NCBI RefSeq assembly: GCF_024718545.1
Contig: NZ_JAMXDB010000013.1
Span: 1-38,872 of the forward strand
Source of the DNA: Weissella fangxianensis
GTDB taxonomy: Bacteria > Bacillota > Bacilli > Lactobacillales > Lactobacillaceae
Length of the DNA stretch: 38,872 nucleotides
Reading direction: 5' to 3'
This document shows positions 1 to 38,872 of this stretch, piece after piece. Both the position numbers and the translations under genes were made by a program. The notes below the pieces were generated by a model. That model was not told the origin of the DNA. It ran no database searches and saw only the letters and a list, made by a program, of their open reading frames with translations. Each line of letters opens with the position of its first letter. Position 1 is the stretch's first letter.

Positions 1-34
1 ATATCTATTACTACAATAATAAACGGATTAAAAC

Positions 35-83
35 AAAACTGGCCGGAAAAACTCCGGTTCAATACCGAAATCTTTCCGACCAG
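35..83 (-). terminator. Long hairpin followed by T-rich tract, reading leftward
   Basis: On the minus strand a stem of about 20 bp opens with CTGGTCGGAAAG, has the loop ATTGA, and closes with TTTTTCCGGCCAG followed by TTTTGTTTT. It fits an intrinsic terminator for the tRNA-Glu transcript. It also lies just inside the likely IS end (about 109-130), so it may instead be the element's own barrier against outside transcription. The two readings are not exclusive. Confidence 0.7.
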
Positions 84-130
84 CTAGTTGCTTAAACTTC
101 TCTCCAATTTTTGGGGTTCAGTTCAGTCAG
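84..130 (-). mobile_element. Probable end of an insertion sequence extending left out of the window
   Basis: The minus strand reads TGAACTGAACCCC and then TTGGAG. The same 13-mer recurs at both IS3-like ends near 38138 and 38748, where it precedes an OrfA start codon. Here it lies only about 15 nt past the 3' end of the tRNA-Glu gene. No coding sequence of the element is inside the window, so the call rests on the shared terminal motif alone; the sequence after the motif differs from the two right-hand copies, so it would be a related rather than identical element. Confidence 0.5.
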
Positions 131-144
131 TCCTTTTAACTTGA

Positions 145-216
145 TAGCTCATCAGGGAGTCGAACCCTGGATGCCGGTGTGAAAAACCGGAGTCTTAACC
201 GCTTGACCAATGAGCC
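145..216 (-). tRNA. tRNA-Glu (anticodon TTC)
   Basis: On the minus strand a full cloverleaf can be folded: acceptor GGCTCAT with ATGAGCT (one G-U pair), anticodon stem CCGGT/ACCGG with loop TTTTCAC giving anticodon TTC, and T arm AGGG TTCGACT CCCT. CCA is not encoded; the discriminator base is A. Its 3' end is followed within about 15 nt by the motif shared with the IS ends at the right side of the window. Confidence 0.95.
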
Positions 217-300
217 AATATCATTTCGTTGCCTCAACAACATAAATAATAATACCAGCTTCATCAGACGTTTGCAACCTTTTTTTACAAAAAATATAAT

Positions 301-1092
301 TTATTCAAATGCCGCATTTTTATCCATTGTTGCCGTGATGGTATCTAACACTAATTGGTTTAATCCACCCTGCGTTAACACTTCAAAACCAGCTGCAGTT
401 GAACCACCAGGTGTCATAACTTCATTGGCCAAATCCAACGGTGCTTTCTTAGCCTGAGTCATATGTTGCGCAGTTCCAGCCACTGTTTGTTCGGCTAGTT
501 TAGCAGCCACTTCTTCATCCAAACCTTTCGCTACTCCAACTTCTTTAAATGCCTCAGTAAATGCGGCCACAAAGGCTGGACCAGAACCAGCAATCGCACT
601 CGCAGCACCAAATTGTTCTTCTGTTAACTCATCCGTACGACCTAACTCCAAGAACAACGCAGCAACGGCCCCTTTGATGTCGGCATCGACCTGCTCATCA
701 AATGCCAAAGCTGTATAACCATACTTAACAGCTACATTTACGTTAGGTAAGGCACGCGTAACCACAACTGTATTACCTAATGCTTTGTGTAATTGCGCTA
801 ATGAGATACCACCCAAAACCGACGCAACAATAACACTTGGCTTAATTAAAATACCTGGTTGTAACTCACGAGCAACAGCCGCTAACTGATCTGGCGGTGT
901 TGCTAAAACAACCAAATCAGATGCTAGCCACACTTCCAAAGCTGAGGATTTAGCTTCAATGTGTAAATCATCGGCCACTTTTTGACCAGTATGTGGTGAA
1001 TAAACGACCTGTTGAATTTCTTGATTACCTGACCATCCTTGAATCATGGCCTGTGCCATATTACCTGCACCAATAAATCCGATAGTTAGCAT
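301..1092 (-). CDS. proC: Pyrroline-5-carboxylate reductase
   Basis: Catalyses the last step of proline synthesis, NAD(P)H-dependent reduction of 1-pyrroline-5-carboxylate to L-proline, in the cytoplasm. The protein is 263 aa, normal for ProC. It begins MLTIGFIGAGNMAQAMIQGW, with the Rossmann motif GxGxxxxA, and the C-terminal dimerisation domain contains GSGPAFVAAF and the family signature region ending in MTPGGSTAAG. A longer open frame reaches back to 1239, but the ATG at 1092 is preceded by AAAGGGGTG at good spacing and directly starts the fold, so I use it. It has its own promoter behind the rodA terminator. Confidence 0.96.
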   Translation of the reverse strand: MLTIGFIGAGNMAQAMIQGWSGNQEIQQVVYSPHTGQKVADDLHIEAKSSALEVWLASDLVVLATPPDQLAAVARELQPGILIKPSVIVASVLGGISLAQLHKALGNTVVVTRALPNVNVAVKYGYTALAFDEQVDADIKGAVAALFLELGRTDELTEEQFGAASAIAGSGPAFVAAFTEAFKEVGVAKGLDEEVAAKLAEQTVAGTAQHMTQAKKAPLDLANEVMTPGGSTAAGFEVLTQGGLNQLVLDTITATMDKNAAFE

Positions 1093-1126
1093 GTGACACC
1101 CCTTTTTAATAATAATTACATTTATC

Positions 1127-1155
1127 ATAACATAGCGATAATAAAAAAGAGTCAA
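1127..1155 (-). promoter_or_regulatory. Candidate proC promoter
   Basis: TTGACT (-35, 1150-1155) and TGTTAT (-10, 1127-1132) are separated by 17 bp on the minus strand. The -35 box lies within the distal arm of the rodA terminator, so termination and re-initiation are packed together. Confidence 0.5.
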
Positions 1156-1220
1156 ACAAAAGTGTTGCATGCTGTCAGCCATCAAATATGGTACAGTCAG
1201 CTTTTTGTTCGACTCTTTTA
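1143..1220 (-). terminator. rodA terminator, branched hairpin
   Basis: Outer arms AAAAGAGTCGAACAAAA and TTTTGTTTGACTCTTTT flank an inner GCTG/CAGC stem. It lies immediately after the rodA stop codon, and the downstream T tract serves the minus strand. Confidence 0.75.
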
Positions 1221-1222
1221 TT

Positions 1223-2407
1223 TTATGAAAATCCTTCACGCTCAGATAGTGAGAAAGACTTATTATGATAACGCATCGACATAATTAACCCGACACCAAT
1301 CATATTACCAATCAGCGCGGAACCACCTTGCGAAATAAATGGCAACGGAATTCCAGTTAGCGGCACCAATCCGATGTTCATACCAATATTTTCAAAAATA
1401 TGGAATAACAACATCATGACAACCCCAGTGGCAATATACGCATAGAATTGATTTGATGAATCAAAAACAACTTGAATGATTTGATAAATCAACAAGAAAT
1501 ATAAAATCAGTAGCAAGATGCCACCGACGAAACCGAAGTTCTCACCAATGACTGAGAAAATCATATCGGACTCACGAACAGGCACATTAACATGTGAGAC
1601 GTTAAAGCCAGTTCCGGTAACTCCACCAGAGCCGATTGCCTTCATTGACTGCCATAATTGATAGGCACCATTTGAAGTATCATTTTGTGGATTCAACCAC
1701 GCATCCACACGCGTAAATTGGTAAGCTTTAAAGCCAATTTGTTCAAGTAAATGACGCCCCCAAGTTTGCGTAACGAATAAAATTGCGACTGTTCCAAGTG
1801 AACCGACAATGGCAATAATCGGTCCTAAGTATAACCATGATAGACCTGATACCAAAGTCATCCCAAATACTACGGCAATAAAGACTAAGTTAGTTCCAAA
1901 ATCACTACCATTTACAATCAAAACTGGCAATGTCCATAGGATGATTTTCCACAACAAACGCCAATCCGACTTCATGGTGTGATCAGGGTTTGAAATATTA
2001 TGATCAGTAATTACACGGGCCAACAGAATAATGAAGGCCGGCTTCATGATTTCAGCAGGCTGAAAAGTAATCGGTCCAAGAGCAAACCATTTTCCACCTG
2101 TGCTAGCATAATAAGATTTCGAGTAGAAAAATAGAACCGCAACCATCAGTACCATGCCGACACCAAACGCATAAGGCGCGATCCGCCATAACTGTTCGGA
2201 ATCAAACTGCATGATAACCATGACACCTACGATACCAACGACATAATAGGCTAATTGTAGTAGAACCATTCGTGTCACATTAACACTAGCATCATGCGTT
2301 CCAGCGACATACAACGACGCTAAACCAATCAATGCCAACATCAAAACCACGAAAATGATTGACCAGTCTATTTCACCACCATCTTTTGAGAAAAAACGTT
2401 TTAGCAT
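1223..2407 (-). CDS. rodA: RodA/FtsW family peptidoglycan glycosyltransferase
   Basis: SEDS-family membrane glycosyltransferase that polymerises lipid II, acting with a class B PBP during lateral wall growth. The 394-aa product has about ten hydrophobic segments and the family blocks GPITFQPAEIMK (including the conserved Glu-Lys pair), NGSDFGTNL, FSVIGENFGFVGG and GIPLPFISQGGSALIGN. It is the last gene of the mreB-DUF2969-rodA cluster, 38 bp after the DUF2969 gene; that context favours RodA over FtsW. The 3' end is closed by a branched terminator. Confidence 0.92.
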   Translation of the reverse strand: MLKRFFSKDGGEIDWSIIFVVLMLALIGLASLYVAGTHDASVNVTRMVLLQLAYYVVGIVGVMVIMQFDSEQLWRIAPYAFGVGMVLMVAVLFFYSKSYYASTGGKWFALGPITFQPAEIMKPAFIILLARVITDHNISNPDHTMKSDWRLLWKIILWTLPVLIVNGSDFGTNLVFIAVVFGMTLVSGLSWLYLGPIIAIVGSLGTVAILFVTQTWGRHLLEQIGFKAYQFTRVDAWLNPQNDTSNGAYQLWQSMKAIGSGGVTGTGFNVSHVNVPVRESDMIFSVIGENFGFVGGILLLILYFLLIYQIIQVVFDSSNQFYAYIATGVVMMLLFHIFENIGMNIGLVPLTGIPLPFISQGGSALIGNMIGVGLIMSMRYHNKSFSLSEREGFS

Positions 2408-2445
2408 GTTTCCCCCTTATTTTATTGGTTTATTTATTTGATTAA

Positions 2446-2655
2446 TTAATGGTGCAAATTAAATTCTGCAAGTAAACTTGCGACTGCATCATCAAAATTA
2501 TCTGCTGTTGTTTGATGACCATCAGCAAATGTTACAACAAGTGGTGAATTTTTTTCATCAACCGTTCCTAACGTTACTTTATTGATCATCACTTCTGAAA
2601 CGCTATCATCTAATTCATTAATTTCGACAGCAACTGGTTTGTTTTTTCGCGACAT
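2446..2655 (-). CDS. DUF2969 family protein
   Basis: A 69-aa acidic protein starting MSRKNKPVAVEINELDD. I recognise the DUF2969 pattern, a small family in Lactobacillales encoded between mreB/mbl and rodA, exactly the position seen here. No catalytic motif, signal peptide or membrane segment is visible. The mreB gene ends 12 bp upstream, indicating one transcript. Function is unknown; the location suggests a role tied to cell elongation, which is inference. Confidence 0.88.
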   Translation of the reverse strand: MSRKNKPVAVEINELDDSVSEVMINKVTLGTVDEKNSPLVVTFADGHQTTADNFDDAVASLLAEFNLHH

Positions 2656-2666
2656 ATTTACCTTCC

Positions 2667-3647
2667 TTAATTTGCATGCATGTGAGCAAGTAACATCCCT
2701 GCTCCTTTAGCAACATTGTCTAGTGGTTTTTCTGAAATCATAACTGGTACACCAAGATGTTGTGAAATCAACTTATCAACACCACGCAATAATGCGCCAC
2801 CACCTGTTAGTACAATACCACGATCAATAATATCTGATGCTAATTCTGGTTGAATCCGTCCTAAGACTGCATGGGCTGCTTCAACGATTTGCGTTAATGT
2901 ATCATGCATTGACGCTTCAACCTCATTCGTATTTAGCGTCACTGTACGTGGCATACCAGTAAAACTATCACGACCACGAACTTCCATCTCTTCTGGTTCG
3001 TCTAAGGGTGTTGCGGTACCAATTTGAATTTTAATTTGTTCAGATGTTCGCTCACCAATCATCAATCCATGGTCTTTTTTCACCATGTTGGTAATATCGA
3101 CATTCATTTTGTCACCTGCAACACGGATCGATTCAGAAGTGACAATATCCCCAAGTGAGAGCACAGCGATATCTGTCGTTCCACCACCCATATCAATGAC
3201 CATTGATGCAATTGGCGAAAAGATATCTAATCCAGCACCTACTGCAGCAACTTTGGGCTCATATTCCAAATAGACCTTACCGCCACCAGATTTTTCAGCT
3301 GCCCCAATAATAGCTTTTTTCTCAATACTAGTGATGTTAGTTGGTGCACAAACCATAATATTTGGTCGTGACATAACGCCTTTGGCATTTAATTTTGACA
3401 TAAACCGTGACAGCATTGCCTCAGTCATATCAAAATCTGAAATAACGCCATCCTTTAACGGACGAACAGCCCTTATATTACCTGGCGTGCGACCGACCAT
3501 TTGGTAAGCTTCCGTTCCAACAGCCAAAATTTTTTCTGTTTTTGTATCGATTGCCACTACGGAAGGTTCATTTAGAATAATGCCTTCCCCATCAACATAA
3601 ATCAGCACATTTGCCGTCCCTAAATCAACGCCGATTTCCTTGGCCAT
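2667..3647 (-). CDS. mreB: Rod-shape protein MreB/Mbl (bacterial actin)
   Basis: Actin-like ATPase that forms membrane-associated filaments directing the elongation machinery. The 326-aa protein shows phosphate-1 GVDLGTANVLIY, phosphate-2 VIDMGGGTTDIAV, and adenosine-binding LTGGGALLRGVD. A GTG at 3656 is also in frame, but it overlaps the ribosome binding site AGAGGTGA; the ATG at 3647 is correctly spaced and gives the expected MAKEIGVDLGT start. First gene of mreB-DUF2969-rodA; divergent from murF. The 5' leader contains an unusual hairpin (3671-3698). It could equally be named mbl, since sequence alone does not separate these paralogues. Confidence 0.94.
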   Translation of the reverse strand: MAKEIGVDLGTANVLIYVDGEGIILNEPSVVAIDTKTEKILAVGTEAYQMVGRTPGNIRAVRPLKDGVISDFDMTEAMLSRFMSKLNAKGVMSRPNIMVCAPTNITSIEKKAIIGAAEKSGGGKVYLEYEPKVAAVGAGLDIFSPIASMVIDMGGGTTDIAVLSLGDIVTSESIRVAGDKMNVDITNMVKKDHGLMIGERTSEQIKIQIGTATPLDEPEEMEVRGRDSFTGMPRTVTLNTNEVEASMHDTLTQIVEAAHAVLGRIQPELASDIIDRGIVLTGGGALLRGVDKLISQHLGVPVMISEKPLDNVAKGAGMLLAHMHAN

Positions 3648-3670
3648 GAAATTCACCTCTTATTTTTTAT

Positions 3671-3698
3671 CGAGCAAGTTCTTTCTTGAACAAGCTCG
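3671..3698 (-). promoter_or_regulatory. Symmetric hairpin in the mreB leader
   Basis: CGAGC and GCTCG arms, then a symmetric AA/AA internal loop, then GTTC/GAAC around TTTCTT. It lies about 23 nt upstream of the mreB start codon, in the likely 5' UTR, and has no T tract, so it is not a standard terminator. It could be an operator or an RNA regulatory stem; function unknown. Confidence 0.4.
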
Positions 3699-3781
3699 TC
3701 CAAACTTTCTAATTACTATCTTTAATAGTATAAACCATACACCAAAAAAAATCTTGAAAAATCCATAACCGTTATCTTTGT

Positions 3782-3810
3782 TTGCCGGTCCTTACTGAAC
3801 AAGGTAAAAT
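3782..3810 (+). promoter_or_regulatory. Candidate murF promoter
   Basis: TTGCCG (3782-3787), 17-bp spacer, TAAAAT (3805-3810), followed by an A-rich leader and the SD AAAGGA before the murF ATG. Confidence 0.5.
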
Positions 3811-3843
3811 AAAAGAAAAACGTTTACAAAGGACATAAAACTA

Positions 3844-5211
3844 ATGAATCTAACTCTAAAAGAAATGGCCAACATTTTAAATGCGCCAATAAAGAACGAG
3901 GCTGATGTCACTGTTACGAATACCACATTCGATTCACGCCAAGTCAAACCCGGTGATCTATTCATACCCTTAGTAGCCGATAATGATGGTCACAAGTATG
4001 TTGATGCAGCTAAAAACAATGGGGCAACGGTCGCTTTATGGCAAGCTGACCATAAAGACGTCCCAACCGATCTACCAGTTATTATCGTTTCTGATACCCT
4101 GGTAGCCTACCAACAATTAGCAAGCCACTATCTTGCCCAGGTCGATCCGCTGGTTGTAGCAGTTTCTGGTTCAAATGGTAAAACCACAACCAAGGACTTT
4201 ATTGCCGCTATCGGACAAACAAGTTATAAAACTGTTAAAACGCCCGAAAATTTCAATAATGAAATTGGGGTTCCTCAGACGATTCTTTCAATGCCTACCG
4301 ATACTGAATTACTGGTAATTGAAATTGGCATGGACCATCCTGGCGATTTAACCTTCCTATCAAATCTTGTCAAACCAGACATTGCCCTACTAACAATGAT
4401 TGGTGAAGCACATATTGAATTTTTCAAGACACGTGCACGCATCGCTGACGGTAAAATGGAAATCATCACTGGCTTGAAAGAAAATGGTCACTTAGTATTT
4501 AATGGGGATGAACCTTTGTTGCTTGAACGCGTCGGTCAGCATCCCCATTTGTTGCGCGACTCATTCGGACTCGACAGCACCAACGATTTATTTGCTAGTG
4601 ACATTGATATGACACCCTTACAGGCAAGTTTCACAACTAACCAAAGTAATCAACGGTTCACCATTCCAATGACGGGACGCTACAATGTAACCAATGCGCT
4701 TTCTGCAATTACGGTCGGCCATTTACTACATATTTCGGATGAAAAAATCGCACAAGCATTAGCCAAAGCTCCAATTACGGAGAACCGTACTGAATGGTTA
4801 GATGGTCAGTTTGGCGGTAAAATTCTGTCTGACGTTTATAATTCTAATCCAACGGCCGCTAAAGAAGTGCTCCACTTCTTTGCCGATACGCCTACTCAGG
4901 GCAAGCGCATTGCCGTTCTAGGTGACATGTTGCAACTTGGAAACGCTTCACCAGTATTGCATGCTAGTCTTATTGAAAGCCTTGATCCAACAAAAATCGC
5001 CCATGTTTATTTAGTCGGCGAAGAAATTGCACCACTTGAGGATGCCTTAAAGCCACTTTATCCGGCTGGTACAGTTAAGCGATATGCAATCAATGATTCA
5101 GACACATTACTCAAGGATTTACTAGCTGATTTGACTCAAGATGATGAAATTATGCTGAAAGGCTCACATGGCGTTCATCTAGAAAACATCGTGACACAAC
5201 TTAAAAAATAG
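3844..5211 (+). CDS. murF: UDP-N-acetylmuramoyl-tripeptide--D-alanyl-D-alanine ligase
   Basis: ATP-dependent Mur ligase that adds D-Ala-D-Ala (or a D-Ala-depsipeptide) to the UDP-MurNAc-tripeptide in the cytoplasm, the last soluble step of peptidoglycan precursor synthesis. The 455-aa product has the N-terminal substrate domain, then the ATP motif SGSNGKTTTKDF at about residue 108, NFNNEIGVPQT, the metal-site region IEIGMDHPGD, and the ligase C-terminal region with ENRTEWLDGQ and SDVYNSNP, typical of MurF. The ATG at 3844 has AAAGGA upstream. Transcribed alone, divergently from mreB, and closed by a strong terminator shared with the convergent HAD gene. Confidence 0.96.
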   Translation: MNLTLKEMANILNAPIKNEADVTVTNTTFDSRQVKPGDLFIPLVADNDGHKYVDAAKNNGATVALWQADHKDVPTDLPVIIVSDTLVAYQQLASHYLAQVDPLVVAVSGSNGKTTTKDFIAAIGQTSYKTVKTPENFNNEIGVPQTILSMPTDTELLVIEIGMDHPGDLTFLSNLVKPDIALLTMIGEAHIEFFKTRARIADGKMEIITGLKENGHLVFNGDEPLLLERVGQHPHLLRDSFGLDSTNDLFASDIDMTPLQASFTTNQSNQRFTIPMTGRYNVTNALSAITVGHLLHISDEKIAQALAKAPITENRTEWLDGQFGGKILSDVYNSNPTAAKEVLHFFADTPTQGKRIAVLGDMLQLGNASPVLHASLIESLDPTKIAHVYLVGEEIAPLEDALKPLYPAGTVKRYAINDSDTLLKDLLADLTQDDEIMLKGSHGVHLENIVTQLKK

Positions 5212-5232
5212 CACCATTAACGGCTATTCAAC

Positions 5233-5275
5233 AAAAGGAGATTGGGACAAAATAACTGTCTCAATCTCCTTTTTT
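5233..5275. terminator. Bidirectional terminator between murF and HAD gene
   Basis: AAAAGGAGATTGGGACA and TGTCTCAATCTCCTTTTTT form a near-perfect hairpin with A tract on one side and T tract on the other. A similar GGTTGGGAC-type terminator occurs at 17901. Confidence 0.9.
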
Positions 5276-5288
5276 GATACTTATCTGA

Positions 5289-6095
5289 CTACAAATCGAA
5301 GTACTGTCTTAAATAAACAGCCACGCCATCTTCATTATTTGTTAGCGTTTCAACATTAGCGACTTGTTTAATTTGAGGAATCGCATTTCCCATGGCAACG
5401 CCTACCCCAGCTTGTGCAATCATTTCAAAGTCATTTTCTTCATCACCAAATGTCATCACATTATCCAATGTCTCACCAAAATGAGCCATTAGCTGTGACA
5501 ATCCACGAGCCTTGTTGACGTTATTTGGTAAGAATTCCAATAGTTCCGCACGCGAAGGAACGATATGCAACAAATCAGTCAATTCAGTAGGCATTTCTTG
5601 ACGCACACGCTGCACAACTTCCGCTGGCGCCGCGCACACCGCTTTACCAAACGCACGATTCGCTGGTAGTTCATCAAATGAGATATCCGCAAACGGCAAT
5701 ACCGCTCCCATTGATGATTCATAATCAGATTTTCCTAATGTAACGATTGAATAAACTTTATCAGCACCAATCACATCAATCGGATAGTGCCGTTGCTCCG
5801 CATCCTGATATAGAGCAGCAATTTCTTGTTTACTAATGGTAGTCTGCGCTAAAATACGTTGCGTTTGATTATGTTGAATTAAACCACCATTAAATGTAAT
5901 GGCATAATCTGTCGGTTCGAATAATTCCAATTGTGTTAATAATCTTTGAATGCCTTGAATAGGACGTCCGGTGCATAAAACGATGCGTTTGCCCATCTTA
6001 TGTAATTGTTTCAAAACACGTTCATTTTCCGCTGAAATTTCTTTTGCAGAATTCAATAATGTATTATCTAGATCCAGTGCGATTGTCGTAATCAT
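5289..6095 (-). CDS. Cof-type HAD-IIB family hydrolase
   Basis: Cytoplasmic Mg-dependent phosphatase of the HAD superfamily, probably acting on sugar phosphates or similar small phosphoesters; the exact substrate cannot be told. Motif I is IALDLDNTLLNS, motif II CTGRP near residue 41, motif III lysine in the NKARGL region, and motif IV FGDEENDFEM. The length, 268 aa, fits the family. Two adjacent ATG codons exist (6098 and 6095); AAGGTGG is better spaced for the second. It lies convergent to murF and downstream of the nup terminator, so it is probably monocistronic; a TATAAT at 6129-6134 (minus) may be its -10 box. Confidence 0.9.
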   Translation of the reverse strand: MITTIALDLDNTLLNSAKEISAENERVLKQLHKMGKRIVLCTGRPIQGIQRLLTQLELFEPTDYAITFNGGLIQHNQTQRILAQTTISKQEIAALYQDAEQRHYPIDVIGADKVYSIVTLGKSDYESSMGAVLPFADISFDELPANRAFGKAVCAAPAEVVQRVRQEMPTELTDLLHIVPSRAELLEFLPNNVNKARGLSQLMAHFGETLDNVMTFGDEENDFEMIAQAGVGVAMGNAIPQIKQVANVETLTNNEDGVAVYLRQYFDL

Positions 6096-6139
6096 CATTA
6101 GCCACCTTTTTTAGTTATGAATACATCCATTATAGCAGC

Positions 6140-6173
6140 AAAAAAGGCCAGGACTTTTTATTTAGTCCTAGCC
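6140..6173 (-). terminator. Terminator of the nup transcript
   Basis: Minus strand: GGCTAGGACT, loop TAAATAAA, AGTCCTGGCC, then TTTTTT. It lies 10 bp after the nupC stop. Confidence 0.85.
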
Positions 6174-6182
6174 TACAAACTT

Positions 6183-7139
6183 TTAAACCGATTTGATGTA
6201 ATTGATGCCGTCCGCTGCTGGTGCCTTTGACTTAGCAAAGAAAATAACTAATATCAAAATAGTTAACACATAAGGTGCAACCTGCAGGTAAACAGCTGGA
6301 ATTTGGTTAATAACTGGTAATTGTGCGCCGACAATTGCCATTGACTGTGAAAAGCCAAAGAACAATGCAGCTCCCATGGCGCCAATTGGGTTCCAGCGAC
6401 CAAAAATCATTGCGGCCATTGACATATAACCTTGTCCAACAATGGTTGAAGCAGAGAAATTACCCGCAATCGATTGGGCAAACAATGCCCCACCAATACC
6501 ACCAAGGACACCAGAAATTAGGACACCGGCATAACGTAGCGTATATACCTTCAATCCTAGCGTGTCAGCCGCTTGTGGATTTTCTCCTACAGAACGTAAG
6601 CGTAACCCAAAGCGTGTTTTATATAATAACCAATATGCCACAAAGGCAATAAAAATAGCTACCCACGCAGTTGATGATGTTTTTGTAAATAAAATTGGAC
6701 CAATAAAAGGTATCTTGCTTAAACCTGGTACATTCCAGTAACCAAAGTTTTGCGAAATCATTGACGTCTGTCCCTTACCATACATCAACTTAATGATATA
6801 AACGCCAAGAGCTGGTGCCATCAAGTTCATGACTGTACCTGAAACAATATGGTCAGCACGCAAAGTCACCGTCGCTATAGCATGAATCAATGAGAAAATC
6901 AGACCGATAACAGCACCAGCAACTAATCCTAACCAAGGTGTCGCATGACCAAATTGGTCGGCAAAGCTCAAATTAAAGACCACTCCTGCAAAGGCTCCCA
7001 TAATCATCGTTCCTTCAAGACCAACGTTAACAATACCCGCACGTTCTGAAAAAGTACCACCCAACGCAGTAAAAATCAAAGGCGCTGAGTAAACTAATGT
7101 ACTTGAAATCACTAATTGTAAAATTGTTTCCACACTCAT
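6183..7139 (-). CDS. nupC: Nucleoside ABC transporter permease
   Basis: Integral membrane subunit of a BmpA-NupABC type importer (known to carry nucleosides in lactococci). The 318-aa product has about eight hydrophobic segments and the family motifs GTFSERAGIVNVGLEGTM near the N-terminus and RSVGENPQAADTLGL, the EAA-like loop that contacts the ATPase. It follows nupB with a 2-bp gap and ends just before a terminator, so it is the last gene of nupA-nupB-nupC. Assignment to nucleosides rests on subunit similarity and the neighbouring BmpA-like proteins. Confidence 0.9.
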   Translation of the reverse strand: MSVETILQLVISSTLVYSAPLIFTALGGTFSERAGIVNVGLEGTMIMGAFAGVVFNLSFADQFGHATPWLGLVAGAVIGLIFSLIHAIATVTLRADHIVSGTVMNLMAPALGVYIIKLMYGKGQTSMISQNFGYWNVPGLSKIPFIGPILFTKTSSTAWVAIFIAFVAYWLLYKTRFGLRLRSVGENPQAADTLGLKVYTLRYAGVLISGVLGGIGGALFAQSIAGNFSASTIVGQGYMSMAAMIFGRWNPIGAMGAALFFGFSQSMAIVGAQLPVINQIPAVYLQVAPYVLTILILVIFFAKSKAPAADGINYIKSV

Positions 7140-7141
7140 GA

Positions 7142-8263
7142 TTACTTTGCCTCCTTTTGATCAGCTTTTGTTGTTTTATGTTTTTTCTGCTTGCCTTTAT
7201 CCTTTGAATCGTCCTCATCTAGCTTAACTAAAATTAAACGAATCAAATAATTGGCACCAATGAAGAAAATAATTGAAGCCGTCACAACTGAAACTAGTTC
7301 AGTCGGAACACCTGTCGCTAGCGGCATTCCCAAACCACCAACTGACAAAACAGAAAATAAAAAGCCGGCAAAGATAATACCTAAGAATGAACCCGAAGCT
7401 AGCAATGCAACAGCCATACCATCATAACCAACTTGCGGTGCTGCCGATTGTGAAAAGATATTTAGGTAAGTTCCCAATCCTTCAGTCGCACCCGCCAAAC
7501 CAGCTAACAATCCAGAAATTGTCATTGCTGTAATCGCATTGCGCTTAGCTGACATACCTGCATAGCGGGCAGCATTTGGATTCAACCCAACGGCTCGAAT
7601 TTCAAAACCAAGTGTCGTACGTTTCATGACAAACCAGATTGCCAACAACGCAATCAACGCAATAAGAAAACCAATATTTAAACGTGACCCTCCTGTTAGG
7701 TTTGACAAGAAATCCCAACGTAATGAATCAGATGCATCTAATGTCTTCGTCATATCGGTTGTCGCCATCATCTTATTAGGTAAGCCTTGCACGATTGCAT
7801 TACCACCATATAGGGCAATATAATTCAGCATAATTGTCGTAATTACTTCCGAAGCACCAAACTGAGCACGCAACCATCCTGGAATAAAGCCCATGATAGC
7901 CCCACCAAGTGCACCGATAATTACAGCCACTGGAATTAAAATCCAAGGATTCATGCCTTGATTTGCCAACACAAACCAGGTTGATGCAATCCAACCAACC
8001 CAAACTTGACCAGAAAGTCCAATGTTAAAGAATCCGGCCGATTGGGCCACCAAGAAGCCAGCTGCCGTTAGAACCAATGGTGTCATGGCTCGCAAAACTT
8101 CACCAATATTTAAAGATGAGCCAAGGGCTGACTGAATTAAACTGATATAACCTGTAACGGGGTTAAATCCTGATACGAGCATGATAATCGCACCGACCAG
8201 CAAGCCAAAGAAGACTGCTAAGGCAGCGACGAGACCAGTACTATATGAATTAATTTTATTCAC
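7142..8263 (-). CDS. nupB: Nucleoside ABC transporter permease
   Basis: Second permease of the nucleoside importer, 373 aa with multiple membrane segments. It carries the coupling-loop pattern IRAVGLNPNAARYAGM and GFFNIGLSGQVWVGW. The C-terminal tail of about 25 residues is very lysine- and acid-rich and should lie in the cytoplasm. The gap to nupA is 4 bp and to nupC 2 bp, so translation is probably coupled. Confidence 0.9.
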   Translation of the reverse strand: MNKINSYSTGLVAALAVFFGLLVGAIIMLVSGFNPVTGYISLIQSALGSSLNIGEVLRAMTPLVLTAAGFLVAQSAGFFNIGLSGQVWVGWIASTWFVLANQGMNPWILIPVAVIIGALGGAIMGFIPGWLRAQFGASEVITTIMLNYIALYGGNAIVQGLPNKMMATTDMTKTLDASDSLRWDFLSNLTGGSRLNIGFLIALIALLAIWFVMKRTTLGFEIRAVGLNPNAARYAGMSAKRNAITAMTISGLLAGLAGATEGLGTYLNIFSQSAAPQVGYDGMAVALLASGSFLGIIFAGFLFSVLSVGGLGMPLATGVPTELVSVVTASIIFFIGANYLIRLILVKLDEDDSKDKGKQKKHKTTKADQKEAK

Positions 8264-8267
8264 GAGA

Positions 8268-9818
8268 TCATTCTCCTGCTAATTGTGCGCGAGCATCGTC
8301 TAATGACATACCAGCCATCAACAAACCAAGCTCATTCTTCGTTGTTTCATTCGCATTCACGATACCTGTAATTTCTCCATGTGAAATGACGGCAATGCGA
8401 TCGGCAACATTCAAAATTTCATCTAATTCAAAACTAACCAACAGTACCGCTTTATTCGCATTACGTTGATAAATTAGTTGTTGATGAATATATTCAATCG
8501 CACCCACGTCAAGTCCACGTGTCGGTTGTGCAGCGATAATGAAATCAGCATTACGATCTAGTTCACGTGCAATGATCGCTTTCTGCTGATTACCACCAGA
8601 TAATGAACTGGCTGGTACTAATTCATTCACTGTCCGCACATCAAATTTAGTAATTAAATCACGCGCATGTTTATTAATTTCTTCATAGTCTAAGACGCCA
8701 TGCTTTGAAAGTGGTCGCTTATAATACGTTTGCAAGGCAATATTTTCTGCAAGCGTCATGTCCAACTCTAACCCATAACGTTGGCGATCCTCAGGAATAT
8801 GAGAAACGCCCGCTTCAGTAATTTGACGTGGCTTTTTATTGGCAATGTTCTTACCATTTAACATGATTTTTCCTGAAACTGTTGGCATCAATCCTGTCAT
8901 GGCTGAAATCAATTCAGATTGGCCATTACCATCAATACCGGCAAGACCGACCACTTCACCCGCACGAATATCAAGACTTAAATCCTTAACTGCTGTCAGA
9001 CCACGACTATCTTTAACAGTGACATGATCTAATGAGATGACCGTTTCTTTAGGTCGGGCTGCTGACTTTTCTGTTGCATACAAAGAAACCGAACGCCCAA
9101 CCATGATATCTGCTAACTCTTGCGATGACACACCAGCTACAGGAAACGAATCAATTGATTTTCCACGGCGAATAACCGTCACTTGGTCCGCCACAGCTTT
9201 AATTTCATCTAATTTGTGAGTAATTAAGATAATCGACTTACCTTCTAGTGCAAGGTGTCGCATGATAACCATCAATTCGTCAATTTCTTGTGGTGTTAAC
9301 ACAGCCGTTGGCTCATCAAATATTAAAATATCGGCGCCACGATACAATGTTTTCAAAATTTCCACACGTTGTTGCATACCAACCGAAATATCCCCTGCGA
9401 GGGCGTCCGGATTAACATCCAATCTGTACTTCTCAGATAATTTCTTAATATCTTGGCTAGCCTTTTTGATATCCAATTTCATACCATTAACTGGTTCAGA
9501 ACCTAAAATAATATTTTCAGTAACTGTAAAAGCATCCATTAGCATAAAATGCTGGTGTACCATACCAATTCCCAGTTCTGCTGCCTTGGCTGGACTATCT
9601 ACGGTGATTTTCTGGCCATTAATTAAAATGTCACCAGAGGTCGGCTGGAGTAAACCTGATAATTGATTCATCAAGGTTGATTTCCCTGCACCATTTTCTC
9701 CAAGTAAGGCATGAATTTGTCCACGTCTTACTTGCAAATTAATCTCATCATTTGCACGAAAATCGCCAAATTGCTTAACTATATTGTGCATTTCTAACAC
9801 AATTGGCTCATCTGCCAT
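8268..9818 (-). CDS. nupA: Nucleoside ABC transporter ATP-binding protein (tandem ABC domains)
   Basis: Energises nucleoside uptake; 516 aa with two fused ABC domains, as in the NupO/RbsA-like class. Domain 1: Walker A GENGAGKS (about 41), degenerate signature SVGMQQ, Walker B ILIFDEPTAVL. Domain 2: degenerate Walker A GIDGNGQS, canonical signature LSGGNQQ, and AAQPTRGLD in place of a normal Walker B acid, so only one ATP site is probably fully active, as is common in this class. First of three tightly packed genes; separated from the upstream binding-protein gene by 218 bp with a weak terminator. Confidence 0.94.
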   Translation of the reverse strand: MADEPIVLEMHNIVKQFGDFRANDEINLQVRRGQIHALLGENGAGKSTLMNQLSGLLQPTSGDILINGQKITVDSPAKAAELGIGMVHQHFMLMDAFTVTENIILGSEPVNGMKLDIKKASQDIKKLSEKYRLDVNPDALAGDISVGMQQRVEILKTLYRGADILIFDEPTAVLTPQEIDELMVIMRHLALEGKSIILITHKLDEIKAVADQVTVIRRGKSIDSFPVAGVSSQELADIMVGRSVSLYATEKSAARPKETVISLDHVTVKDSRGLTAVKDLSLDIRAGEVVGLAGIDGNGQSELISAMTGLMPTVSGKIMLNGKNIANKKPRQITEAGVSHIPEDRQRYGLELDMTLAENIALQTYYKRPLSKHGVLDYEEINKHARDLITKFDVRTVNELVPASSLSGGNQQKAIIARELDRNADFIIAAQPTRGLDVGAIEYIHQQLIYQRNANKAVLLVSFELDEILNVADRIAVISHGEITGIVNANETTKNELGLLMAGMSLDDARAQLAGE

Positions 9819-9981
9819 ATTTTCTCTCTCCCTGAAAAAAATTCACTTGCTGATCTATAAAACTCAATATATAGCAATTATTTTACATATTTTATTTACG
9901 TATTGCTAGTAGCCATTTAAAAAATATTCGTCTTTTAATTCAATATACATGAAATGCCCCTAAAAGTGGCAAAAATTTAAG

Positions 9982-10010
9982 AAAAAGCCGAACAATAGTT
10001 GTTCCGCTTT
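9982..10010 (-). terminator. Partial terminator between bmpA-like gene and nupA
   Basis: Minus strand AAGCGGAAC AACTATT GTTCGGCTT followed by TTTC. The stem has one mismatch and a short T tract. It fits an attenuator that keeps binding protein in excess over the membrane subunits, as often seen in ABC importer operons; that role is inference. Confidence 0.6.
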
Positions 10011-10036
10011 CCCCTATCAATACTGATTATTAACTT

Positions 10037-11116
10037 TTACTTCATTTTACTTGGTACAGTTACATCCCCAGACTTTACGTCGTCCGTAGCTTTTTGAACA
10101 GCTTGCTTTTCTGCACTATCCAAATTATCGCTTGTTAGACCAACGCCACCATTCTTCAAACCAAATGTTACTGTCTTGCCACCAGGGAAATCACCCTTCA
10201 TCGCCTGATCAGCTAATTTCACTACCGAACTAGGAATCTTTTTGACTGCTGAAGCTAACGTTAGATTTGCTGATTGGCCATCCTTAGTTTTGTACACTCC
10301 TTGGTCCTTTTGATCCATATCGACCCCGATTACCCAAGCTTTTTGTTTGTCATCAGCTGATAGCTTTGCATCAATATCTTTAGCCGATGTGAACACTGAA
10401 TTTCCTGCAGGACCAGCCGCCTGGAAAATAATGTGTGAGCCAGATGTATACATAGCATCCGCAATCGTCTTTGATTTTGCTGTGTCCGTAAATGATTCAA
10501 TAAATTGAGATTCAACTTTCATGTTAGGATCAACAGATTTCACCCCGGCAATATAACCAGCTTGAAAAGCTTTGATGGTTGCTGAACTCATACCACCAAT
10601 GAAGCCAACCTTGTTATCACCTAGGTCTTGTGCTTTTGTCGCTGCGGCAACACCAGCTAGATAAGAAGCTTCGTGTTGCTTAAACATCATTGAAGCCACA
10701 TTTTTTAACGACTTCTTAGCCTTATCATCAACCAATACATATTTTGTATTTTTATTTTTCTCAGCTGATTCGACTAAAGCATCATTAGTTGCATAGCCAA
10801 CCCCAATTAACAAATTATAATTTGCTGAAACCCCTTGTTGGAAATTTGGCGCAAAATCTGCATTAGTTTTTGAAGCGAAGTAATTATAGCCATCCTTACC
10901 CTTCTGTAAGTTATGTGACTTTCCCCAGTCAGTAACTCCCTTCCACGCAGATTGGTTAAACGACCGATCGTCTACACCGCCAACGTCAGTCACCATGGCA
11001 ACCGAAAAATCTTTCTTATCAGTACTTGATTGCTTGTTTTGAACCAACGTTACACCTACACCAGCGATTATGATGACAGCAACGCCACCAATTACTAAAT
11101 TACGACGTGAAACCAT
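10037..11116 (-). CDS. bmpA: BmpA/Med-family nucleoside-binding protein
   Basis: Extracellular substrate-binding component for the NupABC importer; 359 aa, normal for the family. After an N-terminal basic stretch MVSRRN and a hydrophobic segment (about 7-25), the mature domain begins with VAMVTDVGGVDDRSFNQSAW, a hallmark of BmpA/PnrA proteins. There is no cysteine anywhere, so no lipobox; anchoring must be by the uncleaved hydrophobic segment, or the protein is secreted. Next to nupA and probably co-transcribed through the weak terminator. Paralogue of the gene at 11430. Confidence 0.9.
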   Translation of the reverse strand: MVSRRNLVIGGVAVIIIAGVGVTLVQNKQSSTDKKDFSVAMVTDVGGVDDRSFNQSAWKGVTDWGKSHNLQKGKDGYNYFASKTNADFAPNFQQGVSANYNLLIGVGYATNDALVESAEKNKNTKYVLVDDKAKKSLKNVASMMFKQHEASYLAGVAAATKAQDLGDNKVGFIGGMSSATIKAFQAGYIAGVKSVDPNMKVESQFIESFTDTAKSKTIADAMYTSGSHIIFQAAGPAGNSVFTSAKDIDAKLSADDKQKAWVIGVDMDQKDQGVYKTKDGQSANLTLASAVKKIPSSVVKLADQAMKGDFPGGKTVTFGLKNGGVGLTSDNLDSAEKQAVQKATDDVKSGDVTVPSKMK

Positions 11117-11429
11117 GTTTCATTCTCCTCAACTTTCGTTCATCTAAACGATTCATATTATTTAGTTAACAATAGGTTAACATCGTTCAGACCGCTAATT
11201 CCTTTGAATAGTATAGCCTGAGCTTCCCCTATCCGCAATAAACAAACGGTTGAAAAGAGTAATTTGGTAAAACGTTTTATGGGTATTTTAGCAAAGTATA
11301 TCGTGTAGAAACGAACAAATAAAACAATAAATATTAAAATGTTTGCTATAAAACGTTTTAAATAAATATATTAACGACATTTAATGACGTCTATTCGTTA
11401 TTTTTTTAAGTTACGTTTATGTAACAATT
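11117..11429 (-). promoter_or_regulatory. Inter-paralogue region with two AAAACGTTTT palindromes and a candidate promoter
   Basis: This 313-bp gap has no gene. It contains two copies of the perfect palindrome TAAAACGTTTTA-like core AAAACGTTTT (about 11270-11279 and 11351-11360), roughly 81 bp apart. A candidate promoter for the downstream bmpA copy is TTGCGG (11233-11238), 17 bp, TATACT (11210-11215). CG-centred palindromes of this kind suit LacI/GalR-type repressors, but no such regulator is in the window. Confidence 0.4.
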
Positions 11430-12533
11430 TTAGAATGTTTGTTTGAACTTTGAATTTTCTGGATGAGCTGGCACATTAATTTCGCCCTTGATAATGGCCT
11501 TCTTGGCCTTTACGACTGCTTTTTTCTCATCGCTAGTCAAATTCTTTGTTGGTGTGGAAACACCGCCTTCTTTCAAACCGTATGCAACAATCTTGCCACC
11601 AGGGAATTGATCCTTCATGGCTTTATTGGCAATCAGATGCAAGCCACGACCAACACCAGTAATTGATGAAGTCAAAGTAAAGTTATCTTGCTTGCCATCT
11701 TTGGTTTGATAATTCCCCATATTAGATTGATCCATATCAACCCCAATGACCCAAACCTTATCCTTTGAATCAGCTGTTAAGTCCTGGTTATTATCTTTTG
11801 CTGCGGTGAACACACCATTCCCAGTAGCACCAGCTGCTTGGAAAATAATCTTTTCACCTTTAGCCATCATCGCATCAGTAATCGTTTGTCCTTTCGCTGC
11901 ATCACCAAATGAATTAGCATACTGGACATCAACCGCCAAGTTTTTATCAACTGATTTTACACCAGCAGTGTAACCAGCCTCAAATGCATCAACAATGTTA
12001 CTGTGCATCCCACCAACAAAGCCAACGGTATTTTGGTTTAATGCCTTAGCCTTCGTAGCTGCAGCAACACCTGCCAAATACGACGACTGTTCAGAACGGA
12101 ACATGACTGAGGCGACGTTCTTGGTTTTCTTTGTATCAATATCATCAACCAAGACATAATCTGTTTTCGGGTTTTTCTTAGCTGATGATATTGTTGCATT
12201 ATGCAAAGAATACCCAATACCAGCAATCAGGTCATACTTTCCTTGAATCGCTTGTTGAAAGCTTGGCGCAAAATCAGCTTGTGATTTAGATTGTAAGTAA
12301 TTATAACCGTCACTTCCCTTGGTTAAATGGTGTTCTTTACCCCAACTTTGCAATCCTTCCCATGCCGATTGATTAAATGACTTATCGTCGATGCCACCAA
12401 CATCAGTTACCATTGCTACCGTATAATTTTTCTTATCTGAAGACTCAGATGAATTGATCATGCCATAAGCGACCCCGCCAATAATAACAACCCCTACAAC
12501 ACCACCAATTATTTTTAATCGTCGTGAAACCAT
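11430..12533 (-). CDS. Second BmpA/Med-family nucleoside-binding protein
   Basis: A 367-aa paralogue of the neighbouring binding protein, with the same start MVSRRLKIIGG, the same block VAMVTDVGGIDDKSFNQSAW and the same domain order. It too has no cysteine, so no lipid anchor; the N-terminal hydrophobic stretch is followed by a short Ser-rich linker. Upstream is a good promoter (12597-12625) with PurBox-like CGAAC elements. Two binding proteins before one importer suggest different substrate ranges (for example purine versus pyrimidine nucleosides), but nothing in the sequence tells which. Confidence 0.9.
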   Translation of the reverse strand: MVSRRLKIIGGVVGVVIIGGVAYGMINSSESSDKKNYTVAMVTDVGGIDDKSFNQSAWEGLQSWGKEHHLTKGSDGYNYLQSKSQADFAPSFQQAIQGKYDLIAGIGYSLHNATISSAKKNPKTDYVLVDDIDTKKTKNVASVMFRSEQSSYLAGVAAATKAKALNQNTVGFVGGMHSNIVDAFEAGYTAGVKSVDKNLAVDVQYANSFGDAAKGQTITDAMMAKGEKIIFQAAGATGNGVFTAAKDNNQDLTADSKDKVWVIGVDMDQSNMGNYQTKDGKQDNFTLTSSITGVGRGLHLIANKAMKDQFPGGKIVAYGLKEGGVSTPTKNLTSDEKKAVVKAKKAIIKGEINVPAHPENSKFKQTF

Positions 12534-12596
12534 GTTTGCCCTCTTTCTGAATCGTTAAAGTAACGTTCTGTTGTCCATTTATTTATTACCATTCAA

Positions 12597-12625
12597 ATTA
12601 TACGGTTAACGTTCGCTGTTTTCAA
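12597..12625 (-). promoter_or_regulatory. Promoter of the bmpA-bmpA-nupABC region
   Basis: TTGAAA (-35, 12620-12625), 17-bp spacer, TATAAT (-10, 12597-12602), minus strand. The spacer contains GCGAACGTTAAC, whose CGAAC core resembles a PurBox. Confidence 0.75.
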
Positions 12626-12688
12626 GTTTATTTTTCGTTATTTAAAATGATAAAATTCTATAGACGACTGTTATAGAGGCATTTTCAT

Positions 12689-12703
12689 TTTATAAACGAA
12701 CAT
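12689..12703 (-). promoter_or_regulatory. PurBox-like element upstream of the binding-protein promoter
   Basis: ATAAACGAACATT (plus-strand reading) fits the known PurR box AWWWCCGAACWWT at 12 of 13 positions. It lies about 65 bp upstream of the -35 box. PurR control of nucleoside uptake is a reasonable inference; the site has not been tested against genome background. Confidence 0.4.
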
Positions 12704-12849
12704 TGTTTAAATTTACTTCACAACTTATACGTTATTAGTTCACCAACTAAAGTGCATAACGCTATGTTATCATAACATTTCACAAGAGTTATCTTCTGGA
12801 CAATCATCGATTAGCTAACTGATTTTTTACTTCCTAATCAATAACCTGC

Positions 12850-12880
12850 TTGCACTTTTCGTCATAACTATGTCTATAAT
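12850..12880 (+). promoter_or_regulatory. Candidate promoter of the AI-2E family gene
   Basis: TTGCAC (12850-12855), a long 19-bp spacer, TATAAT (12875-12880). The rest of the 387-bp gap 12541-12927 holds the divergent bmpA promoter and a 15-bp palindrome ATGTTATCATAACAT at 12764-12778 of unknown role. Confidence 0.4.
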
Positions 12881-12927
12881 TAAATAAGATTTATAAGTAG
12901 AGTGGTTCTTATAGGAAGAATGAGGTA

Positions 12928-13983
12928 GTGCACGTGACAGATTTAAAAAAAATATTTAAGCGGGCCGATGTTCAGAAACTAATTGCCTTGATTTTTATTT
13001 TAGTTATTTTATATATTATTCGTGATTTAATTAGCATTGTGCTATTAACGACCATTTTTAGTTATTTAGCCGTCAAAAGTGCACGTAAAATTAATCGTTG
13101 GACTAAAATTCCTTATGGTTTTTCGGTGTTGATATTCTTCACTGTTAGTATAGTTATTTTTGTTACAGCTTTTATGTATATCGTGCCCACATTAGTCAAT
13201 CAATTTGCCATTATTCCTGACGAAGTCATGAAATTCATGAAAAATTTTCCAGATGTCAAAAAGTACCTCAATGACACTTATCAAAATCTGGATTTGCTGA
13301 ATGAGGTGACTAAAAATTGGCGGACCCTGCTTGAGAGTGGCTGGGATACACTAAATGTTATTGGTAGTGTGCTTTCTAAAGTGTTGCTTTCAATCTTTCT
13401 GAGTTTTATCTTCGCCATTTCATGGCAAAGATTACGCATTTTCGGCACACAATTTGTTAATTCAAATTATCCTAAATTTTTCACTAATGTTTATGAACTA
13501 ACAAGCACTTTTGTCTTAATTCTAGGAAGCATTATCGAAGTACAAATGACCATTGCTTTTATCAATACCATACTAATGGTAATTGGTTTGAGCCTACTGA
13601 AGGTTCCTAGTATTCTAGTCATGGCGCTATTAATCTTTATTCTTGGCCTAATCCCAATTGCTGGTGTTTTGATTTCATTAATTCCATTAAGCGTCATTTC
13701 ATTCGCGGCGCTGGGATGGACTGGTATGATTGAAGTTTGGATTTTAATTGCTATTATTCATCTATTTGAATCATACTTCTTGCACCCAAGATTAATGGCT
13801 ACTCGAACAGAATTACCAATCTTTTTAACATTTGCAACAATCATTGTCATGGAGCATTTATTAGGTGCCTGGGGACTAATTATTGGTGTCCCAATCGTTG
13901 CCTTTATCCTAAGTATTCTCGGCGTACAAGACGCATCAATTTCCAAGCATTCATCACAAGTTAATGCGACAGAGACAAAGTAA
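12928..13983 (+). CDS. AI-2E family transporter (PerM/YdiK-like membrane protein)
   Basis: A 351-aa polytopic membrane protein with hydrophobic segments at about 18-75, 150-175 and 200-330, the layout of the AI-2E/PerM family. Members are exporters or ion/proton antiporters; the family name does not prove autoinducer-2 transport. Either GTG at 12928 or GTG at 12934 could be the start: AGGAAGA favours the first, GAGG favours the second. It is a single gene with its own candidate promoter and ends at a strong bidirectional terminator. Confidence 0.85.
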   Translation: MHVTDLKKIFKRADVQKLIALIFILVILYIIRDLISIVLLTTIFSYLAVKSARKINRWTKIPYGFSVLIFFTVSIVIFVTAFMYIVPTLVNQFAIIPDEVMKFMKNFPDVKKYLNDTYQNLDLLNEVTKNWRTLLESGWDTLNVIGSVLSKVLLSIFLSFIFAISWQRLRIFGTQFVNSNYPKFFTNVYELTSTFVLILGSIIEVQMTIAFINTILMVIGLSLLKVPSILVMALLIFILGLIPIAGVLISLIPLSVISFAALGWTGMIEVWILIAIIHLFESYFLHPRLMATRTELPIFLTFATIIVMEHLLGAWGLIIGVPIVAFILSILGVQDASISKHSSQVNATETK

Positions 13984-14001
13984 ATTTTTATCGCTATAAT
14001 C

Positions 14002-14058
14002 AAACAGACGTTGATAACTAACGACCTATCCAGTAGGTGCTGTTATCAACGTCTGTTT
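14002..14058. terminator. Bidirectional terminator after AI-2E and ASCH genes
   Basis: A perfect 17-bp stem AAACAGACGTTGATAAC/GTTATCAACGTCTGTTT with an inner ACCTA/TAGGT hairpin, between convergent genes. Confidence 0.85.
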
Positions 14059-14119
14059 ATTTATGACTTTATTTATATATTCTTTCTTAAATTATATGGC
14101 TTAGCGTCCAGTTCAAACG

Positions 14120-14584
14120 CTAGTCGACAGAACCGTACACAACTTCAAATACTTCACAAATACATGGTATTTTTTCATGAAAATGCTGACCCATTTGTGC
14201 ATACTCTTGTTTAAAAAACGGCTCATGGACCTTACGCCAACAGCCTAATGAGCGATCACCCTCACCTTCATGATACGCATGTTCAGCTGACACTAAATCA
14301 TAAGGTATCGTTTCGACGACAGTTGTTCGTGTAATACAAACCGGTTTTTGATCACCATTTAAAATAATATTATATTCACCAACATACGGTTTAGGTTCAC
14401 CAAACTCATATAGCTCGGCCGCCGAAGTTGTCGCCGTTTTAACACCACGAACAGTCAAATCTGCTAAATCATTGGCCATTTCAGGACTATTGCCATATGC
14501 CCATGCTGAATAGGCCGTTGTCGTGTCCAGTTGATTAGCCCGACAAAATTTTTCCCAATAATTTTTAATTTCAGTACTTGGCAC
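14120..14584 (-). CDS. ASCH domain-containing protein
   Basis: A 154-aa soluble protein of the ASCH (YhfF-like) type, a PUA-like fold believed to bind RNA or modified nucleosides. Recognisable features are VRGVKTATTSAAELYEFGEPKPYVGEYN, the conserved lysine/threonine turn near residue 49, then the GDRSLGCWRKVHEPFF block that is typical of the family's C-terminal half. It lies 45 bp downstream of ohyA on the same strand and may be read from the ohyA promoter. Biochemical role unknown. Confidence 0.85.
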   Translation of the reverse strand: MPSTEIKNYWEKFCRANQLDTTTAYSAWAYGNSPEMANDLADLTVRGVKTATTSAAELYEFGEPKPYVGEYNIILNGDQKPVCITRTTVVETIPYDLVSAEHAYHEGEGDRSLGCWRKVHEPFFKQEYAQMGQHFHEKIPCICEVFEVVYGSVD

Positions 14585-14629
14585 GTTAATTTCTCCTAAA
14601 GTTAATTTCTTACAACTAGTATCAAGATA

Positions 14630-16408
14630 TTAAAGCAGGCCAGCCTCCTTAAGCAACTCTGCCACCCAAGTATCATCAATTTTACGCAAAGCAGTCTTTT
14701 GAACCAGCTTAGGCAGATGCAAATCAATGTCAGCTAACTTCTTTTTATCGTTCATATAGTACACCGCACGTAGTAATGTTCGAATATCATAAACTGAATT
14801 ATAAACTTCCGGTACGGCACGCTCGACATTTAGTAATGAATAAACTGATTCCATGGCAGTTCGAATCGAGTACTCTGTTGTAAAGACCGTATCACGTGTT
14901 GGTGATTCAGCGAAATTACCGATAAATGCTAAGTTTACCGAGCCATCCGGTACCACTGCTGGACGGTCACCCGCAACTCGTGGCATAAAGTATGACGTAA
15001 TGAATGGCATATAAACGGGTACAGCATTCACGCTATCTTGCTTGGCCAACGTTTTAATTTTTGTTTCTGGTACTCCTAGGTGATATAGCCACTCTTGTGT
15101 AATCTCTTCACCCGTACTTTCAACAACCGTCTTGTCAATGAAGTTTCCCTTTGTATCAGAATACAAAGCATATACCCAAACAACAGTTTCATTTTCAGCC
15201 TGCGTTTTAAAATGCGGTTGGCGATGGACGGCAAAGCTCATTAACCAGTTAGAATCTGTGATGGTAACAATACCACCTGTATTCACTTTATTATCATGCA
15301 AATCACGATTAGTTAGACGCTCAATATAAGGATCTAAGGCCGTATTCTTAATCGTCAAGGTCGCTGCAACATGCCAGCTCCGATCTGGTAAATTATCATA
15401 AAATACTTCTGGGTGACCGAATTCTTCAGATTGTTGGGCTAGATTATTCCAAAGTGTCCAACTTCCACCTAATTCGTGAGTTACTGGTGCTGCTTCATGG
15501 TGTGAACCATAAGTTGAACTTTCAGTAATTGAACCATTCGTGACAAATACTAAGTCATTCTGTGTTAATTTAACTTCCCTTTGTTCGCCATCTACATGCA
15601 AATATAGTTTACGGGCAGTCTTGGTCTTATTTTCGTCATCAATATCAACGTCAATATCATCTACCGTTGTATTGTATTGGAAATCAACGCCAAAACCTTC
15701 AAGATATTTGATAATTGGCAAAACCATTGAATCATATTGATTATACTTGTTAAACTTTAACGCCATAAAATCAGGCAGGCCATCAATATGGTGAATGAAC
15801 CGCATCGTATAGCGCCGCATTTCCACAGCTGAATGCCATTTTTCAAAAGCGAACATGGTTGCCCAGTACACCCAAAAATTACTCTCAAAGAACTCTGGTG
15901 AAAAGAATTCTTCAATCGTTGTTCGTCCTAACTTTGACTCAGGTGTCATAATCAGTTTGATAAGTTCAACTGATTTTTCATCTAAGGTATACTGACCATC
16001 AGTTGGTACCTGTTGACCACGCTTATAAATTAAACGTGTGTTTGATGAATTTGGATCATCCTTATCTAACCAATAAAACTCATCTAAATATGATGCACCT
16101 GGAATTTCTAATGATGGAATCGACCGATACATATCCCACATGGTCTCGAAATGATTTTCCATTTCACGACCACCACGCGTGACCAAACCAATATTTGGTC
16201 GTTCAGTACCATCTAGTGATCCTCCTGGTACCGATAATTCTTCTAAAACATGAATTTGCTCACCCGGCATTTGAGCATCACGAACTAAAAATACCGCTGC
16301 AGATAATCCGGCTAAACCACCACCGACAATATAAGCTGATTTTTGATCAACACCTTCTGGCTTCCGTGGGTGTGCAAAAGCTTCAAAATTACCACTACTG
16401 TAATTCAT
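14630..16408 (-). CDS. ohyA: Oleate hydratase (MCRA family, FAD-dependent)
   Basis: Adds water to the cis-9 double bond of oleic (and linoleic) acid to give 10-hydroxy fatty acids, detoxifying unsaturated fatty acids at the membrane surface. The protein is 592 aa, the usual length. Near the N-terminus is the FAD dinucleotide motif YIVGGGLAGLSAAVFLVRDA, then GLVTRGGREMENHFETMWDM and RSIPSLE, diagnostic of this family. An open frame extends to 16486, but the ATG at 16408 has GAGGGGG at ideal spacing. The promoter region overlaps a 47-bp inverted repeat (16533-16579), a likely repressor site. Confidence 0.96.
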   Translation of the reverse strand: MNYSSGNFEAFAHPRKPEGVDQKSAYIVGGGLAGLSAAVFLVRDAQMPGEQIHVLEELSVPGGSLDGTERPNIGLVTRGGREMENHFETMWDMYRSIPSLEIPGASYLDEFYWLDKDDPNSSNTRLIYKRGQQVPTDGQYTLDEKSVELIKLIMTPESKLGRTTIEEFFSPEFFESNFWVYWATMFAFEKWHSAVEMRRYTMRFIHHIDGLPDFMALKFNKYNQYDSMVLPIIKYLEGFGVDFQYNTTVDDIDVDIDDENKTKTARKLYLHVDGEQREVKLTQNDLVFVTNGSITESSTYGSHHEAAPVTHELGGSWTLWNNLAQQSEEFGHPEVFYDNLPDRSWHVAATLTIKNTALDPYIERLTNRDLHDNKVNTGGIVTITDSNWLMSFAVHRQPHFKTQAENETVVWVYALYSDTKGNFIDKTVVESTGEEITQEWLYHLGVPETKIKTLAKQDSVNAVPVYMPFITSYFMPRVAGDRPAVVPDGSVNLAFIGNFAESPTRDTVFTTEYSIRTAMESVYSLLNVERAVPEVYNSVYDIRTLLRAVYYMNDKKKLADIDLHLPKLVQKTALRKIDDTWVAELLKEAGLL

Positions 16409-16532
16409 AAATTTCCCCCTCTTTCGTACAACAAAACCATGGTCCTTCAAAACAAAAATACTTAAGAAATACCCTTTAACTAGCATCCCTTATCTTTAGA
16501 ATACACACATTTAATTGAAAATTCACTATACA

Positions 16533-16579
16533 ATAGCAGCTAATTTGTTTAACACGTTGTTAAATAAATTAGCTATTAT
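16533..16579. promoter_or_regulatory. 47-bp inverted repeat between ohyA and adh
   Basis: Arms of 22 bp with 3 mismatches around the 3-bp centre CGT; the core is TTTAACACGTTGTTAAA. One arm overlaps the likely -35 region of ohyA (candidate -10 TATAGT about 16525-16530 on the minus strand). The size and symmetry suit a dimeric or tetrameric repressor such as a TetR-family fatty-acid sensor; no such regulator is encoded in this window. Confidence 0.6.
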
Positions 16580-16591
16580 AGGTCACTCAAT

Positions 16592-16609
16592 TTGTGATTG
16601 TTTTCACTT
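16592..16609 (+). promoter_or_regulatory. Rex-like operator upstream of adh
   Basis: TTGTGATTGTTTTCACTT resembles the Rex consensus TTGTGAANNNNTTCACAA with 3 mismatches at 14 defined positions, directly upstream of the candidate adh -35. Rex senses NADH/NAD+ and commonly controls alcohol dehydrogenases. The same bases also fit a loose cre (one mismatch), so CcpA is an alternative. Confidence 0.5.
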
Positions 16610-16636
16610 TACTTTTATACCCTATTTTGTTATGCT
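16608..16636 (+). promoter_or_regulatory. Candidate adh promoter
   Basis: TTTACT (16608-16613), 17 bp, TATGCT (16631-16636). The -10 box is inside a 12-bp inverted repeat. Confidence 0.4.
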
Positions 16637-16662
16637 TTAGGTGTTTAGATATAACAAAATAG
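16622..16662 (+). promoter_or_regulatory. 12-bp perfect inverted repeat over adh -10 and leader
   Basis: CTATTTTGTTAT (16622-16633) and ATAACAAAATAG (16651-16662) are perfect inverse copies separated by 17 nt. In DNA they could bind a dimeric regulator across the transcription start; in RNA the hairpin would end just before the SD GGAGG. Confidence 0.55.
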
Positions 16663-16679
16663 TTTTGGAGGATAGAACG

Positions 16680-17696
16680 ATGAAAGCAGCTGTTGTTAGA
16701 GATAATTGTGATGGATACGTGGACATTAAAGATGTAGAATTACGCGACTTAAAATACGGTGAGGCACTTGTAAAAATGGAATATTGTGGTATATGTCACA
16801 CAGATTTACATGTTGCCGCTGGTGATTTTGGTAAAGTTCCCGGTCGTATTATTGGCCACGAAGGCGTTGGTAAAGTAACTAAAATTGCAGACGGCGTGAC
16901 GAATCTAAATATTGGTGATCGCGTATCTGTCGCCTGGTTCTATCGAGGCTGTGGCCATTGCGAATACTGTACCACTGGTCGCGAGACGCTTTGTCGTAAT
17001 GTTAAAAATTCAGGATTTAATGTTGATGGTGCCATGGCTGAGGAATGCATTGTCCCAGCTGACTATGCAGTTAAGGTACCAGATGAGCTTGATCCAATCG
17101 AAGCAACTTCATTAACTTGTGCTGGTGTGACTGTCTACAAAGGACTCAAGACTGGTGATTTAAAGCCAGGTCAATGGGTCGAAGTTGTTGGTACTGGTGG
17201 CCTAGGTAATTTAGCCGTGCAATATGCTCACAATGTCTTCGGCGCTCATGTTGCCGCAGTTGATATTGATGATGATAAATTAGCAGCCACTAAAGATTTA
17301 GGTGCCGATTTAACAATCAACTCGCTTCATGAAGATGCTTCACAAGTTTTGCAAGATAAAGTAGGTGGCGTCCACAGTGCGATCATCACAGCTGTTAGCC
17401 CCGATTCATTTACAGCCGCAGTTAACGCCTTGCGTCCTGATGGTACGTTGGTTGCCATTGCCCTACCTCAAGGAGATATGGGATTGAACATTTCCAAGAC
17501 TGTACTGGATGGTATTAAAGTCGCTGGATCATTAGTTGGAACGCGTCAGGATTTAGCAGAGGCCTTCCAATTTGGTGCTGAAAAGCGTGTTAAGCCTATC
17601 GTCCAAACACGTCAATTATCAGAAATCAATGATATCATTGATGAAATGAAAAACAACCAAATCGTTGGACGTATGGTTGTTGATTTCACACATTAA
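16680..17696 (+). CDS. adhP: Zinc-dependent alcohol dehydrogenase (AdhP type)
   Basis: NAD-dependent medium-chain dehydrogenase interconverting primary alcohols and aldehydes; in a heterofermenter it helps regenerate NAD+ by making ethanol. The 338-aa protein has catalytic zinc ligands in CGICHTDLH and GHEGVG, the structural-zinc cysteines in [16 protein letters not shown], and the Rossmann motif [14 protein letters not shown] longer frame begins at 16641, but GGAGG precedes the ATG at 16680. Divergent from ohyA, single gene, with Rex-like and inverted-repeat sites upstream suggesting redox control. Confidence 0.95.
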
Positions 17697-17729
17697 TTAA
17701 TCACTATTTCTATCTATAGTAAGAAAAGA

Positions 17730-17852
17730 GCGTGACAAAAGTCGCTTTGGAGCCGGTGTGTAACACTATTTGCGTCATTGTTGGCCGAAGCAAAGCGAAG
17801 GACAAGAATGGCGTAAATTGTGTTACATTGAGGCTTCAGACTTTTGGAACGC
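17730..17852. repeat. 123-nt nested inverted-repeat element (possible REP/MITE or structured RNA)
   Basis: Successive paired segments run inward: GCGT/ACGC, CAAAAGTC/GACTTTTG, GGAGCC/GGCTTC, TGTAACAC/GTGTTACA, TTTGCG/CGTAAA, CATTGTTGGCC/GGACAAGAATG, with a loop around CGAAGCAAAGCGAAG. It lies between adhP and the metE-like pseudogene and codes for nothing obvious. A small stem GCTATAA/TTATAGC and the terminator at 17901 follow. No transposase is adjacent; identity as a dispersed repeat is a guess. Confidence 0.5.
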
Positions 17853-17900
17853 GTTTATGCTATAAAAATTATAGCCTTATAATTAATGCATTTTTAGCAC

Positions 17901-17938
17901 AAAGAGGTTGGGACCGTTGTTTTGTCCCAACCTCTTTT
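17901..17938. terminator. Bidirectional terminator between adhP and metE-like pseudogene
   Basis: AAAGAGGTTGGGAC, loop CGTTGTTTT, GTCCCAACCTCTTTT. Confidence 0.9.
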
Positions 17939-17941
17939 ATA

Positions 17942-19075
17942 CTAATTTCCCCAAACTTCTTGCGCTGTATCAACAACCAGTCGAATTTTATCCCACTGTT
18001 GTTGTTCAGTCAGTTGGTTACCTTCTTCAGTTGAAGCAAAACCACATTGCGTACTTAATGACAAGTTCTCTAAGGGAACGTACTGAGTTGCTTCGTCAAT
18101 TCGTTGCAGCAATGTTTCCTTAGTTTCCAGTTCCGGTTGTTTGCTAGTAACCAGTCCCAAAACTACCTGTGTGCCTGCTGGTACTTCAGCTAATGGTGCA
18201 AAATCACCTGAGCGTTAATCATCGAATTCTAGGTAGAAAGCATCCACTTTTTCTTGTGCAAACAAGTGGCCCGCAACTGGTGCATAACCTCCTTTAGCGG
18301 CCCACGTAGAATGATAATTACCACGACAAATGTGGGTACTAATGCGCAAATCTGATGGTAAGTCCGTAATGGCTGCATTATTCAATGTTAAGTAAAGGTC
18401 TTGTAAGGCATCCCGGTTAAACTCACCATTGGTCATTTCTTGCCAAAAATCACCATCGACTACCATGCCCCAAGTACAATCATCAATCTTCACATCACGA
18501 CAACCCGCATCAAATAATGCCAAAATCAAATCATGATACGCTTTACCAATATCTTGTACTAACTCCTCTTGATTAGGATAGTACTTTTGCAGAGCAGCTT
18601 CATTTTCGGCACCACGCGCTAACTCAGCATAAAATTGGGCAGGTTATGGAATACTCTGTCGTGCAGTCACCCCTGGTTGATCCTTTACTAATTCATTTAG
18701 AAAATTAAAAGCTTTCAAATCATGATGTTCTGGATTAAAAGCAATCTTACCCACTACCTGAGCAGAATCGTTTCTGGTCTCTTCATCATGGAACAAATAG
18801 CCATGATTAGCATATGTGTGTTCGATACCAGAAAATCCCCAGAAAGTGTCTAGATGCCAGTAACTACGTCTAAATTCACCGTCGGTCACAATTTTCAAGC
18901 CAGCGTCAATTTCCTTAGCGACCAAATCACGAATTGCTTCATCTTCAACTGCCATTAATTGTTCTTGACTAATCTTATTTGCTGCACAATCTGCACGAGC
19001 TTTTTTCACTGTTTCAGGTCGCAAAAAGCTGCCGACAATATCGTAATGTAATTTTGTTGCTGTTAATGTTGCCAT
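17942..19075 (-). pseudogene. MetE-like (YxjG/YxjH type) methionine synthase, broken by two in-frame stops
   Basis: The intact gene would encode about 377 aa resembling the single-domain cobalamin-independent methionine synthases that transfer a methyl group to homocysteine. One continuous frame reads from MATLTATKLHYDIVGSFLRP to the end, but TAA codons interrupt it at 18644-18646 (where the family has Ser in IPxPAQFY) and at 18215-18217 (where an acidic residue precedes RSGDF). Each needs only one base change. Zinc-site residues HIC, the following Glu in LEFDD and Cys in TQCGF are still present, so decay is recent. It sits behind an intact promoter and a Met-type T-box, and needs checking as a possible assembly error. 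Confidence 0.9.
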
Positions 19076-19138
19076 AATTAAGTACCCTCTTTCTAATAAA
19101 TACTAGTAAACAAGACCATGGTTAATTGATAATTGCAT

Positions 19139-19436
19139 TAAAAAAGTCCCTAGAGCACAAAAACTTTCTTGTGCTCTAGGGACGTGATGTTAATTGTTCA
19201 CGTGGTACCACCCAAATTTGGTATTACCTTTTAAATAATACCCTCAGCAGGTACACTAATACTAGCTATACCTGTCCGCGATAACGGGCGAACCCGCAAA
19301 CAGCTCATATAACATTTAATAAACTCACTGTTTGTCTGCACTCCAAGACCATCTTCATCGACGCTTCTTTACCACCTTTCACCCTATGTGGTTCTCTGTC
19401 AAAAAGTCGCTAATCAATTACTCATCTTTTCTCAGC
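19139..19436 (-). promoter_or_regulatory. T-box leader, methionine type
   Basis: Transcribed on the minus strand ahead of the metE-like gene. The 3' part has the conserved T-box bulge in GGGTGGTACCACG (about 19201-19215), followed by a terminator hairpin GTCCCTAGAGCACA/TGTGCTCTAGGGAC and TTTTTT (19139-19184). The 5' part forms stem I, with the AGTA-containing base near 19415 and an ATG specifier candidate at 19350-19352 before GTCTTGGAGTG. Uncharged tRNA-Met would stabilise the antiterminator, so expression rises on methionine shortage. The leader looks complete even though its gene is broken. Confidence 0.88.
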
Positions 19437-19458
19437 AAAAACTAATTAATTTACATAA

Positions 19459-19487
19459 ATGATAAGATAGAGGCCGCCTTTTGTCAA
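19459..19487 (-). promoter_or_regulatory. Promoter of the T-box/metE-like transcript
   Basis: TTGACA (-35, 19482-19487), 17 bp, TATCAT (-10, 19459-19464) on the minus strand: a near-consensus promoter. Confidence 0.85.
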
Positions 19488-19504
19488 CACTAAAAATTAG
19501 AAGA

Positions 19505-20419
19505 TTATTTTCTTCGATGCACTAACCACACCACCGCAACAATCAACGCAGCTGTCATAAACAACGTACCTAACCAAGCCCATCGGCCGACAGCCAATGG
19601 CAAATGCACATTCATGCCGTAGAATCCTGAAATAATTGGTGGCACTGCCAAAATAAGTGACCACACTGTCAAAAAACGCATCGTGTCATTCAATGAATTA
19701 TTTAGAATATTGTTATACGTATTAGATAACCGTTCAACCAGATCGGAAGTATCTTGCGTAATCTGCTGACTCTGATTTGTTTCAATTTCTACATCAGCTA
19801 CCATCTCACGTTCACGCTTATTTAATGACACTGCATCAGAATCAGCATCCCCACTCAGTTTCATTTGTTTAATAGCCATGACGTTATTATCGGTAGCTGT
19901 GGTTAAGTGTACTAATTGATTACTAAGCGATGCCAGCGCTTCAATCTGTTTATTTGCGGGATTTTTACGATATTTTGCTAAGTCTGCACGGATTGCATTA
20001 ATATCATCTATTTGATCCATATATTGGTCATTTAAATGCCACAACAGTTGCAATAAAATCGTGATTATACTTTGTTGTTGCTTACTTTTTTAAGTAAATA
20101 AACGTTGTAGTTCATCATTGACCCGTTGCGCTCGTTCAGGCACAGTCGAAATCAACGTGTCAGACGTCACAATGAAACTTACCGGTATCACATGGTATTC
20201 CTGGTCCAATTCATCTTTAACAACAACTTGCCAAATCAGCATACTAGTATCTGTCGCTTCATTATAATCATAACGTGAACGTTCGCGCGGATCCTGTACG
20301 TATGATTGAAATTTAGGTGTTAAGTCAAACTTTTTATGTAATTTTTGAATATCATCATGTGTTGGATCAATAATACTAACCCAATGTAACCCGTTTAAAA
20401 CGGCATGTTCTTGATACAT
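19505..20419 (-). pseudogene. corA: CorA-family magnesium/divalent cation channel, broken by an in-frame stop
   Basis: CorA forms pentameric Mg2+/Co2+ channels in the membrane. The frame reads continuously from MYQEHAVLNGLHWVSI to the C-terminus, about 304 codons, normal for the family, apart from one TAA at 20090-20092 in ...RLFT*KSKQQQ, most simply a CAA-to-TAA change. The C-terminal half keeps the coiled stalk, two membrane helices and the signature FYGMNVHLP. A downstream ATG at 20053 opens the second part, but without the N-terminal domain it is unlikely to work. A TATAAT lies upstream at 20458-20463. Confidence 0.88.
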
Positions 20420-20558
20420 ACGTATTGACCCCTCTTTTCATATCATTTCGTACCTTCATTATACCAGTAATGACTTAGAGGTGAGTACACACCCAACAAA
20501 CTATCTAATAACACTAATAATTATAATGGCAAATAGAATTAACCAATGTATCTATTGT

Positions 20559-20604
20559 TAAAAACGTGTGACTGAAAAGGGTAAACCGCTTTTCAGTCAC
20601 ACGT
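20559..20604 (-). terminator. Terminator of the first GPH-GH127 operon
   Basis: Minus strand: ACGTGTGACTGAAAAG, loop CGGTTTACC, CTTTTCAGTCACACGT, then TTTT; a perfect 16-bp stem, 25 bp after the GH127 stop. Confidence 0.92.
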
Positions 20605-20628
20605 TAGATGATTAATTTGTTAATACTT

Positions 20629-22599
20629 TTATCTATATAGCCAAACACGCATTTGGCCATTTGAACGATTAGCCCAACTATAGTATGGCACTAATGCTAA
20701 CCGAGTCTTATCCTTAATCGGTGCTTCCTCTAATGTCTGATACAATGCGCCATCCGCAGAATCAAGCCGTTCTCTTGTCGCTGGCAAATCTATAACGCCA
20801 ACACCACCAAGCAAATCCTCATGATAAGCATAGGTCGTCACATCATCATCGGTAACAACATGATAATTCCAAAGAGGCGTTTCATTATCAGCCTCTTCAG
20901 CCGCATAAACTAGTGGACCACGTGTCACGGCAACTTGACCAAAATTATCTTTCACGCGATTACTACTACGCATCAATTTCGTTGGCATGTTCAACGTCAA
21001 CTCAATATCAATATTAGCTCGATCCACGGTTAAGTAAATAAAGCCGTCCTCGATTGTAACATCAACTTGTTTACCATTAACTGAAACACTTAGCTTGTCT
21101 TGCGACCACTGAGGTATCCGGATACCAAACTGGAATGATTTGTGATTATCATTTTCAAGATGATAATTAATATTCCCTTGCCATGGGAAATTATTGGTCT
21201 GAGTCACAGTAATACCATCACTGAAGTTTGCTTTATTTGCGATAAACTGGTGACTTAAAATCGTATTATCATGTACCGTATAAATATATTGATCAACTGA
21301 CGTAATTAATCGTGCCAAATTTGCCGGACAACAAGCGCAGCCAAACCAATCTGCACGATGCGTCAGAATGTGTGATTTTCCTGGGTTTAACTTTGAGGCT
21401 ATTGGATCTGCCTCTAATGGATTAACGTAGAAAAAGTGTTTACCATCAAGCGACATCCCACTCAATGCACCGTTGAATAACTCTTTTTCCAAAACATCCC
21501 CATACTCGCCCTTTGCTTCAATTTTCAACATTTCTTTTGCAAAAAAAGACATACCTACTGAAGCGCAAGTTTCGCCATACATCGTATCATTCGGCAAATC
21601 ATAGTCATAGGTGAAAGCTTCTCCAGTTGTTGTTGATCCAATATTACCCGTAATGTACATACGGCGTTTGACGATGTCATTCCAAAATCGTTTACATGCC
21701 GTTAATAAGTCTTGATCACCAGTATGACGAGCAACCATCGCCATACCAGTACATAGGTAGACAACACGAACCGCATGTCCATCAGCTGTCTGCTGTTCTT
21801 TAATTGGTTCTGCTGCCTGATAGTAACGTCGCGTAAAATCGCGCATACCAGCTATTAAATCACGGTCTTCACCATCCGATTTAATTTGCTCATCAAAAAA
21901 TTCAGGATTTTGGCCACGTTGATTTAAGAAATAATGCGCTAAATCAAGGTAACGTTGCTCTTGTGTTACCTCAAACAGTCTAACCAAGGCTAACTCGATT
22001 TCTGGATGCCCATCGTAGCCATGAATTTGATTTTCTCTCAATCCGAAATTTTGATCAATACAATCCGCCATGCGTTCAGCAATCTGCAAGGCCTTTATAT
22101 TCCCGGTTTCTTTATAATATGCAACGCCCGCTTCAATATAATGGCCCATAGTATATAATTCATGCGATTGCTGCAAACGCTTAAATTTTCTTTCAGGAGC
22201 ATCAATTTGAAAGTAAGTCGATAGATAGCCATCCTCATCTTGTGCATCAGCTATCAAATCAATTAATTCGTCGGTGATTTTTTTCAGATTATCATCCTGC
22301 TGATATGAAAATGAGTAAGCCGCCGCCTCTAGCCATTTATAAACATCTGTATCTTGAAAGGGAAAACCATAATGATGTCCCGTTTCACGTCCAGCTGCAA
22401 TCCTCAAATTAGCAATGGCATGACTATTTTTGTCTTGACCATTATTTTGCGGGTCATCAGCAATATCAATATTTGCTTGATCATTCATAACCTCCCATTG
22501 ATAAGGTAATACTTCCTTAACAACGAGATCCCGATAACGTTGCCAAAATTCTGACGTCACTTTCACTTGATTTAGTTGAATTGTTTCTTGATCATTCAT
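20629..22599 (-). CDS. GH127 beta-L-arabinofuranosidase (first copy)
   Basis: Glycoside hydrolase releasing L-arabinose from beta-L-arabinofuranosyl units, as in Hyp-linked arabino-oligosaccharides of plant cell-wall glycoproteins. The 656-aa length matches the characterised bifidobacterial enzyme. Residues of the zinc/thiolate site are visible: NDTMYGETCASVGM (Glu and Cys) and ADWFGCACCPANLARL (two Cys, one of them the nucleophile). There is no signal peptide, so hydrolysis is intracellular after uptake by the GPH symporter 20 bp upstream. SD AAAGGA. Paralogue of 33288-35255. Confidence 0.94.
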   Translation of the reverse strand: MNDQETIQLNQVKVTSEFWQRYRDLVVKEVLPYQWEVMNDQANIDIADDPQNNGQDKNSHAIANLRIAAGRETGHHYGFPFQDTDVYKWLEAAAYSFSYQQDDNLKKITDELIDLIADAQDEDGYLSTYFQIDAPERKFKRLQQSHELYTMGHYIEAGVAYYKETGNIKALQIAERMADCIDQNFGLRENQIHGYDGHPEIELALVRLFEVTQEQRYLDLAHYFLNQRGQNPEFFDEQIKSDGEDRDLIAGMRDFTRRYYQAAEPIKEQQTADGHAVRVVYLCTGMAMVARHTGDQDLLTACKRFWNDIVKRRMYITGNIGSTTTGEAFTYDYDLPNDTMYGETCASVGMSFFAKEMLKIEAKGEYGDVLEKELFNGALSGMSLDGKHFFYVNPLEADPIASKLNPGKSHILTHRADWFGCACCPANLARLITSVDQYIYTVHDNTILSHQFIANKANFSDGITVTQTNNFPWQGNINYHLENDNHKSFQFGIRIPQWSQDKLSVSVNGKQVDVTIEDGFIYLTVDRANIDIELTLNMPTKLMRSSNRVKDNFGQVAVTRGPLVYAAEEADNETPLWNYHVVTDDDVTTYAYHEDLLGGVGVIDLPATRERLDSADGALYQTLEEAPIKDKTRLALVPYYSWANRSNGQMRVWLYR

Positions 22600-22618
22600 A
22601 TTTTAAAAATCCTTTCAG

Positions 22619-24034
22619 TTAATCTTTTTCTGCTTCAATTTCCCGCTCAGCCAACTCTTTTTGAACGATTGGTTCATGGTGCTCCCACTTACGGTAAGCA
22701 ATCATTAGTACCAAACTAATGACATAAATAATGATTGGTACCCAAACAAAAGATAGGTTGATACCTGTTAAACTACTTGATGATTGTGCAGCATGTGATG
22801 CATCGAAACCGACACTATCTAATAACATAGAAACAATAAACGACCCTAACCCAGAGCCCATTTGAATACAAAATGCTGCACCAATAGCCGTTAAGAAACC
22901 ATTTGCACGGATGCCTGTTTTCCATTCACCAAAGTCAACGGTATCACCCACCATGGCAAAAAACATGGTACATGCTGATCCAGCACCAATACATGCAATA
23001 CACCAAGCAATTAATGCTGAAGTTATATTACTACCTGCTAGTCCCAACCAAATTTGACCAACAATTGTCAAAGAAAGGAAAAATACTGTTGACCCCCATT
23101 TGTGTAATAGCTTCACCACAAATGGTACTGAAGCCATACCAATTACTTGGATAATTGAGAACCCGTTAAAGAACGAAATTAACGATTTGTCATCTAGGTT
23201 GTATTGGAAATAATAAGGTAATGCTGCATTTCGTACCGTATATGCTGTCCAATAAGCCAAGTTAGCCAAAACAATAATTAACCATGGCCAATTACCTTTA
23301 GTGGCTTTCAAACTTTCCTTAATACTAATGATTTTTTCTTTAGCAATATTTTTCTCACGCATGTCAAAGAACGCAATAATCAACAATATAAATGCCACAA
23401 TTGCATAAATACCAACTGCTAATGACCAGCCTCGTTGATCGTTACCCTGACCTAACAAGTCAGCAAATGGAATAATGAATGTCACTGCAAAGAAATTACC
23501 AACATTCCCCAAAACCAGACGAATAGAATTAGCTTGCATCCGATCATCTGTATTTGTTGTTAAATTAGGCAAGACCGATGTAATCGGTGTTGACATAGCA
23601 GTATATGAAAAATCAGCCAAAATATACATAACACCAGCATAGATAATCTTAGCCGTATTACTAATATCCGGTGTTGTAAATAGTAACCAAACAAATATTG
23701 CAAATGGTAGTGCTCCCCATAAGAACCATGGTCGACTCTTTCCATATTTACTATGTGTATGATCAACCAAAATTCCCATAATTGGTGCACCAATCGCATC
23801 AAAGATACGACCAATTAATAGTAAAACTCCCGCAACTGCGACAGAAAGGCCGAAAACATTGGTAAAAAAATATAACATATATGAACTGATAATACAGTAC
23901 AGTAAGTTACCTGACATGTCTGTAAATCCGTACGTAATTTTACGATGAAATGGTAATTTGTCTTGTGCTAACATCTTTTTTGCTGCATCAACTTCACTAT
24001 CCACTCGATCATTAGTATTCGTATTTGAATCCAT
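22619..24034 (-). CDS. GPH-family sugar:cation symporter (first copy)
   Basis: A 471-aa member of the glycoside-pentoside-hexuronide:cation symporter family, about twelve membrane helices. Family blocks include YGFTDMSGNLLYCIISSYML, GRIFDAIGAPIMGILVDHTHSKYGKSRPW in the 2-3 loop, and DTVDFGEWKTGIRANGF late in the protein. First gene of the operon with GH127, so the substrate is inferred to be an arabinofuranosyl oligosaccharide. The promoter overlaps a perfect cre and lies downstream of an AraC-type operator. SD GAGGGAG. Confidence 0.93.
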   Translation of the reverse strand: MDSNTNTNDRVDSEVDAAKKMLAQDKLPFHRKITYGFTDMSGNLLYCIISSYMLYFFTNVFGLSVAVAGVLLLIGRIFDAIGAPIMGILVDHTHSKYGKSRPWFLWGALPFAIFVWLLFTTPDISNTAKIIYAGVMYILADFSYTAMSTPITSVLPNLTTNTDDRMQANSIRLVLGNVGNFFAVTFIIPFADLLGQGNDQRGWSLAVGIYAIVAFILLIIAFFDMREKNIAKEKIISIKESLKATKGNWPWLIIVLANLAYWTAYTVRNAALPYYFQYNLDDKSLISFFNGFSIIQVIGMASVPFVVKLLHKWGSTVFFLSLTIVGQIWLGLAGSNITSALIAWCIACIGAGSACTMFFAMVGDTVDFGEWKTGIRANGFLTAIGAAFCIQMGSGLGSFIVSMLLDSVGFDASHAAQSSSSLTGINLSFVWVPIIIYVISLVLMIAYRKWEHHEPIVQKELAEREIEAEKD

Positions 24035-24095
24035 GATAATTGTCTCCCTCTAATTATTCTGCTGATAATCAATCGTTTGATTACCTATTCACAAA

Positions 24096-24124
24096 ATAAT
24101 TGTAACCGTTTTCAAAAAATTGAA
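24096..24124 (-). promoter_or_regulatory. Candidate promoter of the first GPH-GH127 operon
   Basis: TTCAAT (24119-24124), 17 bp, AATTAT (24096-24101); an overlapping alternative is TTTTTC, 17 bp, TACAAT (24099-24104). Either is weak, consistent with a need for an activator bound at 24147-24162. Confidence 0.4.
24101..24114. promoter_or_regulatory. cre site (CcpA) in the first GPH-GH127 promoter
   Basis: TGTAACCGTTTTCA fits the cre consensus TGNAANCGNTNNCA at every defined position and overlaps the candidate promoter, so CcpA should repress when a preferred sugar is present. Confidence 0.8.
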
Positions 24125-24146
24125 AAAGATTTATAATTGCACATAA

Positions 24147-24162
24147 GGTAATCATTTCCGAC
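24147..24162 (+). promoter_or_regulatory. AraC-regulator operator candidate, cassette 1 copy a
   Basis: GGTAATCATTTCCGAC, one of four 16-bp copies in the window (others at 24249, 36828, 36880). It lies about 22 bp upstream of the candidate -35 of the GPH gene, a normal position for an AraC-family activator. Confidence 0.6.
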
Positions 24163-24248
24163 TACTTTAAATTTCAGGTACATTAAGTGAATAATTTACT
24201 ATCATAGTATTATATACAGAAATATCGTGAAGTTCATATACGATATAA

Positions 24249-24264
24249 AGTGACTATTTCCGAC
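24249..24264 (+). promoter_or_regulatory. AraC-regulator operator candidate, cassette 1 copy b
   Basis: AGTGACTATTTCCGAC, 102 bp downstream of copy a, ending 23 bp before the araC-type start codon. The position suggests autoregulation or looping with copy a. Confidence 0.6.
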
Positions 24265-24287
24265 TTTTTAAATTGAGGTGAGATTTT

Positions 24288-25265
24288 ATGCTTTTCTCTA
24301 CATTTACGCTAGACAAGACCATGTTATTTTATAAAGGTGGTGAATTCATTAGCAACCAGCATTGGCAACACAAGCAAATGTTCCACCAAGGTGATTATGA
24401 AATAATTATTTGCATTGAAGGCCCCATTTACTTAGAAATTGAACAGCAACAGGTAATACTTCAGGCTCATGATGTCTTAGTCATTCCACCATTCACCCAC
24501 TTTGGAGGTTTTCGTAAAAGTGATGATCCTGTTGATTTTTACTGGTTTCACTTCTTTTCACAGTACAAAGAAAAAATATTTACCAGTACAGTCACAAAAT
24601 TAATCGACCACATGCAATCAGCGAAAGATACACACCAAAAAATTGCTTTACCGCAACACTTCACATTAGAAAATGATCAACAAATTTTGATTCTTGTACA
24701 TCAAATGTTATCAATAAATAATCAGTTATCCTACATCGATGAGCGTGATTACTTAACTTCAACGCTACTCATCTATTTATTTAAAGAATTCTTATCACAA
24801 AATCAAACTGATGAACGTTCGAAAATTAATTATATTAAGGAATGGATACGTGTTAATATCTCCGCAACATTATCTGTTGCAGAGATATCTACCCATGTCC
24901 ATTTAAACCCAGATTACCTAACCCGATTATTTAAAAAATATACGGGGATGACAACGTTGCAATATCTGAATCATCTAAAAATTGAAGTTGCTTCATTATT
25001 ATTAATCCGAACAGAAATGTCGATTAAGCAAATTGCAGCAGCTGCTTATTTTACCGATCCGAAAATATTCGCACATAAATTCAAAGCGACGACCAATCTG
25101 TCACCTACCGATTACCGAAAAGCTTATCGGCTAGTTCATCAAAATAATCCGCATATTGATCCACAAATTCCAATTCCCAAACGTATTGAAGATATACTTG
25201 ACTATATTCCAGAAAATGGTAATTTGCCTGATAATAATGCACATACCAAAAGGAGTACCCAATAA
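24288..25265 (+). CDS. AraC-family transcriptional regulator (first copy)
   Basis: A 325-aa regulator with an N-terminal cupin-like sensor domain (about 1-150; GPIYLEIEQQQVILQAHDVLVIPP) and a C-terminal pair of helix-turn-helix motifs (about 185-285; LSVAEISTHVHLNPDYLTRLF and MSIKQIAAAAYFTDPKIFAHKF). Divergent from the GPH-GH127 operon, which it probably activates when an arabinofuranoside-derived ligand is bound. SD TTGAGGTGAG. Its TAA overlaps the ATG of a small membrane protein by one base. Paralogue of 36924-37877. Confidence 0.93.
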   Translation: MLFSTFTLDKTMLFYKGGEFISNQHWQHKQMFHQGDYEIIICIEGPIYLEIEQQQVILQAHDVLVIPPFTHFGGFRKSDDPVDFYWFHFFSQYKEKIFTSTVTKLIDHMQSAKDTHQKIALPQHFTLENDQQILILVHQMLSINNQLSYIDERDYLTSTLLIYLFKEFLSQNQTDERSKINYIKEWIRVNISATLSVAEISTHVHLNPDYLTRLFKKYTGMTTLQYLNHLKIEVASLLLIRTEMSIKQIAAAAYFTDPKIFAHKFKATTNLSPTDYRKAYRLVHQNNPHIDPQIPIPKRIEDILDYIPENGNLPDNNAHTKRSTQ

Positions 25266-25465
25266 TGAAACTGTTCAATAAAATTTTCGCCGGCCAATCA
25301 CTTATCTCATGGTTTTTACAAATCGCCCTCATTTACTTAGCTTGGGCAGTTGCTGATCATAAGATAGTTAACAATCTTTATACAATCAGTGGCGCCGCCA
25401 TCATGTTAATTCTAATTTACTTAAGCCTGGCACATGATAATCGCCATCGCCAGTCAAAAAAATAA
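25265..25465 (+). CDS. Small two-helix membrane protein coupled to the AraC gene
   Basis: A 66-aa protein with two predicted membrane segments (about 12-31 and 41-57) and a basic C-terminal tail RHRQSKK. Its start codon overlaps the regulator's stop (TAATG), and AAAGGAG inside the araC end provides the SD, so translation is almost certainly coupled. I do not recognise a family. No equivalent follows the second AraC gene. A role with the regulator or the GPH transporter is only suggested by position. Confidence 0.8.
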   Translation: MKLFNKIFAGQSLISWFLQIALIYLAWAVADHKIVNNLYTISGAAIMLILIYLSLAHDNRHRQSKK

Positions 25466-25475
25466 TAATGGTAAC

Positions 25476-25535
25476 AAAAAACACATGTGTTAGATTTGTC
25501 TCACTGGACAGTATTATCTAACTCATGTGTTTTTA
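25476..25535. terminator. Bidirectional terminator between small membrane gene and argH
   Basis: AAAAACACATGTGTTAGAT and ATCTAACTCATGTGTTTTT arms with a 20-nt loop, between convergent transcripts. Confidence 0.9.
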
Positions 25536-25552
25536 TTAGCATCATTCCCCAG

Positions 25553-26926
25553 CTAACTTTTTTGTGCTTGTTTAATCTGATACTTCACCTGTTCGAAGCC
25601 AGTCGATCCCAAAGAAATTCGCCGAGCGACCGCATTTTCTGGGTCAAGTACGCCATAAACGTCGTCTGCTATCAATGGCTCAAATTCTTGTAACTGTGTT
25701 AATGACATTTTTTGTAAGGGTAAGTTATTGGCAATCCCGTAATGGACTAACTTGCCAACCACCTGATGCGCTTGTCTAAACGGTAACCCTTTGTCAGCTA
25801 AATAATCTGCCAACTCGGTCGCATTCGAAAAATCATCCTGCAATGAAGCTGATAATTTATCTGATTTCACTTGAATAGTTGCCAACATTTCCGTAAACAA
25901 TGAGACACAAGCTTTCACCGTGTCAATCGTATCAAAAACGCCTTCCTTATCCTCTTGTAAATCTTTGTCATAAGCTAACGGCAACCCTTTTAGAGTCGTC
26001 AACAACGAAAACAATGAGCCATAGACCCGGCCAGTTTTTCCGCGAATCAATTCAGCAACATCTGGATTTTTCTTTTGTGGCATGATTGAACTACCGGTAG
26101 CAAATTCATCACTAATTTCAATATACCCGAACTCATAAGAATTCCACTGAATAATCTCTTCACAGAAACGACTTAAATGCATCATTAAAGTCGCTGCAGC
26201 GTGTAGGAAGTCTAACAGGTAATCCCTGTCAGAAACAGCATCAATTGAATTTTGATAATTGCCCGCAAAGCCCAATTCTTGTGCACTATCCTCCCGATCG
26301 ATTGGGAAAGTCGTCCCTGCTAAAGCAGCTGCTCCCAAGGGTGATTGATTTGTGCTGTGGTAAGCTGTTTCAAATCTTTGCTTATCACGAGTAAACATTT
26401 CATAATATGCCATTAAATAGTGAGCGTATGAAATAGGTTGGGCATGTTGCAAATGCGTATAACCTGCCATCAGTGTGTTTACGTTAGCGTCAGCCTTTGT
26501 CACCACGACGTTTAGCAAATCGTCTAGTAATGCAATGATTTGTACCGTTTCATCTTTCATAAACAAATGCATATCAGTGGCTGTTTGATCATTACGGCTA
26601 CGTGCTGTATGTAGCTTACCAGCAACATCCCCAATCTCTTGTTGTAACAAATGCTCGATATTCATATGGATATCTTCGAAAGTATCAGAAAAAGTTAACT
26701 CTCCCTCAGTTAATTTTTTCAATAACTTTTCCAATCCGCCAGCAATTTGCGCACCTTCCGTTTCGGAAAGTATCTTGGTATGCGTCAACATTTTTGCATG
26801 GGCAATTGAACCTTTCAAATCATGTTTTGCTAAACGTTGGTCAAAGGAAATTGATGCATTAAAAGCGACGACATCTGCACTATTTCCTTTTTCAAAACGG
26901 CCACCCCACATTTGATTTGTTGCCAT
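25553..26926 (-). CDS. argH: Argininosuccinate lyase
   Basis: Splits argininosuccinate into arginine and fumarate, the last step of arginine synthesis. The 457-aa protein belongs to the fumarase/aspartase superfamily; the signature [12 protein letters not shown] with the flexible catalytic loop is present, as are HTARSRNDQ and TGYTHLQ-like [10 protein letters not shown]. It starts 15 bp after the argG stop, so argG-argH form an operon. Confidence 0.97.
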
Positions 26927-26941
26927 TATTTTGCCTACTTT

Positions 26942-28165
26942 CTACTTTAAAATAACTTTTTCTGCATCTGCTAATTTTTGTTGCACTTGCGCATGCACAA
27001 CTGAAGGCAAGCTATATAGCTTGATGAATCCGGCAGCTGATTCCTGATCAAAATCATCAGCTGACGTGTATGTTGCCAAATCTAGACTATATAGTGAATT
27101 CTTTGATTGACGACCTTCACAAATCACATTACCTTTAAACAACTTGACACGGACCACACCATTCACTTCTTTTTGGCTTTCATCAATAAATGCCTTTAAT
27201 GAATCAAACAAAGGTGTATACCACAAAGCATTGTAAATTGTATCAGCAATTTCTTTTTCAATAATTGGTTTGAAATGGGCAAGATCCTTAGTCGTCGTCA
27301 AATCTTCCAAATCTTTATGGGCTTTTAGTAACACCTCTGCACCTGGTGCTTCATAAACTTCACGTGACTTAATACCAATCAAACGATTTTCAACATGATC
27401 AATCCGCCCAATACCATGTTTACCTGCCACCTGGTTTAATTCTTTAATTAAATCGGCTAGGGCATATTCTTCCCCATTAATGGCAACTGGCACACCTTGT
27501 TCGAAGGCAATTTCAACATAGTCCGGTTCATCTGGCGTATTTTCCAAAGCAGTTGTACGCTCATACGCGTCTTCAGGTGCTGTGGCCCATGGGTCCTCCA
27601 AAACACCACATTCATTCGCACGTCCCCAAAGATTTTCATCAATTGAATATGGGCTTGCGGTTGTAATTGGAACTGGAATACCATTTTCTTTAGCATAGGC
27701 GATTTCCATTTCACGCGACATGTGTTGATCACGAATAGGATCTTCAATTTTCATCTCAGGTGCTAAGGCATGGATTTCTGTTTCAAAACGGACTTGGTCG
27801 TTTCCCTTACCCGTGCAACCATGGGCAATCGCAGTTGCCCCATATTGCTTAGCAACGTCAAATAACTTCTTGGCAATCAAAGGTCGTGACAATGCTGAAA
27901 TTAATGGATACTCCCCTTCATAATAAGCATGAGCTTGTAAGGCAACTAATGCATACTTCTCCGCAAATTCTTGTTGTGCATCAATGACAACTGATTCAAT
28001 AGCACCAACTTGCTTACCTTTGGCTTGAATCTTATCTAAATCTTTTTCTTCGCCAACATCAATACAACATGCAATCACATCATAACCAGCATTTTTTAAC
28101 CAGGCAATCTCGACTGACGTATCTAAACCACCAGAATAAGCTAAAACAACTTTCTCATTACTCAT
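26942..28165 (-). CDS. argG: Argininosuccinate synthase
   Basis: Joins citrulline and aspartate using ATP to form argininosuccinate. The 407-aa protein begins with the N-type ATP pyrophosphatase motif [14 protein letters not shown] and has [14 protein letters not shown], both diagnostic. SD AGAGAGGGAAT before the ATG. No other arginine genes are in the window, so citrulline must come from elsewhere (e.g. the ADI pathway or an unlinked arg cluster). The promoter region has ARG-box-like TGAATA elements. Confidence 0.97.
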
Positions 28166-28195
28166 AACAATTCCCTCTCTTTGAACGTTTTATAA

Positions 28196-28224
28196 ATAAT
28201 AGTATAAATATACATTAAATGCAA
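28196..28224 (-). promoter_or_regulatory. argGH promoter
   Basis: TTGCAT (28219-28224), 17 bp, TATTAT (28196-28201) on the minus strand. Confidence 0.7.
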
Positions 28225-28237
28225 CTCTTTTTGCCTT

Positions 28238-28268
28238 TTATTCATAAGTAAAGCGTATATTCACTTTA
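28238..28268 (-). promoter_or_regulatory. ARG-box-like half sites upstream of argGH
   Basis: Minus strand reads AAAGTGAATATACG and CTTATGAATAAAAG, two TGAATA half sites about 20 bp apart, just upstream of the -35 box. ArgR/AhrC boxes have TNTGAATWWWWATTCANW; these are partial matches, so ArgR control is likely but not proven. Confidence 0.45.
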
Positions 28269-28287
28269 TAATGCATATTACAACTAA

Positions 28288-28323
28288 TAAAAAAGACTAC
28301 CGAACATCGTCAGCAGTCTTTTG
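28288..28323 (-). terminator. Terminator of the SemiSWEET gene
   Basis: Minus strand AAAAGACT, 17-nt loop, AGTCTTTTTT. Confidence 0.75.
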
Positions 28324-28345
28324 TCTCTATTAATTATATTCAAAT

Positions 28346-28663
28346 TTAATGAACGTATATTGTAATGATAGTCACAATACCTAAGAATACGCCTGGTACA
28401 TTTGATATCACTAATGGCCAATCTCGGTATTTTTTTAACCATCCATATCCAGCCCACAGTATGGCATCTAACATCATAGTTAGTGGCTGAACAAGGGGTA
28501 CTGGATTGCCAGCAAGGTTGCTTTGAATTTCGGTTATATACGATAAATACATGAGCACACACATAATGGTTGCTAATATACTAATCAACCTCACAATAGT
28601 AACCCTACTACTTACATCAATAAAGCGCCGTCTGTCACTAGATTTATCGGTTCCGCTGTCCAT
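28346..28663 (-). CDS. SemiSWEET-type small sugar transporter (MtN3/PQ-loop family)
   Basis: A 105-aa protein with three membrane helices, matching the bacterial half-transporters that dimerise to carry mono- or disaccharides by facilitated diffusion. Visible family features: MYLSYITEIQSNLAG (PQ-type position, with TE in place of PQ), then VQPLTMMLDAILWAGYGWLKKYRDWPLVISNVPGVFLG-like blocks with the conserved Asn before VPG. The N-terminal 20 residues are charged and atypical; AGGAGG is about 15 nt from the ATG, so the start is uncertain. Single gene with promoter at 28710-28737. Confidence 0.85.
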   Translation of the reverse strand: MDSGTDKSSDRRRFIDVSSRVTIVRLISILATIMCVLMYLSYITEIQSNLAGNPVPLVQPLTMMLDAILWAGYGWLKKYRDWPLVISNVPGVFLGIVTIITIYVH

Positions 28664-28709
28664 TTTTCTTGTTTATTGCCTCCTAAAGCTAAAAGTATGT
28701 CCGACATAT

Positions 28710-28737
28710 ATGATAGTCGCATTTAGATATTATGCAA
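28710..28737 (-). promoter_or_regulatory. Candidate SemiSWEET promoter
   Basis: TTGCAT (28732-28737), 16 bp, TATCAT (28710-28715), minus strand. Confidence 0.5.
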
Positions 28738-28798
28738 GGGTTAATTTTTTTAAATGTTATTTACTTATGACAGGATGTTAATATGTACATTTTATATA

Positions 28799-28835
28799 CA
28801 AAAAAGTAGCCAAACTCATAATGAGTTTGGCTACT
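28799..28835 (-). terminator. Terminator of gntP
   Basis: Perfect 14-bp stem AGTAGCCAAACTCA/TGAGTTTGGCTACT followed on the minus strand by TTTTT. Confidence 0.92.
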
Positions 28836-28877
28836 GCACGATTTAAATAATCAGTTAATTTTCTATTGCTTAAATAA

Positions 28878-30209
28878 TTATACAAACAATGATAGTAATA
28901 GCACTGAACCTAATCCGGCAAGTGCCAGAACACTAGTTAGCGTTGTCCAAGATAACAACGTTTCCTTTAATGACAAACCAAAATATTCTTTGATCATCCA
29001 GAAACCAGCATCATTAACATGATCAGCGAATACTGAACCGGCACCAATCGCCAAAACAATCAAAGCTGGATTAACTGAAGAACTAGCAACCAATGGTGCA
29101 ATCAATCCCGCAGCTGTAATTCCAGAAACCGTTGAAGATCCCAAACTAACACGTAGTACAGCGGTAATCAACCAAGCAGCGATGATTGGTGACATTGATG
29201 TGTTAGCAAATAGTGCTGAAACATAATCTGAAATACCACCTTCAATCAATACTTCCTTAAGAGCACCACCACCACCAATAATTAATAGCATCATGGCAAT
29301 TTGCTTAATTGATTCCGTTAACGTATTACCAATTTCTGACATTTTAACGCCACGTAAAATACCCATTGTAAATAATGCAAAGAGTAGCGACAGTAGCATT
29401 GCCATATCGGGACTACCAATAAAACCAACGATTTGACCAATAACTGATTTATTAGCCAAGAATGGATCTAATATCGTTGCAATCCCAATTAAAATAACTG
29501 GCATCATTGACGTTAAAATACTGATACCAAAGCCAGGTGTTTCCTCAATTGCAAATGTTTTAAATTCACCAAAAACATTTGGTGTTTCCTTATGATAGGC
29601 ACTTGGATAAACCTTCTTCAGTACCATATTAAAAATTGGTCCCGCAATGATAATCGTTGGAATCGCTGCAATAATACCAAGCAACAACACTTGACCAATA
29701 CTTGCATCAAACACACCTGCAACGGCAGTTGGTGCTGGATGTGGTGGTAAAAATGCATGTGCGGTATTCAAAGTTGCAGCCATTGGAATTCCTAAGTAAA
29801 GCAATGGCACGTTCAACTCTTTAGCAATTACAAACAAAATTGGTAGTAGGACAACTAACCCAACTTCGAAGAACAACGCAATACCAACAATAAATGAAGC
29901 TAGAATGATCGCAATTTGAATCTGCTTACGGCCAAACTTCTGAATTAGTGTATGCGCAATTCGATAACCACCACCAGTATCAGAAACAAGTTTTCCAATC
30001 ATTGATCCTAAACCGAAAACAATGGCTAAGTGACCAAGTTGGCCGCCAATACCGGTTTCGATAGCTGGTCCAATTTTATCAACTGGAATTCCTAATACTA
30101 GAGCTAAAAAGACAGCGGTTACTAACAATGAGACATATGTATTTAATTTAAATTTCACAATAAGTAAAATCAATAAAACAATGCCTACCGATACCCAAAA
30201 CAATGGCAT
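28878..30209 (-). CDS. gntP: GntP-family gluconate:H+ symporter
   Basis: A 443-aa integral membrane permease, about twelve hydrophobic segments, that imports gluconate or a related sugar acid with protons. Family motifs include GLGSMIGKLVSDTGGGYRIA, ALFFEVGLVVLLPI, TAHAFLPPHPAPTAVA and ADHVNDAGFWMIKEYF, all typical of GntP. No gluconate kinase is adjacent. A perfect cre lies about 50 bp upstream of the start. Confidence 0.93.
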   Translation of the reverse strand: MPLFWVSVGIVLLILLIVKFKLNTYVSLLVTAVFLALVLGIPVDKIGPAIETGIGGQLGHLAIVFGLGSMIGKLVSDTGGGYRIAHTLIQKFGRKQIQIAIILASFIVGIALFFEVGLVVLLPILFVIAKELNVPLLYLGIPMAATLNTAHAFLPPHPAPTAVAGVFDASIGQVLLLGIIAAIPTIIIAGPIFNMVLKKVYPSAYHKETPNVFGEFKTFAIEETPGFGISILTSMMPVILIGIATILDPFLANKSVIGQIVGFIGSPDMAMLLSLLFALFTMGILRGVKMSEIGNTLTESIKQIAMMLLIIGGGGALKEVLIEGGISDYVSALFANTSMSPIIAAWLITAVLRVSLGSSTVSGITAAGLIAPLVASSSVNPALIVLAIGAGSVFADHVNDAGFWMIKEYFGLSLKETLLSWTTLTSVLALAGLGSVLLLSLFV

Positions 30210-30249
30210 AATAAAATCTCCCTATAAAATAAACATAATAAAATCTATC

Positions 30250-30262
30250 ACTATCATAGTGT
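30250..30262. promoter_or_regulatory. 13-bp palindrome in the gntP promoter
   Basis: CACTATCATAGTG, directly abutting the cre; it contains a TATGAT -10 candidate on the minus strand and could be a specific operator. Confidence 0.35.
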
Positions 30263-30273
30263 AACCGTTTACA
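30260..30273. promoter_or_regulatory. cre site upstream of gntP
   Basis: TGTAACCGTTTACA matches the cre consensus at every defined position, implying catabolite repression by CcpA. Confidence 0.85.
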
Positions 30274-30373
30274 TTACTATTAGCTAGTACTTTAACGTTC
30301 CATTATGGGACAACTATGTTCCGTCATTTATTGACTAAAAACTTGACATATTATTAATTATTATTTTCATCAT

Positions 30374-30410
30374 AAAAAAGTGGTCTGATTCTATCATCAG
30401 ACCACTTTTT
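30374..30410. terminator. Terminator after the LPXTG gene fragment
   Basis: AAAAAGTGGTCTGAT and ATCAGACCACTTTTT with a 6-nt loop. Confidence 0.9.
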
Positions 30411-30455
30411 CTATGGGGCAAAGCTTAATTTTGCTTGTGTATATCCTGTCACATA

Positions 30456-31229
30456 TTAATTTTTATTGTCACGCTTCTTACCTTTTCCACCTGTTGTGCC
30501 CAATAAACTAGCTAATAATACAACTAGCATTGCTATTGTTCCCTGTTTTTCATCAATTGACTGAACACCAGTATTTGGTAGTTTTACATTATCTGGTTTA
30601 TGAACTTGATTATTGTGATCAATAGCATGTGATGATGGTTGCTTTTCATCCTCAGTTACATGAATAACTGTTTTGGCACCAGTCTCTGCATGTTGATATG
30701 GATATGAATTTGGCTCCGTCACATGACCATAATTCGTACCAGGTACGTGTTGTTTATCAATTTTCTCCTTTCCTTCACTCAATATTGTATTAACCTCGTC
30801 AGCGTTTTTTGCTTCATCAATTGCCTGCAAAGCGTGCTGTACAGCAACATCAACGGCATGCTTCTGTTTTGATTTTTCGGATACAGTAAGCGATTCATCA
30901 TTGTCAATATCATGCTTAATTTTATTACCTTCAGCAATGATATCCACCTTAGCTTGGTCTTTTTGCTTATCAACGTTTTGGCCAGCTTGATGCCGTGCCT
31001 TAATCGTATTGACACCAACTATCGTTACTTGTTGAATATCATCAACAGCTTGTGCACGATCTATTCTTTGATTTGCTAAAAGTACTTCCTGATCAACTGC
31101 TGCCTTTTGACCTTGCTTTTGCTTAGCAGTTAATGTTGGATCGTTATCGATAGCCAACTTTGTCTCATTGGCCGTTACTTGAATTTTATCTTTAGCAAGC
31201 GCCTTTTGCTTATTAATACTCATCCCCAC
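30456..31229 (-). pseudogene. C-terminal part of a DUF1542-repeat, LPXTG-anchored surface protein
   Basis: 257 codons covering two DUF1542-type repeats (about 8-82 and 86-165, each with the pattern AIDNDPTLTAKQKQ / DIDNDESLTVSEKSK), a Pro/His-rich wall spacer, and a sorting signal: LPNTG at about 217-221, hydrophobic segment, tail KGKKRDNKN. The sortase would link it to the wall. There is no signal peptide, and the frame continues upstream only to a stop near 31283, so this is the 3' end of a once much larger gene. An out-of-frame start with SD GAGGTG, giving MNKKASLLR, lies at about 31291 and could be the relic of the original 5' end. Confidence 0.85.
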
Positions 31230-31362
31230 TTGATGTTGCTTAGCAATAATATAATCACTATTAACGTAACAAGCTGGCCTTTTTATTCATCTTTCAACAC
31301 CTCAATAAGTTTGTTTGCTACAACTATTGTGATAGCCTTTCCTAGCTAAATAATTAAGTTGC

Positions 31363-31734
31363 TCATGTCCATCCCTCACCTTTCTTCTGTTCTTTATCTA
31401 TATCATCCGCAATTACAAAGGTTCTACCTAGTACTTTATCCTGATTACGATCCTTATACTGAATAGTCATGCTTTGCTGTTGATTGCTTAGTACAGCTGA
31501 CACAGTATTAATTTCCAAATTTCCTGAACCATCCACAAAAGATGGGACTAATGTTGCGGGTAACTCATCTGCCATTAAAATGTAGCTACTCATTTCTGAT
31601 ACTTCTACCACACGTACCCGCTTATACACCCAACCAGGCCATCGCAATAACCACAATAAATCACTAACTAATGACTCTTCTAAGGTCATTACTTTTTTAT
31701 TGCTCGGCAACCAATTTGGCATTGTTTCTTTCAT
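31363..31734 (-). CDS. Hypothetical protein, translationally coupled to the upstream gene
   Basis: 123 aa from MKETMPNWLPSN. I do not recognise it. A hydrophobic, Trp-rich stretch LLWLLRWPGWVY lies near residue 30, the rest is soluble, ending KKGEGWT. A frame extends to 31755, but the ATG at 31734 overlaps the preceding gene's stop as ATGA, with AGGAGG 10 nt upstream. Its own stop overlaps another ATG (ATGA) that opens a 6-codon frame MSNLII*, which continues after the stop for about 20 more codons, possibly a decayed small gene. Confidence 0.6.
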   Translation of the reverse strand: MKETMPNWLPSNKKVMTLEESLVSDLLWLLRWPGWVYKRVRVVEVSEMSSYILMADELPATLVPSFVDGSGNLEINTVSAVLSNQQQSMTIQYKDRNQDKVLGRTFVIADDIDKEQKKGEGWT

Positions 31735-32062
31735 TCGTATTTTGCCTCCTGCCAATTTTTATCTGGTTTCAAAAACCTAATTAGTTGCTGGTTTGCCACA
31801 AATATTCGGCCATAATAATCATCTTCCTCTGAGTAGACATCCCAAATGATGAATTCATATTCATTTGCATCAGCTGCTATGTAAGTTACCCTAATACAAT
31901 TCTCTTTATCATCCGATAAAAATTGTGAAAGGCCCGCAACATCCAATTCTTCCAAATAAAAAACACTGATTCCATTGGATAGAAATCAGTGATTTTAATT
32001 ATTGGATTCATTTTTGAAACTTGACTAATTAAGGCTTCAGTTAGCGACCGCATCTTATTCAT
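31731..32062 (-). pseudogene. Hypothetical protein, frameshifted in an A6 run
   Basis: Two frames belong together: MNKMRSLTEALISQVSKMN...ITDFYPMESVF from the ATG at 32062 (SD AGGTGG), and then LEELDVAGLSQFLSDDKEN...KNWQEAKYE ending at 31731. They are out of register at the homopolymer 31958-31963 (T6 on the coding strand); removing two T or adding one base joins them into about 110 aa. The acidic protein resembles no family I know. The stop overlaps the next gene's ATG. Confidence 0.55.
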
Positions 32063-32117
32063 GATGAGCCACCTGCCATTTTTCTACGACTAGATTATTA
32101 TGTACTTCTTGTGCTTG

Positions 32118-32441
32118 TTAAGCTGTTAGTCCGAATGTCCGCCCAGATTCATCTACACCTAAAACAACTATACCTGTTCCCACCTGTGGTAACAGAGCCA
32201 TTCCAAAGTATTCATCACCAAACTGAATACGATAGGCACTTGCCATACCGGTTGCTAATGCATCATCTCTAACCCAGGCATCATACCCTATTCTGCCATT
32301 CTTTGCTGGACGTAATCCGATGACATCAACTGCTCCTTCAAATATCTTATATAGTTTGTCATTATTTTTACTACCTGACCATTCTGTAATCGTTGGTACG
32401 ACATACTGGCCAATCATATCGTATACTACTGTATTATTCAT
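32118..32441 (-). CDS. Hypothetical protein
   Basis: 107 aa starting MNNTVVYDMIGQYVVPTIT. GGAG lies 9 nt before the ATG at 32441; the longer frame to 32483 lacks an SD. No signal peptide or membrane segment. The C-terminal half YFGMALLPQVGTGIVVLG is beta-like. It heads a run of small minus-strand genes (32441 to 31363) before the LPXTG fragment. Immunity-type or phage-remnant genes are possible, but I have no motif to support either. Confidence 0.6.
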   Translation of the reverse strand: MNNTVVYDMIGQYVVPTITEWSGSKNNDKLYKIFEGAVDVIGLRPAKNGRIGYDAWVRDDALATGMASAYRIQFGDEYFGMALLPQVGTGIVVLGVDESGRTFGLTA

Positions 32442-32483
32442 TGTCTGTTTCTCCAATACCAAATATTTTTTCGATAGCTTCAT

Positions 32484-32795
32484 GCTGTCATAATTAAAAT
32501 ATATATTTGATATTTTGATTCAAACTAATTCTTAAAAAATATCACCAATACCATTTGATGAATTTAGTATTAGGAACCACTCTAATATTAGTTGTTTAAT
32601 TGAGTTTTGTCGCTGCCTCTCTAATGTTAATATGTTGGACGAACAACTCAAAAAGCAACCAAATTCATGAAGAATTAAGTTGCCTCATATTCAAGTCGGG
32701 TATCGTGGACCAAAAAGCCTAAGGTCCTCAGTTATTCTATATTAATGTTTTAGGTTTAGTAAAGTGGGATCAAATTTGCAAAGTAATTTTTTAAA
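32484..32795. other. Gene-free AT-rich gap
   Basis: 312 bp without a convincing gene on either strand. It contains a terminator at 32649-32683 and a small GGACC/GGTCC stem at about 32708-32728. Probably decayed sequence. Confidence 0.5.
32649..32683 (-). terminator. Terminator-like hairpin
   Basis: Minus strand GCAACTTAATTC, loop TTCAT, GAATTTGGTTGC, then TTTTTG. It lies about 110 bp after the decayed frame ending at 32796. Confidence 0.65.
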
Positions 32796-33194
32796 CTAAG
32801 ATTCAGCCTTAATTCGAATCATATTCCAAGAAAGTGAATTAAGTTTTGTATAAGCTTTAATGTCACTAACAGATATATTTTTCAAAGTTTGCAGGTTCAT
32901 AGACTGATCTTCATTTATCTGATGTATATTATATCCAGCAAATTAGGTTTCTTATAGCTGGCTTGTCTCAATACTATGCCAAGCTAAATCTAAACGAACT
33001 AGACAACGTTCTTTCTGACCCATTATCATCTTGACAATTATACTCTGAAACAAATTCCCTTCCAGGAAAACAAATAAGTAGTATCTCCATTTTTTTACAG
33101 CTTCAATAATATCTATTCGAAATCCATTTTCATCAGACATGTTGTGTCCAGGCTGATAAATTCTACGTCTCAAATGTTCCATAAAAGGCTCCAT
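32796..33194 (-). pseudogene. Unknown protein, broken by two close in-frame TAA codons
   Basis: A single frame of about 132 codons from MEPFMEHLRRRIYQPGHNMS to ...WNMIRIKAES, stop at 32796. It is interrupted at ...HSIETSQL*ET*FAGYNIHQ, two TAA codons three codons apart near 32950. The middle (EAVKKWRYYLFVFLEGN, CLVRLDLAWHSI) looks like a folded soluble domain. Not recognised. No clear promoter. Confidence 0.5.
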
Positions 33195-33287
33195 ATTCTG
33201 GAAACTATTTCAGATAGTTAATTTGCTAAATTAACTGATAATGTTGATTTAATATCGCCCCCTTTCCATGCCATTACCTGTCTCATA

Positions 33288-35255
33288 TCATTTTTCATTT
33301 AGCCACACACGCATTTGTCCATTTTCTCGATTAGCCCATGCATAGTATGGAATTAGTCTCATATCGACAGAATTTTCCTCTTGAGTAGTTGCTTCCCTAT
33401 AAAGCGGCGTGCCATCCTTCTCCAACGTCTCTTTAGTTGCTGCAATTTGTATTATTCCTACACCATTACCATTAAAGAGGCTATCATTAAACTTATAAGT
33501 AGTTTCTGCATTTGGTGTCACTTTATACAACCACAAAGGTGCGGAATTATCAACTTCTTCTGCCGCATAGACAATTGGCCCACGTTGAATAGCCAATTTA
33601 CCAAAATCACTTGCGACACGATTACTTGCTTTCATGACTTTTACTTCCATGTCTAGATCTAAGTCAATCGTAGTTGAATCACTAATCTCAATGTAAATAA
33701 ATCCATCTACTACTGGATGACGTACTTTTCGGCCATTTTCACGGAAATCAAAATTTGTTGACCAACTAGGAATACGAATACCTAATGTAAATGGTATATG
33801 TCGTTCATCTTTGATTTCGTAATGAATATTTCCATCCCATGGAAAATTATTTGTTTGTGCTATCTTCACTTCGTCACCAAAAGTTGCTTCATTAGAAACA
33901 AACTGATGTGAAAGAATTACATTACCCTCAATGGTATACAAATATTGATCCAGTGAAGTAATTAACCTTGCCAGATTAGCTGGGCAGCACGCGCAACCAA
34001 ACCAATCAGCTCGATGAGTTAGTACATGCGACTTTCCAGGATTTCCTCTACTTGCAATAGGATCAGCTTCAAGTGGATTTACATAGAAAAAGTGTTTCCC
34101 GTCTAGAGACATACCACTTAATGCGCCATTAAAAAGTTCCTTTTCAAGAACATCACCATACTCACCCTTAGGCTCAATTTTTAGCATTTGTCGAGCAAAA
34201 AATGCCATACCAACTGAAGCACAAGTTTCCCCATACATAGTATCATTTGGCAAGTCATAATCATAGGTGAATGCTTCTCCTATTGTTGTAGACCCAATAT
34301 TACCAGTAATATACATTCTCCGACGCACAATATCTTTCCAGAATCTGTGACAGGCAGCTAATAATTCTTCATCGCCTGTAAATCGGGCTACATACGCCAT
34401 TCCAGTACATAAATAAACTACACGAACAGCATGCCCATCGGCTGTTTTTTGTTCAGAAATTGGTTCTGCAGCCTGGTAGTAGCTTCGCGGTAAGTCTCGC
34501 ATACCTGGTAAAATATCATTATCCCAACCATCGACCCTATCCTGTTCATCAAAAAATTCTGGATCTTTCCCACGTTCCTTTAAAAAGTATTTTGCTAATG
34601 CAAGATACTTTTTCTGTCCAGTCTGTTCGTAAAGTCGAGACAATGCAAGTTCTATTTCTGGATGGCCATCATATCCGGAAATTTTATTTTCATCATTTCC
34701 AAAGTTACTGTCAATACAATCAGCCATCCGAGTAGCAATTTCCAAAGAAAGTTCATTACCAGTCGATTGGTAATAGGCGACACCAGCTTCAATATAATGT
34801 CCCATTGTGTAGAGTTCATGAGATTGTTGCAACCTCTTAAACTTTCGTTCAGGTGCGTCAATTTGGAAATAAGTAGATAAATACCCATCATCGTCCTGCG
34901 CAGAGGCAATCAACTCAATTAAATTGTCAGTAATCTTCTGTAAATCTGGGTTTGGATGATAACTAAATGAATAGGCTGCTGCCTCTAACCACTTATACAC
35001 ATCAGTGTCTTGAAAGGGAAATCCATAATGGTGCCCCGTCATTTCTCCAGCCGCAATTTTTAAGTTTGCAACTGCATGACTATTTTTATCACGGCCATTA
35101 TTTTGAGGGTCAGCTGAAATTGCTACATTTGCAGTATCATTCATTACTTGCCATTGGTAAGGTAAAACTTCTTTTACGACAAGTTCCCGATAGTTATTCC
35201 AAAAATCTGAAGTAATATAAACTTCTTTAAGTTCTATTTTTTCTGCAGTTTCCAT
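33288..35255 (-). CDS. GH127 beta-L-arabinofuranosidase (second copy)
   Basis: A 655-aa paralogue of 20629-22599, clearly homologous over the full length (for example both share DPQNNG, TGHHYGFPFQDTDVYKWLEA and APERKFKRLQQSHELYTMGH). The active-site residues are present in NDTMYGETCASVGM and ADWFGCACCPANLARL. No signal peptide. It starts 35 bp after the GPH symporter stop, with AAAGG as SD. The C-terminal third differs more, so it may prefer a different linkage or leaving group. It appears intact even though its transporter is frameshifted. Confidence 0.93.
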   Translation of the reverse strand: METAEKIELKEVYITSDFWNNYRELVVKEVLPYQWQVMNDTANVAISADPQNNGRDKNSHAVANLKIAAGEMTGHHYGFPFQDTDVYKWLEAAAYSFSYHPNPDLQKITDNLIELIASAQDDDGYLSTYFQIDAPERKFKRLQQSHELYTMGHYIEAGVAYYQSTGNELSLEIATRMADCIDSNFGNDENKISGYDGHPEIELALSRLYEQTGQKKYLALAKYFLKERGKDPEFFDEQDRVDGWDNDILPGMRDLPRSYYQAAEPISEQKTADGHAVRVVYLCTGMAYVARFTGDEELLAACHRFWKDIVRRRMYITGNIGSTTIGEAFTYDYDLPNDTMYGETCASVGMAFFARQMLKIEPKGEYGDVLEKELFNGALSGMSLDGKHFFYVNPLEADPIASRGNPGKSHVLTHRADWFGCACCPANLARLITSLDQYLYTIEGNVILSHQFVSNEATFGDEVKIAQTNNFPWDGNIHYEIKDERHIPFTLGIRIPSWSTNFDFRENGRKVRHPVVDGFIYIEISDSTTIDLDLDMEVKVMKASNRVASDFGKLAIQRGPIVYAAEEVDNSAPLWLYKVTPNAETTYKFNDSLFNGNGVGIIQIAATKETLEKDGTPLYREATTQEENSVDMRLIPYYAWANRENGQMRVWLNEK

Positions 35256-35289
35256 TTTTTACCTTTCTGCATTTGTGATCGTTACATAA

Positions 35290-36698
35290 TTATTTTTCTT
35301 CTTGTGTTACAAGTCCATGCCGCTTATCTAAATCAGCTTTAACAACAGGTTCATTTTTCTCATACTTGATATAAAGTAACATAATGGCGGCTACAATGAT
35401 GTAAATAATAACCGGCAACCAAACGAAACAGAATCTAATGGATGCAAGAGAAGCGGTTGACTGTGTTTTATTTGCAACAAAGCCAGCGGCCGCCATAATC
35501 TTTGATGGAATAAAGCTTCCGAACCCGGAACCTAATTGAATACAAAATGCTGACCCAACAGCCGTTAAGAACCCAGAAGCCCGAATACCAGTTTTCCACT
35601 CACCAAAATCAACTGTATCAGCTAACATAGCAAATGGCATCGCACAGGCGATTGCAGCTCCTAAAGTACCAATAGTCCAAGCTGTGATAACTAGCGCAAA
35701 ATTATCACCCGCAAAAAAACCATAATCTGACCAAAAGCTCCAATAGCTAAACCAATTAACATTGTAATTGTTTTATTAGTAACTCTGACAATTAATGGAA
35801 TACAAATTGTAGCAAATAATCCCAAAATTCCAACGCCATTGAATATTGAAGTTAATTGTTCGTTTCCTAAATTGTATTTTGCATAATAAACAGCAATTCC
35901 ATTTCGATCAGACTGAGCAATCCAATAAATAACAAACGAAATAACTAAAATAAACCAAGGTTTATTACCTACAGTTGCCTTTAAGCTATCCTTAAAAGGT
36001 ATTGGCTTTGTAATAGCAACTGTTCGTTCTTTTAAGTGAGTAAAAGCATAAAACAACATTGCGATACCAATAATTCCAAATAACGCTGTAAGCCACATAA
36101 ATCCAACTTTGTCATTCCCTTTACCAAAGAATGCTATCAATGGTAATGCAAAACTACTAGTGATAAACGCTCCAATAGATCCTCCTGCCATTCTCCACGT
36201 ATTTGCACTAATTCTTTCAGCAGGATCTGAAGTAAGACTTGGTAAAATGGCCGTTATTGGTGTTTGAACACCTGTATAAATGACTCCAGCAGCCAAAATA
36301 TAAGTCACTCCCGCATAAATTAATTTAGCTGTACCGTGAAGATTTGGTGCAGTAAATGCTAAAAAAGTTGCTATCGCAAATGGTATCGCTAACCAAAGAA
36401 AGAAAGGACGACTTTGACCCCATTTTGTATGTGTGTGATCAACAATTGATCCCCAAATAGGGGCACTGATGGCATCAACAACTCTAGCAATTAATAGAAT
36501 CATACCAGCACCAGCAACTGATATTTCAAATACATCTGTATAAAAGTAAAGAATATAACTGGTAATTGTAACGTATAGTAGATTACCAGCCATATCAGTG
36601 AACGAATAACCAATTTTTTCTGAAATCGGCAGTTTAACATTAGCATGCTCTGGCGTTAACGCCTTTGTCGATTTTGTATGACTATCTATACTTTCCAT
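35290..36698 (-). pseudogene. GPH-family sugar:cation symporter (second copy), frameshifted
   Basis: Paralogue of 22619-24034. Helices 1-9 are read from 36698 (MESIDSHTKSTKALTPEHAN...) down to a stop at 35691; the rest (TAWTIGTLGAAIACAMPFAMLADTVDFGEW region onward) is in another frame. The two join perfectly if one T is added to the T7 run (A7 at 35713-35719 on the plus strand), giving 469 aa, close to the 471 of copy 1. It may be a true mutation, a slippery or phase-variable tract, or a sequencing indel. SD AAAGGAG. Confidence 0.9.
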
Positions 36699-36760
36699 TA
36701 TTCAATTCTCCTTTAGAGTTCAAAATACAAAGTAAAAATTCAAACAACTTTAGTGCACAT

Positions 36761-36774
36761 TGAAATTGTTTACA
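36761..36774. promoter_or_regulatory. cre-like site, cassette 2
   Basis: TGAAATTGTTTACA, one mismatch to TGNAANCGNTNNCA, just downstream of the candidate -10 of the second GPH gene. Confidence 0.5.
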
Positions 36775-36803
36775 TGTATATATTAAGCGCTTACATTTGT
36801 GAA
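36775..36803 (-). promoter_or_regulatory. Candidate promoter of the second GPH-GH127 operon
   Basis: TTCACA (36798-36803), 17 bp, TATACA (36775-36780), minus strand. The layout (operator, about 24 bp, -35, cre) repeats that of cassette 1. Confidence 0.45.
36782..36795. promoter_or_regulatory. cre-like site in the spacer of the second GPH promoter
   Basis: ATTAAGCGCTTACA; the right arm AAGCGCTTACA is a perfect cre arm, but the first two bases do not match. Confidence 0.5.
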
Positions 36804-36827
36804 AAAAAGTACTATAATATTATTAAT

Positions 36828-36843
36828 GGTATCTATTTACGAC
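36828..36843 (+). promoter_or_regulatory. AraC-regulator operator candidate, cassette 2 copy a
   Basis: GGTATCTATTTACGAC, about 24 bp upstream of the candidate -35 of the GPH gene; same orientation and position as copy a of cassette 1. Confidence 0.6.
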
Positions 36844-36879
36844 TCATTAATATCCTTTATGTTCAATAACCAAACATAA

Positions 36880-36895
36880 GGTATCTATTTACGAC
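36880..36895 (+). promoter_or_regulatory. AraC-regulator operator candidate, cassette 2 copy b
   Basis: GGTATCTATTTACGAC, identical to copy a and 52 bp from it, ending 28 bp before the AraC-gene start codon. Confidence 0.6.
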
Positions 36896-36923
36896 ATTAA
36901 ACATACACAATAAGGAGTAAATT

Positions 36924-37877
36924 ATGAAGTTTTTTTCGTTCACACTTGAAAAGCCAGTTTTATATTATATGGGCGGGGAATTCCAAGTAACAGAACCCTG
37001 GCAACATCGTTCTTTGTATCATAAAGGAGATTATGAAATAATTTTTTGTATAAAGGGGCCAATGTATATGCAAGTTGGCAATCACAAATATAATATAGAA
37101 TCTAATCAAGTTTTGATTGTTCCGCCATTTACTACATACTGTGGATATAAAACAAGCCCTAATGGGGCAGATTTCTACTGGTTGCATTTCTTTCCCCAAG
37201 AGAAAGTTTCCATTATAGAGGCACATGAAGACGATATAATCAATAAATTAAAAACAAACGAATCACGTAATAATAGTGTGACGCTACCAATTATTTTTAA
37301 TTTACCCGATTACGAGGATATTATTGTTACCATTCATAAAATCCTATCTACAAAGAAAAAAATCACATTTATGGAAAAACGTGATTTTTTAACTTCAGCT
37401 CTTCTAGTTGAATTGTTCGATGCTTATGTCACACAAAATACCTCAGATAATAAGGATGACAAGATTAAATATATAAAAGAGTGGATTCGTGCCAATATGT
37501 CTAACGAACTAAATGTTGAAAATGTTGCTAAAAATATAAATTTAAATAGAGATTACCTAACAAGAATTTTTAAGGAGAATACAGGAATGACCGTATTTCA
37601 ATACATTAACAAGCAACGAATTGACGTGGCATCCACTCTTTTAGTTAGGACTGAAATGTCAATCAAAGAGATAGCTTATAACTCTTATTTTACTAACTCT
37701 AAAATGTTAATGCGTCGTTTTAAAAAAGAAACCGGTTTATCACCTAATGAGTACCGTAGATTGTATAGCAATATCCACTTAAATAACAATCATATTGACC
37801 CGTTCATCCCAATACCATCACGAATTGCTGATTCAATTACTGAAACTGTCGATGCCAAATTTAAATTTTTATATTAG
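36924..37877 (+). CDS. AraC-family transcriptional regulator (second copy)
   Basis: A 317-aa paralogue of 24288-25265. Cupin-like N-terminal part (GPMYMQVGNHKYNIESNQVLIVPP) and C-terminal double HTH (LNVENVAKNINLNRDYLTRIF; MSIKEIAYNSYFTNSKMLMRRF). Divergent from the second GPH-GH127 operon. SD AAGGAG. Coding is more AT-rich than copy 1, with more AGA and ATA codons, suggesting a different origin rather than recent duplication. It lacks the downstream membrane gene of copy 1; IS debris begins about 40 bp after its stop. Confidence 0.92.
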   Translation: MKFFSFTLEKPVLYYMGGEFQVTEPWQHRSLYHKGDYEIIFCIKGPMYMQVGNHKYNIESNQVLIVPPFTTYCGYKTSPNGADFYWLHFFPQEKVSIIEAHEDDIINKLKTNESRNNSVTLPIIFNLPDYEDIIVTIHKILSTKKKITFMEKRDFLTSALLVELFDAYVTQNTSDNKDDKIKYIKEWIRANMSNELNVENVAKNINLNRDYLTRIFKENTGMTVFQYINKQRIDVASTLLVRTEMSIKEIAYNSYFTNSKMLMRRFKKETGLSPNEYRRLYSNIHLNNNHIDPFIPIPSRIADSITETVDAKFKFLY

Positions 37878-37912
37878 TTCTAGAAATACTAGATTGTATT
37901 TACACATGTCCT

Positions 37913-38092
37913 TTATTCTTGCAATTTTGTTTGTTTTCTATGCAAAGCGACTGATATTAATGTTTGTAAAGAGCCTTCATAAAATGTCATAATTACGCAA
38001 CCTTTAATGTTAAATTTTTTCTGTATTTCAGAAGTTGGAACACCCTTTAGATACATTGTGACAGCTTCAAGCTGTACTTCTTTTGAAAACAT
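37913..38092 (-). pseudogene. IS3-like OrfA remnant
   Basis: 59 codons starting MFSKEVQLEAVTMYLKGVPT, almost the same as the OrfA start at 38800. After about residue 31 (NIKGC) the sequence no longer looks like a transposase and ends early at a TAA, so the element is truncated by deletion. Its upstream end carries the same TGAACTGAACCCC motif and hairpin as the other copy. Confidence 0.75.
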
Positions 38093-38096
38093 AGTA

Positions 38097-38146
38097 AAAC
38101 CCCGTAAGTTTTGGAAATTACTACAACTTACGGGGTTCAGTTCATA
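38097..38146 (-). repeat. IS end with hairpin before the OrfA start
   Basis: AACCCCGTAAGTT and AACTTACGGGGTT pair around a 16-nt loop, next to TGAACTGAACCCC (about 38133-38145). In an outside transcript this would fold just before the OrfA ATG and limit read-through expression, a known IS strategy. Confidence 0.65.
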
Positions 38147-38153
38147 TGCCTTT

Positions 38154-38372
38154 TTATTTTTGTTCTTTAACCAAGGGGAAAATCATTGACTCAATGTGCA
38201 TCGTCATTAATTTTTTTGCTTCCTCACCACTATGAGTAGAAATAGCTGCAGCAATTAGTTGGTGGTACAATGCAGCTTTTGTTCGCATTAGGGGTAAAGT
38301 ATTTGTCATCCTACGAGTTGATATTTGATAAAATGCTAGCCTACGTTCATACCATCTCTTTATCAAATTCAT
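38154..38372 (-). pseudogene. C-terminal fragment of a GntR-family (FCD domain) regulator
   Basis: 72 codons ending ...LYHQLIAAAISTHSGEEAKKLMTMHIESMIFPLVKEQK, which matches the last helices of FCD effector domains (the H..LI.AI...D/GEEA...M..H pattern). The DNA-binding N-terminal domain and most of the sensor domain are absent, and a stop lies just upstream, so it cannot work. It abuts the IS remnant end. Confidence 0.6.
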
Positions 38373-38389
38373 CGTTATCTAATTCGTTG

Positions 38390-38620
38390 TTAAGATCCTT
38401 TTGGCTCGTTCTTATTAGTAACTACTTCCCCACCATTTTTATACGATTTATTTCCAGAGGCAGTTTTTTCATTAAGTGAATTTAAAAGTCCACTCAATGT
38501 GCCACTTGTCCAGCCTCTTTTCTCTACAAATTCTTTGTAAAGATCATCATAATTCACATGTCCTCCAACTTTTTCTGCTTTTGTTATAAAATTCTTTAAT
38601 TCTTCAATCTTAGTATCCAT
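38390..38620 (-). CDS. Hypothetical 76-aa protein
   Basis: Starts MDTKIEELKNFITKAEKVGG with AGGATG upstream. Charged and soluble; the first 50 residues (helix, GGHVNYDDLYKEF, TSGTLSGLLNSL) resemble a small winged-helix-like fold, followed by a disordered Lys/Asn/Gly tail. Unknown function. It lies among IS debris and may itself be a remnant. Confidence 0.45.
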   Translation of the reverse strand: MDTKIEELKNFITKAEKVGGHVNYDDLYKEFVEKRGWTSGTLSGLLNSLNEKTASGNKSYKNGGEVVTNKNEPKGS

Positions 38621-38669
38621 ATCATTACATCCTAACTTGTTAATACCTTATTAATAAATTTTACTATAA

Positions 38670-38747
38670 TTAAATTCCGTTCATTGCCATCTTTTCAGCC
38701 TGGGTAACAACTGTCTCGATCGCTTCTGCAGCAAAATCAGGTGGGTC
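38670..38747 (-). pseudogene. 3' end of an unidentified gene cut by an IS
   Basis: About 25 codons ending ...FAAEAIETVVTQAEKMAMNGI and TAA (38670-38672). The frame runs straight into the IS end motif at about 38748, so the rest of the gene was displaced or lost on insertion. Too short to identify. Confidence 0.5.
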
Positions 38748-38872
38748 TGAACTGAACCCCGTAAGTTGGAGTAATTTCCAAAACTTACGGGGTTTTACTA
38801 TGTTTTCAAAAGAAGTACAAATTGAAGCTGTCACAATGTATCTACAAGGTATTCCGCCTTATAAAATACGGA
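38748..38872 (+). mobile_element. 5' end of an IS3-like element, running off the window
   Basis: It begins with TGAACTGAACCCC, then a hairpin CCCCGTAAGTT/AACTTACGGGG (38757-38792), then the OrfA start. Only the first 125 bp are inside the window. Confidence 0.75.
38800..38872 (+). CDS. Transposase OrfA, N-terminal part (partial)
   Basis: Reads MFSKEVQIEAVTMYLQGIPP and continues past the window edge. The S-KE-xx-EAV-x-YL pattern is typical of the helix-turn-helix OrfA of IS3-family elements (IS150-like). Same start as the remnant at 38092. Confidence 0.7.
   Translation, partial: MFSKEVQIEAVTMYLQGIPPYKIR

Follow-up and report, generated by a model that had tools for sequence, protein, structure and literature searches.

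The 16-bp sequence that occurs four times in the window (the whole 38,872-nucleotide stretch analysed here) is probably the operator of the AraC-family regulators encoded beside it, from which each regulator would activate a divergent GPH-GH127 operon in class-I fashion and repress its own araC gene, with a second operator lying in the araC leader. The four copies lie on the + strand where the earlier note had placed them, in one orientation and with 0 mismatches: in cassette 1, a putative distal operator (GGTAATCATTTCCGAC, 24147..24162) and a putative proximal operator (AGTGACTATTTCCGAC, 24249..24264) 39 bp ahead of the araC start codon, and in cassette 2, a putative distal operator (GGTATCTATTTACGAC, 36828..36843) and a putative proximal operator (again GGTATCTATTTACGAC, 36880..36895), 44 bp ahead of the araC start codon. 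The shared pattern proposed earlier, RGTRWYYATTTMCGAC, matches all four but lumps together two variants, TTTCCGAC in cassette 1 and TTTACGAC in cassette 2.

Both gaps have an AraC-family gene on one side (+ strand) and genes for a GPH transporter and a GH127 protein on the other (both − strand). Regulator 1 (P0001, 325 aa, 24288..25265, +) and regulator 2 (P0002, 317 aa, 36924..37877, +) are 43% identical, and the two cassettes are paralogous as judged from their sequences. Each regulator matches the Pfam families HTH_18, HTH_AraC and AraC_binding, with a C-terminal double helix-turn-helix (HTH_18, 73.6 and 75.2 bits against a cutoff of 33.6) and an N-terminal sensor (AraC_binding, 23.7 and 24.8 bits, barely over the cutoff of 21.1). 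GPH-family sugar:cation symporter 1 (P0003, 22619..24034, −) scores 365.7 bits against the NCBIfam model TIGR00792 (cutoff 231.35). Symporter 2 is interrupted, its first part (P0004, 335 aa, 35691..36698, −) covering positions 1-309 of 427 of the Pfam MFS_2 profile and its last part (116 aa, 35290..35640, −) covering positions 335-423, compared with an intact length of 459-471 aa in three close relatives. The catalytic, middle and C-terminal domains of GH127 (Pfam PF07944, PF20736 and PF20737) are found in glycoside hydrolases 1 (P0005, 20629..22599, −) and 2 (P0006, 33288..35255, −). Among NCBIfam models P0005 matches aceric acid hydrolase alone, at 396 bits, below the cutoff of 950. The name GH127 is used here as a predicted family assignment, and the arabinofuranosidase activity assumed in the earlier note is a putative one.

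Across the genome (1.97 Mb, 77 contigs) the motif has no exact match besides these four copies, and allowing one mismatch added 3 matches genome-wide, as opposed to 10 for a reversed control at the same tolerance. With up to two mismatches the window contains 6 matches, compared with a mean of 0.85 and a largest count of 3 in 100 shuffles. A weight matrix derived from 87 sites, all of them in other genomes, ranks the four copies first to fourth over all window positions on both strands (scores of 24.7, 24.3, 16.9 and 16.9), and the next-best score, 10.7, falls within GPH coding sequence. In 100 Markov-1 windows the best score per window averaged 11.7 and reached a maximum of 20.75, which is above 16.9, so that a single cassette-2 site does not stand beyond every chance window. 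Combining 91 sites gives a 16-bp motif of 21.7 bits, approximately RGTGAYNATTTCCGAC. The AraC-GPH gaps are 253 and 225 bp long, and outside the sites they share 140 identical positions versus 135.5 (sd 4.0) in shuffled DNA; this lack of excess likeness agrees with the claim that the surrounding DNA has diverged. A further match at 23673 (2 mismatches) was rejected as lying within GPH coding sequence and being altered in the G023 orthologue.

Relatives were collected by searching P0002 against 397 Lactobacillaceae genomes (E ≤ 1e-60, at most five candidates scored per genome; the comparison set for the window's genus was 28 genomes), which gave 54 matches in 40 genomes of 10 genera. A same-strand site with up to 3 mismatches to GGTRAYYATTTCCGAC is present in the 500 bp upstream of 36 of the 37 AraC relatives at least 43% identical to P0002, one of these matches (G371_C51) being merely cre-like, and, by the same criterion, upstream of none of the 17 more distant Lactobacillaceae relatives (up to 41% identity). 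Recurrence of the site on the araC strand, in constrained places of AraC-GPH gaps in other genera, supports the proposal that these are conserved operators, albeit predicted ones, of an AraC subfamily. A distal site could be assigned from sequence and layout at 34 of the 37 loci, weak copies such as those of G346_C174 and G383 being placed by layout. A GPH gene lies upstream on the opposite strand at 32 of these 34, the two loci with no visible GPH gene being G195, where the sequence reaches just 419 bp upstream, and G280, which has GH127 and no GPH within 1500 bp. The earlier statement that each AraC/GPH gap holds exactly two copies describes both window gaps but not the related loci, of which 23 of 34 carry three (distal, middle and proximal).

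The distal site has a constant place relative to the GPH promoter. Towards GPH, its start lies 48 bp before that of a cre-like box, the end of which covers part of a −10 hexamer such as TACAAT or TACTAT. In cassette 1 the box (TGAAAACGGTTACA, 24101..24114, −) has 0 mismatches to the cre consensus TGWAANCGNTNWCA, and it overlaps the likely GPH1 hexamer TACAAT (24099..24104, −), a consensus match alone; in cassette 2 the box (TGTAAGCGCTTAAT, 36782..36795, −) has 2 mismatches, and the likely GPH2 hexamer TAATAT (36780..36785, −) was set by the common offset, the consensus scan not having reported it. When the operator-box layout was used as a search pattern with a spacer of 30-34 allowed, it found 24 matches, spread over 22 of the 40 genomes, as against 1 for the reversed control, and the spacer was 32 in 22 of the 24 and 31 in the other 2. 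With the GPH −10 hexamer set at −12 to −7, the distal site spans −70 to −55 (centre about −62.5), upstream of the −35 region and at a fixed distance from the inferred −10, as at a class-I promoter. At class-I promoters of the MarA, SoxS and Rob type an AraC-family site is likewise centred around −60, upstream of the −35 region; unlike the window regulators, however, MarA-type proteins are without a sensor domain and need no paired sites.

On the opposite strand, TATAA occurs at a fixed araC offset in 31 of 33 loci, a count that leaves aside G167 (one base short). The likely araC promoters of the window are TTTTCA-N17-TATAAT (24109..24137, +), whose hexamer place is common to relatives, and CTTACA-N17-TATAAT (36790..36818, +), each with 10 of 12 consensus bases. 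These hexamers are consensus matches, which are nearly as frequent in shuffles: the araC1 promoter region has 4 such matches versus 2.2 in shuffled DNA, and the araC2 region has 3 versus 2.0. In both window gaps nine bases separate the araC TATAAT from the distal site, which puts the distal copy near +4 of araC's own likely promoter; the proximal copy, and at most loci the middle copy as well, falls within the predicted araC leader.

Distal and proximal sites are separated by 52, 63-64, 85, 102, 105, 108, 119, 128-130, 139-142 or 194 bp. The means of these ten spacing clusters fit a period of about 10.95 bp (p = 0.02, with the period free between 10.2 and 11.25), although the 102 bp of cassette 1 and two orthologues fits it poorly; cassette 2 has a spacing of 52, compared with 63 in its two closest relatives. 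This periodicity suggests, short of proof, that the distal and proximal sites may have to stay on one face of the helix, as would suit a loop.

Two of the 24 layout matches lie outside AraC-GPH gaps, and both retain the 48-bp layout. One (L134, in Lentilactobacillus raoultii, G355) consists of two copies 85 bp apart upstream of a gene for an 882-aa secreted GH39-like protein, which resembles the solved GH5/39-type chains 8uwt (E 2.7e-56) and 5u22 (3.2e-48), has sub-cutoff matches to GH39 and CBM35, and contains a DUF5776 domain; it is one likely additional regulon member in Lentilactobacillus. The other is in G001, a genome of the window's genus in which araC stands at the far end of the cluster with no site upstream of it, while a single site stays beside GPH. 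The TTATA at the usual offset is missing from both; since G001 retains, some three bases away from where the araC −10 normally lies, a TATACT-like hexamer, loss of the −10 element is clear in L134 alone. Retention of the layout with no divergent araC adjoining points to a target-side role distinct from autoregulation, and favours an activator.

We infer binding, activation, an inducer and looping at the window operators as follows. In the presence of an inducer, probably an arabinoside or a breakdown product, the regulator bound to the distal copy would activate GPH-GH127 in class-I fashion and would simultaneously restrain araC, and in the presence of a preferred sugar CcpA would repress through the cre box. 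The proximal copy, together with the middle copy where there is one, would cooperate with the distal copy, perhaps through a DNA loop when inducer is absent, and the two cassettes would operate as parallel circuits with distinct recognition sequences. It is unlikely that AraC acts chiefly as a repressor, shutting off both its own gene and the divergent promoter (through looping, for instance), with induction amounting to derepression. The place of the distal copy directly 3' of the likely araC −10, the proximal copy in the leader and the agreement of the spacings with the helical period are all consistent with repression, but a placing that is fixed against the GPH −10, and that is kept at the two targets described above, fits an activator better.

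Alternatively, a different regulator could bind the sites, or they could work in the araC leader RNA, so that their tie to the AraC subfamily would be indirect. The position of the proximal and most middle copies within the predicted leader lends itself to such a role. We nevertheless regard it as quite improbable, because the site variant follows the type of AraC protein; moreover, the L134 and G001 GPH copies are on the strand opposite to the gene and are thus not araC leader elements, and no Rfam family matches either window gap. Position 12 of the motif is C in 85 of 91 sites, including those of cassette 1 and most relatives, whereas the 6 sites of cassette 2 and its two relatives at 73-74% identity comprise 5 with A and 1 with G; the displaced G001 site also has A. 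At residue 257, in the DNA-binding domain of the regulator, all 29 C-type proteins have Asp and all 4 A-type proteins have Asn, and residues 223, 229 and 233 also split the two types (G138 and G167, with broken AraC frames, G371_C51, with no convincing site, and G186, with a single site, were excluded from this comparison). In an alignment with E. coli AraC its counterpart is the second Asp of FDDQLYF. Residue 257 thereby falls close to where the second recognition helix begins, and Asp257 may simply cap that helix. In a quick tree that excludes G138 and G167, one clade unites three of the four A-type proteins and the fourth sits on a long branch whose placement is uncertain, so that the association between variant and residue 257 could reflect a single event. 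No new A-type regulators were found in the two genera richest in loci.

Both variants occur in three genomes, that of the window (G000), G133 and G346, each beside its own regulator type. The earlier note had the four sites linking the two cassettes; the tracking of TTTCCGAC and TTTACGAC with regulator type suggests two insulated circuits instead. Insulation of paralogous circuits is a possible reading of this tracking, which is not proof of base contact. More tentatively, and with considerable doubt on our part, the two cassettes could be a naturally insulated duplicate pair in which the operator change C12→A accompanied Asp257→Asn to leave no cross-talk within one cell between paralogues of like promoter layout, and in which spacing drifts mainly in whole helical turns since the uninduced state would be a loop.

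The probability that the repeats are coincidental, or functionless remnants of the cassette duplication, is close to nil: the cassettes are paralogous, their AraC proteins being 43% identical, but the gaps are otherwise unalike and the sites are retained from genus to genus with their distances fixed. Some observations do count against the operator reading that we prefer, among them the missing site upstream of the G001 araC, the weak distal copies placed by layout and the near-chance frequency of the promoter hexamers. G542, from another family of the same order, has an AraC 49% identical to P0001 with neither the motif nor an adjoining GPH gene, and the G371_C51 AraC, at 46% identity to P0002, lacks both a convincing site and a GPH gene. 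In G460 and G524, also from other families of the order, AraC proteins of 37-41% identity adjoin GPH and GH127 genes and the motif is absent. By eye only, repeats like GTGGANTTTTTCG can be made out in these two genomes.

Taken together, the sites form a real and conserved set of putative operators whose regulator is of a familiar kind, ordinary in class and useful in its detail. E. coli AraC binds araI and araO half-sites, direct repeats of about 16-17 bp, at a divergent sugar operon, with autoregulation and looping. The window regulators share with it a cupin-like sensor with a double helix-turn-helix, direct repeats of about 16-17 bp and a divergent sugar operon, and are predicted to share autoregulation and possibly looping. 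Unlike in E. coli, the operators lie 45-194 bp from one another with none next to the GPH −35, a cre-like box takes the place of the CRP site, and the genes are different; the regulators are also far under the cutoff of the AraC equivalog NF007860 (69.9 and 85.3 bits versus 208). According to PMC9723621, AraC-type proteins bind direct repeats through a flexible linker, and at the level of sequence same-orientation repeats are present and conserved at the gaps of this subfamily. In the available portion of the RegPrecise regulon study of lactic acid bacteria (PMC3616900), the main text mentions AraC a single time, in a family count, and lists AraR and XylR, and a regulon of the window-type AraC subfamily was not found; like the regulons described there, those predicted here are local, with sugar operons served by a regulator of their own. 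The arabinose cluster of Weissella cibaria, as described in PMC7125115, has a GntR-type repressor and is a different system. A literature search covering few of the subscription journals found no description of such a site. The operators and promoters together provide a testable blueprint for an AraC-type subfamily of sugar regulators in lactic acid bacteria; the window genome, G133 and G346 offer a ready system for asking how duplicated AraC circuits stay separate; and the compact divergent promoter, likely to be under the joint control of an activator, autorepression and cre, could be considered for inducible expression in food bacteria.

The earlier expectation that the motif would allow regulon prediction across the genome was not borne out in the window genome, where the operator-N30-34-cre layout matches nothing beyond the two gaps and no further member was found. 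A scan of a genome-contig collection for two copies gave 18 matches, and the 6 in Lactobacillaceae all adjoin a close AraC relative. The remaining 12 (two in Mycobacterium, one each in Ferrovum, Halomonas, Cohnella and Paenibacillus, and six in Lachnospiraceae/Eubacterium/Clostridia) do not and were rejected; L092 and L094 (Paenibacillus taihuensis) were taken as unrelated, the AraC-family ORFs in these loci being just 21% and 26% identical, respectively. L094 also contains a GH127-like ORF (24%) whose 3' end adjoins the repeat. A plasmid search for AraC relatives gave one match, at 27%. Seven plasmid records, all from Weissella, have a short near match to the first 125 bases of the window. 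Searching with the single motif RGTRNYNATTTMCGAC gave at least one match in 116 of 397 genomes, and 50 loci among the matches listed (30 returned automatically and 20 chosen, hence a non-random sample) were examined. Most exact sites in these 50 loci are in ORFs, and only at L134 does a non-coding stretch outside an AraC gap contain two copies; single intergenic sites among the 50 are those of L104, L135 (at 2785), L146, L148 and L153. One sequence, GGTGTTGATTTACGAC, is common to many genomes, where its surroundings are alike; it was called coding in some and just beyond an ORF in others.

Two copies of the operator, the 16-bp same-strand motif of the AraC-GPH gaps, lie at 3051-3151 of L134, a Lentilactobacillus locus away from any such gap, and form with a cre-like box the layout seen in the gaps themselves. 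The gene downstream of them (L134 3489-6134) encodes a GH39-like protein that is secreted and includes a DUF5776 domain; it is likely a distant member of the regulon. Elsewhere in the order, outside this family, comparable AraC-GPH-GH127 clusters (L188 in G460 and L189 in G524) have no copy of the operator motif; judged by eye, they carry apparent GTGGANTTTTTCG-like repeats 5' of araC, which are perhaps a diverged form of the operator.

Within the window, TTTGATTACCTATTCACAAA (24066-24094), located between the GPH1 -10 hexamer and start codon, is identical across the three species compared. Read on the opposite strand, it has GGTAATCA in common with the distal operator, a likeness that could reflect either a half-site or chance.

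The GPH2 gene is broken (35290-36698), such that ORFs of 335 and 116 aa cover consecutive segments of one MFS_2 profile, whereas relatives have a single ORF of 459-471 aa. Split or short GPH genes were also seen in G320 (L082), G167 (L052) and G018 (L067).

Window positions 1-125 share 92-94% identity with portions of seven Weissella plasmid records, some of which annotate the counterpart as an IS3 family transposase; the contig end probably carries an insertion sequence. A T-box leader (RF00230; 19175-19442, - strand; 97.6 bits versus a cutoff of 93) lies 5' of ORFs around 18215-19075.
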